DNA from: Aggregicoccus sp. 17bor-14
Lineage (GTDB): Bacteria; Myxococcota; Myxococcia; Myxococcales; Myxococcaceae
Reading direction: 5' to 3'
Assembly: GCF_009659535.1 (NCBI RefSeq)
Contig: NZ_VJZZ01000004.1
Location: 310,001 to 374,000, forward strand
DNA: 64,000 nt
Below, piece after piece: positions 1-64,000 of the stretch. Each line of letters starts with the position of its first letter. Position 1 is the stretch's first letter. A program made the translations under genes and the position numbers. The notes beneath the pieces are model-generated. The model ran no database searches. It saw only the letters and a program-made list of their open reading frames with translations, and had not been told where the DNA came from.

Positions 1-923
1 GCACCCGTCAGCAGGTCGCTGAAGGAGACGGCGAGCAGGTACAGCCCGCCGTGGCCGTCGAGCGCCACCGCGAGGGGCCCGTCGATGTCCGGCGTGCGCA
101 GCTGCCGCGTCCACGTCCGCGCGTGGTCCGGGCCGAAGCGGGTGAGGAACACGTCGGTACTGCCGGCGCCCTCCCCCTCCATGCCGCCCATGGTGGCGCC
201 CGCGACGTAGAGCGCGCCGTCCGGCCCCCTCGCGAGCGGGTGGCCCCAGTCGTCTGCCTCCGTGCCGTAGACGCTGCGCCACAGCAGCTGCCCCTGCGCA
301 TCGAGGCAGTCGAGCGTGGCCTCGGTGCCGCCGCGCGGCTCGGGCGCGGGCGCTCCGAGGCTGCCGGTCCCTGCCACCGAGCCTCCGGAGAGGCACACCT
401 GGCCGTCGTCGCCGAGCGCGACGCCCATGCCGAGGTCCGTGCCCGGCCCTCCCTGCTGGCGCGTCCAGCGCAGGCTGCCGTCCGCGCCGTAGCGCGCGGC
501 GTAGAGGTCTCCTTCCGGAGAGGCGCTGCGTCCCGGGAGCGCGCCCTGCGCGGTGCCCACCAGCACGGCGTCGCCCGCCGCATCCACCGCGAGGTCCGCG
601 AGCGTGTCCGCCTCGGGAGAGCCCAGCTGGCGCACCCACGCGGGGCGCCCGTCCGTCCCGAGCCTCAGGAGGAATGCGTCCTCCGCACCCTGCGCGCCCT
701 CCGGCGCACCCTCGAAGCGGCCGCGCGTGGTCCCCGCCACGTACACGTGGCAGGCCGCATCCACGCCGAGCGCCACGCCCACGTCGTCCTCCGCCGTGCC
801 CAGCTGCAGCTCGGACCAGGTGACGCGCGCGCAGACCGGCTCCGCCTCGCCCCCGGCGCAGCCGAGCAGCGCGAGCGCGAGCCCCGCTGCCACGCCTCGA
901 AGCGCTCCATCGTGGGCTGCCAT
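1..923 (-). CDS. SBBP-type beta-propeller lipoprotein (C-terminus beyond left edge)
   Basis: Reading leftward from ATG at 923, the frame stays open to the window edge (about 307 residues seen), so the 3' end is missing. The N-terminus has a hydrophobic stretch ending LALALLGC, a lipobox with Cys22, so it is probably an exported lipoprotein. The rest is built of repeats of about 50 residues of the form 'GT..DD.G..VAVD..G..YVAG.T.G...D.FL.R.....W.RQ.G', typical of SBBP/YCF48-like beta-propeller proteins common in myxobacteria. The function is unknown; such proteins are usually cell-surface or secreted. It has no operon partner in the window. I am confident of the frame because repeat periodicity and codon bias agree; other open frames here are antisense or shifted. 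Confidence 0.8.
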   Translation of the reverse strand, partial: MAAHDGALRGVAAGLALALLGCAGGEAEPVCARVTWSELQLGTAEDDVGVALGVDAACHVYVAGTTRGRFEGAPEGAQGAEDAFLLRLGTDGRPAWVRQLGSPEADTLADLAVDAAGDAVLVGTAQGALPGRSASPEGDLYAARYGADGSLRWTRQQGGPGTDLGMGVALGDDGQVCLSGGSVAGTGSLGAPAPEPRGGTEATLDCLDAQGQLLWRSVYGTEADDWGHPLARGPDGALYVAGATMGGMEGEGAGSTDVFLTRFGPDHARTWTRQLRTPDIDGPLAVALDGHGGLYLLAVSFSDLLTG

Positions 924-1086
924 GACGTCCCCCCTCTTGCTCCGGCCCTGCGATGCGCCCGCACCCTGTCGCCACCGGGGTGACGGCGGCGTGACGCGCG
1001 CCCCAGCTTCCCGAAAGAGGGACCCAAGAGCGAGTGGGCCCTCACGGTGGCGCTCGCCCTGCGCATCTTCCGGTGGGGGTAGCCGC

Positions 1087-1608
1087 CTACTCGAAGAGCA
1101 AGTCCATCCGCTCTCCGTCGGAGAGCCGCTCGGGCGGCTTCTGCTCGATGCGGCCCACGAGCGCCGCAGAGCGCGCCTTGCAGACGCTGCGAAGGTCGTA
1201 GGCGATGGGGAAGATCTCCTTCGGCTTCAGCTTCAGGAAACGCGCGAGCGCTGCGGGGCCGCGCTCAGCCGCGTCGAAGTCGAAGTAGCGCGCGAGGTGG
1301 AAGGTGCGGCCATCGCGCGGCACCGAGAGCATGATGAACTGCTGCGTCTGGCGCGGGCTCTTCACGCTCACGTTAGACAGAGTGGCGAAGACCCGGGTCC
1401 CGTTCGCCAGGGTCACCTCGGTCGCCACGATCCGTCCATCCAGGTGGGTCACGGGAAGCTTCTGGACGGCGCGCATCATGGTTTCGCTGTCGCCGTCGCT
1501 CTCCTCGTTCGTGAACTCCCAGACGGGGAACGCGCGCAGGTCATCGGGCGTCAGCTCGCTGACGTCCTTCGTCGGCGCGCGGGGCTTCTTGGCGGGAGCC
1601 TTGGGCAT
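1087..1608 (-). CDS. Hypothetical protein, 173 aa
   Basis: The ATG start gives a soluble protein with a Lys/Pro/Ala-rich N-terminus (PKAPAKKPRAPTK) and then a compact globular-looking domain (residues about 20-173). It has no signal peptide or membrane segment. The middle contains the phrases ATEVTLANGTRVFATLSNVS and FHLARYFDFD, suggesting beta strands. I do not recognise a family. It lies 25 bp upstream of the convergently unrelated CBS gene on the same strand and could be followed by read-through into it. Codon use matches the neighbours, so I take it as a real gene. Confidence 0.7.
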   Translation of the reverse strand: MPKAPAKKPRAPTKDVSELTPDDLRAFPVWEFTNEESDGDSETMMRAVQKLPVTHLDGRIVATEVTLANGTRVFATLSNVSVKSPRQTQQFIMLSVPRDGRTFHLARYFDFDAAERGPAALARFLKLKPKEIFPIAYDLRSVCKARSAALVGRIEQKPPERLSDGERMDLLFE

Positions 1609-1633
1609 GAGCCCAAGCCTCCCACAGGAGGGC

Positions 1634-2686
1634 CTAGAAGCGGCTCCAGAACGAGCGGCGCGAGGAGATGCGCTCGAGGGCCTGCTGCAGCTCCTCGTCC
1701 TGGTCGGCGCGGTTGGCCACGTCCGCCATGGCGATGATGCCGAGCAGTCGGTCCTCGCGGTCCACCACGGGCACGCGGCGCACCTGGTGACGGCCCATCA
1801 GCTCGATGACCTCCACGAGCGAGGTCTCCGGGGTGACGGCGTGCACGTCGTCCGTCATCACCTCCTTCACCCGGAACTGCTCGGGGCTGCGCTGGTCGGT
1901 GAAGGCGCGCACCACCAGGTCGCGGTCGGTGACGAGCCCCAGCAGCCGCCCGCCCGGGTCCACCACCGGCACCACGCCCACGTTCTCGTCGCGCATGAGG
2001 CGCGCGGCCTCCTGCAGGCTGCTGTCGCGGCTCACGGTGCGGGGGCTGCGGGTCATGACCTCCTGCGCGGTGAGCGGCTCGCGCTGCCAGCGCCGCGGCA
2101 CGCTGCCCTCCTCGCGCAGGCCCCGGGACCCCGAGGTGAACGCGTGCCCCGGAGCCTCGGACCCACCTCGCCCGCCGCGGCGCAGCTGCTCCACGAGGCG
2201 CGCCTCCTCGGCCGCCATGCGCTCCACGCGCTCGCGCCCCGCGAACGCCGTGGCGAAGCCCGCGCGCGTGGGCGCGCTCGCGTAGAAGTCGCCCCCCTCG
2301 TCCAGGCGCCCCGGGGAGGGGCTGCGCTCGCGCAGCTCGGCGCGGTCGCGCCCGGCGCGGTTCGGGTCCGGCTCCCAGGGCTGCTCCCCGTGCCAGCCCC
2401 CGCCCCAGCGCTCCAGCTCCGCGGCGCGGCCCTCGGGCGGGCGCGGCTCGTACGAGAGCGTGGGCGTGAGCAGGCGCAGGCTCGCGGCGCGGTGGAAGCG
2501 GCCCTGGCGCGCCTCGGGCTCCTCGTCGCGGTCCTGCCGGTAGCCGGTGAGGTCCGAGCGGCTGCGCTCGGCGCTGCCCGGAGGCGTCAGCTCGGGCGCA
2601 CGGGGCACCTCGCCCTGCCGCTCCGGCGCCACCCCGCGCCGCTGCAGGTCCCGCTCGTTGCCGTTTCCGTTGTCACGCCAGGCCAT
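1634..2686 (-). CDS. CBS-domain protein with long disordered Arg-rich N-terminus
   Basis: This is a 350-residue protein. The start at ATG 2686 is preceded by AGGAGGGTG, an excellent ribosome binding site, so I prefer it to a longer frame. Residues about 1-205 are low complexity, rich in Arg, Glu, Gly and Pro, and probably disordered. Residues about 215-335 hold two CBS motifs (EVMTRSPRTVS...VGVVPVVD..GRLLGLVTDRDL and EVMTDDVHAVTPETSL...VRRVPVVDREDRLLGIIAMADV). CBS pairs bind adenine nucleotides and usually act as energy or stress sensors. No catalytic domain is attached, so the partner or output is unknown. Confidence 0.85.
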   Translation of the reverse strand: MAWRDNGNGNERDLQRRGVAPERQGEVPRAPELTPPGSAERSRSDLTGYRQDRDEEPEARQGRFHRAASLRLLTPTLSYEPRPPEGRAAELERWGGGWHGEQPWEPDPNRAGRDRAELRERSPSPGRLDEGGDFYASAPTRAGFATAFAGRERVERMAAEEARLVEQLRRGGRGGSEAPGHAFTSGSRGLREEGSVPRRWQREPLTAQEVMTRSPRTVSRDSSLQEAARLMRDENVGVVPVVDPGGRLLGLVTDRDLVVRAFTDQRSPEQFRVKEVMTDDVHAVTPETSLVEVIELMGRHQVRRVPVVDREDRLLGIIAMADVANRADQDEELQQALERISSRRSFWSRF

Positions 2687-2777
2687 GGGCACACCCTCCT
2701 GGCGCCTACGCTTTCCACGGAGCGGGTCCGGGGCCACCGCGGGTGCGAGCGCAGCGCCCGCCTGCCCGCTGGACAGG

Positions 2778-3623
2778 CTAGCGCTGACCCCAGTGCAGCT
2801 TCTGCCGGAGGATGGAGAAGTACGCGACCTTGGGGTTGCGCACGAGGTTCACCCGGTTGGGCGAGCGCTCCACCTCGAGGATGTCCCCGCCCTGCAGCCC
2901 GTGGCCGGTCTGCCCGTCCAGGGTGAGGTAGGTGTCCGCGGTGTTCGGCCCCAGCTCGATGCGCACCAGCCGCTCGGCGGGCACCACGATGGAGCGCTGG
3001 GTGAGGGCGTGGCTGCAGATGGGCGAGAGCACCATGCAGTCCACCGAGGGGTGGACGATGGGGCCGCCGGCGGAGAGCGAGTACGCGGTGGAGCCGGTGG
3101 GCGTGGCGACGATGACGCCGTCGCTCTTGTAGGTGGTGATGTAGACGCCGTCGATGCTCGCGTGGTGGTCCCCGATGCGCGCGAGGGCCCCCTTGTTGAT
3201 GACCACGTCGTTGAGCACCTCGTCCTCGAGGCAGAGCTTGCCCGCGCGCACCAGCCGGCAGCGCAGCTTCATGCGCGAGTCCACCCGGAAGCGCCCCGCG
3301 AGCACCTCGTCGAGCTGCTCGAAGAGCCCCTCCACCGGCACCTCGGTCATGAAGCCGAGGCTGCCCAGGTTGACGCCCAGGATGGGTACGCCCCGGCCGC
3401 CCAGCAGGCGTGCGGCGTGGATGAGGGTGCCGTCCCCGCCCAGCACCACCGCGAGGTCGGCGCGCGAGGCGAGCTCCCGGTCCTCCACGCGCGGCCAGCC
3501 CAGCGCGTGCGCGAGGGCGCGCTCGGCGAGCAGGGTGAGCTGCGGGTAGCGCTCGCGCAGCTGCAGCGCGAGCTGCGCCGCCTCCGGCTTGTCCTTCTTC
3601 GCGATGAGGGCCAGGGTCTGCAC
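2778..3623 (-). CDS. nadK: NAD kinase
   Basis: This cytosolic enzyme phosphorylates NAD to NADP using ATP or polyphosphate. The diagnostic GGDGT motif is present (AVVLGGDGTLIHAA), as are the NAD-kinase signatures GSLGFMTE, NDVVINKG, the substrate loop TPTGSTAYSLSAGGPI and a C-terminal LDGQ. I start at GTG 3623 (281 aa, normal for the family); a longer in-frame ATG at 3737 would add about 38 Arg-rich residues and overlap the divergent rarA start, so it is unlikely. It is transcribed divergently from rarA across about 112 bp that should hold both promoters, though no convincing -35/-10 pair stands out. Confidence 0.93.
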   Translation of the reverse strand: MQTLALIAKKDKPEAAQLALQLRERYPQLTLLAERALAHALGWPRVEDRELASRADLAVVLGGDGTLIHAARLLGGRGVPILGVNLGSLGFMTEVPVEGLFEQLDEVLAGRFRVDSRMKLRCRLVRAGKLCLEDEVLNDVVINKGALARIGDHHASIDGVYITTYKSDGVIVATPTGSTAYSLSAGGPIVHPSVDCMVLSPICSHALTQRSIVVPAERLVRIELGPNTADTYLTLDGQTGHGLQGGDILEVERSPNRVNLVRNPKVAYFSILRQKLHWGQR

Positions 3624-3735
3624 GGTCAGCGGCAGTCTTAATCCACCCGCCCCCGGCCCGCCTCCCCTTTCCCGGTGGACAGCCCGGGCACTGTCCCTGC
3701 GCAGACGGTGGGACGGGCGCGTTATAGGAGGGGGC

Positions 3736-5067
3736 ATGGACCTCTTCGATCACGCGGGCCAGAAGGAGCAGGAGGCCACGGCCCCGCTCGCCGAGCGCAT
3801 GCGGCCCACCACCCTGGACGACTTCGTGGGCCAGGAGCACCTCACCGGCGAGGGGCGCTTCCTGCGCCGCGCCATCACCCAGGACCAGGTGCCCTCGCTC
3901 ATCCTCTGGGGGCCGCCCGGCACCGGGAAGACCACGCTCGCGCGCGTCATCGCGCAGAGCACCGGCAGCGCCTTCGAGTCCCTGTCCGCGGTGCTCGGCG
4001 GGGTGAAGGAGATCCGCGAGACGGTGGCGCGCGCCCAGGAGCGCCGGCGCATGCACCGCACCCGCACCCTGCTCTTCATCGACGAGATCCACCGCTTCAA
4101 CAAGGCGCAGCAGGACGCGCTGCTGCCCCACGTGGAGAAGGGCACGGTGACGCTGATCGGCGCCACCACCGAGAACCCCTCCTTCGAGGTCAACGCCGCG
4201 CTCCTCAGCCGCTGCCGCGTGGTGACCCTGCGCGGGCTCGAGGAGGAGGAGCTGGTGCGCGTGATGCGCCGCGCGATGGAGAGCCCCAAGGGGCTCGCGG
4301 GCCGGGTGCAGGTGGACGAGGAGGCGCTGAACTTCATCGCCCAGGCGGCCGGCGGAGACGCGCGCAAGGCGCTCACCGCGCTGGAGGTGGCCGCGGGGCA
4401 CGCGGGCGCGCACGTCACGCGCGAGGCCGCCGAGGAGGCGCTGCAACAGAAGACCCTGCTCTACGACAAGGGGGGCGAGGAGCACTACAACGTGGTCAGC
4501 GCCTTCATCAAGAGCATGCGCGGCTCGGACGTGGACGCCGCGCTCTACTGGATGACGCGCATGCTCGAGGCCGGAGAGGACCCGGTGTTCCTCTTCCGCC
4601 GCATGGTCATCTTCGCCTCCGAGGACGTGGGAAACGCGGACCCGCGCGCGCTGGGCGTGGCGGTGGACGCGCTGCACGCCTTCCAGCTGATGGGCCTGCC
4701 CGAGGGGGCGCTGCCGCTCACCCAGGCGGTGACCTACCTGGCGCTCGCGCCCAAGAGCAACGCGGTCATCACCGCGTACGGCGCGGCGCGCGCCGCCGTG
4801 ACGCAGGAGGGCGCGCTCCCCGTGCCCCTGCACCTGCGCAACGCCCCCACCCAGCTGATGAAGGGCATGGGCTACGGCGGCGGGTACAAGTACCCGCACA
4901 ACTTCGAGGGCAACTACGTGCCCGAGGACTACCTGCCCGAGGCGCTCAAGGCGCGCCGCTTCTACACGCCGAGCAGCAACGGCTTCGAGGCCCAGATGCG
5001 GCAGCGCTACGAGGAGATCCAGCGCGTGCTCGCGGCGCGGCCGCGGGAGCCGGGGGAGGAGGGCTAG
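3736..5067 (+). CDS. rarA: Replication-associated recombination protein A (AAA+ ATPase)
   Basis: RarA/MgsA (WRNIP1 family) is a clamp-loader-like AAA+ ATPase acting at stalled replication forks. The protein is 443 aa. It has LILWGPPGTGKTTLAR (Walker A), LLFIDEIHRFNKAQQDALLP (Walker B and the family hallmark HRFNK), the sensor IGATTENPSFEVN and the C-terminal tetramerisation domain with KGMGYGGGYKYPHNF...YLPE. The ATG at 3736 follows AGGAGGGGGC. An N-terminal MDLFDHA resembles the SSB/clamp-interacting tips seen in the family. It is divergent from nadK. Confidence 0.96.
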   Translation: MDLFDHAGQKEQEATAPLAERMRPTTLDDFVGQEHLTGEGRFLRRAITQDQVPSLILWGPPGTGKTTLARVIAQSTGSAFESLSAVLGGVKEIRETVARAQERRRMHRTRTLLFIDEIHRFNKAQQDALLPHVEKGTVTLIGATTENPSFEVNAALLSRCRVVTLRGLEEEELVRVMRRAMESPKGLAGRVQVDEEALNFIAQAAGGDARKALTALEVAAGHAGAHVTREAAEEALQQKTLLYDKGGEEHYNVVSAFIKSMRGSDVDAALYWMTRMLEAGEDPVFLFRRMVIFASEDVGNADPRALGVAVDALHAFQLMGLPEGALPLTQAVTYLALAPKSNAVITAYGAARAAVTQEGALPVPLHLRNAPTQLMKGMGYGGGYKYPHNFEGNYVPEDYLPEALKARRFYTPSSNGFEAQMRQRYEEIQRVLAARPREPGEEG

Positions 5068-5094
5068 CCCCTCTCCCGGGCGAGGACTCCGGAC

Positions 5095-6534
<1,440 letters not shown>

Positions 6535-6559
6535 GGCTGTTGGTTCCGGGAGTGCGGCT

Positions 6560-8170
6560 TCAGACCTGCGATACGGGAGGTGGCGACAGGGTCGACACCT
6601 TGAGGGGGATGGGGAGGTAGACGGTGAAGCGCGTGCCCTTGCCGAGCTCCGTCTCCACCTGGAAGGTGCCGCCGTGGTCCTCCACGATGCGGTACGCGAT
6701 GGAGAGCCCGAGGCCGGTGCCCTCGCCGGGCGGCTTGGTGGTGAAGGAGGGCTCGAAGATGCGCGGCAGGTGCTTGCTGTCGATGCCGCTGCCGGTGTCC
6801 GTCACCCGCACGAAGACGCGCTCGAGCTCCTGGCCGGTCTCGACCGTGAGCTGCCCCTCCTGCCGGGGCAGCGCGTAGAGGCCGTTCTGCAGCAGGTTGA
6901 GCACCACCTGGCCCAGCTGGCCCGGGTCGCCGTGGACCTCGGGCAGGCCGCAGGCGAGCTTCAGCTCCAGCTTCGCGCGGGGGTTGCTCTTGAGCTGCGC
7001 CTTGAAGAGCACGGTGGCGTCCTCGCAGCAGCGGCTGATGTCGAAGGGGCGGCGGTCCTCGTCCCGGCTGCGGCGGCTGAACTTGAGGAGGCTGTCCACG
7101 ATGCGCTTGCAGCGCAGCGCGCTCTCCTCGATGAGCGAGAGGCTCTCCATGTCCTCGGCGGTGCGCCCCGCGTCGCGCTTCATCAGCTGGCTGAAGGCGA
7201 GGATGCCGCCCAGGGGGTTGTTGATCTCGTGCGCGACCCCGCCGGCGAGCTGGCCCACCGCGGCCATCTTCTCGCTCTCCACCAGGCGGCGCGTCATCTC
7301 GCGCTCGTCGGTGATGTCGCGGTAGGTGCACACGGTGCGGTCCCCGTTGGGCATGGGGTACGCGCTGACGGCGTAGGTGCGCCCGGCGTGCTGCACCTCG
7401 GAGCGCTCGCCCTTGCCGCTCGCGCGCACGGCCGGCACGGGGCAGCCCTCGCAGGGGCGCTCGCGGCCGAACAGCGCCTGGTGGCAGGGCACCTCGGTGG
7501 GCAGCGCGGTGACGGGGCGACCCGCGAGCGCCGCGTAGGCGCGGTTCGCGCGGCGCACCGTGCGGTCGCTCTCGCGCACGATCGCCATGGGCTGCTCGAT
7601 GGAGTCGAAGGACAGCTCCCACTCGCGCTTGGCCACGCTGAGCAGGTGCGTGCGCAGCGCGACGCGCGTCTCCAGGTCCGCGTTGAGGTGGTGCAGCGCC
7701 TCGTTCTGGTCCTGGGTGACGCGGTAGAGACGCTCGTTCTCGGCGAGCAGCGCGTGCTGCTCGAAGGCGCTCTTCACCGTGAGCACCAGGTGGCTGTCGC
7801 TCCAGGGCTTGGCCACGAAGCGGAAGATCTCGGAGCAGTTGATGGCCTCCTCGATCGCCTGCTGGTCCGCCTGCCCGGTGAGCAGGATGCGCTGCGTGCG
7901 GGGGCTGCGCTCCTTCACCCGGGAGAGGAAGTCCACCCCGTTCATGCCGGGCATGCGGAAGTCGGAGATGACCACCTCGGGCGAGAAGCGCTCGAGCAGC
8001 GCGAGGCCCGTCTCCGCGTCCAGCGCCGTCTCGATGACCCAGTCCCCCCGCCGCAGCACCCGGCGGATGGACTTGAGGATGTTCTCCTCGTCGTCCACGA
8101 GCAGCAGGCGGCCCTTGCTCGAGCCGGGGGCCGCCACGGGCGCATCTGTCAGGGGTGCAGCCGGGTTCAC
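6560..8170 (-). CDS. Hybrid sensor histidine kinase (REC-PAS-HisKA-HATPase)
   Basis: With the GTG start at 8170 (preceded by GGAGCGAGG) the protein has 536 residues. It carries an N-terminal receiver domain with D70 as likely phospho-acceptor, a coiled linker, a PAS domain (about 190-290) with a clustered cysteine motif (CHQALFGRERPCEGCP), a HisKA box VAHEINNPLGG with His near 311, and a HATPase domain with DTGSGID and GEGTGLGLS. No transmembrane segment is visible, so it is a cytosolic kinase that may receive phosphate from another kinase through its REC domain. It is the upstream partner of the NtrC-type regulator. An in-frame ATG at 8311 exists but has no supporting ribosome binding site and would place coding sequence over the promoter. 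Confidence 0.92.
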   Translation of the reverse strand: MNPAAPLTDAPVAAPGSSKGRLLLVDDEENILKSIRRVLRRGDWVIETALDAETGLALLERFSPEVVISDFRMPGMNGVDFLSRVKERSPRTQRILLTGQADQQAIEEAINCSEIFRFVAKPWSDSHLVLTVKSAFEQHALLAENERLYRVTQDQNEALHHLNADLETRVALRTHLLSVAKREWELSFDSIEQPMAIVRESDRTVRRANRAYAALAGRPVTALPTEVPCHQALFGRERPCEGCPVPAVRASGKGERSEVQHAGRTYAVSAYPMPNGDRTVCTYRDITDEREMTRRLVESEKMAAVGQLAGGVAHEINNPLGGILAFSQLMKRDAGRTAEDMESLSLIEESALRCKRIVDSLLKFSRRSRDEDRRPFDISRCCEDATVLFKAQLKSNPRAKLELKLACGLPEVHGDPGQLGQVVLNLLQNGLYALPRQEGQLTVETGQELERVFVRVTDTGSGIDSKHLPRIFEPSFTTKPPGEGTGLGLSIAYRIVEDHGGTFQVETELGKGTRFTVYLPIPLKVSTLSPPPVSQV

Positions 8171-8206
8171 GCGCGGGGCCTCGCTCCGAAGTCCGCCCAG
8201 AACAAC

Positions 8207-8222
8207 TGCAACCCGCCTGCCA
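8207..8222 (-). promoter_or_regulatory. Candidate sigma-54 promoter of the kinase/regulator operon
   Basis: On the minus strand the sequence reads TGGCAGGCGGGTTGCA. It has GG and GC separated by exactly 10 bases and matches the sigma-54 consensus (TGGCAYR-N4-TTGCW) at every defined position but one. Transcription would begin about 12 bases further left, giving a leader of roughly 25 nt before the GTG at 8170. Because the second gene of the operon is itself a sigma-54 activator, autoregulation is plausible. Confidence 0.65.
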
Positions 8223-8362
8223 CTTCCGCAGGTTCCCCCTTTGATGCCAAGGGGTTGAATTACCGGGTGTTTCCGTACCTGAGGAACAGGCGCTACCGGG
8301 TCAGCGCGCACCCAGGGTCGGCTTTCAGGTCATTTTCGACCCGGGCCGGCGTGTCGGGGGGG

Positions 8363-9406
8363 TCAGCCAGCCCTGGCTGGAGGCTCGGCGAGCAGGCTCA
8401 CCTGGGAGGCGAGGCAGACGCGGTTTCGCCCCTCGCGCTTGGCGCGGTAGAGCGCCTCGTCCGCGGCGCGGAACAGCTGCTCGGCGCTGCCGATGGAGCG
8501 GTGCGGCAGGGCGCTCACCCCCACCGAGGCGGTGACCCGCAGCGGGGGCACCGGCGCGCCGGCGGGCTGCGCAGCGGCCTCGAGCGCCACGGCGAGCGCG
8601 CCCACGTCGCGCAGGATGCGCTCGGCGACCGTGAGCGAGCCGCCCACGGAGGTGTGCGGCAGCAGCACCGCGAACTCCTCGCCGCCGTAGCGCGCGAGCA
8701 GGTCCGTGTCGCGCACGCTCTGGCGCAGCGCCCCGGAGACCTCGCGCAGCACCCGGTCTCCGGCGAGGTGGCCGTGCCGGTCGTTCACCGCCTTGAAGTG
8801 GTCCAGGTCCACCAGGATGAGCGAGAGCGGGTCGCCGTAGCGCTGGGCGCGGCGGAACTCCTCGCGCAGCCGCTCCTGGAAGTGGCGGTGGTTGTGGACC
8901 TGGGTCAGCCCGTCCGTGGTGGAGAGCTTCTGCAGCTCGGCCGCCTGGGCGGTGAGCGCGTCGATGCGCCGCTTCGTCTCGAGGCAGCGCTCCACGCGCG
9001 CGAGCAGCGCCTCGGCGTCCCAGGGCTTGGGCAGGAAGTCGTCGGCGCCCAGGCGCAGCGCGGCGAGCCGGGTCTCGCGGTCCCCGCGCGCCGTGAGCAC
9101 CAGCACCGGCACGTGGCGCAGCCGCTCGCTCGCGCGCAGCATGCGCAGGACCTGCAGCCCGTCCATCCCGGGCAGCCCGAGGTCCAGGATGACGAGGTCG
9201 ACCCCTGCACCCGCGCTCGCGAGCCGCAGCGCCTCGGCGCCGTCCGCCGCGCTGCGGGTGCCCACGCCCGCGCCGGCGAGCACCGCCGCGAGCCCCTCCT
9301 GGGCGGCGCGCGAGTCGTCGACGATCAGGACCGCCCCGGGCAGGACGGTGGCGGACGCCGTGACCTGCAACTGCAGCGACTTCGGGCTGACTGGCTCTGC
9401 GCTCAC
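8363..9406 (-). CDS. Response regulator with GGDEF domain (diguanylate cyclase)
   Basis: This 347-aa protein of the PleD/WspR kind makes cyclic di-GMP from two GTP when its receiver is phosphorylated. The REC domain covers residues about 25-145 with phospho-acceptor D75. The GGDEF domain (about 165-335) has the intact active-site motif GGEEF at 241-245 and a product-inhibition I-site RDTD at 232-235, five residues upstream. It is soluble. It has its own transcription unit next to the kinase operon. Cyclic di-GMP controls exopolysaccharide and motility in myxobacteria, so a link with the polysaccharide locus 14 kb away is conceivable but unproven. Confidence 0.95.
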   Translation of the reverse strand: MSAEPVSPKSLQLQVTASATVLPGAVLIVDDSRAAQEGLAAVLAGAGVGTRSAADGAEALRLASAGAGVDLVILDLGLPGMDGLQVLRMLRASERLRHVPVLVLTARGDRETRLAALRLGADDFLPKPWDAEALLARVERCLETKRRIDALTAQAAELQKLSTTDGLTQVHNHRHFQERLREEFRRAQRYGDPLSLILVDLDHFKAVNDRHGHLAGDRVLREVSGALRQSVRDTDLLARYGGEEFAVLLPHTSVGGSLTVAERILRDVGALAVALEAAAQPAGAPVPPLRVTASVGVSALPHRSIGSAEQLFRAADEALYRAKREGRNRVCLASQVSLLAEPPARAG

Positions 9407-9525
9407 GCGGTGCTCCCCCGTTCCACGGGCGAGAGCCTAGCAGAGCGAGCCGGTTGCCAGCCCACTCCCCCCTCTGCTACCCACTGCCCGCGCCGTCCTG
9501 CGTGCACCGCCGAGGAGTCACCGCC

Positions 9526-10323
9526 GTGTCGAAATCCCCCAGCATCAGCCTTTTCTTTCCGGCTTGGAACGAGGAGGACTACGTGGAGCGTGCGGTGCAG
9601 CGCGCGCTCGCGGTGCTGCCGCGCCTCACGGACGACTTCGAGATCATCGTGGTGAACGACGCGAGCACGGACCGCACGAAGGAGCTCGCCGAGGCGCTCG
9701 CCGCGCGCCACCCGCAGGTGCGGGTCATCACGCACGCGCAGAACCTGAAGCTGGGCGGCGCGATGCGCACCGGCTTCAGCGCCTCGACGAAGGACGTGGT
9801 CGTGTACTCGGACATGGACCTGCCCTTCGACCTGCAGGAGCTCGAGCGGGCGCTGCACCTGATGAGCTACCTGGAGGCGGACATGATCTGCGCGTTCCGC
9901 TTCGATCGCACGAGCGAGGGCTTCAAGCGCATCGTCTACTCGTTCGCCTACAACCTGCTCATCCGCAACCTCTTCGACATCCCGATCAAGGACGTGAACT
10001 TCAGCTTCAAGGTCGTGCACCGCCGCGTGCTCGAGGCCGTGGAGCTCAAGAGCCAGGGCTCCTTCATCGACGCGGAGCTGGTGACCAAGGCCATCCACAA
10101 GGGCTTCCGCGTGTTCCAGATGGGCGTGGACTACTTCCCGCGCACCCGCGGCGTGAGCACGCTGGCGAGCCCCTCGGTGATCAAGAAGATGCTGCAGGAG
10201 CTGTGGCAGCTGTACCCGGAGACGCGCCGGCCCGGCATGCCCGAGCACCCGGTGCGCCTGCCCGCGCGCGTGACGCCCCTGTCGGCCGCGGCGCGCCAGC
10301 CTCCCAAGTCGCACCACGGCTAG
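9526..10323 (+). CDS. Family 2 glycosyltransferase, polyprenyl-phosphate sugar transferase type
   Basis: The GTG start at 9526 follows CGAGGAG. The 265-aa protein opens with SLFFPAWNEEDYVERAV, has the nucleotide-sugar elements VNDASTDRT and YSDMDLPFD (a DXD-like site), and resembles DPM1-type polyprenyl-phosphate mannose/glucose synthases in length and in lacking transmembrane segments. The last about 35 residues are Pro/Ala-rich. It is followed after 13 bp by a ChbG-family deacetylase gene, so the two are probably co-transcribed. A GT-C membrane transferase nearby (12354-13481) is the sort of enzyme that would use a polyprenyl-linked sugar donor. Confidence 0.85.
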   Translation: MSKSPSISLFFPAWNEEDYVERAVQRALAVLPRLTDDFEIIVVNDASTDRTKELAEALAARHPQVRVITHAQNLKLGGAMRTGFSASTKDVVVYSDMDLPFDLQELERALHLMSYLEADMICAFRFDRTSEGFKRIVYSFAYNLLIRNLFDIPIKDVNFSFKVVHRRVLEAVELKSQGSFIDAELVTKAIHKGFRVFQMGVDYFPRTRGVSTLASPSVIKKMLQELWQLYPETRRPGMPEHPVRLPARVTPLSAAARQPPKSHHG

Positions 10324-10336
10324 GGCGGGCACGCGC

Positions 10337-11191
10337 GTGGCCACCCGGCGCCTCGTCGTCAACGCGGACGACCTCGGCCTGCACCCGGACATCGATGCGG
10401 GCATCCTGCGCGCGCACCGCGAGGGCGTGGTGACGAGCGCGACCCTGCTCGCCACCGGCCCCAGCGCGGAAGGCGCGGTGCAGCGGGCGCGCGCGCAGGG
10501 GCTCCCCCTGGGCGTGCACCTGTGCCTCACCACGCGCCTTGCTCCGGCGGCGCCGCCCGCGCGCGTGCCGAGCCTCGCGCCCGGCGGCCGCTTTCGCGCG
10601 AGCTGGGTGCAGCTGAGCGCGGCGTGGGCGCGCGGGAGCCTGCGCACGGACGAGGTGGCGCTGGAGCTCGCCGCGCAGCTCGCCCGCGCGCGGGCGCTGG
10701 GCGCGGAGGTGGACCACCTGGATGCGCACCAGCACCTGCACCTGCTGCCGGGCGTGGCGGCGGCCGTGCACGCGCTCGCGCGCGCCGAGGGCCTCCCGGT
10801 GCGCTGGCCGCAGGAGCGCCCGCGCCTGCGCTGGCTCGCGGCGCCCGGCCCCGCGCTCAAGACGGCGCTGCTCTCGGGGCTCGCCCGGGCGCTGCCCGCG
10901 GACGTCGCGCGGCTGCGCGCGGTGGGGCTCTTCGAGGCGGGAAGGCTCACCGAGCCCGCCCTGCTCGGCGTGCTCGAGCGGCTGCCCGAGGGCGACTGGG
11001 AGCTGGGCTGCCACCCGGGCTCGCGCGAGGTGCAGGTGCCCGAGGACCCCACCTGGCGCTACGGCTGGGAGGCGGAGCTCGCGGCGCTCACCAGCCCGCG
11101 GGTGCGCGCGCTGCTCGCCTCCCGCGGCATCGCGCTGACGAGCTACGGCGCGCTCTTCCCGCGCGAAGGCCCTACGGCAGCTGCACGCTGA
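10337..11191 (+). CDS. ChbG/HpnK-family (YdjC) carbohydrate deacetylase
   Basis: The 284-aa GTG-started protein begins with the family signature VVNADDLGLHPDIDAGI (metal-binding Asp) and contains the metal-binding histidine region VDHLDAHQHLHLLPG and the C-terminal ELGCHPG. These proteins remove acetyl groups from N-acetylated sugars or glycolipids using a divalent metal. It lies 13 bp after a GT2 gene, suggesting that the pair make and then deacetylate an amino sugar on a lipid or glycan. Its last 20 bases overlap the end of the convergent lipoprotein gene. The exact substrate cannot be told. Confidence 0.87.
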   Translation: MATRRLVVNADDLGLHPDIDAGILRAHREGVVTSATLLATGPSAEGAVQRARAQGLPLGVHLCLTTRLAPAAPPARVPSLAPGGRFRASWVQLSAAWARGSLRTDEVALELAAQLARARALGAEVDHLDAHQHLHLLPGVAAAVHALARAEGLPVRWPQERPRLRWLAAPGPALKTALLSGLARALPADVARLRAVGLFEAGRLTEPALLGVLERLPEGDWELGCHPGSREVQVPEDPTWRYGWEAELAALTSPRVRALLASRGIALTSYGALFPREGPTAAAR

Positions 11192-11573
11192 CGCGCGCGA
11201 GCTGGCAGCCCGCCCCGCAGCGCTCGCCGTTGGGCTCGCTGTCCTCGGGGGAGGGCCGCAGCGTCTGCGTCGTGGGCGGACCGTCCGGCGCCTGCAGCGA
11301 GACGGCGAACGCCACCGGCCTCACCCCGTAGAAGCGCACCTCGCCCGGCGCGGTGCAGAGGAAGCCCGGCCCCGGCTCCAGCGCCTCGTCGCACAGGAAG
11401 GGGATGGTCACCGTGCCGAAGTAGGCCTGGCCGAAGAAGGCGGGCGCGGGGTTGCCGGCCGCGTCCACCACCTGCACCTGCACCTCGTCGGTGCAGCCCA
11501 CGCTCGAGCAGCCGCAGCTGGCGAGCGTGAGCCCCGCGAGCGCCGCTGCCACGCGCCACCCCACCTGCCCCAT
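11172..11573 (-). CDS. Small putative lipoprotein, 133 aa
   Basis: The N-terminus (VAAALAGLTLASC) is a lipoprotein signal with lipobox LASC. The mature part has an unusual number of Cys residues (CGCSSVGC near the lipid site, then three or four more), suggesting disulfides outside the cytoplasm. The core VQVVDAAGNPAPAFFGQAYFG looks like a carboxypeptidase-regulatory/Ig-like beta fold, but I do not recognise a family. It is convergent with, and overlaps by 20 bp, the end of the deacetylase gene. Confidence 0.68.
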   Translation of the reverse strand: MGQVGWRVAAALAGLTLASCGCSSVGCTDEVQVQVVDAAGNPAPAFFGQAYFGTVTIPFLCDEALEPGPGFLCTAPGEVRFYGVRPVAFAVSLQAPDGPPTTQTLRPSPEDSEPNGERCGAGCQLARVSVQLP

Positions 11574-11694
11574 TCCGCAGTCCTCCTCTTTCCGTCGCTC
11601 CGCCGCTCGGGCGACCGCCGCTCCGGCGCGGCGCGAGGCCCCGGACCCTAGCGCCCGGCCGCGCGCGCGTCACGCGGGAGGCCGGCGCTCGCCC

Positions 11695-12357
11695 TCAGGC
11701 AGGGCGCTGGGCGTTGAACAGCACGTGCGGCGAGCTGTAGCCGCGCGCGAGGCTGCGCACCTCTTCCACCCGGAAGCCCGCTGCGATGAGGCGCGCCACC
11801 TGCTCCTCGCGCGGCAGCAGTCCCAGCGCGCCGCTGCCCTGGGTGCGGCGCAGCGCCTGCACCATCACCCACTCCTGCGCGCGCCACTTGAGCGCGCGCC
11901 AGCCCCCGTCCGCCTCGGCCTCGTTGAGCAGCAGGCGGCCGCCGGGCTTGAGGAGGCGGAAGGCGGCGGCGAGGAAGCTGCGCGCCGCCTCCTCCGGCAG
12001 CAGGTAGAGCACGTCCGCGACCACCACGGCGTCGAAGCGCCCCTCCTCCGCGGGCAGCAGGTCCTCGATGCGCCCCTCGCGCAGGCTCACGTTGGGCAGC
12101 GCGCCGGCGGCCTGGCGCGCCCAGTGGATCTTGCGCGAGTCCGGGTCCACGCCCACCACCTGGCGGCGCGCCGAGTCCTGCGCGAGCAGGGCCGAGAGCA
12201 GCCCGTGCCCACAGCCCACGTCCGCCACGCGGCCCGCGGGGGTGCGCGCCACGAGCGAGGCGAGCGGCGCGCTGCTCGCCCGGGCCTCCACGTGGAAGCG
12301 CTCGCGCCACGGGAGCGCGCGGTACAGCGACACGGCCTGCTGGAGACGAGCGTTCAT
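11695..12357 (-). CDS. Class I SAM-dependent methyltransferase
   Basis: The 220-aa protein has the Rossmann motif I VADVGCGHGLLSALLA, the acidic loop VVGVDPDS, motif II FDAVVVADVLYLLP and LLKPGGRLLLNE. No membrane segment is seen. Its ATG at 12357 overlaps the TGA of the upstream GT-C gene by four bases (ATGA), so translation is coupled and the products probably act in one pathway. A methyl group on a sugar or a lipid carrier is a reasonable guess; the substrate is unknown. Confidence 0.85.
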   Translation of the reverse strand: MNARLQQAVSLYRALPWRERFHVEARASSAPLASLVARTPAGRVADVGCGHGLLSALLAQDSARRQVVGVDPDSRKIHWARQAAGALPNVSLREGRIEDLLPAEEGRFDAVVVADVLYLLPEEAARSFLAAAFRLLKPGGRLLLNEAEADGGWRALKWRAQEWVMVQALRRTQGSGALGLLPREEQVARLIAAGFRVEEVRSLARGYSSPHVLFNAQRPA

Positions 12358-13481
12358 GACACGTACACGTCCGCGCCGAAGGCGCCTGCGAGGAAGACGA
12401 GCAGCACGGCGCACGCGGCGAGCAGGGGCACGCGCAGCCGCGGCCGCTCGCGCACGAGCAGCGCCAGCGTGAGGAAGAGCGGGAAGGCGGCGAGCAGGTA
12501 GCGCCCCATGCCCATGAAGTCCTTGCTCGAGAGCGCGGGCAGCCCCACCACCGCGAGCGCGTACAGCCCGTAGCCCCAGCCCAGCCGCTTCACCGTGGGG
12601 ATCACCAGCGCGAGCGCCCCCAGCGTGACGCCCGCGTGCGCGAGCTGGCGCACCGCGATGCCGGCCGAGTGCGGCGGGAACATGCGCTGGAACCACACCA
12701 CCTTGAGCCAAGTGTGCCAGCCGGGCGCCTGCTCCCAGCCGGGGGCCCCTTGCGTCTCCACGAAGGCGAAGGGCTCGCCGAAGGCGCGCGCCTGGTAGAG
12801 CACGTAGAGCAGGAAGCCGGTGGCGGCGAAGAGCGGCAGCGCGTCCACGAGGCTCCAGCGCTCTCCGCGCTCGCGCTTCCACTCGAGCCGCCGCGCGAGC
12901 AGCCCCAGCACCAGCGCGGGCGCCACGGGCCGCGCCGCCGTGGCGAGCGCCGCCACCAGCACCGCGAGCAGCAGCTGCCCGCGCTCGAGCAGCAGGAAGG
13001 CGCTCACCACCAGCAGCAGGAACAGCGCGTCGCCGTACACCACCCCATAGAGGAAGAAGGCGAAGGGGTAGAAGGCGTAGAAGAGCCCCGCGTCACGCGC
13101 CGCCTCGGGCGAGGTGCGCGTCTGCGCCCAGCGCGTGAAGACGAGCACCGCGCCCACGCCCGAAGCGAGGCTGATGAGCGCCCCGGCCACGATGGGCGCG
13201 AGCCCCAGCGCCGAGACCGCGCGCAGCGTCAGCGGGTAGAGCGGGAAGAAGGCCACCGAGCTCTGCTCGCCCGGGTGGAAGAAGTAGCCCTCGCGCGCGA
13301 TGCGCAGGTACCAGTTGGAGTCCCAGCCCGCCCAGCCGTCCAGCACCGCGTCGATGGGGCCCGGCAGCGGCGCCCCGCCCAGCAGCTGCCGGCGCGCCGC
13401 CATCACACCTGCCGCAACTGCACAGCCCAGGGTCGCCGCCAGAACCGCTAGCGCCACGACGTACAGCGGAGAACGTTTCAC
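12354..13481 (-). CDS. GT-C type membrane glycosyltransferase (PIG-V/mannosyltransferase-like)
   Basis: This is a 375-aa integral membrane protein with about nine hydrophobic helices. After the first membrane span there is a large loop containing WAGWDSNWYLRIAREGYFF, the WDxxWY motif typical of PIG-V-like lipid-linked mannosyltransferases (GT76/GT-C fold), followed by FFPLYPL. Such enzymes use polyprenyl-phosphate sugars on the outer face of the membrane. The polyprenyl-P-sugar synthase-like GT2 gene at 9526 could make the donor. It is translationally coupled to the methyltransferase gene downstream. Confidence 0.8.
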   Translation of the reverse strand: MKRSPLYVVALAVLAATLGCAVAAGVMAARRQLLGGAPLPGPIDAVLDGWAGWDSNWYLRIAREGYFFHPGEQSSVAFFPLYPLTLRAVSALGLAPIVAGALISLASGVGAVLVFTRWAQTRTSPEAARDAGLFYAFYPFAFFLYGVVYGDALFLLLVVSAFLLLERGQLLLAVLVAALATAARPVAPALVLGLLARRLEWKRERGERWSLVDALPLFAATGFLLYVLYQARAFGEPFAFVETQGAPGWEQAPGWHTWLKVVWFQRMFPPHSAGIAVRQLAHAGVTLGALALVIPTVKRLGWGYGLYALAVVGLPALSSKDFMGMGRYLLAAFPLFLTLALLVRERPRLRVPLLAACAVLLVFLAGAFGADVYVS

Positions 13482-13628
13482 GTCTGGCTGAATCGTCCAT
13501 GTTCGACCGGCGAGTCAAGTCGGGCCCGCTCTACGCGGAGAGCCCCTGCGAAGCGAGGGACGCCAACGAGCGTCCGGGAGCGCAGGGCTTCCGGAGAGGA
13601 AGGCCTGCGCAGCCCGAGCCGCGCGCGG

Positions 13629-15808
<2,180 letters not shown>

Positions 15809-15809
<1 letters not shown>

Positions 15810-17110
15810 CACGCACGCTCCAGGATCACGACGGCGCCCAGGCCGCCGGCAGCACAGACGGTGCACATCACGGTGTTCTTGTCCTGCCGCTCCAGCTCGC
15901 GGAGCGCCTGGGTCACGATGCGCGCGCCCGTGGCGCCGAAGGGGTGGCCCAGCGCGATGGAGCCGCCGTTCACGTTGAGGCGCGTGCGGTCCACCTCGCC
16001 CACCGGCTTGCTCCAACCCGCCTTCGTCGCGAACGCGGGCGAGGCGAGCGCCTGGAGGTTGCTCGCCACCTGCGCGGCGAAGGCCTCGTGCATCTCGATC
16101 AGGTCCAGGTCCCCGAGCGTCATCCCCGCGCGCTCGAGCGCCGTGGGCACCGCGTACACCGGGCCCTGCAGCAGCTGGTCGCCGGGGTCGGTGGCGGCGT
16201 AGGCGTAGGAGCGCAGGAAGCCGAGCGGCTCGTAGCCCAGCGCCTTCGCGCGCTCCTCGCTCATCAGCAGCAGCGCCGCGGCGCCGTCGGTGAGCGGGCT
16301 CGCGTTGCCGGCGGTGATGGTGCCGTACTTGCGGTCGAACACCGGCTTGAGCGCGCCCAGCGCCTCGAGGCTGGTGTCCCCGCGCACGATGTTGTCCTTC
16401 TCGGTGACCTGGTCGAAGGCGGGCGGCACCACTACGGGCATCACCTCGTCGGCGAAGCGGCCCTCGCGCCAGGCGCGCGCCGCGTTGTGGTGGCTCGCGA
16501 GCGCGATGGCGTCCTGCTCGGCGCGGCTGATGCCGTTCTCCTTCGCCATCTTCTCGGCGCTCTCCCCCATGGTGAGGCCGGTGGAGTACTCGGCGATGGC
16601 CGGCGGAACCGGGAGCAGGTCCTTGCCCTGCAGCTTGCGGAAGGGCTTGAGCTTCTCCGGGAGGCTGCGCGCCCGGGAGGCCGCCACCAGCGCGTGCGCG
16701 AGCGGGCGGCTGGTGAAGATGGGCGCGTCCGACATGGCCTCGGTCCCGCCGGCCAGCGCCACGTCCACGTCCCCGAGCGCAATCGCCTGCGCCGCCGAGG
16801 TCATCGCGGTGATGGAGGTGGCGCAGGCGCGCGCCACCGTGAAGGCCTCGATGCGCTTGGGCAGCCCCGCCGCGAGCACCACCTCGCGCGCGATGGAGGG
16901 CGCGGTCAGGGTGGGGATGACCTGGCCGAAGACGACCTGGTCGATCTCCTGCGGATCCAGGTCCGCCCGCTGCACCAGCTCCTGGACCACGATGCGCCCC
17001 AGGTCCAGCGCCGTGAGCTGCGCGAAGGCGCTGCCCGCCTTCACGAAGGGCGTCCGCAAGCCGCGGACGATGGCCACCCTGCGGCGGCCCTGAGTGTTCT
17101 CGCGTGCCAT
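15809..17110 (-). CDS. fadI: Acetyl-CoA acyltransferase (3-ketoacyl-CoA thiolase)
   Basis: The 433-aa thiolase cleaves 3-ketoacyl-CoA to acetyl-CoA and a shortened acyl-CoA. The nucleophilic Cys is in VARACATSITAMTSAAQAI, the His in NVNGGSIALGHPFGATGAR, and the second Cys in VMCTVCAAGGLGAVVILE. The start at ATG 17110 has GGGAGAGGC in front; an upstream in-frame ATG would add about 20 atypical residues. It is the first gene of the fadI-fadJ operon and lies about 100 bp after manA, with a palindromic repeat in between. Confidence 0.95.
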
Positions 17111-17177
17111 CAAGCCTCTCCCGACTGCGGGGTGACGGGAGGTTCTAAGCACGTCGCCGCACCGCGTCAACGCCCGC

Positions 17178-17207
17178 GCTCCCCTGGGGGAGGGTCGGGG
17201 TGAGGGA
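17178..17207. repeat. Palindromic intergenic repeat, copy A
   Basis: The sequence GCTCCCCTGGGGGAGGG followed by TCGGGGTGAGGGA forms a small hairpin plus a conserved tail. It matches the other copies near 19480, 46345, 49013 and 51665. It sits directly against the stop codon of manA, between manA and fadI. Confidence 0.7.
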
Positions 17208-18398
17208 TTACAGCTCGCCCACCGTGGACCGGAAGAGCACGCCCTGGCCCTCGAGCGAGTACGCGCCCTCGTCCGCCGCCACGAAGGCAGACTCGCCGCG
17301 CGAGAGCGCGAGCTGCTGCCCCGCGAGCGAGACGCGCACCTCCCCCTCCGTGCACAGGAGGATCTCCGGCCCGCGCCGCGCCGGGCTCACCCGCGCACCC
17401 GGCCGCAGCTGCAGGCGCGAGAGGCGGAACTCCGGCGCCGGCGTCTCGAACACCTCCTCGCCCACGCCGTCGGACGTGGCCCGCAGCGGCGCCACCGGCC
17501 CCGCGCGGAAGTCCAGCACGCGCAAGAGCTCCGGCACGTCCACGTGCTTGGGCGTGCAGCCGCCGCGCAGCACGTTGTCGGAGTTGGCCATGATCTCCAC
17601 GCCCACGCCCTGCAGGTACGCGTGCAGGTTGCCCGCGGGAAGGTAGATGGCCTCACCGGGCTGCAGGTGCAGGAGGTTGAGCAGCAGCGCGCCGATGACG
17701 CCCGGGTCTCCCGGATAGAGCTCGGCGAGCCGCAGCGCCCAGCGGGCCTCGGCCCCGAAGCGGCCGCCCGAGGCCGCGAGCCGCGCGCAGCCCTCCACTG
17801 CCGCGGCCACCGCCTCACCGCGCGCCTGCGCGGGCAGCGTCATCAGCGCCTCGAAGGTGCGCGCGAGCCCCCGCGCATCCGGCGAGGCGCGCAAGGGCGC
17901 GAGCAGCGGCTCCAGGCGCTGGGCCCCGAGCGCGGCGAACAGCGCGAGCGTGTCCTCCACGCGCCGGAAGCCGCACAGCGCGTCGAAGGGGGTGAGCGCG
18001 CAGATGAGCTCGGGCTTGTGGTTGCTGTCCTTGTAGTTGCGGTGCGCGGCGGTGCGCGCCACGCCGAGCGCGTCCTCGCGCGCGTGCCCCTCGCGCGCCT
18101 GCTCGAGGCTGGGGTGCGCCTGCAGCGAGAGCGGCGTGTCCGCGGCGAGCACCTTGAGCAGGAAGGGCAGCCCCTCTCCGAAGCGCTGCACCACCGGCGC
18201 TCCCAGCACCCGCTCGGGTGCGGCGCGGATGTGCTCGAGCAGCGAGCCGCTCGACACGCGCGAGGGCGCCCCGGGGTGGGCCCCGAGCCACAGCTCCGCC
18301 TCGGGCCCCGCCGAGGGGCTGGGGCGGCCCTGCAGCTCGGCGATCGCCGTGCGCGAGCCCCACGCATAGGGCTGGATGACGTTGTCGAGCCGCTCCAT
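17208..18398 (-). CDS. manA: Mannose-6-phosphate isomerase, class I
   Basis: The 396-aa enzyme converts fructose-6-phosphate and mannose-6-phosphate and feeds GDP-mannose synthesis. It has the N-terminal VIQPYAWGSRTAIAEL, the zinc-site segments LQAHPSLEQA (Gln, His) and NHKPELICAL (Glu), and the cupin EAIYLPAGNLHAYLQG (His) with NVLRGG. It lies 15 bp downstream of hemE on the same strand and is probably co-transcribed with it. Its product would supply mannose for the polysaccharide and lipid-glycan genes in this window. Confidence 0.94.
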   Translation of the reverse strand: MERLDNVIQPYAWGSRTAIAELQGRPSPSAGPEAELWLGAHPGAPSRVSSGSLLEHIRAAPERVLGAPVVQRFGEGLPFLLKVLAADTPLSLQAHPSLEQAREGHAREDALGVARTAAHRNYKDSNHKPELICALTPFDALCGFRRVEDTLALFAALGAQRLEPLLAPLRASPDARGLARTFEALMTLPAQARGEAVAAAVEGCARLAASGGRFGAEARWALRLAELYPGDPGVIGALLLNLLHLQPGEAIYLPAGNLHAYLQGVGVEIMANSDNVLRGGCTPKHVDVPELLRVLDFRAGPVAPLRATSDGVGEEVFETPAPEFRLSRLQLRPGARVSPARRGPEILLCTEGEVRVSLAGQQLALSRGESAFVAADEGAYSLEGQGVLFRSTVGEL

Positions 18399-18413
18399 CT
18401 GCCCTGCCCTCCC

Positions 18414-19448
18414 CTACTTCGCGCGCAGCTCCGCGCCGATGCGGTGCACGCAGTCGACCACGAACTTCGCGGCCTCCGGATCGCTGGGCGGCAGGATGCC
18501 GTGGCCGAGGTTGAAGATGTGCCCCACGTTGCCCGCGCGGGTGAGGATGTCGCGCACGCGCGCCTCGAGCTCCTCGCGCGGCAGGAAGAGGTGCAGCGGG
18601 TCCAGGTTGCCCTGCACCGCCACGTCCGGCCCGAGGATGCGCCGGCCCACGTCCGCCTGGATGCGCCAGTCGAGCCCGATGACGTCCGCCCCGGTGCGCT
18701 TGAGCAGCTCGAGGTGCGTGGACATGGAGGTCCCGAACACGATGACCGGGACCCCGGTGGCCTGCAGCTCCTTCACCATGCGCGTGAGGTACGGGAGGCT
18801 GAAGCGCTCGAAGTCGAAGGGGCTGAGCTCGCCGCCCCAGGAGTCGAAGATCTGCACCACCTTGGCGCCCGCCTCCACCTGCATCCTGAGGTAGGGGATG
18901 AGCGTGTCGGTGAGCTTCTGGAAGAGCTGGTGCGCGAGCTTCGGCTGCTCGAAGAGCAGGCGCTTGATGACGATGTAGCTCTTGGAGCCGCCGCCCTCGA
19001 CCATGTACGCCGCGAGCGTGAAGGGCGCGCCCGCGAAGCCGATGACCGGCACGGAGTCGTTGAGCGCCTTGCGCGTGCGGCGGATGGCCTCGGCCACGAA
19101 GCCGGTCCCCTCCACCGGGTCCGGCACCCGCAGCCGCTCGATGTCCGCCGCGGTGCGCACGGGGTTGGGGAAGTGCGGCCCCTTGTCCCCGAGCTCCAGG
19201 TGGATGCCCATGGCCTCCACCGGGATGAGGATGTCCGAGAAGATGATGGCCGCGTCCACGCCGAGCCGGGTGACGGGCTGCACCGTGACCTCGGCGGCGA
19301 GGTCCGGGTTCTTGCACAGGTCCAGGAAGGCGATGGTGCCGCGGATGGCGCGGTACTCGGGCAGGTAGCGCCCGGCCTGGCGCATCAGCCACACGGGGGT
19401 GGTGTCGGTGGGCTGGCGGCGGGCGGCGCGCAGGAGTCGGTCGTTCAC
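18414..19448 (-). CDS. hemE: Uroporphyrinogen decarboxylase
   Basis: The 344-aa enzyme removes four carboxyl groups from uroporphyrinogen III to give coproporphyrinogen III in heme synthesis. The family signatures PVWLMRQAGRYLPEYR, the catalytic-Asp region IIFSDIL, IGFAGAPFTLAAYMVEGGGSK and FNLGHGILP are all present and the length is normal. The start is GTG at 19448 (VNDRLLRAARR), which matches the usual N-terminus. A palindromic repeat lies just upstream in the otherwise gene-free 19449-19718 interval. Confidence 0.96.
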   Translation of the reverse strand: MNDRLLRAARRQPTDTTPVWLMRQAGRYLPEYRAIRGTIAFLDLCKNPDLAAEVTVQPVTRLGVDAAIIFSDILIPVEAMGIHLELGDKGPHFPNPVRTAADIERLRVPDPVEGTGFVAEAIRRTRKALNDSVPVIGFAGAPFTLAAYMVEGGGSKSYIVIKRLLFEQPKLAHQLFQKLTDTLIPYLRMQVEAGAKVVQIFDSWGGELSPFDFERFSLPYLTRMVKELQATGVPVIVFGTSMSTHLELLKRTGADVIGLDWRIQADVGRRILGPDVAVQGNLDPLHLFLPREELEARVRDILTRAGNVGHIFNLGHGILPPSDPEAAKFVVDCVHRIGAELRAK

Positions 19449-19475
19449 GAAGTGGGCTCTCCGGGAGGGCTGAGT

Positions 19476-19522
19476 ACCCTCTCCCTATGGGAAGGGGCCG
19501 GGGTGAGGGAATCGGCTTTCCC
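19476..19522. repeat. Palindromic intergenic repeat, copy B
   Basis: CCCTCTCCCTATGGGAAGGGGCCGG followed by GGTGAGGGAATCGGCTTTCCC repeats the core of the other copies with a few changes. The outer parts GGGAA.. and TTTCCC can also pair. It lies in the 270-bp gap between hemE (leftward) and the tRNA-Val gene (rightward). Confidence 0.7.
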
Positions 19523-19664
19523 ACACCGTGCGTCACGCTCACCTGCTCCCCTTTCAGGTGACACGAGGAGCGCGAGCGCCGCTGCTTGTACCCGAAGCCG
19601 CGCGTGCGCAAAGTGGCAAAGACCTGCACGCGGAAGGAAAGTTCGGGGCCCGGTTCGCGCGTGC

Positions 19665-19693
19665 TTGACAGGTCCGGAGCCCCTCTGTAGAAG
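19665..19693 (+). promoter_or_regulatory. Sigma-70 promoter of the tRNA-Val/tRNA-Asp unit
   Basis: TTGACA at 19665-19670 and TAGAAG at 19688-19693 are separated by 17 bp. This is an ideal -35 with a good -10 placed about 26 bp before the tRNA-Val 5' end. The same -35/-10 pair occurs upstream of tRNA-Lys at 60671-60699. Confidence 0.8.
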
Positions 19694-19718
19694 GCGCCTC
19701 GTTGGTCACGGCGGCTCA

Positions 19719-19790
19719 GGGCGGATAGCTCAGCGGTAGAGCGGCGCCCTTACAAGGCGATGGTCACAGGTTCAATCCCTGTTCCGCCCA
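19719..19790 (+). tRNA. tRNA-Val (anticodon TAC)
   Basis: The cloverleaf folds with acceptor GGGCGGA/TCCGCCC, D-arm GCTC..GAGC, anticodon loop CTTACAA (anticodon TAC) and T-arm ACAGG-TTCAATC-CCTGT. The discriminator is A and CCA is not encoded. It is co-transcribed with tRNA-Asp 20 bp downstream. Confidence 0.93.
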
Positions 19791-19810
19791 TCAACACGTT
19801 GTGAAGTCTT

Positions 19811-19884
<74 letters not shown>

Positions 19885-19892
19885 CTGAAAAA

Positions 19893-19934
19893 GAAGGGCC
19901 CGGAGCCGAAAGGTTCCGGGCCCTTCGTCTTTTG
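19893..19934 (+). terminator. Rho-independent terminator after tRNA-Asp
   Basis: A stem of about 13 bp (GAAGGGCCCGGA paired with TCCGGGCCCTTC) encloses a short GCCGAAAGGT loop and is followed by GTCTTTT. The A-run on the left could make it work in both directions. Confidence 0.88.
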
Positions 19935-20017
19935 GCGTGCACTGACCTGGTGCGCGAGATCGATGCCGCGCGGCCGACCGCACCCCACCCTGCCCGGAGT
20001 CAGGCCGGGGGCGGACG

Positions 20018-20350
20018 ATGGTCGAAGCGTTTCGTCATTGGGGTGTGGCAGTCGGGGCGCTTCTCCTCACCGCGGCGGTGGGCTGCGGGCCCATCCAGAG
20101 CTTCGCGCAGGGCATCGAGGGCCCGAGCGAGGTGGTGGGCCACGACCAGCAGTGGTTCCTCGACAACGTGGGCGTCCCCTGTGCGAAGGAGCGCTCGCTC
20201 GTGGGCGGCGACCTCTGGCTCTACGCGCAGGTGGACCACGGCGTAGACCTGCTCGACTGCGACACCCCGGACGTGCACCGCTCCTGGGGCATCTACTTCA
20301 TGGGGAACGTGTGCACGGCGGCGATGTCGCTGGACCGGCCGCCAAAGTAG
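20018..20350 (+). CDS. Small putative lipoprotein, 110 aa
   Basis: ATG at 20018 follows GGGGGCGGAC. Residues 8-22 are hydrophobic and end in TAAVGC, a lipoprotein-like cleavage site. The mature part has three further cysteines (VPCAKERS, LLDCDTPD, GNVCTAAM) and is rich in Trp and Tyr. I do not know the family. It is convergent with the Wzi-like gene, whose stop lies 19 bp further on. Codon bias and the signal support a real gene. Confidence 0.65.
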   Translation: MVEAFRHWGVAVGALLLTAAVGCGPIQSFAQGIEGPSEVVGHDQQWFLDNVGVPCAKERSLVGGDLWLYAQVDHGVDLLDCDTPDVHRSWGIYFMGNVCTAAMSLDRPPK

Positions 20351-20368
20351 CCAATCGCCGCGCGGGGC

Positions 20369-21850
20369 TCAGAAGAAGAGCGCCGCACGCCCCTGCACGG
20401 TGCCCTCGCGCCAGGCGTTGCCCCGCTCCTCCGAGAGGCTGAGCCCGAGCTCCCCGCGCTCCGTGACGCGCCACGAGATGCGCGAGGACACGCCGACGCT
20501 CGTCCCGTCCCGCTGGGGTGCGTAGAGGTTCTGGGAGAAGCGCTGGCGGAGGAGCGCGTCCCCTTCGATGCGCAGGCGCGCCTCCAGCAGATCCGCAGAA
20601 GCGTAGACCCGGTACTCGCGACCATCGCCTCCCAGCGGATGGCCGATGGGAGCGTCCTGCATCACCCAGCCGCCCACGTGGTTGAAGTGCAGGTACCAGC
20701 TGGGGCGCTCCACGGCACAGCAGAGCGCTCCGATGAAGGCGAACTCGGCGCCGAGCGAGACCCGGGGCGCACCGGGAAGCATCGGGGTGCGCACGCCGAA
20801 GAGCAGCCCCGGGGCCTCGAGCTCTCCCCCCAGGTCGTCCATCCCCCACTCCGCGTAGGTCGTCAGGGGCAGCAGGGTCTCCGTCGGCAGGCGCCAGCGC
20901 AGGCTCAGCCCGGCCACGTTGTTCTCGGGCTGGTTCTTCGTCCCGAACAGCATCTTGAAGACCTGGTTGAGCTGCGTGCCCTGATCGACGCGGCCTCCCC
21001 CGACGATGACCGCCCGCTGCAGGCTCAGCGTGAAGCGCGGGTGCGGCTGGAGCCGGAGGTTGCCTCCCCAGAAGAAAGGGTCCCCCGCGTGCCGCGCCTC
21101 GGTGAGGCGGCTGACGAAGCCCTCGAAGGCCACCGGCCCCAGGTAGCGCAGGAAGCCTGGAAGCGAGAGTGGCCGCGTCGTCGCGAGCTCGAGGCGATCG
21201 AAGGTCTGGCCGCCGGCGACGACGAACCCGCGCTCTCCCTGCAGCCCGTACCCCACGGTGCCGCGCCCGAAGGAGAGGGACACGGGGTTGAGTGCCACCA
21301 CCGCCTCCCAGCGAGGCAGCCTCAGCGCCCCCACGTCGAGCTCCGGCGCGGCCGCGAGCCCCAGGTAGGAGGTGACGTTCGCGGCGAGGCCCGCGCTCAG
21401 GGAAAGAGGAGGGCCCGGGTCTACGGGCGCCATGAACGCGGGCCGGGGCTGGGGCACGGCCACGCCGTAGCGCGCATCCGCCGCGCGATACCCCAGGGAG
21501 CCCGTCGCCTGCTGCAGCACGACTGCGGCTGCTCCCGGAACGGCGTGCGGCTGGAACTCCGCATCGAAGCGCGCGAGGTAGCCCCGGGCCTGCTCTGCCG
21601 CCTGGGGGACCCGCTCGGGGGCCTGCGCCAGCGCCTGCTCGAGCGCGGCGCGCACGACGGCCCGGGGCACCGCGCTCTGCGCGGGCAGGTAGCCGTCCAC
21701 GAGCCCCAGGTCATGCAGGCGCTGAACGGCCTGCACGGCCCAGTGCGAGGGCTCGAGGAGCGCCGAGGCCCCCGGAGCATTGGCTCCCGAGGCCCCGGTG
21801 CTCAGCACGAGCGCGAGGGCGACGCACGCTGAGCGCAGGGAGTGGTGCAC
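20369..21850 (-). CDS. Wzi-like capsule-assembly outer membrane beta-barrel protein
   Basis: With the GTG start at 21850 the protein has 493 residues and a clear signal peptide (RSACVALALVLSTGASGANA). A helical segment LEPSHWAVQAVQRLHDLGLVDGYLP follows. The remainder alternates short strands rich in aromatic residues and Gly, with the Wzi-family phrases AVVALNPVSLSFGRGTVGYG and LQPHPRFTLSLQRAVIVGGGR, and the terminal Phe (AALFF) that outer membrane barrels need for BamA recognition. Wzi proteins anchor or organise capsule at the cell surface; myxobacterial ExoB is the comparable protein. It follows ugd by 4 bp in one operon. A longer ATG start would overlap ugd by 35 bp and is less likely. 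Confidence 0.82.
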   Translation of the reverse strand: MHHSLRSACVALALVLSTGASGANAPGASALLEPSHWAVQAVQRLHDLGLVDGYLPAQSAVPRAVVRAALEQALAQAPERVPQAAEQARGYLARFDAEFQPHAVPGAAAVVLQQATGSLGYRAADARYGVAVPQPRPAFMAPVDPGPPLSLSAGLAANVTSYLGLAAAPELDVGALRLPRWEAVVALNPVSLSFGRGTVGYGLQGERGFVVAGGQTFDRLELATTRPLSLPGFLRYLGPVAFEGFVSRLTEARHAGDPFFWGGNLRLQPHPRFTLSLQRAVIVGGGRVDQGTQLNQVFKMLFGTKNQPENNVAGLSLRWRLPTETLLPLTTYAEWGMDDLGGELEAPGLLFGVRTPMLPGAPRVSLGAEFAFIGALCCAVERPSWYLHFNHVGGWVMQDAPIGHPLGGDGREYRVYASADLLEARLRIEGDALLRQRFSQNLYAPQRDGTSVGVSSRISWRVTERGELGLSLSEERGNAWREGTVQGRAALFF

Positions 21851-21854
21851 GCGC

Positions 21855-23153
21855 CTAGCGACGGCCGATGCCGAAGTAGGTGAAGCCACGCTCGCGCATC
21901 TTCTCCGGATCGAAGACGTTGCGGCCGTCGAAGATGACCGGCTTGCGCATCAGGCTCTTGAGGCGGTCGAAGTCCGGGTGGCGGAACTCGTTCCACTCGG
22001 TGACCACGAAGAGGGCATCGGCCCCCTCGGCGGCGGCGTAGGGATTGGCCGCGTAGCGGATGCGGTCCCCGAAGCTGCGGTGGGCCACCTCCTGCGCCAC
22101 GGGGTCGTGCGCGGCCACCCGGGCGCCCTTGCCCAGCAGCCCCTCGATGATCTCGAGGGCCGGCGCCTCGCGCATGTCGTCCGTCTTGGGCTTGAACGCG
22201 AGCCCCCACACGCCCACCTGCAGCCCCGCGAGCGAGCCGAAGTGCTTCGTGGCCTTGGCCAGCAGCAGCCGCTTCTGGCGCTCGTTGGTGCGCTCCACCG
22301 CGCGCAGCAGATCGAACTCGATGCCGTAGTCGCGCGCGGTCGAGACCAGCGCCTTCACGTCCTTGGGGAAGCAGCTGCCGCCGTAGCCCACGCCCGGGAA
22401 GAGGAAGGGGTAGCCGATGCGCTTGTCCGAGCCCATGCCCTTGCGCACCAGGTCCACGTCCGCGCCCACCTTCTCGCAGAGCGCCGCGATGTCGTTCATG
22501 AACGAGATGCGGGTCGCGAGCATCGAGTTGGCCGCGTACTTGGTCAGCTCCGCCGAGGGCGGGTCCATGTAGAGGATGGGGTTCTCGGTGCGCACGAAGG
22601 GCGCGTAGAGCTCGCCCATGAGGGCGCGCGCGCGCTCGCTGTCCGAGCCGATGACCACGCGGTCCGGCTTCATGAAGTCCTCGAGCGCCGCCCCCTCCTT
22701 GAGGAACTCGGGGTTGGAGACCACGTCGAAGGGGTGCTTCGTCGTGCGCGCGAGCACGTCGCGCACCTTCTGGGCAGTGCCCACCGGCACGGTGCTCTTG
22801 TTCACCACGACCGTGTACTGGCCCATCGCCTTGCCGATCTGCTCGGCGGCGGCGAGGACGTACTGGAGGTCCGCATCCCCGTTCTCGCCCTCGGGCGTGC
22901 CCACGGCGATGAACACCACCTGCGAGCGCTTCACCGCCGCGGCGAGGTCCGTGGTGAAGGAGAGGCGGCCCTCGCGCGCGTTGCGCTCGACGAGCTCCTC
23001 GAGGCCCGGCTCGTAGATGGGCAGCTTGCCCTGCTTCAGGTTCTCGATCTTCTGCGGGTTGATGTCGACGCAGGTCACGTCGTTGCCCGAGTCCGCGAAG
23101 CAAGTGCCTGCGACCAGGCCGACGTAGCCGCTGCCGATGACGGAAATGTTCAT
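21855..23153 (-). CDS. ugd: UDP-glucose 6-dehydrogenase
   Basis: The 432-aa enzyme oxidises UDP-glucose to UDP-glucuronate with two NAD. The NAD-binding N-terminus MNISVIGSGYVGLVAGTCFA, the central STVPVGTA and NPEFLKEGAALEDFMKPDRVVIG, and the catalytic Cys near residue 260 in GVGYGGSCFPKDVKAL are all present, as is the C-terminal GLAFKPKTDDMREAPAL. It supplies uronic acid for the polysaccharide whose genes start divergently at 23409, and it heads a two-gene operon with the Wzi-like gene. A -10-like TATACA lies on the minus strand near 23187-23192. Confidence 0.96.
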   Translation of the reverse strand: MNISVIGSGYVGLVAGTCFADSGNDVTCVDINPQKIENLKQGKLPIYEPGLEELVERNAREGRLSFTTDLAAAVKRSQVVFIAVGTPEGENGDADLQYVLAAAEQIGKAMGQYTVVVNKSTVPVGTAQKVRDVLARTTKHPFDVVSNPEFLKEGAALEDFMKPDRVVIGSDSERARALMGELYAPFVRTENPILYMDPPSAELTKYAANSMLATRISFMNDIAALCEKVGADVDLVRKGMGSDKRIGYPFLFPGVGYGGSCFPKDVKALVSTARDYGIEFDLLRAVERTNERQKRLLLAKATKHFGSLAGLQVGVWGLAFKPKTDDMREAPALEIIEGLLGKGARVAAHDPVAQEVAHRSFGDRIRYAANPYAAAEGADALFVVTEWNEFRHPDFDRLKSLMRKPVIFDGRNVFDPEKMRERGFTYFGIGRR

Positions 23154-23250
23154 GGGGCGACGCTGGTACCGCATCCGCCGGGGTGCTGTATAGCCCGGGC
23201 AATCGAGCAAGCCCCGAATTGGCTCCCCGTGAAATCAGGTGGTTGCAGGT

Positions 23251-23380
23251 AACCGTTGCTGGGGAGGCAGGCAAGTCCCGATCAACGGTTCTTCCTTGAA
23301 CCTGGCGCCCGCCTGCGAGAGAACGCGCCGCCTGTTGCAGAGGCAACGATTTCGCGCCCGGGTGGTTTCTTGCGCCCGGG
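23251..23380. promoter_or_regulatory. Repeated symmetric elements in the ugd/wza divergent control region
   Basis: The 255-bp gap between divergent ugd and wza holds several symmetric sequences. AACCGTTG at 23251-23258 is matched by CAACGGTT at 23283-23290 (a perfect 8-bp inverted repeat). GTTGC-AGAG-GCAAC lies at 23334-23347. GCGCCCGGG occurs twice as direct repeats at 23354 and 23372, 18 bp apart. These look like protein-binding sites for regulators of the exopolysaccharide genes. No unambiguous -35/-10 pair was found for wza. Confidence 0.45.
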
Positions 23381-23408
23381 GTGCTGCAACTCGAGGGAGT
23401 CGGAGAAC

Positions 23409-24527
23409 GTGGCGAACCTGAAGTTCCTGCTGGGGGTGCTCCTGCTCTGCTCGAGCTGCGCGCTCGGCCCCGGCATGCGCATGGACGAGACGGCCTTGCG
23501 GGAGCGCACGCAGGACGAGCGCGAGGGGGCGGAGCCCAACGTCACGCTGGTGCCCATCACCCCTGCGGTGCTGGCCCAGCAGCTGCGCGAGCGCCAGCAG
23601 CAGCTCGTGCCCAACCCGGATCCGCTGGGCAACCTCGCAGCGACCTACGAGTACCACGTCGCCCCCCGCGACGTGCTCAGCGTCACCGTGTGGGACCATC
23701 CCGAGCTGACCATCCCGGCGGGCGAGTTCCGCCCTGCCGAGGCCACCGGGCACCCGGTGAATGCGGACGGCTCGCTCTTCTATCCCTACGTCGGCGTGGT
23801 GCAGGTGGCCGGCAAGACGCTGCCGGAGCTGCGCACGCTGCTCACCGAGCGGCTCGGAAAGGTGCTGCAGAAGCCGCAGCTGGACGTGAGGGTGGCCGCG
23901 TTCCGGGGCTACAAGGTCCAGGTCACCGGCGACGTGGTGGCTCCGAGCACCCTGCCCATCACGGACGTGCCGATGCGCGCCCTGGATGCGCTGGCGCAGG
24001 CGCGCGGGCCCACTCCCGAGGCGGACCTCTCCAACGTGGTGCTCTCGCGCGACGGGAAGACCTACACGCTCAACCTGCAGGCCACCAACGAGCAGGGCGC
24101 GACGTCGCAGAACTGGCTGCTCAAGGACGGGGACATCCTGTTCGTGCCGGACCGCAGCCGGAACAAGATCTTCGTGCTGGGCGAGGTGCGCCGTCCCTCC
24201 TCGCGCCTGATGGTGAAGGGGCGGATGTCACTGGCGGAGGCCATCGGGGACACCGAGGGCTTCGACCCCGTCACCTCCAACCCGGGCAAGGTCTACGTCA
24301 TCCGCGGCGACTTCCAGCGTCCCACCGTCTACAAGCTCGACGCCTCCTCGGCGGACGCCATGCTGCTCGCGGTGCAGTTCCAGCTGAAGCCGCACGACGT
24401 GGTGTACGTGTCGGCGCACAACCTCACACGTTGGAACCGCATCATCAGTCAGCTGCTGCCCACGGTGCAGCTGCTCTGGCAGTCGTTCGACCTGACCAAT
24501 CGGGCAGGGATCATCCCTACCCCCTGA
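23409..24527 (+). CDS. wza: Polysaccharide export outer membrane lipoprotein (Wza family)
   Basis: The GTG start at 23409 follows GGGAGTCGGAG. The 372-aa protein begins with a lipoprotein signal (LKFLLGVLLLCSSC). It then has the Poly_export domain (EYHVAPRDVLSVTVWDHPELTIPAGEFRP...) at about residues 80-190 and two SLBB domains (VQVTGDVVAPSTLPI and IFVLGEVRRPSSRLMVKG). Its C-terminus LLPTVQLLWQSFD is amphipathic, as in Wza, where it forms the outer membrane helical pore. It is the exit channel of the Wzx/Wzy pathway and is followed by the wzc gene. Confidence 0.93.
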   Translation: MANLKFLLGVLLLCSSCALGPGMRMDETALRERTQDEREGAEPNVTLVPITPAVLAQQLRERQQQLVPNPDPLGNLAATYEYHVAPRDVLSVTVWDHPELTIPAGEFRPAEATGHPVNADGSLFYPYVGVVQVAGKTLPELRTLLTERLGKVLQKPQLDVRVAAFRGYKVQVTGDVVAPSTLPITDVPMRALDALAQARGPTPEADLSNVVLSRDGKTYTLNLQATNEQGATSQNWLLKDGDILFVPDRSRNKIFVLGEVRRPSSRLMVKGRMSLAEAIGDTEGFDPVTSNPGKVYVIRGDFQRPTVYKLDASSADAMLLAVQFQLKPHDVVYVSAHNLTRWNRIISQLLPTVQLLWQSFDLTNRAGIIPTP

Positions 24528-24545
24528 CCCTTCGCCGAATAGTTC

Positions 24546-24570
24546 CGCGCGCTGAAGCGTTCAGCGCGCG
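24546..24570. promoter_or_regulatory. Perfect hairpin between wza and wzc
   Basis: CGCGCGCTGAA at 24546-24556 is exactly complementary to TTCAGCGCGCG at 24560-24570, with a 3-nt GCG loop. It starts 18 bp after the wza stop and is followed only by GTCTTGG, so it lacks a real U-run. It may be a weak attenuator or a processing/stability hairpin that sets the wza:wzc ratio. Confidence 0.6.
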
Positions 24571-24614
24571 GTCTTGGCGCGCTGCGCCCGGCTGCCCCCT
24601 CTCCGCACGAGCCC

Positions 24615-26897
24615 ATGAGCCCATCCCCCGCGAAGTCGCCCAGAGTGTCTCAGCCCGGAGCCGACGCGCCGCTGCACGCGGTGCCGCGCGGGCGCGCGCC
24701 CGAGCCCGACGACGACGATCTCGATCTCGGGCAGCTCATCGGGACGCTCTACGACGGCCGCTGGCTCATCGCCGCCGCTGCGCTCGTGCTCAGCGCGCTT
24801 GGGCTCTTCTACGCGTTCACCGCGACGCCCGTGTACCGCGCGGACGCGCTCGTGCAGGTGGAGGAGAAGGGCGCAGGGCTGGACGACCTCAAAGACCTCA
24901 CCGCGATGTTCACCGGTGAGGCGCCCGCAGAGACCGAGGTGGAGATCCTCCGCTCGCGCTCCATCGTCGCCACCGTGGTGGACGAGCTGCGACTCGACGT
25001 GATCGCGGAGCCCCGCTACTTCCCGCTCGTGGGCCGGGCGATTGCGCGGCACCACAAGCAGCTGCAACTGGCCTCGCCGGTGCTCGGCCTCTCCCGCTTC
25101 GCGTGGGGCGGTGAGCGCATCCAGGTGAAGCGCCTGAAGCTGCCGAAGCTCCTGGAGGACGAGAAGCTCAAGCTCGTGGCCGGCGAGGGCGGCGCGTACG
25201 AGCTGTTCGGTCCAGACGGGGAGCTCTTGCTCAAGGGCCAGGTGGGGAAGCTCGCTGCTTCGTCGGTGGAGCAGGTCGCGGGTGACGGCAGCGCAGAGGT
25301 GGAGGCCTTCATCTCCGAGCTGGTGGCGCGCCCCGGTACCGAGTTCCGTCTGGTGAAGAAGCCCTGGGCCGAAGCCGTGGAGGACTTCCAGGAGGACCTG
25401 CGCGTCAGCGAGAAGACCAAGAACACGGGCATCATCGAGCTCGCGCTCGAGGGCAAGAGCGAGGAGCAGATCACGACCGCGCTGGACCACGTGATGGCGG
25501 TCTACGTGAAGCAGAACGTGGACCGGAAGTCCGAGACGGCCGAGAAGACGCTGGAGTTCATCAACTCGCAGCTCCCCTTGCTCAAGAGCAACCTCGACAC
25601 GGCAGAGGCCAACCTCAACGCCTACCGCTCCAAGCGCGGCACCGTGGACCTCAACCTCGAGGCCCAGGCCATCGTCGATCAGACCGTGGAGTCCGAGAAG
25701 CAGCTCACGGCGCTGGAGCTCCAACGTGCGGAGCTTCGGCAGCGCTTTACGGACAGCCACCCCGCGCTGGTCGCGCTCAAGAAGCAGATCGAGCAGCTGC
25801 GCGGCCAGCAAGCAAAGGTCAACGATCGCATCAAGGGCATGCCGGAGGCGGAGCTGCAGTCCGTGCGGCTCCTGCGAGACGTGAAGGTGGCCAACGAGCT
25901 GTACCTGCTCCTGCAGAACAAGGCCCAGGAGCTGAACGTCGTGAAGTCCGGCACCATCGGCAACGTACGGGTGCTCGACCACGCCAGCATCCAGTCGAAG
26001 CCGGTGAGCCCGAAGAAGGTGCTGATCCTCGCAGGCAGTCTCTTTGTGGGCCTCGCCTTCGGCGTCGCGCTCACCTTCCTGCGCAAGGCGCTGCGCCAGG
26101 GCGTCGAAGACCCCGAGCTTCTCGAGCAGACGCTCGGCATCTCGGTGTACGCGAGCCTGCCGCATAGCCCGCGGCAGGAGGAGCTGGTGCGCGCCCAGCA
26201 GCGGGGGGCCACGGACGTAAAGCCGCTGGCGGTGGTGGAGCCCTCGGACCTTGCGATCGAAAGCCTGCGCAGCCTGCGCACGAGCCTTCAGTTCGCGCTC
26301 GCCGAGGGCGACAACAACACGATCGTGATCGGTGGCCCCCGGCCGGGCGTCGGCAAGTCCTTCGTGTCGGTGAACCTCGCGCACGTGCTGGCCGACGCGG
26401 GCCGGCGGGTGCTCCTCGTCGATGCCGACATGCGCAAGGGACTGCTCCACCGCTACTTCGGCGGCAGCCGCGACTCGGGGCTCTCAGAGCTCATCCGAGG
26501 GGCTGTGAACATGGCGACCGCGGTGCGCAGCACTCCTACGCCCAACGTGTCGTTCCTACCGACCGGCACCCTCCCACCGAACCCCTCGGAGCTTCTCGCG
26601 AGCGAGCGTTTCAAGGATCTGCTCGGGAGGCTCCAGGCCGACTTCGATGTCGTGCTCATCGACGCGCCCCCCATCCTCGCCGTCACGGATGCCGCCATCC
26701 TCGCCCGCTTCGCAGGCGTGAACCTGATGGTCATCCGATCGGGCCTGCATCCGATGCGCGAACTGACGGCAGCGGTGAGCCGCATGGAGCAGAACGGAAC
26801 CCGGCCTCAGGGCTTCGTCTTCAACGACGTGCCAGTCCGCCCCGAGGGGTACGGGTTGGGCCGGTACGGGTATCACTACCAGTACGAGTACCGCTAA
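24615..26897 (+). CDS. wzc: Polysaccharide co-polymerase and BY-type tyrosine autokinase (Wzc family)
   Basis: This 760-aa inner membrane protein has TM1 at about 50-68, a long periplasmic Wzz domain with coiled coils (about 70-465) and TM2 at about 468-490 (VLILAGSLFVGLAFGVALTF). A cytoplasmic BY-kinase follows with Walker A GGPRPGVGKSF near 573, Walker A' LLVDADMRKG near 603 and Walker B VLIDAPPI near 680. The C-terminal tail (YGLGRYGYHYQYEYR) is the tyrosine cluster that is autophosphorylated to control chain length and export. A cognate phosphatase gene (wzb) is at 38890. Unlike many myxobacterial loci, where the kinase is a separate Wze protein, kinase and membrane parts are fused here. 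Confidence 0.95.
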   Translation: MSPSPAKSPRVSQPGADAPLHAVPRGRAPEPDDDDLDLGQLIGTLYDGRWLIAAAALVLSALGLFYAFTATPVYRADALVQVEEKGAGLDDLKDLTAMFTGEAPAETEVEILRSRSIVATVVDELRLDVIAEPRYFPLVGRAIARHHKQLQLASPVLGLSRFAWGGERIQVKRLKLPKLLEDEKLKLVAGEGGAYELFGPDGELLLKGQVGKLAASSVEQVAGDGSAEVEAFISELVARPGTEFRLVKKPWAEAVEDFQEDLRVSEKTKNTGIIELALEGKSEEQITTALDHVMAVYVKQNVDRKSETAEKTLEFINSQLPLLKSNLDTAEANLNAYRSKRGTVDLNLEAQAIVDQTVESEKQLTALELQRAELRQRFTDSHPALVALKKQIEQLRGQQAKVNDRIKGMPEAELQSVRLLRDVKVANELYLLLQNKAQELNVVKSGTIGNVRVLDHASIQSKPVSPKKVLILAGSLFVGLAFGVALTFLRKALRQGVEDPELLEQTLGISVYASLPHSPRQEELVRAQQRGATDVKPLAVVEPSDLAIESLRSLRTSLQFALAEGDNNTIVIGGPRPGVGKSFVSVNLAHVLADAGRRVLLVDADMRKGLLHRYFGGSRDSGLSELIRGAVNMATAVRSTPTPNVSFLPTGTLPPNPSELLASERFKDLLGRLQADFDVVLIDAPPILAVTDAAILARFAGVNLMVIRSGLHPMRELTAAVSRMEQNGTRPQGFVFNDVPVRPEGYGLGRYGYHYQYEYR

Positions 26898-26962
26898 GTC
26901 CGCCAGTGCGGCGCGCGGGCCGCCTGCATACTTTCCACCACTTGTCGGCGACTTGAGCGCGC

Positions 26963-26989
26963 GCGCCTGGATTCCAGCAATCCAGGCGC
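26963..26989. terminator. Hairpin downstream of wzc, possible terminator
   Basis: GCGCCTGGATT (26963-26973) pairs perfectly with AATCCAGGCGC (26979-26989) around a CCAGC loop. It is 66 bp after the wzc stop. The following ATACTGTAAG is not a good U-run, so termination may be partial. Confidence 0.5.
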
Positions 26990-27072
26990 ATACTGTAAGT
27001 CAACCTGCGATTAGTCAATCTAAGCTGCCGACATTTAAGGGTTTGCACTCACACCGCAAAATGCTTGCCTGC

Positions 27073-27102
27073 TTGACGATCTCCCGCAGCGCTGCCTATA
27101 CA
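27073..27102 (+). promoter_or_regulatory. Candidate sigma-70 promoter for the glycan-assembly genes
   Basis: TTGACG at 27073-27078 and TATACA at 27097-27102 are 18 bp apart in an AT-rich setting. Transcription would start near 27109 with a leader of about 95 nt before the GTG at 27204. Confidence 0.55.
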
Positions 27103-27203
27103 CGCCGGTCGCCATTCGTTGCAGCACGGACGATCTGCCAGTCCGGGGCATTCCACTCTGGGTGCCGCCGCAGCTGGCTCCGCCGTCGCTCGGGGGTCAT
27201 GTC

Positions 27204-28589
27204 GTGAGCCGTATCAGCCGTTCCTTTGGTCTCCTCGCCGCGTTGATTGACGCGTTCCTGCTCGTGAGCGCCTTCGCGCTGGCGTTCCAGCTGCGCGAGC
27301 AGCTCAGTGGCTTCCCTCTCCTGGGTAACCTGCAGCCCCACGTGCTGATGGTCCCGGTGGCGGTGTCCGTGTGGGGATTCGCCGGATACTGGTCGGGGCT
27401 CTACTCCGGGCGCCGGCTGTCGCTCTGGCGTGAGGCGAAGCACCTCGTCCGCCTGACCCTCTACACGGGCCTGGTCCTCGCATCGCTCGCGTTCCTCCTC
27501 AAGCTGGAGCAGAGCCGTCCCCTCATCGTCCTCTACGTGCTGAGCGCGCTCTGCCAGACGCTCGCCTTCCGCCTCCTCCAACGCATCTTCGGCTGGGGTC
27601 AGCCGAAGGAAGCGCACCGGGTGATCGTGGTGGGCAGCGGCGCCCAGGCGGAAGCGATCTGCCGCATGCTGCGCACCCGCTCCGAGCACGGCGCGGAGCT
27701 GGTCGGGCTGGTCACGGAGGAGCACGACACTCCGGTGCCGCCGGGCGTTCGCCGCCTCGGCATCCTCGCCGACAGCGAGGCCATCTTCCGTCGCGAGATC
27801 GTGGACGAGGTCATCTTCGCGGTCCCCCGCACGGCGCTGTTCGAGGTGCAGAGCGCCTTCCAGGCCGCCGAGGACCTGGGGCTCGACACGCGCCTGTGCC
27901 TCACCTTCCTCCCGAATCGCTTCGCGCGGGTGGGATTCTCGGAGCTCGACGGGGTGCCGTCGCTCTCCTTCACGTCTGCGCCGGGCAAGCCGCTCGAGCT
28001 CGTGCTCAAGCGCGCCTTCGACATCATCGTGAGCCTCACGGCGCTCGTGCTGCTAGCGCCCGTCTTCGGGGCGATCGCGGTGGCCATCAAGCTCACCTCG
28101 AAGGGCCCCGTCTTCTTCAGCCAGAGCCGCACGGGCCTCAACGGGCGCGAGTTCCGCCTGTGGAAGTTCCGCTCGATGGTGGTCGATGCAGAGGCGCGCC
28201 TGAAGGAGCTGGCGAGCCAGAACGAGATGAGCGGGCCCGTCTTCAAGATCGACCGCGACCCGCGCATCACGGGCATCGGTCACTTCATCCGCAGGACCTC
28301 CCTGGACGAGCTGCCTCAGTTCTGGAACGTCCTCATCGGAGACATGAGCGTGGTCGGCCCCCGCCCGCTCTTCGACGTAAAGCAGTACGACGAGCGCTGG
28401 CAGTGCCGACGCCTGTCCGTGAAGCCGGGCATCACCTGCACCTGGCAGATCAGCGGCCGCAACCAGATCGACTTCGCGACTTGGATGAAGCTGGACCTCG
28501 CCTACATCGATCAGTGGTCGCTGGGGCTCGATCTCAAAATCTTCCTCAAGACGATCCCCGCGGTCCTGCTGGGCAAGGGAGCGCGCTGA
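27204..28589 (+). CDS. Undecaprenyl-phosphate sugar phosphotransferase (initiating polyprenyl glycosylphosphotransferase)
   Basis: The GTG start at 27204 follows CGGGGGT and gives 461 aa. The N-terminal half has four or five membrane helices and a Rossmann-like CoA-binding-type domain (HRVIVVGSGAQAEAICRML). The C-terminal Bac_transf domain has KRAFDIIVSLTALVLLAPVF, then FKIDRDPRITGIGHFIRRTSLDELPQFWNVLIGDMSVVGPRP, the signature of WbaP/ExoE-type enzymes. It transfers a sugar-1-phosphate to undecaprenyl phosphate and so begins each repeat unit of the polysaccharide. The first sugar (Glc, Gal or GalNAc) cannot be deduced. An in-frame ATG at 27162 is a possible but poorer start. Confidence 0.92.
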   Translation: MSRISRSFGLLAALIDAFLLVSAFALAFQLREQLSGFPLLGNLQPHVLMVPVAVSVWGFAGYWSGLYSGRRLSLWREAKHLVRLTLYTGLVLASLAFLLKLEQSRPLIVLYVLSALCQTLAFRLLQRIFGWGQPKEAHRVIVVGSGAQAEAICRMLRTRSEHGAELVGLVTEEHDTPVPPGVRRLGILADSEAIFRREIVDEVIFAVPRTALFEVQSAFQAAEDLGLDTRLCLTFLPNRFARVGFSELDGVPSLSFTSAPGKPLELVLKRAFDIIVSLTALVLLAPVFGAIAVAIKLTSKGPVFFSQSRTGLNGREFRLWKFRSMVVDAEARLKELASQNEMSGPVFKIDRDPRITGIGHFIRRTSLDELPQFWNVLIGDMSVVGPRPLFDVKQYDERWQCRRLSVKPGITCTWQISGRNQIDFATWMKLDLAYIDQWSLGLDLKIFLKTIPAVLLGKGAR

Positions 28590-28606
28590 GCGGTCCAGGG
28601 AATCGT

Positions 28607-28622
28607 ACCTCGGGCCCGAGGT
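28607..28622. promoter_or_regulatory. 16-bp perfect palindrome between the initiating transferase and wzx
   Basis: ACCTCGGGCCCGAGGT is its own complement with no loop, so it is more like an operator than a hairpin. It lies 18 bp after the transferase stop and about 140 bp before wzx. The 170-bp gap suggests separate control of wzx, but no clear promoter was seen. Confidence 0.4.
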
Positions 28623-28759
28623 GTTAGCGGCGTCTCGAACACCCGGCCTGCGGACTTGCTCGAGAAGAATGTGCTTCGCGGGCACGAACAGCGCCGCTGA
28701 GCAGTCACGAGGCACCGCTGCTCGGCGATGTCCCTGATAAACCCGGTCAGAGCGTAAAC

Positions 28760-30028
28760 ATGTTTCGTTGGGGTTCAGACGGCCTGGCGCGCAATACCCT
28801 CTGGGCCCTCGCCGGCCAGGGCAGTCGTGTGCTTGTCCAGGGCGCCTACTTCGTGCTCGTTGCCCGGCTCCTCGGAGCCGACGGCTACGGCGCCTTCGCA
28901 GCAGCCACCGCCCTCTTTTCCATCTTCGCGCCCTTCGCCAATTTCGGGGCGGGCAACCTGCTGATCAAGCGGGTTGCGACCGCTCCGGATGACTTCTCTG
29001 CTGCCTGGGGCAGCGCGCTCTCGACCACCGCCACCTACGGGACTGCGCTGACGGTCGCGGTGGCGATCGTGGCTCGCCTCGTCCTTCCGGTCACCGTCCC
29101 CACGTCGCTCATCTTGGCAGTCGCCATCTCCGACCTCCTGTTCGCGCGGATCGCGGAACTCACCAGCCAGGCCTTCCAGGGCGTGGAGCGCATGGGGCGC
29201 ACGGTCTACCTGCAGGTGCTGCTGAACGTGGCGCGACTGATCGGGATCGGCACTCTCGGGATGGTGGTCCGAAGCCCCACCCCGAGCCTCTGGGGTTGGT
29301 TCTACCTCGCTGGTGCCGTGGCCACGGCGGCCTACGGACTGCTCGTCGTGAAACGAGAGCTGGGGCGAGCCCGGTTCGCGGGTCTGGCAGGTTGGAGCGA
29401 GCTGCGGGAGGGCCTCTACTTCTCGACCATCATCTCCGCGCACACGATCAACAACGACATCGACAAGACGCTGCTTGCGCGCTTCTCCACGCTCGACGCA
29501 ACGGGCATCTACGCTTCGGCATACCGCATCATGGACGTCGCGTTCACCCCGATTAGGTCGTTGCTGTACTCGTCGTATGCGCGCTTCTTCAAGCACGGTG
29601 CGGATGGGCTGGCCGGGACGCTCGCGTTCGTGAAGCGACTGCTCCCGGTGGCTTTGGCCGTGAGCGTCGGAATCTTCTGTGCCCTCCTGGTTGGAAGCCC
29701 GCTCATCCCGCACATCCTCGGCCCGCAGTTCGCCACCACGGCGATCACCGTGCGCTGGCTCGCCATCATCCCGGTGTTCAAGACCCTCCATCACCTCGCC
29801 GGTGATGCGCTGTCGGGTGCTGGCTACCAGGGACGCCGAAGCTTCGTTCAGGTCTTGGTTGCCGGGGCAAACGTGGCCTTGAACCTGGTCCTCATCCCGC
29901 GCTTCTCGTGGAAGGGTGCGCTGGTGACGAGCATCATCTGCGATGGGCTGCTGGCCTGTGCGCTGTGGGCCGTCGTCTGGGCGACCCGCCGTCAGACCAA
30001 GGAAGAGCTCCGTCCATGCCCGGCCTAG
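28760..30028 (+). CDS. wzx: Lipid-linked repeat-unit flippase (Wzx family)
   Basis: This 422-aa polytopic membrane protein has about 12 to 14 helices of the MATE/MOP polysaccharide exporter type. It begins NTLWALAGQGSRVLVQGAYFVLVARLLGADGYGAFAAA, a typical Wzx opening, and contains GAGNLLIKRVA and IDKTLLARFSTLDATGIYASAYRI. It moves the undecaprenyl-linked repeat across the inner membrane. Its 3' end overlaps the start of the AsnB-like gene by 13 bp, so translation of the two is coupled. Confidence 0.92.
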   Translation: MFRWGSDGLARNTLWALAGQGSRVLVQGAYFVLVARLLGADGYGAFAAATALFSIFAPFANFGAGNLLIKRVATAPDDFSAAWGSALSTTATYGTALTVAVAIVARLVLPVTVPTSLILAVAISDLLFARIAELTSQAFQGVERMGRTVYLQVLLNVARLIGIGTLGMVVRSPTPSLWGWFYLAGAVATAAYGLLVVKRELGRARFAGLAGWSELREGLYFSTIISAHTINNDIDKTLLARFSTLDATGIYASAYRIMDVAFTPIRSLLYSSYARFFKHGADGLAGTLAFVKRLLPVALAVSVGIFCALLVGSPLIPHILGPQFATTAITVRWLAIIPVFKTLHHLAGDALSGAGYQGRRSFVQVLVAGANVALNLVLIPRFSWKGALVTSIICDGLLACALWAVVWATRRQTKEELRPCPA

Positions 30029-31719
30029 TGGGTTTTGCACAGCGGGATCCTGCGCCGAATGACGAGCTCGTCCTCGGACGCATGCAGGATCTGGTTGCCC
30101 ACCTTCCGCACCACGTTAAGGAAGCCGGCTTCCTCACACCGGCGCTCGCTGTGGCGCGGGTCCACACCGGAGCGATCCAGCTCGAACGCCAGCCGCGGAC
30201 GGTGAGCCACGTCAGGGTCTGGCTGGATGGTGAGCTCTACAACCAGGTGGAGCTGCGCCGCTCGCTCAAGAAGCCTCTGGCTGAGTCAGAGCAAAGCGAT
30301 GCCGATCTTCTCGGCGCCCTGTATCTCGCGGACCCCACCTTCGCCTTCTTGAAGCGGATCGATGGGATCTACGCGGCGGTCCTGCACAATCTCCGCAGTG
30401 GCGCGACCCACCTCGTCACAGATCGCTACGGCCTGCGCCAGCTCTACTGGACGCGGCAGGGGGAGCGGCTCGCCTTCGCGTCCGAGCCCAAAGCCCTCCT
30501 CGCGATTCCCGAGTTCACGCCCCGCATCGACCCGGAGTCGGTCGAGCAGTTCCTGAGAGAGGGGTTCCTGCTGGGAGAGCGCACCTGGTTCTCCGGCGTC
30601 ACGCTGCTCAGGGCAGGCTCGTTCCTGTCATGGGGCCCGGGCATGCAGGAGCCGAGCATCTCCCGGTACTGGGGCTGGGACGACATCCGCCCACTCGGCG
30701 AGGTGCAGACCGAGGATGAGGTCGCCGAAGAGTTGGGAAGTCGCTTCCGTGCTGCCGTTGCCCGGCACTCCCTCCACGAGGGGGGAGTGGGGGTGAGCCT
30801 GAGTGGAGGGCTGGACTCGCGCGCACTCCTGGCTGCGGTCCCCGCAGGTCGCAGCGTGCACACCGTCACCTTCGGTACGCGAGGTTGTGCCGACGACCTC
30901 ATCGCCCGACGAGTCGCGCAGGCCAGGGGCAGCACCCACCACTTCGTCGAGCTGACATCGAAGAACTGGCTCGAGCACCGCCTGGAAGGCGTCTGGTGGA
31001 CCGACGGACAGGCGGATCTGCTCCACATGCATGCGCTGGTCTCCGCGCAGGAGCAGCGCAGCCATTACGCGGTCAACCTCAACGGGTTCCTCGGGGACGC
31101 CGTCCTCGGGGGCTCATACCTCGGTGACAAGCGCTGGACGCTGCCCGAGAAGATCGACCAGCGCGGACGCCGCCTGATCAACGAGGGCACGCGGCTCACG
31201 AACAACTACTTCCACAACCGCCTTCCGTTCTTCGACAACCGGTTGATGGAGCTAGCGTATGCCCTCCCTCGGCCGCTGCTCTCGAACTCCCGGGTCTATC
31301 GGCGGATGCTTCTACGCCACTTCCCCGAGTATTTTCGCTCCATCCCCTGGCAGAACACCGGACTGCCCATTGGCTGGCCCGGGGTCGTCACCCGTCCCTT
31401 GCGCTTCGTCGGGCGCGTTCGGGGCCGCCTCCGTCGGGAACTGGGCCGCATCACGGGGCAGCAGGTGAGTCTGCAGGCCTACACGGACTATCCCACGTGG
31501 ATCCGGCAGGCCCCTGCGCGCGAGCTCTTCGAGCGCCTCTTGGCCCACCCCGAGGCGCTCCACGCGCAGTACGTCTCGGCGGACACGGTTCGCGCTCGCC
31601 TTGCAGCACACTTTGGCGGGGAGGACCACTCCGAGTACCTGTGTCGCGTCGCCACGCTCGAAGTCTGGCTGCAGCAGGTCTATGCCGGCCGATACCGTAA
31701 CGGAAGGCTCGACGCATGA
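30016..31719 (+). CDS. Asparagine-synthase-like amidotransferase lacking the catalytic Cys
   Basis: The 567-aa protein looks like an AsnB-family enzyme: a class II amidotransferase-like domain (residues about 1-190) and a synthase domain with the PP-loop SLSGGLDSRALLAA (SGGLDS at 263-268). The N-terminus is MPGLVGFAQRD; the Cys2 nucleophile of glutaminase domains (MCGI) is replaced by Pro, so glutamine hydrolysis should be lost. An ATP-dependent amide-forming reaction with free ammonia, or another ligase reaction, remains possible. It overlaps wzx by 13 bp and wzy by 4 bp, so it belongs to the polysaccharide pathway. WbpS-type homologues amidate uronic acids in O-antigens, and Ugd here would provide uronic acid. 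I infer, but cannot prove, that role. Confidence 0.85.
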   Translation: MPGLVGFAQRDPAPNDELVLGRMQDLVAHLPHHVKEAGFLTPALAVARVHTGAIQLERQPRTVSHVRVWLDGELYNQVELRRSLKKPLAESEQSDADLLGALYLADPTFAFLKRIDGIYAAVLHNLRSGATHLVTDRYGLRQLYWTRQGERLAFASEPKALLAIPEFTPRIDPESVEQFLREGFLLGERTWFSGVTLLRAGSFLSWGPGMQEPSISRYWGWDDIRPLGEVQTEDEVAEELGSRFRAAVARHSLHEGGVGVSLSGGLDSRALLAAVPAGRSVHTVTFGTRGCADDLIARRVAQARGSTHHFVELTSKNWLEHRLEGVWWTDGQADLLHMHALVSAQEQRSHYAVNLNGFLGDAVLGGSYLGDKRWTLPEKIDQRGRRLINEGTRLTNNYFHNRLPFFDNRLMELAYALPRPLLSNSRVYRRMLLRHFPEYFRSIPWQNTGLPIGWPGVVTRPLRFVGRVRGRLRRELGRITGQQVSLQAYTDYPTWIRQAPARELFERLLAHPEALHAQYVSADTVRARLAAHFGGEDHSEYLCRVATLEVWLQQVYAGRYRNGRLDA

Positions 31720-33044
31720 GGCAGTCTTGGTCCCCACCACACGCCCTGGCCTACGCGCGCGCGCCGCGCTCGACAGCCAGAAGCCTGCTGCGGCGGGCCG
31801 AGCATCTCTTCGTCGTGCTCGTGCTCGTGCTGCTGGGAGAGGCGCTCATCCCGCTCCTCAAGCAGGGTGGATCCTCGCAGGGCAGCGAGGGAGATCCGGT
31901 CCAGATGATGCTCTGGCTCGGCATCTACGGCGTGACCGCCACGTTCGTGGTCCTGCGTTGGCGCACCGTTCGCCGGGGCTTCAGGCGGGGGAAGGCGGTG
32001 CTGGGGCTGACGCTGCTGTCCATTGGCTCGGCGGCCTGGTCTCTCGATGGCTCCTTCACGTTCCGCAAGGCGCTGATCCTCGCGGGGACCACCTTCTTCG
32101 GTGCCTACCTCGCGGGACGCTTCAACGGGAGGGAGCTGCTGCAGCGGCTCTCAGAGGCCCTCGTGCTGAGCCTGCTGCTCAGCGTGGTGTTCGCGCTGTT
32201 CTTGCCCAGCTATGGCATCGACAGGGAGCTGCATGAAGGCGCCTGGCAGGGCGTTTATGCGCAGAAGAACATCCTGGGGCGCATCAGCGTGCTTGCCGCA
32301 TTCACGCTGGCCATCCAGGGGGCCGCGGGCCGCGCGCGTTGGCGCTGGCGAGCCTGCGCGGCGCTCGCGCTGGTGGTGCTCGTGCTCTCGCGGTCGATGA
32401 CCTCGCTGTCGATGGCCGTGTTCCTCGTCCTTCTCACGCCTCTGTACAAGTGCCTCCGCTGGAGGCTGAGCGTACTCGTCCCGGTCCTCGTCCTGAGTGT
32501 CGTCCTCTTGGCCTCTGCCCTGTTGGCACTCGCCATCAACTTCGAGCTGGTGCTCGGAGGAATGGGGCGCGACCTCTCGCTCACCGGCCGTACGGCCATC
32601 TGGCCCTCTGTCTGGGAAGCCATTCAGTTGAGGCCCTGGCTGGGATACGGCTACGGCGCGTTCTGGGCGGGGTTCGGAGGGGCGGTCGATGCCGTCCGCG
32701 AGGCCTCGGGCTGGGAGGTGCGGCACTCACACAACGGGTTCCTCGAGCTCTGGCTCGACGTGGGAGCCGTGGGCCTCGCGCTCTTCGTAGCGGGCCTCCT
32801 GTCGACATTCGTCGACGCGGCGCGGGTAGCGCGCCACGAGCGCTCCGCACAAGGACTGTGGCCCCTGCTGTTCCTGTCTTTCCTGGTCGCGTACAACCTG
32901 ACCGAGACACTGTTTCTGCGACAGAACAACCTGTTCTGGGTTCTCTATGTCGCCGTCTCCTTGGGGGTCGCCGGGCGGAGGAATCGCTGGGTGGAGGCCC
33001 CGCGATTCAACCCGATGCCGCAGCCAGGAGCAGAGCCGCTGTGA
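31716..33044 (+). CDS. wzy: O-antigen ligase/polymerase family protein (Wzy)
   Basis: This 442-aa membrane protein has about 11 helices and the Wzy_C region: a helix pair before and after a loop with GMGRDLSLTGRTAIWPSVWEAI and WLGYGYGAFW..., then HSHNGFLELWLDVGAVGL. The RTxxW and GHGFG-like parts are typical of Wzy/WaaL proteins. In this operon, next to wzx and wzc, it is the polymerase that joins repeat units in the periplasm. The ATG overlaps the upstream stop by four bases, and the stop overlaps the next GTG by four bases. Confidence 0.9.
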   Translation: MRQSWSPPHALAYARAPRSTARSLLRRAEHLFVVLVLVLLGEALIPLLKQGGSSQGSEGDPVQMMLWLGIYGVTATFVVLRWRTVRRGFRRGKAVLGLTLLSIGSAAWSLDGSFTFRKALILAGTTFFGAYLAGRFNGRELLQRLSEALVLSLLLSVVFALFLPSYGIDRELHEGAWQGVYAQKNILGRISVLAAFTLAIQGAAGRARWRWRACAALALVVLVLSRSMTSLSMAVFLVLLTPLYKCLRWRLSVLVPVLVLSVVLLASALLALAINFELVLGGMGRDLSLTGRTAIWPSVWEAIQLRPWLGYGYGAFWAGFGGAVDAVREASGWEVRHSHNGFLELWLDVGAVGLALFVAGLLSTFVDAARVARHERSAQGLWPLLFLSFLVAYNLTETLFLRQNNLFWVLYVAVSLGVAGRRNRWVEAPRFNPMPQPGAEPL

Positions 33045-34195
33045 CCACCCGAGGCAGCACCAGCACGCTGGCGCCGAGGGTGCTGATCTACCGCGACCGC
33101 CTGCTGCCCCCGTCGGAGACGTTCATTCTCCAGCAGGCCGAGGCGCTGCGGCGCTTCACCCCCGTCTATCTCGGGGCCCAGGCCGTGCGGGGGCTCCCGA
33201 CTCCGGCAGAGCGCACCTTCGTGGTCCACCCGCGAGACGAGCGCAGCCTGGCCGGCGTTGCCTTCAGGCTTGTGGGAACCGCCCCCAGGCTATTCCGCGC
33301 GCTCGAGCGCCTTCAGCCCCAGCTCGTGCACGCCCACTTCGGCCCCGACGGGGTTCAAGCGCTGGGCGTAGCCCGTCGGCTCCGTTGCCCCCTCGTCGTC
33401 ACCTTCCACGGCTACGACGTCACGGTTCGCGATGAGTACCTCCAGCAGAGCTACACCCAGCGCAGGTTCCTCCGGTGCAAGTTCCAGCTCGGCGAGCGGG
33501 CAGGACTGCTCGTCGCGATCTCCCGATTCATCCGTTCGGCCATGATCGAGCGCGGCTTTCCGGAGAACAAAATCCGGGTGCACTACATCGGTGTGGACAC
33601 CGAGCGGTTCAAGGCTCGCTCTGGGCAGGAGCGAGAGCCGATCGTCCTGTTCGTCGGTCGATTGGTCGAGAAGAAGGGCTGTGGTCACCTGATTCGCGCG
33701 ATGGCGAGGGTCCAGGCCCGACTCCCGGCTGTAGAGCTCGTGGTCATTGGAGACGGACCCTTGCGGCAGGAGTTGGAGGCCCAGGCCCGTACGCTCGGCC
33801 TGCGGCATCGCTTTCTGGGCGTCCAGGCTCCTGAGAATGTCCAGGCATGGTTGGAGCGCGCGCGCGTATTCAGCGTGCCGAGCATCGTCGGCAGCTCGGG
33901 GGATGCCGAGGGGCTCGGCATCGTCTTCCTCGAGGCCCAGGCGATGGGTGTGCCCGTCGTAAGCTTCGATACAGGAGGGATCTCGGAGGCGGTCAAGCAC
34001 GAGCGGACTGGACTGCTGGCCCCTGCCCACGACGACGAGCTCCTTGCGGAGTACCTCTGCCGGCTGCTCCAGGACGACGCGATGTGGCGTGCGTTCTCGG
34101 TTGCAGGCAGGCAGCACGTCACCGGGAATTTCGACCTCGCGACGCAGACGCGCCAGCTCGAAGAGCTCTACCTTGAAGTGCTCGACAGGGCATGA
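33041..34195 (+). CDS. Glycosyltransferase family 4
   Basis: The GTG at 33041 overlaps the wzy stop (GTGA) and follows CCAGGAGC. The 384-aa GT-B enzyme has VHAHFGPDGVQALGVARRL and TFHGYDVT in its N-terminal domain, and VLFVGRLVEKKGCGHLIRAMA, VVIGDGPLRQELE, and the donor-binding SSGDAEGLGIVFLEAQAMGVPVVSFDTGGISEAV (GT4 E-x7-E motif) in the C-terminal domain. Its opening (RVLIYRDRLLPPSETFILQQAEALRRF) resembles colanic acid WcaL-type enzymes. It adds one sugar of the repeat on the cytoplasmic face of the membrane. Confidence 0.92.
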   Translation: MTTRGSTSTLAPRVLIYRDRLLPPSETFILQQAEALRRFTPVYLGAQAVRGLPTPAERTFVVHPRDERSLAGVAFRLVGTAPRLFRALERLQPQLVHAHFGPDGVQALGVARRLRCPLVVTFHGYDVTVRDEYLQQSYTQRRFLRCKFQLGERAGLLVAISRFIRSAMIERGFPENKIRVHYIGVDTERFKARSGQEREPIVLFVGRLVEKKGCGHLIRAMARVQARLPAVELVVIGDGPLRQELEAQARTLGLRHRFLGVQAPENVQAWLERARVFSVPSIVGSSGDAEGLGIVFLEAQAMGVPVVSFDTGGISEAVKHERTGLLAPAHDDELLAEYLCRLLQDDAMWRAFSVAGRQHVTGNFDLATQTRQLEELYLEVLDRA

Positions 34196-34287
34196 GTTAC
34201 GAGGCAACAGCGTGAAGAGGAACCTCTTCCTCGCCCGCACCTGACGTTCCCCACTGCTCACGCGCCCTGAAGCAACCACGGAATCTC

Positions 34288-35253
34288 ATGCGCTCTCCCT
34301 CTCTGGTCTCGGTCGTGATTCCGACCCGCAACCGCCACAGCCTCGTCGTGAGGGCCGTGCAGAGTGTGCTGGCCCAGAGCCACCCGGCGGTGGAGGCCAT
34401 CGTCGTCGTGGACGGCCCCGATTCGGCAACGCAGCAGGCCCTGGGGCAAATCGAGGATCCCCGGCTGCGTACGAAGGTGCTCGACCAGTCCGTAGGCGGG
34501 GCTCAGGCGCGCAACGCGGGCGTGGACATGGCACAGGGTGAGTGGATCGCGTTCCTGGACGACGACGACGAGTGGATGCCGACGAAGCTGGAGCGGCAGC
34601 TGCTGCTCGCGTCCCAGATGGATTGCAGAAGGCCGGTCGTTTCCTGCCAGGTGATTGCCCGCAGCCCCACCGGCGACCAAGTCTGGCCTCGTCGCAAGCC
34701 GGAGCCGGGAGAGCCCATCAGCGAGTACCTGCTCGCGCGCCGCAGCTTCACGCAAGGCGAGGGACTGCTTCAGACATCCACCCTGCTGATTCCCCGCGTG
34801 CTGCTTCAGAAGGTGCCGTTCCGCGTGGGTCTGCGCAGGCATCAAGATTGGGACTGGATGTTGCGCGCGGCACGAGAGCCAGGCGTCGGGATCGACCTGG
34901 TCATGGAGCCGCTCGCGATCTGGCACATCGAGGAGCGACGGGCGACCGTCAGCCAGGGCAGCAACTGGAAGTACTCGCTCGAGTGGATCTCGAACAACCG
35001 CGAGCTCGTCACGCCGTGGGCATTTGCCGCGTTCGTCCTCACCCAGGTCGGATCCTTTGCCGCTCGTGAGCGGGCTTGGTCGTCGTTCTGGTCGCTCCTG
35101 CGGACAGCCTCCAAGCACGGATCCCCGCGGCCCATCGACCTCGCGCTCTACCTCACCTGGTGGGTGGCGCCACAGCCACTCCGTCGGTCGCTGCGGGATG
35201 CCGCGCTCCGCCTCAAGGAACGCGCCCTTCCCTCCCGCCCTCGTCGGTCGTGA
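34288..35253 (+). CDS. Glycosyltransferase family 2
   Basis: This is a 321-aa GT-A enzyme. It has SVVIPTRNRHSLVVRAVQSVL, VDGPDSATQQAL, GGAQARNAGVDMAQGEWIAFLDDDDEW (DDD metal/nucleotide site) and a later RHQDWDWMLR (ED-type base region). No membrane span was seen. A 92-bp gap separates it from the GT4 gene, the largest break within the glycosyltransferase run, so the reading may depend on the same message or a weak promoter there. It probably adds a sugar to the repeat unit; the donor is unknown. Confidence 0.9.
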   Translation: MRSPSLVSVVIPTRNRHSLVVRAVQSVLAQSHPAVEAIVVVDGPDSATQQALGQIEDPRLRTKVLDQSVGGAQARNAGVDMAQGEWIAFLDDDDEWMPTKLERQLLLASQMDCRRPVVSCQVIARSPTGDQVWPRRKPEPGEPISEYLLARRSFTQGEGLLQTSTLLIPRVLLQKVPFRVGLRRHQDWDWMLRAAREPGVGIDLVMEPLAIWHIEERRATVSQGSNWKYSLEWISNNRELVTPWAFAAFVLTQVGSFAARERAWSSFWSLLRTASKHGSPRPIDLALYLTWWVAPQPLRRSLRDAALRLKERALPSRPRRS

Positions 35254-35262
35254 CACACGCCC

Positions 35263-36270
35263 ATGCCACAGCTCACCATCGGTCTGCCTGTCTTCAACGC
35301 GATGCCGTACCTGGCCGAGACGGTTCGGAGCCTGCTCGGCCAGTCGTTCCGGGATTTCGAACTGCTTGCCATCGACGATGGATCCACCGACGGCAGTGGT
35401 GAGTTCCTGTCCAAGATCGAAGACCCGAGGATTCGGCTCATCCGCCAACCGAACCGTGGCCTCACGGGCACGCTGAATCGGATGCTCGAGGAGGCACGCA
35501 CTCCCTGGCTCGTTCGCCACGACGCAGACGACGTGGCCTACCCGCAGCGGCTTCAGCGCATCATGGAAGCGATCACGTCCCGGCCGGACTCCGGGATGTT
35601 CTATTCGCCGGCGGACTACACCGGCGCGGGGAGGAGCCTCGGAACCTTCCGCACTTCGCGCGGCAGCCCCGCGCAGCTCACGCTGGCAACCCGGGCGGGC
35701 TACCTGCTTGCGATCTGCCACCCCACGGTAACCCTGAATGTGAAGAAGACGGTGGCGCTGGGCGGGTATCGGTTCGACCTGCACATCGAGGACATCGATC
35801 TGTGGTGGCGGATGGCGCTCCGTCACGAGATCACGCTGATTCCCGAGCCCACAGTCGGCTTCCGCCTCAACACCGGAAGCGTGAGCAGCAGCAACCTGGA
35901 GAGGCAGGAACGGAACATGCTCTTCGTGCAGCACCTGCTGCTCTCCCACCTGTGGCAGCTGTCACCGTCGACGCTCGAGCAGGCGGCGCCGGCGCTCGAC
36001 CGCCTGATGGATCCGAAGAAGCTTCTTTTCCGTCGCCATCTGCGGGCGGCGGGAATGGCGATGGGCGAGCGCGCCTATGGGAAGGCGCTCCTGAACGGCG
36101 GGCTCGCGGCCGTGAAGACGCCCACCTATCTGCTCAAGCGGCTCGCCTACGGACGAGGTGAGGACGCGTCAATGGCCGTCAATGGCGTGTCTCCCCTCGA
36201 GTTCGCGGCCATCTCGGAGAAGCTCTGGCCGAGCCGGGGAGCGTCGGCCATGCCGGAGGCACGGCGATGA
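35263..36270 (+). CDS. Glycosyltransferase family 2
   Basis: The 335-aa protein starts MPQLTIGLPVFNAMPYLAETVRSLLGQSF and has the GT-A motifs IDDGSTDGSGEFL, NRMLEEARTPWLVRHDADDVA (DxD) and LHIEDIDLWWRMAL. It begins 10 bp after the preceding GT2 gene and its stop overlaps the next start by four bases. It has similar organisation to CpsI/WcaA-type transferases and no membrane segment. The sugar it transfers is not known. Confidence 0.91.
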   Translation: MPQLTIGLPVFNAMPYLAETVRSLLGQSFRDFELLAIDDGSTDGSGEFLSKIEDPRIRLIRQPNRGLTGTLNRMLEEARTPWLVRHDADDVAYPQRLQRIMEAITSRPDSGMFYSPADYTGAGRSLGTFRTSRGSPAQLTLATRAGYLLAICHPTVTLNVKKTVALGGYRFDLHIEDIDLWWRMALRHEITLIPEPTVGFRLNTGSVSSSNLERQERNMLFVQHLLLSHLWQLSPSTLEQAAPALDRLMDPKKLLFRRHLRAAGMAMGERAYGKALLNGGLAAVKTPTYLLKRLAYGRGEDASMAVNGVSPLEFAAISEKLWPSRGASAMPEARR

Positions 36271-37100
36271 GCAACGTGACCATCGATGTCGCCGGCGTGC
36301 GGGTTCAGGCGCTCGAGCGAGGGCACCTCCTGGCGTTGCCCGCGCTGCTGTCAGATGTGCGGGGACAAATCGTGGTGGGTCATCACAACCTGCACAGCAT
36401 CTACCTCTTCCACCGGGATCCCGCGATGCGCGCCTTCTACGAGACAGCGCGCCTCGTTCACATCGACGGAATGCCCCTCGTCTGGATGGGGAAGGTGGCG
36501 GGCTATCCCGTCGGGCGCCAACACCGACACACGAGCCTCGACTGGATTGTGCCGTTCTTGCGGCAATGCGCGGAGCACCGACGCAGCGTGTTCTTCGTAG
36601 GCTCTAAGCCTGGGGTCGCCGAGCGCGCCGTTGAAGCGTTCCGCGCGGACGTGCCAGACCTTGTCGCGCACACCCATCACGGCTACTTCGATGACAGCGT
36701 GGACTCGGCCGAGAGCGCCGAGCTGATCCGCCTGATCAACGCCTCGGGAGCCGACGTGCTGCTGGTCGGAATGGGGATGCCACGCCAGGAGCGATGGGTC
36801 GCCCAGAATGCCCACCGGATCAACACCAAGTTGATCTGGACCCTCGGCGCCTTCATGGACTACTTCGCCGGCGAGATTTCCACGCCGCCTCGTTGGATGG
36901 GGGCCCTCGGGCTGGAGTGGCTCGGAAGGCTTCTCGCCGAGCCCAAGCGCCTCGGCAGCCGCTACCTGGTCGAGCCTTGGTCCGTGCTCGCCCACTTCGC
37001 TGCGGGGATGGTGCGCACGGAGCGGTCAGCCGCGGCCGCGCGCAGCGCGACCGACGAGGCGCTGGTGGCGCAGCTCGCGCAATACACGCGGACGCCGTAG
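36267..37100 (+). CDS. WecG/TagA/CpsF-family glycosyltransferase (GT26)
   Basis: The 277-aa protein has the family features: IVVGHHNLHSIYLFHRDPAMRAFYETARLVHIDGMPLVWMGK (acceptor site with the conserved Asp), RRSVFFVGSKPGVAE, DVLLVGMGMPRQERWVAQNA and GAFMDYFAGEISTPPRWMGALGLEWLGRLLAEPKRLGSRYL. GT26 enzymes commonly add ManNAc or its uronic acid form to an undecaprenyl-linked sugar, which fits the presence of ugd, but the donor is not proven. It is the last gene of the rightward run and converges with the GH10 gene 23 bp away. Confidence 0.93.
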   Translation: MSNVTIDVAGVRVQALERGHLLALPALLSDVRGQIVVGHHNLHSIYLFHRDPAMRAFYETARLVHIDGMPLVWMGKVAGYPVGRQHRHTSLDWIVPFLRQCAEHRRSVFFVGSKPGVAERAVEAFRADVPDLVAHTHHGYFDDSVDSAESAELIRLINASGADVLLVGMGMPRQERWVAQNAHRINTKLIWTLGAFMDYFAGEISTPPRWMGALGLEWLGRLLAEPKRLGSRYLVEPWSVLAHFAAGMVRTERSAAAARSATDEALVAQLAQYTRTP

Positions 37101-37123
37101 CGGACGCCCGTGTGGCGGGTCGC

Positions 37124-38890
37124 TCAGAGGCGGAACTCGAAGGTTCCGTCCTTGCCCGGCTCGAGGGTTACGACCCTTCGCTCTCGCGCACGTCCGTGGA
37201 CGACGACGAGCTCGTGCGTGCCGTAGAAGACGCGCATTCGAGCGACCCCGTCCGCCGCAGTGCTTCGGTGTTCGCGGCTCCACCATGCGCCCAGCACGAG
37301 CTGCTCGTAGGCATCCTGGGCTGGCCGCTTCGACCAGTCCCTCCGGAACATCGCGCCCCCCTTCGTGGCCAGCCAATGCTGACCTTCCCAGAACCCCCAG
37401 AGCGTGAAGCCCTGGAGCGCGGGGTGGCTGAAGGCAGCCGTCAGGAAGTCGCGCACGTAGGACGCGTGCAGCAGATCATCCTCGACAGCCACGTCGAACT
37501 CGGTGACTTCGAGCGGGCGTTGGAAGGAGGCGAGCCCGTCCCATATGGACAGCACGCTTCGAATGGGCGTCAACGGCAGGGACATGTGTGCCTGGTCGCC
37601 AATCACGTCCAGCGGCGCGCCTGAAGCGATGAGCGCGCGAACCCGCTCGGTAGCCACCGCAAGCGGCCGCTCCCCAAGGCTCTGGTTCGCGAGGTTGGCC
37701 TCGTTGTAACAGAGCTGTGCTGCCGGGTCGGCGCGGCGTGCGATTCGAAAGGTCTCCGGGAACAGGGACCACCCCAGGTCCTCCCAGAGCTCCGTGCTTC
37801 CCACCGCCTCGTTCACGACATCCCAGATGTAGACCTGGCCCTTCATGGCGGCGACGGCCCCCTGGACTCGCTGCTCCACGCGCTGCCGGCCCTGCTCCTT
37901 GCTCAGGCCCCTGACGCCTGGACTGTGCGCGTAGTCCCCCCACACGAGGGTATGTCCCCTGATGTCGAACCCCCGTTTTCTGGCCCAGGCTACGGCCTGC
38001 TGCACCTCTGCGAGCTGGGCGGGGCTCGCACGCTCCCATTTCATCTCGTTCTCGAACACGATCGTGTTGAAGAGCCGCTCGATCTCGGCGCGATAGCGCA
38101 CGCTGTCCGGGTCGGAGCCGAGGAGCCTGCGGGCGACAACGGCCGTGCCGAAGTGGAAGCGGTGCCGCAGCTGCTTCAGTTCGACGGAAGCGCCTGGAAC
38201 CGGCTTCCCACGACGGTCCAGAACACGCACGTTCAGCTCGCCCTTGCGAATCCTCTCGATCCGGGAGAGCGCCGCGGGCCGCCAGTCCCCCGGGTTCGCC
38301 TCGCCTCCGAAGGGGTCCACGTTCTCGCGCGGGACGGGGTGGGGATCTCGGGAGTAGTTCTCCAGCCGCACAGTGGCGATCTCGGCCGTGCCACGATCGA
38401 GACCGAGCTGAATGTTGAGCTGAGCGTCTCCTTTGGCAAATGCCCGGGAGGCTTTCAGGACGAGCGTGTACTCCTTCCACTCGGGAGACAGCCTCAGCAG
38501 GCGCCGTAGCTCCTTCCGGTAGGGTTCCTTCGAGTCCTCCATGACCACTAAGACCCGAACGCGATCCTGACTCCGCATCCAGGCGCGGAAGACGATGACG
38601 TCTTTCTCCTCGATCGAGCCTTGTAGGAGCTGGCGGATGCCCCACGCCCAGGTGGGATCATCCGGCGCTGGGGCGCTTCGGAGAAGCAGCGAAGAGCCGG
38701 TGGGGCTGTCGCTGCGGTCTCCGAAGTTCGAGGAGACGCGGCGGTAGCGCCACGGGGACAGGAGCGTGGCGTGGAAATCACCATCGGCGATGAGCTCGAC
38801 AGGCTGCTGTCGCTCCGCCGCGTGGGAGTCGAGTGCAACGAGCAGTGCGAGCACTCTTCCCAGCGCGACTACAGCGCGCGGTAGCTTCAT
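37124..38890 (-). CDS. Secreted GH10 glycoside hydrolase (endo-beta-1,4-xylanase family) with N-terminal carbohydrate-binding domain
   Basis: From ATG 38890 the protein has 588 residues. A signal peptide covers about 1-24 (VVALGRVLALLVALDSHA). Residues about 30-190 form a beta-sandwich like a CBM4/9 module. Residues about 215-540 are a GH10 TIM barrel with WDVVNEA (acid/base Glu361) and LEVTEFDVA (nucleophile Glu464), plus HTLVWG and LWGFWEG. GH10 enzymes cut internal beta-1,4 bonds, classically of xylan. Here the gene shares one base with the upstream wzb phosphatase gene, so the enzyme probably works on the polysaccharide made by this locus rather than on plant xylan. That is inference. Confidence 0.9.
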   Translation of the reverse strand: MKLPRAVVALGRVLALLVALDSHAAERQQPVELIADGDFHATLLSPWRYRRVSSNFGDRSDSPTGSSLLLRSAPAPDDPTWAWGIRQLLQGSIEEKDVIVFRAWMRSQDRVRVLVVMEDSKEPYRKELRRLLRLSPEWKEYTLVLKASRAFAKGDAQLNIQLGLDRGTAEIATVRLENYSRDPHPVPRENVDPFGGEANPGDWRPAALSRIERIRKGELNVRVLDRRGKPVPGASVELKQLRHRFHFGTAVVARRLLGSDPDSVRYRAEIERLFNTIVFENEMKWERASPAQLAEVQQAVAWARKRGFDIRGHTLVWGDYAHSPGVRGLSKEQGRQRVEQRVQGAVAAMKGQVYIWDVVNEAVGSTELWEDLGWSLFPETFRIARRADPAAQLCYNEANLANQSLGERPLAVATERVRALIASGAPLDVIGDQAHMSLPLTPIRSVLSIWDGLASFQRPLEVTEFDVAVEDDLLHASYVRDFLTAAFSHPALQGFTLWGFWEGQHWLATKGGAMFRRDWSKRPAQDAYEQLVLGAWWSREHRSTAADGVARMRVFYGTHELVVVHGRARERRVVTLEPGKDGTFEFRL

Positions 38891-39339
38891 CACCGGGCGA
38901 GGCCCATCCGCTTCTCGACGTCGACGAGCCCTCGCTCGATCAACTCGAGTGCCTCCACGAAGGCCTCCCGTGGCCTCCGATAGGGGTCAGGCACATCGAA
39001 GCGCCCCCACTTCCCGAGCGGAAAGACCCTGCCGCGAGCGCTGGGCGCAAGGCTCTCGACCGCACGCTGGTGCCCGCCTTCCATGACGAGGATCAGCTCG
39101 AAGTCGTGGGCCATCTGGGCCGTCAATTGACGGGCGCGGTGGTCGGAGATGTCGATCCCGCGCTCGAGCATCAGCTCCTGCGCAAGCGGATCAGCGGGGC
39201 TCCCGACGAGCGCCGAGACTCCCGCCGATTCGACGACGAGCGACGGCTGGAGAGAAGACCACCGGCTCGCGGCAAGCGCGGCAGCCATCGGGCTCCTACA
39301 GATGTTGCCAACGCATACCAGCAGGATCCGATTGAACAT
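38890..39339 (-). CDS. wzb: Low-molecular-weight protein tyrosine phosphatase (Wzb family)
   Basis: The 149-aa protein starts MFNRILLVCVGNICRSP, almost the N-terminus of E. coli Wzb, so I prefer ATG 39339 over two ATGs further upstream. The CX5R catalytic loop is CVGNICRS and the general-acid loop is VPDPYRRP. VESAGVSALVG and LILVMEGGHQ complete the family. It removes phosphate from the tyrosine cluster of Wzc (24615-26897), the cycle needed for export. It is transcribed together with the GH10 gene, opposite to the main operon. Confidence 0.95.
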   Translation of the reverse strand: MFNRILLVCVGNICRSPMAAALAASRWSSLQPSLVVESAGVSALVGSPADPLAQELMLERGIDISDHRARQLTAQMAHDFELILVMEGGHQRAVESLAPSARGRVFPLGKWGRFDVPDPYRRPREAFVEALELIERGLVDVEKRMGLAR

Positions 39340-39545
39340 ATCCGTCGAGCAGGCCTCCATGGCCATCTTGCCAAACCTCAGCAGGTCCAGGCTGATCGTG
39401 TTGTGCTCATCCGGCGACGACTCGACGGAGCATGCCTACCTGCTCGTCAGGCAGGTGATGGGAGACGAACGCCGATGGGCTCCGACTTCGACTTTTTCGT
39501 GCGACTGCCGTCCGCGTCTTAATTTCCGACAGTGCGAGCAACTAA

Positions 39546-40454
39546 ATGACACGCATGGGCATGGGCTCGATGGCCTCCCAGAGGGAGCGCGAGATGCGGT
39601 GGACGGCGCGGGACGTGGTGCGGGTCCGCAGCGGAGTTACCGGGGCAGCGGTCTCTGACGAGGTCGCCGTCGAGGAACCGCTCGAGATCCGCGTGAACGG
39701 CGACAGCGTGGCCGTCACCATGCGCACTCCGGGCGACGACGCGCGGCTCGCCGTGGGCTTCCTCTTCGCGGAAGGCCTGCTGCGCTCCATCGACGACGTG
39801 GGCAGCGTGAGCCACTGCGGGCGCCCCGGTGAGGAGGGCTACGGCAACGTGCTCGATGTCATCCCTGCGGCCGGCCTCTCGCTGGACATCGAGCGCGTGC
39901 AGGCGACCCGGCGCGGCACACTCACCACCTCGGCCTGCGGCGTGTGCGGGCGGCGCAGCGTGGACGACCTGCTCTCGCTCTGCGGCGTGGTCCCCGAGGG
40001 CCCCACGCTCCCCGCCTCTCTGCTCGCCGAGGCCCCCGAGCGGCTGCGCGGCGTGCAGCGCGTGTTCGAGCACACGGGCGGCGTGCATGCGGCCGCGGCC
40101 TTCGACGCCGCAGGCAATCTGCTCGCGGGCTACGAGGACGTGGGGCGCCACAACGCGGTGGACAAGGTGGTGGGCGCGCTCGTGCACGCGGGCCGCGTGC
40201 GCTCGCCCCGTGCCCCCGGCTACCGGCCCGTCCCCGAGCCCGAGCGCCCCGTGCTCCTGGCCATCAGCGGGCGCGCGAGCTTCGAGATCCTCCAGAAGGC
40301 CGCGGTCGCGCGCATCCCCGTGGTGGTGAGCGTCTCGGCGGCCAGCAGCCTCGCCATCGACGTGGCCGAGCAGGCCGGAATCACGCTCGCCACCTTCAGC
40401 CGCAGGGGCGACTTCAACCTACATACACACCCCTCCCGGGTTCGCGAGATTTAG
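39546..40454 (+). CDS. fdhD: Formate dehydrogenase accessory sulfurtransferase
   Basis: The 302-aa FdhD protein carries sulfur from a cysteine desulfurase to the molybdenum cofactor of formate dehydrogenases. The active loop SACGVCGRRS (Cys near 130 and 133) is present, with EEPLEIRVNG and YEDVGRHNAVDKVVGA as family signatures. The start is ambiguous: ATGs at 39546, 39555 and 39573 are all in frame, and the family core begins about 30 residues in. No formate dehydrogenase gene is in the window. The 206-bp gap upstream (39340-39545) has a low-GC patch near 39520 that may hold the promoter. Confidence 0.94.
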   Translation: MTRMGMGSMASQREREMRWTARDVVRVRSGVTGAAVSDEVAVEEPLEIRVNGDSVAVTMRTPGDDARLAVGFLFAEGLLRSIDDVGSVSHCGRPGEEGYGNVLDVIPAAGLSLDIERVQATRRGTLTTSACGVCGRRSVDDLLSLCGVVPEGPTLPASLLAEAPERLRGVQRVFEHTGGVHAAAAFDAAGNLLAGYEDVGRHNAVDKVVGALVHAGRVRSPRAPGYRPVPEPERPVLLAISGRASFEILQKAAVARIPVVVSVSAASSLAIDVAEQAGITLATFSRRGDFNLHTHPSRVREI

Positions 40455-40479
40455 ACAGCTGGACAAAGGGACATATGCT
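40451..40479 (+). promoter_or_regulatory. Candidate sigma-70 promoter giving a near-leaderless mRNA
   Basis: TTAGAC at 40451-40456 and TATGCT at 40474-40479 are 17 bp apart. Transcription would begin about 40486, two bases before the GTG of the next gene, which has no Shine-Dalgarno sequence. The -35 overlaps the fdhD stop codon. Confidence 0.45.
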
Positions 40480-40487
40480 GCCGTGCC

Positions 40488-41585
40488 GTGAGCTCCCCCG
40501 GCCTCTTCGGTCCCCTCCCTCCACCCCGGCATCCCGGCCTCGACGGCGCGCGTGGCTTTGCCGTGGTGGCGATGGTGCTCGGGCACACGCTGGACGCGGT
40601 GCTCTCCACCTCCGCCCGCTCCGGCTACTGGGTGCAGCGCTACTGGGAGCTGCGCGGCATCACCGCGCCGCTCTTCCTGCTCGTCGCCGGCTGGGCGGTG
40701 GTGGCGGCGCTCGGCAGCCACCCGGACGCGGCGCGCACCAGCTTCGGCAAGCGCGTGCGCCGCGGCCTGCTGCTGCTCGCGCTCGGCTACGGGCTCGCCT
40801 GGCCCGGCTGGGGCGCGGTGCTGCAGATGGGCTGGGGTGAGCCGCTGCTCGCCCGCCTCTTCGCCTTCGATGCCCTGCCCTGCATCGGCATCAGCCTCAT
40901 GGTGGGCGCCGCGGCGCTCATGTTCGCGAACGGACCGCTCAGCCGCACCCTGGTGCTCGCGGCGCTCGCGGTGGGCATCCCGCTGGTGAGCAGCGGTGTC
41001 TGGGGCCTCGCGGAGCACGCGCCGGTGGTGCTGCGCAACGCGCTCGGCTCGCCCGAGACCAAGTTCCCCCTCTTCCCCTGGGCGGGCTTCTTCTTCGCTG
41101 GCGCGCTCGCGGCGCACCTGATGCGCCAGCTGCTGCCCGGCTGGCCGCAGTCGCTCGCCATCAGCGCGGTGGGCCTCGCGCTGCTGCTCTTCACCCACCT
41201 CGTCACGCCCAACTGGGCCCCCACCAGCGCCTGGCTCGTGGCGTACCGCGTGGGCCAGGGCCTGGTGGTGCTCGGCATCCTCTGCCTCATGCCGCGGCTC
41301 GTGAGCCGCCGGCTCTCGCCCCTGGGGCGCAGCTCGCTCTGGGTCTACGTGCTGCACATCCCGGTGGTGTACGGCTGGGCGGGCATCGCCGGCATGGCCG
41401 AGCGCGCGGGCCCCACGCTGGGCCTGCCCGCGGCGCTCGCGGTGGGCTTCGCGCTGCTGATGGGCAGCTACGGCATCGTCGCCTTCGTGCGCGGCGTGAA
41501 GCGGCGCGTGTTCAGCTTCCGCGGCGCGCCCTCGCTGCCTCCTGCGGGCGTCACTGCCGCGGCGCGCATGTCCCGCGCGGGGTAG
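40488..41585 (+). CDS. Acyltransferase-like membrane protein (DUF1624/heparan-alpha-glucosaminide N-acetyltransferase-like)
   Basis: This is a 365-aa GTG-started protein with about ten hydrophobic helices. It starts with HPGLDGARGFAVVAMVLGHTLDAVL, the opening of the HGSNAT/DUF1624 and acyltransferase-3 superfamily in which the His of 'GH' near the end of helix 1 is catalytic, and continues with GITAPLFLLVAGWAVV. Such proteins acetylate amino sugars across a membrane using acetyl-CoA. The substrate is unknown; possible partners are the glycan genes nearby. The tail (residues about 340-365) is polar. Confidence 0.78.
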   Translation: MSSPGLFGPLPPPRHPGLDGARGFAVVAMVLGHTLDAVLSTSARSGYWVQRYWELRGITAPLFLLVAGWAVVAALGSHPDAARTSFGKRVRRGLLLLALGYGLAWPGWGAVLQMGWGEPLLARLFAFDALPCIGISLMVGAAALMFANGPLSRTLVLAALAVGIPLVSSGVWGLAEHAPVVLRNALGSPETKFPLFPWAGFFFAGALAAHLMRQLLPGWPQSLAISAVGLALLLFTHLVTPNWAPTSAWLVAYRVGQGLVVLGILCLMPRLVSRRLSPLGRSSLWVYVLHIPVVYGWAGIAGMAERAGPTLGLPAALAVGFALLMGSYGIVAFVRGVKRRVFSFRGAPSLPPAGVTAAARMSRAG

Positions 41586-41601
41586 CGGCCAAGGAGGGAC
41601 T

Positions 41602-42762
41602 TCACGCAGCGGGGGCCTGGGTCTCCTGCTGTGAGCCCAGCAGCGTCTGCGCCACGGTCTCCGTCGCCACGATGCGCCTTCCTGCGCGCCCCCCGGTCCA
41701 CGGGGCCTCGGGCACGGGCGCACTGCGGCGCGCGGCATCCTCCACGCCTCCGGCGCGCTGCTTGTGCACCAGCGTGTAGAGGCGGCGCAGGTCGATCAGC
41801 TCACGGGGACCGGCGCCCTCGCGCAGCAGCAGCTGCAGCGAGAAGGGCCCCCAGGCGGCGAGGACGTCGTCGGGGCGCAGGAAGTGGCTCCAGCGCTCGA
41901 GCGCGGGCTGCAGCGCCTCGCCTGCGCGCAGGCGCGCCTCGGCCAGGTCCAGGTGCAGGGGCGTGGAGGGCGCGAGCGGCAGGCGCGGCGCGAGCACCGC
42001 CTCGAAAGTCTCGCCGCTCGAGAGCCGCCGCGCAGTGAGGTGCATCAGCTCGGGCTCGAGGCCGGCGCCCTCCGGGTGGGCGTTCGCCTCGGCGTAGAGC
42101 AGCACGAGCCGCTCGCGGGCGTCGCGCAGCGCCTGCAGCTGGGGCAGCACCCGCGGCGGCGCGCGGCGCAGGCGGCGGCGCGGGGGCGCGTCGCTGTCCT
42201 CGGTGTAGCGCAGCTGCGTGTCCACCATGTGCTCGAAGGCCTTGAGCATGGTGTCGAAGCGCGGGAAGTCCCCCTCCATCGCGCCCAGCGTCTCCACCAC
42301 CGCCTCGATGGTGGAGACGCAGTGCTCCGCGGGCTCGCTGCGGATGCGGTAGTTGCTCGGCCGGCGCGGGGTGAAGCCCACGCGCGGCAGCTGGGAGAGC
42401 AGCGGGTTGCGCGCCACCACCTTCTTCGCCTGGTTCCACGTCCCGTCGATGACGATGAGGACCTCGGGCGGCGCGCCGCGCAGCGACTCGGGCGCGACCG
42501 CTCCTTCGCCGGGGAAGAGCACCGCCACCTTCGAGGGCTCCTTCGCCAGCTGCTGCAGCCGCTCGAGGTCGCTGAAGTCCACGCCCTGGTACAGCTCCGA
42601 GTTGGGCAGGGACAGGTGCGCCATGCGCGCCGTGCCGATGGCCACCCGGGCCTCGCGCGGGTGCTGCAGGAACACCACGCGGGTGCGCGTCTCCAGCTGC
42701 GGCAGGTGGGCGCAGTAGCAGGTGGACTGGGGGCGGCGGCAGCGAAGACAGAGGGGGCGCAC
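41602..42762 (-). CDS. DTW-domain tRNA-uridine aminocarboxypropyltransferase
   Basis: The 386-aa protein starts at GTG 42762 (RPLCLRCRRPQSTCYCAHLP), the usual zinc-ligand opening (CxxC..CxC) of the TapT/DTWD family, which makes acp3U in tRNA from SAM. The domain signature VIDGTWNQAKKV (DxTW) and the PSNYRIRSEP segment are present. The C-terminal half (about 215-386) is an extension rich in Leu, Ala and Arg not typical of the bacterial family and of unknown role. An upstream in-frame ATG at 42843 would overlap the divergent rsmE start, so I take the later start. Confidence 0.83.
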   Translation of the reverse strand: MRPLCLRCRRPQSTCYCAHLPQLETRTRVVFLQHPREARVAIGTARMAHLSLPNSELYQGVDFSDLERLQQLAKEPSKVAVLFPGEGAVAPESLRGAPPEVLIVIDGTWNQAKKVVARNPLLSQLPRVGFTPRRPSNYRIRSEPAEHCVSTIEAVVETLGAMEGDFPRFDTMLKAFEHMVDTQLRYTEDSDAPPRRRLRRAPPRVLPQLQALRDARERLVLLYAEANAHPEGAGLEPELMHLTARRLSSGETFEAVLAPRLPLAPSTPLHLDLAEARLRAGEALQPALERWSHFLRPDDVLAAWGPFSLQLLLREGAGPRELIDLRRLYTLVHKQRAGGVEDAARRSAPVPEAPWTGGRAGRRIVATETVAQTLLGSQQETQAPAA

Positions 42763-42841
42763 GGGGCGTGCTTTATGGCAGGGTCGCCAGGGCCGGCAAG
42801 CGGCGGTCGCTCGGCCGGCCGGCGTCCCCTGCCCCTCGCCC

Positions 42842-43576
42842 ATGAACCTGCTCCTCCTGCACGACGACGACTTCCTCGCGGACGGCACCGTGTCCCTCAC
42901 CGGGCGAAGGGCCACCCACGCGCTCGAGGTGCTCAAGGCGCAGGTGGGCGAGGCGCTGCGGGTGGGGCGCCTGGGCGGCCTCGTGGGCACGGGCGAGGTG
43001 CTGGAGAACCGGCCGGGCCTCCTGCGCCTGCGCGTGGACCTCACCGAGCCGCCCCCGCCGCGCGCAGGCATCGACCTGCTGCTCGCCATCCCGCGGCCCA
43101 AGGCGCTCAAGAAGGTGCTGCCCGCGGTGGCCTCGCTCGGCGTGGACCGCGTGGTGCTGGTGAACGCGGCGCGCGTGGAGAAGAGCTACTTCGACTCGAA
43201 GGTGCTCGCGCCGGACTTCGTCGCGGACCTCCTCCAGCAGGGGCTCGAGCAGGCGCGCGACACGGTGGCCCCCGAGGTGCTCGTGCGCGAGCGCTTCCGG
43301 CCCTTCGTGGAGGACGAGCTGGAGGGGGTGTTCGGCCCCCGCGAGCGCGCGGCGCGGCTGCTGCCCCACCCTCCCGCCACGCAGGGCCTGCACGCGCTCG
43401 GTCCCCTGCCCCCTCGCCGGGTGCTGGCGGTGGGGCCTGACGGGGGCTGGGTCCCCTTCGAGGTGGAGCTGCTGCAGGCCCGTGGCTTCGTCCCCTTCAG
43501 CCTGGGGCCCCGCATCCTGCGGGTGGAGACGGCCGTGCCGGTGCTCCTCGGACAGATGGCCCTCCTGCGGCCTTGA
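42842..43576 (+). CDS. rsmE: 16S rRNA (uracil-1498-N3)-methyltransferase
   Basis: The 244-aa SPOUT methyltransferase modifies U1498 in the 30S decoding region. The N-terminal PUA-like domain (LTGRRATHALEVLKAQVGEALRVG) and the trefoil-knot C-terminal domain (LLAIPRPKALKKVLPAVASLGVDRVVLVNAARVEKSYFDS; VLAVGPDGGWVPFEVELLQARGF; LGPRILRVETAVPVLLGQM) are complete, including the GPEGG-like GPDGG and LRVETA SAM loops. It is divergent from the DTW gene with a gap of only 79 bp, so the two RNA-modification genes may share control. Confidence 0.93.
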   Translation: MNLLLLHDDDFLADGTVSLTGRRATHALEVLKAQVGEALRVGRLGGLVGTGEVLENRPGLLRLRVDLTEPPPPRAGIDLLLAIPRPKALKKVLPAVASLGVDRVVLVNAARVEKSYFDSKVLAPDFVADLLQQGLEQARDTVAPEVLVRERFRPFVEDELEGVFGPRERAARLLPHPPATQGLHALGPLPPRRVLAVGPDGGWVPFEVELLQARGFVPFSLGPRILRVETAVPVLLGQMALLRP

Positions 43577-43617
43577 AGGACTTGAAGCCCACGGGGGGCT
43601 GTTCGAGAGTCATCCCC

Positions 43618-45090
43618 ATGACGACCCCGACCGAACAGCCCGTCACGTCCGAGCCGCAGCAGCCCAAGACGAACAGCTACGACTCCACGCCGCCCCCCGC
43701 CCTGCTCGACTTCATGATGAAGAGCTGGAAGCCGGCGAGCGGCAAGCTGCCCCCGAAGCTCAAGGGACACGAGGCCTTCGCCGCGCGCCGCCGCGCCCTC
43801 TCCAAGCTCTTCCCCGGCGAGACGCTCGTCATCCCCACCGGCCACGAGAAGGTGCGCAGCAACGACACCTACTACCGCTTCCGCCCGGGCACGGACTTCT
43901 ACTACCTCACCGGCAACGTGGAGCCGGACTGCGTGCTGGTGCTGCAGCCCAAGGAGGGCGGCGGGCACCGGGACCTGCTCTTCGTGGAGCCCAACCCGGG
44001 CCGCTCGGACGCGACCTTCTACACCGACCGCAACAAGGGCGAGCTCTGGGTCGGCCCGCGCCTCGGCGTGAAGGAGAGCGAGGCGCGTTACGCCGTCGAC
44101 GAGGCCCGCGGCCTTCCCGAGCTGCCCGCGTTCCTGCGCTCGCTGAGCGAGGGCGCCACCCGCCCCACCCGCGTGCTGCGCAGCTTCTCCGAGCGCGTGG
44201 ACGGCCTGGTGCCGGCGGCCAGCGAGCGCGACAAGGCGCTCGCGGTGGCGCTGAGCGAGATGCGCCTGCTCAAGGACGCGCAGGAGGTGAAGGAGCTCTC
44301 GGCCGCCATCGCCTCCACCTTCCGCGGCTTCGAGGACGTCATCGCGGGGCTGCGCGAGGCGAAGACCGAGCGCACCGTGGAGGGCGTGTTCGGCCTGCGC
44401 GCGCGCGTGGAGGGCAACGACGTGGGCTACGGCACCATCGCCGCCTCGGGCGCCCACGCCTGCGTGCTGCACTGGACCAAGAACGACGGGCCCCTCAAGA
44501 AGGGCGACCTGCTGCTGCTGGACGCCGGCGTGGAGGGCAACAGCCTCTACACCGCGGACATCACCCGCACGCTGCCCATCTCCGGCACCTTCACCAAGGA
44601 GCAGCGCGAGATCTACGAGCTCGTCTTCGAGGCGCAGGAGCAGGCGATCGCCGCGGTGAAGCCCGGCAACGACTTCATGGAGCCCAACCGCGTCGCCATG
44701 CGCGTGCTCGCCGAGGGCCTGCACCGCCTGGGCATCCTCAAGGTCACGGCCGAGGAGGCGCTCAAGGACGAGCACCAGTTCTACAAGCGCTACAGCCTCC
44801 ACAACGTGAGCCACATGCTGGGCCTCGACGTGCACGACTGCGCCCAGGCCCGCCAAGAGGCCTACAAGTACGGCAAGCTGCAGCCGGGCATGGTGCTCAC
44901 CGTGGAGCCCGGCCTCTACTTCCAGCTCGACGATCTCACCGTCCCCTCGCGCTACCGCGGCATCGGCGTGCGCATCGAGGACGACGTGGTCGTCACCGCG
45001 CGCGGCTGCAAGAACCTCTCGGCCGACATCCCGCGCAAGGTGAAGGACGTGGAGGCGTGGATGAAGCGGGTGTGGAAGGCGAAGAAGTAG
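43618..45090 (+). CDS. pepP: M24-family Xaa-Pro aminopeptidase
   Basis: The 490-aa metallopeptidase removes N-terminal residues preceding proline. It has an aminopeptidase-P N-terminal domain (residues about 45-200, YYRFRPGTDFYYLTGNVEPDCVLVL). The pita-bread catalytic domain carries all five metal ligands: LLLDAGVE and TADITRTLP (two Asp), HNVSHMLGLDVHD (His), LTVEPGLYF (Glu) and GVRIEDDVVV (Glu). It is cytosolic, with no signal peptide. An N-terminal stretch of about 25 residues is Pro/Thr/Gln-rich. It lies 41 bp after rsmE and converges with the DUF2914 gene. Confidence 0.93.
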   Translation: MTTPTEQPVTSEPQQPKTNSYDSTPPPALLDFMMKSWKPASGKLPPKLKGHEAFAARRRALSKLFPGETLVIPTGHEKVRSNDTYYRFRPGTDFYYLTGNVEPDCVLVLQPKEGGGHRDLLFVEPNPGRSDATFYTDRNKGELWVGPRLGVKESEARYAVDEARGLPELPAFLRSLSEGATRPTRVLRSFSERVDGLVPAASERDKALAVALSEMRLLKDAQEVKELSAAIASTFRGFEDVIAGLREAKTERTVEGVFGLRARVEGNDVGYGTIAASGAHACVLHWTKNDGPLKKGDLLLLDAGVEGNSLYTADITRTLPISGTFTKEQREIYELVFEAQEQAIAAVKPGNDFMEPNRVAMRVLAEGLHRLGILKVTAEEALKDEHQFYKRYSLHNVSHMLGLDVHDCAQARQEAYKYGKLQPGMVLTVEPGLYFQLDDLTVPSRYRGIGVRIEDDVVVTARGCKNLSADIPRKVKDVEAWMKRVWKAKK

Positions 45091-45102
45091 CGCCGCCTAC
45101 AC

Positions 45103-46323
45103 CTAGCCGCGGTTCACGCCGTACTCGCGCGGCTCGACGCTCTCGTCGGGCCGCACGGTGAAGTCGATGCGGCCGAGCTCGCGCCCGTCCGCCGTCTCCA
45201 CGCCCACGCGCCAGTGGCCCGGCTGGTAGTTCTGCTTGAAGGCGAAGCCGCGGAAGCCCTCGTCGCGGCCGCCCGAGATGGTGAGGGGAATCGCGTCGTG
45301 GCTCACCCAGCCACGGCGCGGGTCCTCGAAGGTCCAGCGCAGGTACACCTGGTCGCGAAAGCGCGTGGGCGCGAAGATGCGCACGAAGCAGTAGACGCGG
45401 TCCCCCGCGCGCGCCGCGAAGTCCTGGTCCCCGCGGTGCCACAGCTTCCAGCTCGGCTGCAGGTGCAGCAGCCGGTACTCCGCGCCCAGCTTCTCCACCC
45501 CGTGGTAGATGCCGATGTCCTGCACCGCGAGCGGCACCGGCGGAATGGCGCGCGCGAAGTAGAGCCCGAGCAGCAGCGCCTGCACGCCGAGCCCCGGCAC
45601 CAGCACCCGCCGCAGCGCCGCGGGGCGCCCCCGCCAGCGCGCGACGAAGCGCGAGAGCCCCCAGACCGCGAGCGCCCCCACCCCCACCGCCGCGGCGAAG
45701 AGCCAGCTGCTCAGGAAGCCCACCAGCACCGGCAGCAGGTACGCGAGGTAGAAGGTCACGCACAGGCTGTAGAGCCCGACGCGCACCACCGGGCCCAGGC
45801 GCCGAAAGCGCGGCAGCTCGTTCGCCAGCAGCAGCAGGAAGAGCACCGCGAGGAACGCGAACGCGGTGAGCCCCGAGGCGCTCTTGAAGAAGAAGAGCGT
45901 GTACGAGCTGAGCAGGCTGCCGAAGAGGAAGTGCAGCGCGTCCTCGCTGAAGCGGTGCACGCGCGCGATGAGCCTCGGCGGCGTCTCGCCGTTGCCCCAG
46001 CGCTGCTCGAGCAGCAGGAGCCCGCCGAGCAGCAGCAGGTAGCCGCCCTGCTGCAGCAGCGTGGCCGCGCTGTCGATGCGCCCCAGCGTGAGCACGTCCC
46101 ACGCGAAGCCTGCGAAGAAGAAGAGCGCGATCTCCGCGCGCGCGTGCGCCGCGCGAAACGCCTGCACCCGGTCCACCAGCGTGGGCGTCTTCGCGGTGGG
46201 GGTGAGGTCCTCGAGGTCTATTTCGACGGCCGGGGCGGGCACGACCGGAGCGACCGCGTTCGCCGTCGGGGCGGAGACGGGCTGCGCGAGGGGCGCGTCT
46301 GAATCGAGGAGCTCGTTCTTCAT
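45103..46323 (-). CDS. Membrane protein with C-terminal DUF2914 domain
   Basis: The 406-aa protein has a Pro/Ala/Val-rich N-terminal tail (1-45), about seven hydrophobic helices (65-260; the arrangement resembles DUF5924 proteins) and a periplasmic DUF2914 domain (about 300-400: GDRVYCFVRIFAPTRFRDQVYLRWTF..., ISGGRDEGFRGFAFKQNYQPGHWRVGVET). DUF2914 proteins have no known function; the domain resembles an Ig-like or transglutaminase-associated beta domain. Its start (46323) is separated from grxD by a palindromic repeat, so co-transcription is uncertain. Confidence 0.8.
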   Translation of the reverse strand: MKNELLDSDAPLAQPVSAPTANAVAPVVPAPAVEIDLEDLTPTAKTPTLVDRVQAFRAAHARAEIALFFFAGFAWDVLTLGRIDSAATLLQQGGYLLLLGGLLLLEQRWGNGETPPRLIARVHRFSEDALHFLFGSLLSSYTLFFFKSASGLTAFAFLAVLFLLLLANELPRFRRLGPVVRVGLYSLCVTFYLAYLLPVLVGFLSSWLFAAAVGVGALAVWGLSRFVARWRGRPAALRRVLVPGLGVQALLLGLYFARAIPPVPLAVQDIGIYHGVEKLGAEYRLLHLQPSWKLWHRGDQDFAARAGDRVYCFVRIFAPTRFRDQVYLRWTFEDPRRGWVSHDAIPLTISGGRDEGFRGFAFKQNYQPGHWRVGVETADGRELGRIDFTVRPDESVEPREYGVNRG

Positions 46324-46340
46324 GGGCGCGGGGTGGGGAA

Positions 46341-46384
46341 TCCGCTTCCCCCACCCCGACCCTCTCCCAGAGGGAGAGGGAGGG
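46341..46384. repeat. Palindromic intergenic repeat, copy C (inverted)
   Basis: CCACCCCGACCCTCTCCC then AGAGGGAGAGGGAGGG carries the same core as the other copies in the opposite orientation, with an outer TTCCCCC stretch that can pair with an upstream GGGGAA. It exactly fills the gap between the grxD stop and the DUF2914 gene start. Confidence 0.75.
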
Positions 46385-46696
46385 CTACTTCGCGGCCACC
46401 ATCTGCTGCAGCTCGCCGCGCTCGGCCAGCTCGCGCACGATGTCGCAGCCGCCCACGAACTGCCCGTTGATGAAGACCTGCGGGATGGTGGGCCAGTTCG
46501 TGTACTGCTTGATGCCGTCGCGCACCTCGGGATCGGCGAGCACGTCCACCGTGTGCACGTCGCCCAGCGGCGCCAGGACCTGCAGCGTGGCGGCGGAGAA
46601 GCCGCACTGGGGGAACAGCTTGTTGCCCTTCATGTAGAGGACGATCTTGTGGTTGCGCGTTTCGTCGTCGAAGCGCTTCTTGAGCTCGGGGGTCAT
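46385..46696 (-). CDS. grxD: Monothiol glutaredoxin (Grx4/GrxD family)
   Basis: The 103-aa protein has the CGFS active site (LFPQCGFSAATLQVL) and the TIPQVFINGQFVGGCDIV glutathione-binding segment. CGFS glutaredoxins bind a labile [2Fe-2S] cluster with glutathione and deliver iron-sulfur clusters, usually together with BolA proteins. The bolA-type gene is 33 bp upstream on the same strand, so the pair form one unit. ATG 46696 with GGAGAGAC upstream is preferred over a longer frame. Confidence 0.95.
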   Translation of the reverse strand: MTPELKKRFDDETRNHKIVLYMKGNKLFPQCGFSAATLQVLAPLGDVHTVDVLADPEVRDGIKQYTNWPTIPQVFINGQFVGGCDIVRELAERGELQQMVAAK

Positions 46697-46728
46697 GCGT
46701 CTCTCCGTAACGGGGAATGCGCCGCTTT

Positions 46729-46992
46729 TCAGCGGGCGCCGCCGAGCTTCTGCCACTGCTCGGGCGAATAGGTCTTGAGCGCGAGCGCGTGCAGCTCGCC
46801 GGTCTCCAGCAGGTCCTTCAAGGGCGCGTAGACCATCTGGTGCTGCTGCACCATGCCCTTGCCCACGAAGGCACTGCTCACCACGCGCGCCTCGAAGTGG
46901 TCTCCGGTGCCGGTGGTGTCCACCACCTGCACCTCGGAGCCCTCGGGCAGCGCCGCGCCGATGCGACGGCGGATCATCTCGGGGTCCAGCAT
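46729..46992 (-). CDS. bolA: BolA-family protein
   Basis: The 87-aa protein has the BolA/KH-like fold: MIRRRIGAALPEGSEVQVVDTTGTGDHFEARVVSSAFVGKGMVQQHQMVYAPL with the invariant His that ligates a shared Fe-S cluster. It acts with monothiol glutaredoxin (adjacent gene) in iron-sulfur or iron homeostasis. Its ATG shares one base with the stop of the upstream yqgE gene (TGATG), so translation is coupled. Confidence 0.94.
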   Translation of the reverse strand: MLDPEMIRRRIGAALPEGSEVQVVDTTGTGDHFEARVVSSAFVGKGMVQQHQMVYAPLKDLLETGELHALALKTYSPEQWQKLGGAR

Positions 46993-47537
46993 CAGTTGAG
47001 TCCCTTTCCCATCACCAGCATCGCGGGGTCTACCCCCATCTGGCGCACGAGGGAATCCCAGACCTCGTCCGGCGACAGCTCGAGCACGGGCGCGCGCGCG
47101 GCCTCGGTGAACAGCCACGAGCCCTGCGCCATCTCCTGCTCCAGCTGGTGCGGCCCCCACCCCGCGTAGCCGAGGCAGAAGCGCACCCGGGCCTCCGGCG
47201 CGCTGAGCAGCGGGGTGAGCGCGTCCATGGTGACGCTGAGGTAGAGGCCCGGCAGCAGCGTGTGCTTCTCGGCCACCTCGGCGTCGTCGTGCAGCACGAA
47301 GCCGCGCTGCGGCTCCACCGGGCCGCCGAGGAACACCGGCTCCTTCGCGCGGGCCGGGGCGCAGGGCAGCCCCTGGCCCGTCGCGAGGTCACCGAGCGCG
47401 AGCGGGGTGGCGCGGTTGATGACGATGCCCATCGACCCCGCCTCCGAGTGCTCGAGCATGAGCACCACGGCGCGGTGGAAGTTGGGGTCGCCGAGCTGGG
47501 GCATGGCCAGCAGGAAGCCGGGCGCGAGCGTCTTCAC
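46992..47537 (-). CDS. UPF0301 (YqgE/AlgH) family protein
   Basis: The protein (181 aa from GTG 47537) has the family start LAPGFLLAMPQLGDPNFHRAVVLMLEHSEAGSMGIVINR and the conserved FLGGPVEPQRGFVLHDD and RFCLGYAGWGPHQLEQE. Its function is still unclear; in Pseudomonas AlgH affects alginate and other regulation. The start codon is uncertain, since GTG 47537 has no good ribosome binding site and an upstream ATG at 47630 adds 31 low-complexity residues; length favours the former. It is the first gene of the yqgE-bolA-grxD run. Confidence 0.88.
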   Translation of the reverse strand: MKTLAPGFLLAMPQLGDPNFHRAVVLMLEHSEAGSMGIVINRATPLALGDLATGQGLPCAPARAKEPVFLGGPVEPQRGFVLHDDAEVAEKHTLLPGLYLSVTMDALTPLLSAPEARVRFCLGYAGWGPHQLEQEMAQGSWLFTEAARAPVLELSPDEVWDSLVRQMGVDPAMLVMGKGLN

Positions 47538-47652
47538 AGAGGGAGCATCGGCCGTCCGGCGCCCCGCCGCAATCGGCGGCGCGGCCGGGCGGCGCTCCGC
47601 AGGCCGCCCCCTGGGCAAGGGCGGCCGCACCGAGCAGAAAGCTACGGGCGCA

Positions 47653-48102
47653 TCAGTGCCAGCTGGTGTGCTTCGACTGCAGCGCCTCGGCGAGCCGCTC
47701 CGGCATCACCGGCTTGCCGATGAAGAGGTCCGCGCCCAGGCCCTTGCACTTGCGCGCCATCGCCGCGTCCGACATGGCGCTCACGCCGATGAGGACCGCG
47801 TTGGGGAACTTCTCGCGCAGGCGCGACATGAGGGTGGCGCCGCTGCGGCCCGGCAGGAACACGTCCACCACGGCCGCGTCCATGCGCTTGTTGCGCACGG
47901 CGAACTCCGCCTCCTCGGCGCTGCCCACCGGCATCGGCTCGTAGCCCCAGCCGGAGAGCATCTCCACGAGGATCTCGCGGCTGGTGGGGTCGTCCTCCAC
48001 CACCAGCACCGAGCCGCGCACCTGCTCGAGCTTCAGGCCGTCGTCGCGCTCGAGAGGGGTCTCGGTGGTCATCACGGGGGTCTCGTCGGTGGTCAGCGAC
48101 AT
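47653..48102 (-). CDS. Stand-alone receiver-domain response regulator
   Basis: This 149-aa protein consists of a short acidic/Thr-rich N-terminus (about 25 residues) and one receiver domain (SVLVVEDDPTSREILVEML..., VVDVFLPGRSG with phospho-acceptor Asp, ...VSAMSD, ...FIGKPV with the conserved Lys). No output domain is present, so it probably works by protein contact or in a phosphorelay. The partner kinase is not next to it. ATG 48102 follows GAGAGACACC. The start upstream at 48186 is unlikely. Confidence 0.9.
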   Translation of the reverse strand: MSLTTDETPVMTTETPLERDDGLKLEQVRGSVLVVEDDPTSREILVEMLSGWGYEPMPVGSAEEAEFAVRNKRMDAAVVDVFLPGRSGATLMSRLREKFPNAVLIGVSAMSDAAMARKCKGLGADLFIGKPVMPERLAEALQSKHTSWH

Positions 48103-48207
48103 GGTGGTGTCTCTCGGGCGTGAAGAGTGTGCAGTGAAGGTCAAATCCCCGCCGCAGCAGGGGAATTCCCCCTCATCGCCCCACATTCGCGCACCCCCTC
48201 CCCTGCC

Positions 48208-49008
48208 TCAGGAGCGGCCGTGCGAGGCCCGCTGCAGCCCTTGCGCGGCGAGCGAGGCCCCCAGGACCAGGAGGACGAGCAGGCCCCAGGCCGGCAGCAC
48301 GACCCGCGTGCCGCCCTCGTACATGAGCGCGGCGTAGCTGGTGCCCAGGTAGCGCCCCAGGGACATGGGCTCCATCTGCGCGATGCCGAGGAAGCTCACC
48401 GTGCTCTCGGCGAGGATGGCCGCGGGCAGGCGGCTGAGGAACACCGCGAGCGCGAAGGGCCGCAGCGCGGGCCACAGGTGGACGCGCAGCAGGTGCGGCC
48501 CCCGGGCGCCCAGCGCGCGCGAGGCGGCGACGAACTCCTGCCCCTCGAGCGTGGCGAGGCGGTTGCGCAGCATGCGCGCGGGACCCGCCCAGCCGATGAG
48601 CGCGAGCGAGCCCACCATGAGTCCGAAGGGGCCGGGCGTTGCGCGCGGGTACGCATCCGCGAGCGACTGGCCGGCCAGCTGCAGCACCATCACCACCAGC
48701 ACGTCCGGCAGCGCGAAGAAGGCGTCCACGAGCCGCAGCACCCAGCGCTCCGCCGCCCCGCCCACCGCGCGCGCGAGCGCCGCCACGAGCAGCCCCAGCC
48801 CCGTGGACACCAGCGCCGCGCACAGCCCCACCGCGAGCGAGACCCAGAGTCCACCGAAGGCGAGCTCGCACACGCTGCGGTCCGGGCGCACGAGATCCAT
48901 CCCCAGCGGGCAGTGCTGCACGAGCGCGCCCGGCGCGAAGTGGGCGAGCACGAAGCTCCCCACCCCGAGCACGAGCAACAGCGCGAGTCCCACGCGCGCG
49001 CGCGTCAT
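48208..49008 (-). CDS. ABC transporter permease, DppC/OppC type
   Basis: This 266-aa membrane protein of the peptide/nickel binding-protein-dependent transport family has an N-terminal helix followed by five helices and the EAA-type loop AASRALGARGPHLLRVHLWPALRPFALAVFL. It is preceded by the DppB-type permease and a substrate-binding lipoprotein on the same strand; no ATPase gene is nearby. A palindromic repeat sits in the 46-bp gap before it. The substrate is probably a peptide or similar small molecule. Confidence 0.88.
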   Translation of the reverse strand: MTRARVGLALLLVLGVGSFVLAHFAPGALVQHCPLGMDLVRPDRSVCELAFGGLWVSLAVGLCAALVSTGLGLLVAALARAVGGAAERWVLRLVDAFFALPDVLVVMVLQLAGQSLADAYPRATPGPFGLMVGSLALIGWAGPARMLRNRLATLEGQEFVAASRALGARGPHLLRVHLWPALRPFALAVFLSRLPAAILAESTVSFLGIAQMEPMSLGRYLGTSYAALMYEGGTRVVLPAWGLLVLLVLGASLAAQGLQRASHGRS

Positions 49009-49012
49009 GGTC

Positions 49013-49049
49013 CTCCCTCTCCCCCTGGGAGAGGGTCGGGGTGAGGGAT
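49013..49049. repeat. Palindromic intergenic repeat, copy D
   Basis: CTCCCTCTCCCCCTGGGAGAGGG followed by TCGGGGTGAGGGA is a near-perfect copy of the family. It lies between the two permease genes of one transporter, i.e. inside a presumed operon. Confidence 0.8.
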
Positions 49050-49054
49050 GTGCG

Positions 49055-49951
49055 TCATCCCTGCGCCTCCCCGTCCCTCGCCCGAGGGTCCACGTTCAGC
49101 CGCACCAGCTCGACGCCAAACCCCACGGCCGCCACCATCCCCGCGAACGCCGTCGTCGTCACCACCACCACCGCCACCTGCTTCTGCAGCACGGCGAGGA
49201 CGTAGAGCTGCCCGAAGTACGGCAGGCCGAACACCCGCTCTGCCGCAAAGGAGCCCGCGAGCAGCGCGACGGCGAGCGGCCCCAGCGCATCGAGCAGCGC
49301 GGGCAGCAGGTTGGGCAGCACGTGGCGCCGCAGCACCTGCCCCTCGCTCAAGCCCTTGCCCCGCGCGGTGCGCACGTAGTCGCGCGCGAGCTCTCCCTGC
49401 AGCGTGTCCGCGAGCAGGCTGCCCAGCAGCACGCCGGGCCACACGGAGATGACCAGGGCTGCGCACAGCTCGGGCAGGTAGTGCCCGCGCTCCACCACCG
49501 CGGGGGCGAGCAGCAGCGCGGGGATGAACACGGGCGTGCCGAAGGCGAGCGCGGGCACGGCCTCCACGAGCGCTCCCCAGCGGCCCCGGCGCAGCCGCGC
49601 GCGCACGAGCGCGTAGGGCAGCGCCCACGCGAGCGCGAGCGCGAGCGCAATCGCCCCCACACCCACGCTGCCCGCGAGCTTCTCCAGGAGCTCCCCTCCC
49701 GTGACGCCCTGCGCGCTCGTCCCCAGGCGCTCGCCGCGCACGAGCTTCTGCCAGGGGCGCAGGAAGCCCAGCGGCTCGCCCAGGCCCAGGTCTCGCCGGT
49801 AGCTCGCCGCGAGCTCCGCGGACACCTGCCGCTTCGCATCGTCCTCGAGCGTGAGGGGCAGCGCCGCCATCAGGAAGTACGAGGCGAGCGCGACGAGCGG
49901 CACCAGCGCGAGCTGGCGGCCGAGGCGCTGGAAGACGCGGGCCGCGCTCAC
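49055..49951 (-). CDS. ABC transporter permease, DppB/OppB type
   Basis: From GTG 49951 the protein has 298 residues with about six helices. The EAA loop is DYVRTARGKGLSEGQVLRRHVLPNLLPALLDALG, the classic DppB-family signature. The GTG overlaps the stop of the binding-protein gene by four bases, so the two are translationally coupled. The N-terminal periplasmic loop between helices 1 and 2 (TLEDDAKRQVSAELAASYRRDLGLGEPL) is short but typical of the family. Confidence 0.9.
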   Translation of the reverse strand: MSAARVFQRLGRQLALVPLVALASYFLMAALPLTLEDDAKRQVSAELAASYRRDLGLGEPLGFLRPWQKLVRGERLGTSAQGVTGGELLEKLAGSVGVGAIALALALAWALPYALVRARLRRGRWGALVEAVPALAFGTPVFIPALLLAPAVVERGHYLPELCAALVISVWPGVLLGSLLADTLQGELARDYVRTARGKGLSEGQVLRRHVLPNLLPALLDALGPLAVALLAGSFAAERVFGLPYFGQLYVLAVLQKQVAVVVVTTTAFAGMVAAVGFGVELVRLNVDPRARDGEAQG

Positions 49952-51585
49952 GGAGCCCTCTCGCGCAGGGCGCGCAGGCTGAGGAAGTTGAAGGGGTCCA
50001 CCGTCAGCCCGTGCAGCGACTCGCGCGCGCGGTAGTAGCGGTCCGGGTGGTAGAGCGGCGCCACCACGGCCTGCTCTCCCAGCAGCAGCGCCTGCGCCTC
50101 GGCGTAGAGGGCGCGCGCGCGGCCCGCGTCGGCCTCCGCGTCCGCGCGGGCGAGCAGCGCCTCGAAGCGGGCCATGGGCTCTCCGCCCCCGGCCGTCTCC
50201 CAGCCCGTCTGGCTGTTGCCCTCGCGCTCGAAGAGGGTGAAGAAGGTGTTGGGGTGCGCGTAGTCCGCGCCCAGCCTGCGCAGGTACAGGTCCCACGTGC
50301 GCCGCCCGTCGGGCCCGCGGCGCGCCACTTCGGACGAGAAGTCCGAGCGCGCCTCGAGCCGCACCTGCACGCCGTAGCGCGCGAGCTGCGCGGCGATGCG
50401 CTCCGCGATGGCCACCTCCGGCACGAAGGACTCCCCCGAGCGGTACACGAGCCGCAGGGGGCGCTTCAGGCTCGCGAGCGCAGGCAGCGCCTGGCCCCGC
50501 GTGAAGTGCGGGAGCTGCTCCGCCTCCTCGGCCGTGGCCGCGCCGGGCAGCTCCGGGGGCAGGAGCGTGTGCGAGGCACGCGCCACCGGCAACAGCCCGC
50601 GCAAGAGCGCCTCGCGGTCCAGCGCCGCGGAGAGCGCGCGGCGCACCGCCGGATCCTCGAGCCCGGGGGCCTGCGTATTGAAGGCGAGGAAGTAGGTGGA
50701 GAGCAGCGGCTCGCGGCGCAGGTCCGGCGGAGGCACGCCGCGCAGCGCGAGCGCGCTGTCCACGAAGACGAAGCCCACCCGGCCCCGCTCGTAGAGCGCG
50801 GGGCCGATCTCGCTCTTGAGCAGGGTCACCACCGCGGGCTGCTGCTCTCCGGGCCCGAGCGGCGGCGGGAAGGCGGTGTGCGGATTCTTCACCAGGCGCA
50901 CGCGCTCGCCCGCGCGGTCCCAGCGCTCCACCCGCCACGGGCCCAGCGCGAGCGGGTGCCCGTCGCGCGGGCGGTCGTAGTAGTCGCGCACGCTCTCGGG
51001 GTCCTTGCCCGCGAGCAGGGCCGAGGGCGCCGGGAAGAAGAGGTACACGTTGGCGAGGCGCGCGAGGAAGTAGCTGCGCGGCTGCGCGAGCGTCACCTGC
51101 AGCGTGCGCGCATCGAGCGCCCTCACCCCCACCTGCGCGAGCGCCCGCTGCACCTCCTGCGCGCCGGCGCCCTGCTCCTGCAGCGCGAGCACGCGCTCGG
51201 CGCCCAGCAGGTCCGCCATCTCGCCGCGCTCTCGCCCCTGCAGCGCGCGCCGCCACGCGAAGGCGAAGTCCTCCGCCGTGAGCGGCGTCACCCCGTCCGA
51301 CCAGCGCACGTCCCCGCGCAGGTGGAAGGTGTAGCGCTCGTGGCCTGCCGCGTCCTCCTCGCGCTCCCAGCGCTCCGCGAGCCCGGGCGCCACCGTGTGG
51401 TCCGCGCGCAGCGTGGTCAGCCCGTACAGGGTCGCGAGCATCACCGGGTAGTTCACCCAGCTGGTGGGGTCCGAGTAGCTCGGGTCCAGCGTGGTGGGCA
51501 TCGCCGGCACCACCACCTTCACGCCCGCGTCCGGCTGGAAGCGGCACGCGCAGAGCGCGACGAGGAGGAGGAGCGGGAGGCGCAC
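49948..51585 (-). CDS. ABC transporter substrate-binding lipoprotein, peptide/OppA family (SBP_bac_5)
   Basis: The 545-aa protein starts at GTG 51585 with a lipoprotein signal ([12 protein letters not shown]). The family pattern is clear: [36 protein letters not shown] near the N-terminus, [52 protein letters not shown], and [16 protein letters not shown] near the end. It delivers a peptide or similar ligand to the permeases encoded just downstream. It is the first gene of a binding protein-permease-permease set. Confidence 0.93.
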
Positions 51586-51614
51586 GGGCGGGAGCGTTGT
51601 ACCGCGGCCCGCAT

Positions 51615-51660
51615 GGAAAATGCGAAGGCCGCCTCGTGCGCGGTGGCACGGGCGGCCTCT
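51615..51660 (-). terminator. Terminator downstream of lon
   Basis: Read on the minus strand, AGGCCGCC..GTGC and GCAC..GGCGGCCT form a long stem (51626-51659) followed by TCGCATTTT. It lies between lon and the divergently placed binding-protein gene promoter region and would stop lon transcripts. Confidence 0.8.
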
Positions 51661-51664
51661 TCAA

Positions 51665-51690
51665 TCCCTCTCCCCGGGGGAGAGGGAGGA
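51665..51690. repeat. Palindromic intergenic repeat, copy E (short)
   Basis: TCCCTCTCCCCGGGGGAGAGGGAGGA contains the palindromic core of the repeat family without the GGGGTGAGGG tail. It lies just downstream of the lon stop codon, before its terminator. Confidence 0.6.
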
Positions 51691-51694
51691 CGCA

Positions 51695-54139
<2,445 letters not shown>

Positions 54140-54192
54140 GCGCGCGCCACCTAGACGGCCGGCTGGTGCGAGCCAGCGGGCCCCTGGAAAGT

Positions 54193-54235
54193 CGCTCGGT
54201 GGGCAGAAGGCTCACCGAGCGGAACGGTTGCTATA
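54193..54235 (-). promoter_or_regulatory. Presumed lon promoter -10 and adjoining inverted repeat
   Basis: On the minus strand a -10-like TATAGC (54230-54235) is followed about 9 bases later by a perfect 9-bp inverted repeat: CGCTCGGTG and CACCGAGCG with an 11-bp spacer (54193-54221). The repeat would span about +3 to +31 of the transcript, a position suited to a repressor operator or a 5' hairpin. No convincing -35 was found. The rest of 54140-54332 shows nothing else. Confidence 0.45.
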
Positions 54236-54332
54236 ACACGGCGATTTTTCGAAGCGTTCCCGGGTGAAGGTGGGGGAACGCGCTGCTGCCATCAAGGGAG
54301 GGCGTGTGGGCCCTACCCGTACGGCCGCTCCG

Positions 54333-56609
54333 TTAGCGACCCGAAGCGTCCGCTTGCGAACCCGCGGCCCCATCTCCCTGCTTCCCCGAGGCAGACCCGT
54401 CCATCCCGGGCACGGTCACGCCGAAGGTGTCGAAGAGGAAGGCGAACATGTCCGCGCTGGACGCAATCGCCTTGTTCACCTGGTCCGCCCCGCCGTGGCC
54501 CGCGTTGCGCTCGATGCGCAGCAGGGCCGGGGCGGTGTTCCCGGGGGAGCTCTGGATGGCGGCCACGAACTTGCGCGCGTGCAGGGGGTCCACGCGGTCG
54601 TCGTGGTCGGCCGAGAGCATGAGCAGCGCGGGGTACTGCGTGCCCTCCTTCACCTGCTGGTAGGGCGAGTAGGCACGCAGGAAGGCGAAGTCCTCCGCCC
54701 GCTCGGCCGTCCCGTACTCGGGGATCCACGTCCGCCCGCTGCCGAACAGGTGGTAGCGCAGCATGTCGATGAGCGGCACTGCGCACACCACCGCGCCGAA
54801 GAGGTCCGGGCGCTGCACCATGGCGGCCGCCACGAGCAGCCCGCCGTTGGAGCCGCCGTTGATGGCGAGGCGCTGCGGCCGCGTGTAGCCCTGTTTCACC
54901 AGGTACTCGCCCGCGGCGATGAAGTCGTCGAACACGTTCTGCTTGTGCTCGCGCCGCCCGGCCTCGTGCCACTCGGCGCCGAACTCGCCGCCGCCGCGCA
55001 GGTTCGCCACCGCGTAGAGCCCGCCCGCGTCCAGCCACGGGATGATGCTCGACTTGAAGCCCGGGGTGAGGCTCACGTCGAAGCCGCCGTAGCCGTAGAG
55101 CAGCGTGGGCGCGTTGCCGTCCTTGCGCAGGCCCTTCTTGTAGACGAGGAACATGGGCACCTGGGTGCCGTCCTTGGACTCGTAGAAGACCTGCTCCGCG
55201 GTGTACGCGTTCGCATCCAGCGGCAGCTCCACCTTCGCCCACAGCACGGGCGCCTCGGCGCGGTCCACGCGCGTGCGGTACACCTGGCGCGGGGTGGTGA
55301 AGGAGCTGTAGCCGTAGAACAGCTCCGGCTGGTCCTCCTGGCCGCTCACCCCCGCGGTCGCGCCCAGCCCGGGCAGCTGCAGCGCGCGCACGCCCGCGCC
55401 GTCCAGCCCCGCCACGCGCAGCTCGCTCGCCACGTTCTTCAGGTACTCGAGCACGAGGCGCCCGCCCACGATGCTGAAGGACTGCAGGCTCGCCTTCGGG
55501 TCCTCGGGGACGATCTCCTTCCACGCGGCGCGCGCGGGCGACTTCGCGCTCACGCGGAAGAGGCGCTGCTTCGGCGCGCCCTCGTCCGTGAGGATGTAGA
55601 GCTGCCCCTGCCAGGCCTGCACCTGGTACTTCGCCCCCTGCCCCTTCACGAGCAGCCGCCAGGCCTTGTCCTGGGGGCGCTTCATGTAGACGTCGTTCTC
55701 GCTCCAGCCGCGCAGGATGTTCACGAGGAGGTACTGGCCGTCGCGGCTCAGGTCCGCCTCGAGGAAGGTGCCCGGGTCACCGGTGCGCGGGTGGACGACG
55801 GCGTCCTGCTTCGGATCCTGCCCCAGCACGTGGCGGCGCAGCTCGGTGTAGCCGGGGCGCGCGTCCACCGGGATGGCGGGGTCCACCGGGAGCCACTCGT
55901 AGTAGAAGGCGCGCCCGTCCGGCGTCCAGCTGGGGCTCGCGTACTTCGCCCCCTCGATGACGTCCTGCTCGCTCCAGGTGCCGCTCGCGACGTCCAGCAC
56001 GTGCAGCACGGCCTCGTCCGCGGCGTTGGGCTTCTGCGCGAAGGCGAGCTTGGTGCCGTCCTCGCTGGGCACCCACTCGCCGAGCGACACGGTGCCGTCC
56101 TTGCTCCAGGCGTTGGGGTCCAGCAGCACTCGCTCGGCGCCCGCCTCGCCCTCGCGCACGTAGAGCACCGCCTTCTCCCGGTCCTTGTGGGTGCGCAGGT
56201 AGAAGTAGCGGTTGCCGCGCTTCACCGGCGGGGTGACGGACTCCACGTAGAACAGCTGCGTGAAGCGGCGGGCGAGCGCGTCCCGCCCGGGCAGCTGCGA
56301 GAGCCGCTCGCGGGCGAAGGTGTCCTGGGCCTTCATCCAGGCCTGCACCTCGGGGCTCTTCTCGTCCTCGAGCCAGCGGTACGGGTCCGCCACCTGCTGC
56401 CCGTGCAGCGTGTCCACCTGCTCCACGCGGCGCGTGGGCGGGTAGTCCAGGTGGTCGCGCGGCGCGGGGGCCGGCACGTCCACCGGGGCGCGCGCCACGG
56501 TGTCCAGCTTCGAGGCGCCTCCCTCGGCGGTCTCGGGCGCGGGCTTGTTGCCTGCACACGCGGTGAGGCAGAGGAGTCCAGCGAGCAGCAGTCGGTTCGT
56601 GGGCTTCAT
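54333..56609 (-). CDS. Prolyl oligopeptidase family lipoprotein (S9A)
   Basis: From ATG 56609 the 758-aa protein has a lipoprotein signal (NRLLLAGLLCLTACAG) with lipobox LTAC. It then has a seven-bladed propeller (about 95-460) starting with the S9A opening DPYRWLEDEKSPEVQAWMKAQD, and an alpha/beta hydrolase domain (about 470-745). The catalytic residues are Ser in INGGSNGGLLV, Asp in LSADHDDRVDP and His in RNAGHGGADQ. It cleaves short peptides after proline, here outside the cytoplasm. It is located between clpX and lon, both protein-degradation genes, on the same strand but with terminators or promoters between them. Confidence 0.93.
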   Translation of the reverse strand: MKPTNRLLLAGLLCLTACAGNKPAPETAEGGASKLDTVARAPVDVPAPAPRDHLDYPPTRRVEQVDTLHGQQVADPYRWLEDEKSPEVQAWMKAQDTFARERLSQLPGRDALARRFTQLFYVESVTPPVKRGNRYFYLRTHKDREKAVLYVREGEAGAERVLLDPNAWSKDGTVSLGEWVPSEDGTKLAFAQKPNAADEAVLHVLDVASGTWSEQDVIEGAKYASPSWTPDGRAFYYEWLPVDPAIPVDARPGYTELRRHVLGQDPKQDAVVHPRTGDPGTFLEADLSRDGQYLLVNILRGWSENDVYMKRPQDKAWRLLVKGQGAKYQVQAWQGQLYILTDEGAPKQRLFRVSAKSPARAAWKEIVPEDPKASLQSFSIVGGRLVLEYLKNVASELRVAGLDGAGVRALQLPGLGATAGVSGQEDQPELFYGYSSFTTPRQVYRTRVDRAEAPVLWAKVELPLDANAYTAEQVFYESKDGTQVPMFLVYKKGLRKDGNAPTLLYGYGGFDVSLTPGFKSSIIPWLDAGGLYAVANLRGGGEFGAEWHEAGRREHKQNVFDDFIAAGEYLVKQGYTRPQRLAINGGSNGGLLVAAAMVQRPDLFGAVVCAVPLIDMLRYHLFGSGRTWIPEYGTAERAEDFAFLRAYSPYQQVKEGTQYPALLMLSADHDDRVDPLHARKFVAAIQSSPGNTAPALLRIERNAGHGGADQVNKAIASSADMFAFLFDTFGVTVPGMDGSASGKQGDGAAGSQADASGR

Positions 56610-56647
56610 GTGCCCCGAGGAGATACCCAACTCGAGGGCGCGCGCAT

Positions 56648-56686
56648 GAAAAAAGCGCCGGGTCCCCGTGAGGAGAGCCCGGCGCT
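56648..56686 (-). terminator. Terminator downstream of clpX
   Basis: On the minus strand AGCGCCGGG and CCCGGCGCT form a 9-bp GC stem (56654-56686) around GCTCTCCTCACGGGGAC-like loop bases and are followed by TTTTTT. This is a canonical intrinsic terminator. Confidence 0.88.
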
Positions 56687-56709
56687 CGATCAGCAGCAGA
56701 CGGATGGGA

Positions 56710-57990
<1,281 letters not shown>

Positions 57991-58150
57991 CTGAGTGCCC
58001 TCTGACCCTGCGCCGACCCGCTGCCCCCATGGCCGCGAAGCAGCTGAAACGCCCCGGGCCCCACCCGAAAATCCAATCTAGTCAGCCCGGGTCCGGCGCG
58101 TCCATGAACCTGGGCTCTACTTAACAAGCCCCCCGTTCACGGCGCAGGAC

Positions 58151-58194
58151 GCTAGAAAGCCGGAGGCGCGGGGGCACATTCCCGCGGCTCCGGC
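58151..58194 (-). terminator. Hairpin/terminator between clpP and clpX
   Basis: GCCGGAG (58159-58165) pairs with CTCCGGC (58188-58194), and inner GCGGG with CCCGC. On the minus strand it is followed by TTTCT. This would reduce read-through from tig-clpP into clpX. The rest of the 57991-58158 gap has no gene; a clear clpX promoter was not found. Confidence 0.65.
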
Positions 58195-58221
58195 TCTCGA
58201 GGAGGCCGTGCGGGGGTGCGG

Positions 58222-58899
58222 CTACTCGCGCCGCTTGTCGGAGGCCGTCTGCCCGGCGACCCCGGGTCCGGAAACACCCGGGCCGGCCACGCCGGGAACT
58301 CCGGGCACGAGCGTGCGCCGCTCGACGACCTGGTCGATGAGGCCGTAGGCCTTGGACTCGGCCGCGCCCATGAAGTAGTCGCGGTCGGTGTCCTTCTCCA
58401 CGCGCTCGATCGTCTGGCCGGTGTGCTTGACGAGGATCTCGTTGAGCTTGGCCTTCATGCGCAGGATCTCGCGCGCCTGGATCTCGATGTCCGTGGCCTG
58501 ACCGCGCGCGCCGCCCAGCGGCTGGTGGATCATGATCCGGCTGGAGGGCAGGCTGTAGCGCTTGCCCTTCGCACCGGCCGCGAGCAGCACCGCGCCCATG
58601 CTCGCCGCCTGCCCGATGCAGATGGTGGACACGGGGGGCTTCACGTACTGCATGGTGTCGTAGATCGCGAGCCCCGCGGTCACGCTGCCGCCGGGGCTGT
58701 TGATGTAGAGGCTGATGTCCTTCTCCGGATCCTCGCTCTCGAGGAAGAGCAGCTGGGCGACGATGACGTTGGCCACGTCGTCGTCGATCTCCGTGCCCAG
58801 CATGACGATCCGGTCCTTCAGCAGCCGGCTGTAGATGTCATACGAGCGCTCCCCGCGGTGGGTCTGCTCGATGACGTAGGGAACGGGCATGAAGGGCAT
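58222..58899 (-). CDS. clpP: ATP-dependent Clp protease proteolytic subunit ClpP with PGV-rich tail
   Basis: The 225-aa serine peptidase forms the tetradecameric barrel. The catalytic triad is seen in [17 protein letters not shown] (Ser), IMIHQPLGG (His) and DTDRDYFM (Asp). The usual protein ends near LIDQVVERR (about residue 198); here about 27 extra residues follow, composed of [20 protein letters not shown] then TASDKRRE, an elastin-like Pro-Gly-Val run. ClpP C-termini sit on the outer surface near the ATPase face, so the tail could affect ClpX docking; this is inference. It lies between tig and clpX in the classic order. Confidence 0.96.
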
Positions 58900-58952
58900 T
58901 GCGAGGACCTCAGCTGAAGGTGCGGGATGGACCGCTCAGAACGCCTGCGGCC

Positions 58953-60233
58953 TCAGGAATACTTCGCCCGGGCCTTGAGGAATTCAACGGTCTTTTCTTC
59001 CCGCAGTCGGAGGCTCAACCCGAAGCGCTCCTCCGGGTCCTTGAAGAACTTGCGGACGGCGCTCTCGGGCTGGCCGCTCTCGGTCGCCAGCTCGGAGATC
59101 TTCTTCTCGATCTCCTCGTCCGAGGCCGCGATGTTCTCCTTCAGCGCCACCGCCTCGAACAGCAGCGTGCCCTTGACCTCCTGCAGGGCCCGCTCGCGCA
59201 TCTCCTCGCGGATCTGCATGAAGTTCAGGTTCAGACGGCGCGGGTCGAAGCCGGAGCGCGCCATCTGGCGCAGCGCCCCCTCGAGCATGGAGTCGAGCGC
59301 GCGCTCGACCATGGCCTGGGGGACCTCGAAGGGGTTGCGCTCGACCAGGGCCTTGATCAGCGCCTCGCGCTGCTCGGTCTGGGCCTTGTTCTCCTGCGCC
59401 CGCGTGAGGTCCGCCTTCAGCTTCTCCTTCAGCTCGGCGAGCGTGGTGGCGCCGAGGCCCGCGTCCTTCGCGAACTCGTCGTTGAGCTCGGGGACGATCT
59501 TCTTCTTGAGCCCCTTGAGGTCGAGGCGGAAGTGCGCCGTCTTGCCCTTCACCTCCTCCACCCGGTAGTCGGCCGGGAAGGTGTAGTCGATCTCCTTCGA
59601 GGTGCCGACCTTCACGCCCTCGAGCTGCGCGATGTTGCTCTCCACGAGCTCACCGGGGGCGATCTCCACGGTGATGCCCTCGGCCTTGGAGCCCGGGAAG
59701 GGCGCCCCGTCGATGGTGGCCTCGAAGTCGATGCTGGCGAAGTCGCCCGCGGCCGCCACGTCCCGGCCCTCGACCGGCTCGAGCCGGCTGGCGCTCTGGC
59801 GCATGTTCTCCAGCTGGGCGTCCACCTCGCCGTCGGTGACGGTGCTCTCCACCTTGGGCAGGGTGAGGCCGTCGTAGTCCTTGGCCTCCACCTTGGGCTT
59901 CACCTCCACGCGCGCCTCGAAGCTGAAGGGCTGGTCGGCCTTGAGCTCCTTCGGGGTCACCTGGGGCTGGCTCACCACGTCCACCTTGTGCTCGCGGATG
60001 GCCTCCATGTAGGCGCTCTGCACCACGCGCTGCACCACGTCGTTCTCGACCTGGGCGCGGAAGCGCTGCTCGAGGATGCGGCGGGGCACCTTGCCCTGGC
60101 GGAAGCCGGGCAGCTTCACCTGCGTGCCGAGCTGCGTGTACGCCCGGTTGAGCTCCTGGCTCACGCGCGCGGAGTCGACCTCGATGGAGAGCTTCTTCTC
60201 GATGGGAGAGAGCTCTTCGACCTGGACCTTCAT
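58953..60233 (-). CDS. tig: Trigger factor (ribosome-associated chaperone/PPIase)
   Basis: The 426-aa chaperone binds the ribosome near the exit tunnel. It has the N-terminal ribosome-binding domain with [16 protein letters not shown] (the GFRxGKxP signature), a FKBP-like PPIase domain (about 155-240, starting near [14 protein letters not shown]) and the C-terminal SurA-like arms. The ATG at 60233 matches the usual [15 protein letters not shown] start; a longer open frame upstream is not coding. It is the first gene of the tig-clpP unit. Confidence 0.96.
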
Positions 60234-60327
60234 GACGGGCCTCGCTCGCCTGACGCGTCCGCTCTCGAAGGGCGGCGCCGGCAGTGTGGAAACGGGGGGT
60301 GGAACGGGTGTGCGTTGGAGGGTGCGG

Positions 60328-60356
60328 CCTATAGGAGCTAGGCACCCTTCGGTCAA
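60328..60356 (-). promoter_or_regulatory. Sigma-70 promoter of tig-clpP
   Basis: On the minus strand TTGACC (60351-60356) and TATAGG (60328-60333) are separated by 17 bp, giving a transcription start near 60321 and a leader of about 88 nt to the tig ATG. Confidence 0.78.
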
Positions 60357-60401
60357 CGCGAAACGGGAGGCGGCAGAGGCACTTCGTCCAGCAAGCTGGG
60401 A

Positions 60402-60483
60402 TGGGCGAGGAGGGACTCGAACCCTCACACCTTGCGGTACCAGATCCTAAGTCTGGCGCGTCTACCAGTTTCGCCACCCGCCC
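60402..60483 (-). tRNA. tRNA-Leu (anticodon TAG)
   Basis: The gene has acceptor GGGCGGG/CTCGCCC, a long variable arm as required for Leu, anticodon stem CCAGA/TCTGG with loop CTTAGGA (anticodon TAG), and T-loop TTCGAGT. The discriminator is A. A -10-like TATAGA with upstream GGG lies just ahead, near 60517-60522, and may be its promoter. Confidence 0.93.
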
Positions 60484-60527
60484 CTGGGTGCTTGCGCGGT
60501 GCCTTCGCACAGCGGGCTCTATACCCC

Positions 60528-60569
60528 GAAAAGACACCGGGGCCCCCTCATCGCTGAGGGGGCCCCGGT
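60528..60569 (-). terminator. Terminator after tRNA-Lys
   Basis: ACCGGGGCCCCCTCA (60536-60550) and TGAGGGGGCCCCGGT (60555-60569) are perfectly complementary 15-mers around a TCGC loop, followed on the minus strand by GTCTTTTC. This is the strongest hairpin in the window. Confidence 0.9.
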
Positions 60570-60571
60570 CT

Positions 60572-60644
60572 TGAGAGCGGAGGGAATCGAACCCACAACC
60601 TATGGATTAAGAGTCCATTGCTCTGCCAATTGAGCTACGCTCCC
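60572..60644 (-). tRNA. tRNA-Lys (anticodon CTT)
   Basis: The cloverleaf has acceptor GGGAGCG/CGCTCTC, anticodon stem ATGGA/TCCAT with loop CTCTTAA (anticodon CTT), T-loop TTCGATT and discriminator A. It has its own promoter and terminator. Confidence 0.94.
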
Positions 60645-60670
60645 GTTGCTGCTTGGCAAGTGCGGCGCGG

Positions 60671-60699
60671 CTTCTACATGCCGCGTGTTGGCCTGTCAA
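60671..60699 (-). promoter_or_regulatory. Sigma-70 promoter of tRNA-Lys
   Basis: On the minus strand TTGACA (60694-60699) and TAGAAG (60671-60676) are 17 bp apart, the same pair as the tRNA-Val promoter. The start point would be about 20 bp before the mature tRNA. Confidence 0.8.
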
Positions 60700-60863
60700 A
60701 GCCCTTTTTTGTTCCCCCGCATTTCTCCTCTGAACACCCGGTCCCGCTGCCCTCGCGCGCGGGCCCGGCGGGCGGCGTGCTCTCCCGCCTGCTCCCCGGC
60801 CGGGACTGATCCGCGTGCCTGCCGGCGCGAAGTGGAGGTCAGGGTCGCGCGTTACAACTGCCC

Positions 60864-60885
60864 CACCTGAAATCGTGTTCAGGTG
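60864..60885 (+). promoter_or_regulatory. LexA-type operator upstream of the RecT/Bet gene
   Basis: CACCTGAA and TTCAGGTG form a perfect 8-bp inverted repeat with a 6-bp ATCGTG spacer. The inner CTGAAATCGTGTTCAGG matches 16 of 17 positions of the LexA-binding consensus known from Myxococcus xanthus (CTRHAMRYBYGTTCAGS). It lies about 65 bp before the GTG and just downstream of a -10-like TACAAC, so bound LexA would cover the transcription start. Confidence 0.72.
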
Positions 60886-60949
60886 AAGCAGTCCCCGTGG
60901 GCGGGCGGCAACCGTTCGCCCTTATCGAAGCAGGCCGAGGAGAAGCACC

Positions 60950-62098
60950 GTGAGCGACCAGACCAAGACGACCGAGAGCAGCGCCGCGAACAACCCGTGG
61001 AGCCGCGAGCGGGTGGAGCTGATCAAGCGCACCATCTGCCCCAAGGGCATCGGGGACGACGAGTTCGCCCTCTTCATCGAGCAGTGCAAGCGCTCGGGGC
61101 TGGACCCCCTGCTCAAGGAGGCCTTCTGCGTCGCGCGCCGCGCGAACACGGGCACCCGCGAGCGCCCCAACTGGACCACCAAGTACGAGTTCCAGCCCTC
61201 CGAGGCCGGCATGCTCGCGCGCGCCGAGCGCTTCCCGGACTTCAAGGGCATCCAGGCGTCCGCGGTCTACGCCGAGGACGAGATCATCGTGGACCAGGGC
61301 CAGGGCGAGGTCACCCACCGCTTCAACCCCGCCAAGCGCAAGGGCAGCCTCGCCGGCGCGTGGAGCCGCGTGGTGCGCGAGGGCAAGCTCCCGGTCGTGG
61401 TGTGGCTGGACTTCGCGGGCTACGTGCAGCAGTCGCCCCTGTGGTCGAAGATCCCCACCACCATGATCGAGAAGTGCGCCCGCGTCGCGGCGCTGCGCAA
61501 GGCCTACCCCGAGGCCTTCGGCGGGCTCTACGTGCGCGAGGAGATGCCGGCGGAGGAGTTCGTGGACGCGGCCCCCGCGCCCGCGGCCCACGCCGAGCGC
61601 AGCGCTCCGGCGGCGGCTCCGGCCCCTGCCGCGGCGTCTGCCTCCGCTTCCAACGACGACGCCGCGGACAGCGCCCCCTACGAGGTGCTGGGCGGCAAGG
61701 GCAGCGGCTCGCGCAAGGCCTCCTTCTCCTCGGCTCCGGCCGCGGCGGCCCCTGCCCCTGCCCCTGCGGCGAAGGCCGAGAAGGTGCAGCCCACGCAGCA
61801 GCTGGTCATCGAGGTGCAGGCCGCCGACGGCGAGGGCAGCGCCCAGGCGGCGAACGCCACCAGCAGCACGATCGTGGCCTTCGGCCCGCACAAGGGCCGT
61901 ACCGCGGGTGAGCTGAGCGACGAGGAGCTGAGCGAGACCATCGAGCTCGCGCACGAGAAGCTGATGGAGCAGCCCAAGGCGAAGTGGGCCAAGGCCATCC
62001 GCGACAACCTCACCGCGCTCGAGGCGGAGACGCACCTGCGCTTCCGCGTCGTCAGCCCCTCCGCGCGCAACGGCACGGGCCAGAAGGCGGACGCCTAG
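60950..62098 (+). CDS. RecT/Bet-type single-strand annealing protein with added C-terminal domain
   Basis: The 382-aa protein starts at GTG 60950 after GAGGAGAAG. Residues about 15-205 match phage Bet/RecT annealing proteins (VELIKRTICPKGIGDDEFALFIEQCKRSGLDPLLKEAFCVARR; YEFQPSEAGMLARA; IPTTMIEKCARVAALRKAYPEAF). These pair complementary single strands. Then comes an Ala/Pro-rich linker (about 207-280) and a C-terminal segment (about 305-360: IVAFGPHKGRTAGELSDEEL...) that resembles the small ExoX-like C-terminal/DUF3820 fold. No exonuclease, single-strand binding protein or other phage gene adjoins it, codon use is that of the host, and it has its own LexA-like operator and terminator. It looks like a resident, DNA-damage-controlled gene. 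Confidence 0.88.
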   Translation: MSDQTKTTESSAANNPWSRERVELIKRTICPKGIGDDEFALFIEQCKRSGLDPLLKEAFCVARRANTGTRERPNWTTKYEFQPSEAGMLARAERFPDFKGIQASAVYAEDEIIVDQGQGEVTHRFNPAKRKGSLAGAWSRVVREGKLPVVVWLDFAGYVQQSPLWSKIPTTMIEKCARVAALRKAYPEAFGGLYVREEMPAEEFVDAAPAPAAHAERSAPAAAPAPAAASASASNDDAADSAPYEVLGGKGSGSRKASFSSAPAAAAPAPAPAAKAEKVQPTQQLVIEVQAADGEGSAQAANATSSTIVAFGPHKGRTAGELSDEELSETIELAHEKLMEQPKAKWAKAIRDNLTALEAETHLRFRVVSPSARNGTGQKADA

Positions 62099-62129
62099 TC
62101 CCAGGGCGTAGCCAGGCTGCGCAAAGACG

Positions 62130-62167
62130 AAAGGCCGTGCGGGGAAGTCCCTCGCACGGCCTTTTTT
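62130..62167 (+). terminator. Terminator after the RecT/Bet gene
   Basis: AAGGCCGTGCG and CGCACGGCCTT form an 11-bp stem followed by TTTTTT. The A-rich left flank means it could also end leftward transcripts from the tRNA-Arg side. Confidence 0.9.
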
Positions 62168-62168
62168 G

Positions 62169-62242
62169 CGCGCCCAGAGGGACTTGAACCCCCAACCCTC
62201 GGCTTCGAAGGCCGATGCTCTATCCAGTTGAGCTATAGGCGC
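62169..62242 (-). tRNA. tRNA-Arg (anticodon TCG)
   Basis: The acceptor is GCGCCTA/TGGGCGC with a G discriminator. The anticodon stem TCGGC/GCCGA carries loop CTTCGAA (anticodon TCG) and the T-loop is TTCAAGT. It is the last tRNA of a leftward group of four. Confidence 0.93.
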
Positions 62243-62275
62243 TTGAGAGTGGGCGAAGCAGAGGGGGCGAAGAAG

Positions 62276-62350
62276 GGCGGCCAACCGGGATCGAACCGGT
62301 AACCTCAGGAGTCACAGTCCTGCGCTCTAACCAGTTGAGCTATGGCCGCC
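62276..62350 (-). tRNA. tRNA-His (anticodon GTG)
   Basis: The acceptor is GCGGCCA/TGGCCGC with the His-specific extra G at position -1 pairing with C73. The anticodon stem CAGGA/TCCTG has loop CTGTGAC (anticodon GTG) and the T-loop is TTCGATC. Confidence 0.95.
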
Positions 62351-62395
62351 GTCACGACTCGCACCCAGCTCCCGAGCAGCGGAGCGGGGCGCGCT

Positions 62396-62424
62396 TCCCT
62401 ATCCTGGATGCCAGGGCGGTTCAA
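62396..62424 (-). promoter_or_regulatory. Candidate promoter for tRNA-His and tRNA-Arg(TCG)
   Basis: On the minus strand TTGAAC (62419-62424) and TAGGGA (62396-62401) are 17 bp apart, about 45 bp upstream of tRNA-His. The -10 is imperfect. Confidence 0.45.
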
Positions 62425-62448
62425 GCCCTTTTCGGGGTGAAACGGTGG

Positions 62449-62522
62449 CGCCCCGGGCGGGACTCGAACCCACGACCCTCGGCTTAGAAGGCCGATGCTC
62501 TATCCAGCTGAGCTACCGGAGC
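62449..62522 (-). tRNA. tRNA-Arg (anticodon TCT)
   Basis: The acceptor is GCTCCGG/CCGGGGC with a G discriminator. The anticodon loop is CTTCTAA (anticodon TCT) and the T-loop TTCGAGT. It is closely similar to the neighbouring tRNA-Arg(TCG), so the two are probably old duplicates. Confidence 0.93.
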
Positions 62523-62553
62523 CCGACGTTTCACACCGTACGGCTACGACGAA

Positions 62554-62627
62554 TCGGGACGAGAGGATTCGAACCTCCGACCCCCTGCGCCCAAGGCAGG
62601 TGCGCTACCAGGCTGCGCTACGTCCCG
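62554..62627 (-). tRNA. tRNA-Pro (anticodon TGG)
   Basis: The acceptor is CGGGACG/CGTCCCG with an A discriminator. The anticodon stem CCTGC/GCAGG has loop CTTGGGC (anticodon TGG) and the T-loop is TTCGAAT. It is the first tRNA of the leftward group and lies 77 bp after the rdgB stop codon. Confidence 0.94.
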
Positions 62628-62704
62628 ATGAAATTCCCTGAAGTCCCCCGAGCAGCGGGGCGGCGGCATTCTTCGCCCATCCGCCGCGGGGAGGCAAGGC
62701 AAGT

Positions 62705-63301
62705 TCAGGCCCCCCGCAGGGCGAGCAGGTGCGGGCGCATGAGGCGGAAGGCGGCGCCGCGGTGCGAGAGCCTCCCCTTCTCCTCCGACGTCAGCTCCGC
62801 GAGGTGGCGGCCGTCCGCGAGCAGGAACACCGGGTCGTAGCCGAACCCATGCGTCCCCCGGGGCGCGTGCGCGATGGCGCCGCGGCACTCGCCGACCTCC
62901 ACCTGGATGGCCCCTCCGCCGGGCTGCGCGAGCGCGAGCGCACAGCGGAAGGAGGCCGTGCGCTGGGCCTCCGGCACGCCCGCGAGCTCGCGCAGGAGCT
63001 TCTCGTAGCGGGCGCGGTCGTCGCCCGGGGCGTAGCGCGCCGAGAGCACGCCGGGGCGCCCGCCGAGCGCGTCCACGCACAGCCCCGAGTCGTCCGCGAG
63101 CGCGGGCAGCCCGCTCGCGCTCGCGTAGGCGCGCGCCTTGAGCTGGGCGTTCTCCTCGAAGGTGTCCGCGTCCTCCGAGGGCTCGGGGATGGGAGCCACG
63201 TCCGCGAGCCCCAGCACCTCGAGCGCGTCACCCACCAGCCCGCGCAGCTCGCGCAGCTTGCCCGCGTTGGTGGTGGCGAAGAGCACGCGGGGGGCGCTCA
63301 T
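62705..63301 (-). CDS. rdgB: Non-canonical purine NTP pyrophosphatase (XTP/dITP, RdgB/HAM1)
   Basis: The 198-aa enzyme removes dITP, XTP and similar nucleotides to prevent their incorporation. It has the opening [18 protein letters not shown], then [49 protein letters not shown] and the C-terminal [11 protein letters not shown], all family signatures. The ATG at 63301 overlaps the rph stop (ATGA), so it is the second gene of the common rph-rdgB pair. Confidence 0.96.
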
Positions 63302-64000
63302 CCGCCCTCTCCCAGCACCTTCGCCTGCGCGGCGCACAGCTGCGCGATGGCGGCGAGCCCGCCGTCGAGCATCGCGTCCAGGCCCTTGCGGTCGAAGAGC
63401 TTGTGCTCCGCCGTGCCCTGCACCTCCACGATGCGCCCGTCCGCCGTGGCCACCAGGTTCAGGTCCACCTCGGCGTTGGAGTCCTCGTCGTAGTCGAGGT
63501 CCACGCGCACCTCGCCCGAGACCACGCCCACGGACACCGCCGCGAGCGGCAGCAGCTTCACGTTCTTGGTGAGGGTGCCCTTCTGCTTCAGCGTGCGCAG
63601 CGCGAGCGCGAGGGCGACGTAGGCGCCCGTGATGGAGGCAGTGCGCGTGCCGCCGTCCGCCTGCAGCACGTCGCAGTCCAGCGTGAGGGTGCGCGGCCCC
63701 AGCTGCTGCAGGTCCACTGCGGCGCGCATGGAGCGGCCGATGAGGCGCTGGATCTCCTGCGTGCGGCCGGTCTGCTTGCCCTTGGCCGCCTCGCGCTGGC
63801 TGCGCGTGTGCGTGGCGCGCGGCAGCATCCCGTACTCCGCCGTCACCCAGCCCGTGCCCTTGCCCATCAGGTGCGGCGGTACGCGCTCCTCGGTAGAGCA
63901 GGTGACGAGCACGCGGGTGTGCCCGAACTCCACCTGCACGCTGCCCTCCGCGTGCCGCGAGACGCCAGGAGTGAGGGTGACCGGGCGCAGGTCGAGCGCG
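63298..64000 (-). CDS. rph: Ribonuclease PH (N-terminus beyond right edge)
   Basis: The open frame runs off the right end of the window; about 233 residues are visible. It begins within [35 protein letters not shown], which corresponds to about residue 9 of RNase PH. It contains the phosphate-binding [43 protein letters not shown] and the family C-terminus. The enzyme trims tRNA 3' ends by phosphorolysis. The apparent ATG-like GTG at 63939 is internal. It is next to a tRNA cluster, but that is probably coincidence. Confidence 0.95.

Follow-up and report, generated by a model that had tools for sequence, protein, structure and literature searches.

The locus analyzed here raises a simple question: What can an asparagine synthetase-like protein do in a polysaccharide operon, if it lacks the cysteine which allows its relatives to use glutamine? 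The gene is found in Aggregicoccus sp. 17bor-14, in a stretch of 64,000 nucleotides (contig NZ_VJZZ01000004.1, positions 310,001 to 374,000) which we call the window. Its features are collected in Table 1. An earlier note on this DNA suggested that the protein amidates a uronic acid, with free ammonia or another nitrogen donor replacing glutamine, or that it has a different ligase chemistry. In our analysis the last of these alternatives survives best.

Table 1. Features of the polysaccharide locus and of the AsnB-like gene. Positions are those of the window.
Feature	Position	Strand	Evidence
Wzi-type capsule assembly protein	20372-21889	-	PF14052 1.5e-29
Ugd, UDP-glucose 6-dehydrogenase	21858-23210	-	PF03721/PF00984/PF03720; TuaD is the best model over the full length, with a score under its cut-off
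Wza-type export protein	23256-24527 (putative start)	+	PF02563, PF22461, PF18412
Wzc-type co-polymerase / tyrosine kinase	24615-26897	+	PF23607, PF02706, PF13807
Polyprenyl glycosylphosphotransferase, initiating transferase	27162-28589 (putative start)	+	TIGR03025 2.2e-121, above cut-off
wzx flippase	28760-30028	+	PF01943 6.3e-22
Cys-less AsnB-like protein, 567 aa, GATase_7 + Asn_synthase	30016-31719	+	PF00733 2.7e-21, PF13537 7.1e-19
MPGL N-terminus in place of MCG(I/L)	30016-30027	+	Alignment with E. coli AsnB and 17 MCG controls; Shine-Dalgarno, codon bias
PP-loop SGGLDSR, residues 263-269; the Arg following SGGLDS marks the clade	30802-30822	+	Motif tables, alignment
NGFLGDA, residues 356-362, for SGEGSDE of AsnB: Glu348 to Phe, Glu352 to Ala, Asp351 kept	31081-31101	+	Alignment
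WQNTGLP, residues 445-451, opposite the AsnB RxKxGF motif carrying Lys449; without Lys	31348-31368	+	Alignment
wzy-type polymerase / O-antigen ligase family	31716-33044	+	PF04932 4.3e-19
Family 4 glycosyltransferase	33044-34195 (putative start)	+	PF00534 1.6e-38
Family 2 glycosyltransferase	34288-35253	+	PF00535 1.3e-26
Family 2 glycosyltransferase	35263-36270	+	PF00535 1.4e-26
WecG/TagA/CpsF glycosyltransferase	36267-37100	+	PF03808 3.9e-53; TIGR00696 above cut-off

The gene and its start codon

The protein begins with MPGLVGF (codons ATG CCC GGC CTA for the first four residues), and in the alignment with E. coli AsnB, whose reference sequence was checked against 1CT9, Pro2 occupies the column of Cys1 of the mature enzyme. 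The replacement of MCGI by MPGL described in the earlier note is therefore confirmed, unless translation starts at an upstream codon which provides an MCG-type N-terminus. We have found no MCG-like start within the 70-residue open frame upstream of 30016. A Shine-Dalgarno sequence, AGGAAG, lies about 10 nt 5' of this start. The CG content by codon position is coding-like from 30016 on (0.71/0.46/0.83), as opposed to the in-frame extension 29908-30015 (0.83/0.64/0.56, not coding-like). Two orthologues of Anaeromyxobacter-type genomes (L002 and L035) have a stop codon five codons 5' of their VPGIFGF start, so that a longer N-terminus is impossible in both. Codon bias, the position of the Shine-Dalgarno sequence and this nearby stop exclude an upstream MCG start, and the start at 30016 stands.

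The only cysteines in the protein are residues 291 and 543. Besides the N-terminal cysteine, the glutaminase site has lost HRGPD and Asn74, both here and in the clade described below, and the glutaminase is predicted to be inactive, as suspected. The SGGLDS loop is intact (residues 263-268, 30802-30819). Judging from its residues, the protein is an AsnB relative which is no longer able to use glutamine.

An AlphaFold2 model obtained with a 29-row alignment has a pLDDT of 88.3 and a pTM of 0.89; an earlier model from nine close relatives was poor (pLDDT 58.5). VIA-align aligns the whole chain of the model with TsnB9 (Z 38.4), AsnB (36.7) and BLS (34.7), with an rmsd of 3.4 over 458 residues for AsnB. 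The predicted fold is the AsnB-type one with two domains, Ntn and N-type ATP-pyrophosphatase (Z 30-38 over 441-486 residues for TsnB9, AsnB, BLS and ASNS).

Loss of the cysteine in related proteins

A single-sequence scan of genome contigs found no relative of the window protein. An alignment-based scan detected full-length homologues in Latescibacterota MAGs and in one MAG labelled Gemmatimonadota; in the phylum Latescibacterota, 15 of 64 genomes have a match of 1e-45 or better. A profile search of 195 Myxococcota genomes gave strong matches (E < 1e-230) in just four, including the genome of the window, and the next best match was 1e-43. The other three are Anaeromyxobacter-type genomes, whose proteins all start with VPGI(F/Y)GF. 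The Latescibacterota-type homologues start with MLAGF, MIAGF, MPGLAGF, LPGLIGV or LPGLLGI, with a cysteine in none of them. All the Latescibacterota and Anaeromyxobacter homologues (L050-L059, L080-L083) are full-length, with 30-40% identity, and none has Cys2. More distant relatives are found among haloarchaeal proteins annotated as "asparagine synthase-related", which mostly start with MVG, MTG or MPG. The SGG(L/I/S)DSR loop is present in 10 of the 11 haloarchaeal proteins examined; a simple motif scan did not detect it in L093. The homologue search also gave two weak phage matches.

The earlier note asked whether the loss of Cys2 is a clade feature, and the answer is clear: Cys2 is absent from every member of the clade and kept in 39/39 other AsnB homologues fetched from related genomes. 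The loss is therefore not an accident of one genome. Conservation is not uniform along the protein: The ATP core (residues 233-366) of the window protein is 34-51% identical to that of the Latescibacterota proteins, as against 19-30% for residues 1-60. Bacterial and haloarchaeal members of the clade share about 26% identity in the ATP core.

In a maximum-likelihood tree, a branch with 100/100 support separates 18 Cys-less SGG-x-DSR rows from AsnB, XrtA amidotransferase, N-acetylglutaminylglutamine amidotransferase, BLS and the MCG controls. The window protein, with no Cys2 and an SGG-x-DSR loop, is on this branch, as are the three haloarchaeal members sampled, although the root of the tree is a midpoint one, the branches of BLS and Natronococcus are long, and the haloarchaeal rows are only weakly placed inside the branch. 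The window protein groups with Latescibacterota and not with Anaeromyxobacter (100/99), which fits horizontal transfer of the gene. Such a transfer is also suggested by its closeness to the Latescibacterota proteins (up to 41% identity) and its rarity in its own phylum (4/195). A plasmid of Gloeothece verrucosa (L086) carries two AsnB-like genes, 8542-10242 (+) and 12842-14572 (-), with no N-terminal Cys. They have SGGLDSS loops and branch outside the clade, so we have not considered them as members.

Taken by its sequences, the clade is an old, uncharacterised branch common to bacteria and haloarchaea, in which the ligase site is altered as well. We have found no study of these proteins in the literature searched, whose coverage was partial, so that a characterised member could be missed. 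The same literature assigns no function to the haloarchaeal "asparagine synthase-related protein".

The synthetase site

The changes are not limited to the glutaminase. Glu352 and Tyr357 of AsnB, which are invariant in 17/17 Cys-type controls, are Ala and Ser in the window protein, and the clade as a whole has lost the pair. The position of Glu348 is occupied by Phe358; this position also varies among the Cys-type controls (D, T, Q, L), so that its change is weak evidence and the loss of Glu352/Tyr357 is stronger. The motif which carries Lys449 in AsnB contains no lysine here; we limit the claim to the motif, since the column itself depends on the alignment (Asn447 or Trp445). Other members of the clade have Lys, Arg, Thr, Ala, Ser or Tyr at the corresponding position, and Lys or Arg before TG is kept in many of them.

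Some of these positions have been studied in other enzymes. The E364A, E364Q and D367A mutants of human ASNS are inactive with ammonia, and Lys-466 has been called essential in AS-B (PMC6748925). Going by the motifs, their counterparts in the window protein would be Phe, Asp and a motif without Lys. A Glu-Tyr pair is important in PesC (PMC13060819), and a pair of this type is absent from the window protein. In view of these changes in the synthetase site, the picture drawn in the earlier note, where the synthetase is intact and nothing but the glutaminase has been lost, is too simple.

On the other hand, bacteria and archaea alike have retained the SGG-x-DSR loop, and nine clade sequences share a set of invariant residues: N356, G357, D361, D381, R383, R385, PF-D-N 404-408 and TG-P 448-451. 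A remodelled synthetase site, in a clade-wide Cys-less variant of a known superfamily, is what appears to be new in these sequences.

Genomic context

The AsnB-like gene was said to lie in a Wzx/Wzy polysaccharide operon and to be overlapped by both genes, which is correct. The end of wzx (30028) overlaps it by 13 nt and the start of wzy (31716) by 4 nt, and the operon also contains Wza, Wzc, the initiating transferase and four glycosyltransferases. Ugd is indeed encoded in the window, as stated in the earlier note, but about 7 kb upstream of the AsnB-like gene; it adjoins the Wzi gene and is divergent from the operon, in a separate transcription unit. A GH10 glycoside hydrolase gene, 37124-38893 (-) (PF00331 1e-44), is convergent at the end of the operon.

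The context of the relatives is frequently, not universally, that of polysaccharide genes. In Anaeromyxobacter the homologue is flanked by glycosyltransferase genes, and the stretch around it also encodes a DegT aminotransferase, an acyltransferase and a flippase. Seven of the 11 haloarchaeal loci are in polysaccharide clusters, several of them adjoining a flippase gene; the other four are not. In the eight Latescibacterota-type loci we have read (L050-L057), the AsnB-like gene is transcribed divergently from a conserved set of genes (L051:2621-11695 and the matching parts of L050 and L052-L057), which codes for DUF362, a HetI-like phosphopantetheinyl transferase, two ABC exporters and DUF1854. 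The two ABC exporters and DUF1854 resemble "cyanophycin metabolism-associated" families, with scores under the respective cut-offs. No Ugd gene was seen next to the homologues of Anaeromyxobacter or Latescibacterota, so that supply of a uronate is not a conserved partner of the gene.

Possible functions

The observations to be explained are the loss of the glutaminase residues, the intact PP-loop, the predicted fold, the membership in the clade and the position in the operon. The best explanation we can offer, which we hold tentatively and at somewhat less than even probability, is an ATP-dependent, AMP-forming carboxylate ligase which acts in glycan assembly and uses a nucleophile other than glutamine. 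The N-terminal Ntn domain would be structural only, and the synthetase domain, with its PP-loop, would probably still adenylate a carboxylate. The site which accepts the nucleophile seems to have been rebuilt, and the activated acid would then be passed to something other than ammonia derived from glutamine. The most likely acceptor would be the amine, or perhaps the hydroxyl, of another building block. A glycan precursor or the lipid-linked repeat might be the substrate, and the reaction may take place between the transferase and the Wzx/Wzy steps. The loss of Cys2 in the whole clade, the SGG-x-DSR loop, the conserved ATP core, the confident model and the polysaccharide context are in favor of this ligase, and the alteration of the ligase site across the clade means that the partner which it joins to a carboxylate is probably not ammonia. 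Against it, catalytic residues of the characterised members are missing from the window protein, and the gene is outside polysaccharide operons in Latescibacterota and in four haloarchaeal loci.

The main rival, itself rather improbable, is a degenerate, non-catalytic protein which takes part in the machinery of glycan assembly as a scaffold or as a subunit sensing ATP. In favor of it, the glutaminase has been lost together with several synthetase residues, among them Glu352, Tyr357 and the Lys of the Lys449-type motif. However, the PP-loop and its extra Arg are kept across bacteria and archaea, the ATP core is more conserved than the N-terminus, and many members of the clade have Lys or Arg before TG. 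Conservation of loop and Arg at such a great distance, together with the ATP core and the invariant residues of the clade, makes us think that the protein is probably still an enzyme.

Synthesis of a uronamide by a WbpS-like enzyme, with free ammonia instead of glutamine, was the function preferred in the earlier note, and we consider it unlikely. Ugd is encoded 7 kb away, AsnB-type genes adjoining wzx are responsible for uronamides elsewhere in bacteria (P. gingivalis has no uronamide once PGN_1234, which lies downstream of wzx, is deleted; PMC7468200), and the AS-like enzyme PesC, which can use ammonia, provides a precedent (PMC13060819). Nevertheless, the score with TIGR03108, the family which holds WbpS and the relatives of PGN_1234 (PMC7468200), is 106 bits for a cut-off of 816.9, and the protein is on a branch apart from the XrtA amidotransferase. 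The Phe at the Glu348 position, the lost Glu352/Tyr357 pair and the relatives without a neighboring Ugd also disagree with this proposal. The ammonia might instead be channelled from a separate glutaminase protein. Such subunits exist in other ligases, GatD with MurT being an example (PMC3266927); but no glutaminase-type gene is found among those annotated around the AsnB-like gene, and the protein's own Ntn domain would occupy the place of the partner, so this arrangement is very improbable. Finally, the genome of the window (99.95% complete) has no AsnA and no canonical AsnB, as if the protein were an ammonia-dependent asparagine synthetase for the cell. This is not likely, indeed hardly credible: with GatB encoded in the genome, asparagine probably arises on tRNA by transamidation, the gene is in a polysaccharide operon and conserved residues of the synthetase site are lost. 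Other PF00733 matches in this genome resemble the LarE, QueC and MnmA types in their loop sequence.

The ligase reading may be extended to the whole clade. It would then be an unrecognised AsnB-derived class of ligases, found in bacteria and haloarchaea, which couples a glycan precursor, through its carboxylate, with a nucleophile different from ammonia, in a site unlike those of AsnB, BLS and lasso cyclases; we consider this speculative and rather improbable. In databases these proteins bear the name of asparagine synthetase, and an automatic reconstruction would take them for amidotransferases. As far as residues can tell, they should not be AsnB enzymes of the glutamine-dependent kind, nor of the standard ammonia-dependent kind. 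Provided that they are active, they would account for a carboxylate modification, so far unassigned, in bacterial and archaeal surface polysaccharides, and would illustrate the re-use of the AsnB fold.

Comparison with known families

AsnB (E. coli, 1CT9) and human ASNS share with the window protein the two-domain fold over the whole chain, the PP-loop and Asp351. The differences are the missing Cys1, HRGPD and Asn74, the changes of Glu348 to Phe, Glu352 to Ala and Tyr357 to Ser, and the Lys449 motif without Lys. The TIGR01536 score is 152 bits, below the cut-off of 267.1. Pro2 replaces the N-terminal Cys and Glu352/Tyr357 are absent, while the SGGxDS PP-loop is present. WbpS, WbqG, PGN_1234 and the XrtA amidotransferases are likewise encoded by AsnB-type genes which neighbor wzx in operons for surface glycans, but the XrtA example (L088) retains MCG and is on a separate branch. 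The lasso peptide cyclase model NF033535 gives 60.7 bits for a cut-off of 525.

Within the clade, haloarchaeal proteins such as E6P09_RS16775 of Haloferax mediterranei and WD430_RS22390 of Haloterrigena also lack Cys2, have the SGG-x-DSR loop and are often found in flippase/glycosyltransferase clusters. They differ in their ATP core (about 26% identity), and several have IPYERTG, whose Arg takes the place of the Asn of the window protein. The Latescibacterota proteins (L050-L057) differ in their neighborhood, made up of DUF362, PPTase, ABC exporter and DUF1854 genes instead of a polysaccharide operon.

BLS and CarA (1JGT, 1Q15) have the AsnB fold, a dead glutaminase and an aromatic residue at the Glu348 position, and BLS also lacks Glu352/Tyr357, like the window protein. 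In these characterised Cys-less enzymes of the AsnB family, the nucleophile is an amine other than the nitrogen of glutamine. Nevertheless, BLS is outside the clade in our tree. The Tyr at the Glu348 position, part of the Tyr-Glu dyad, and the catalytic Lys before (L/I)G of the beta-lactam and carbapenam synthetases are replaced in the window protein by Phe358 and by WQNTGLP, which has no Lys.
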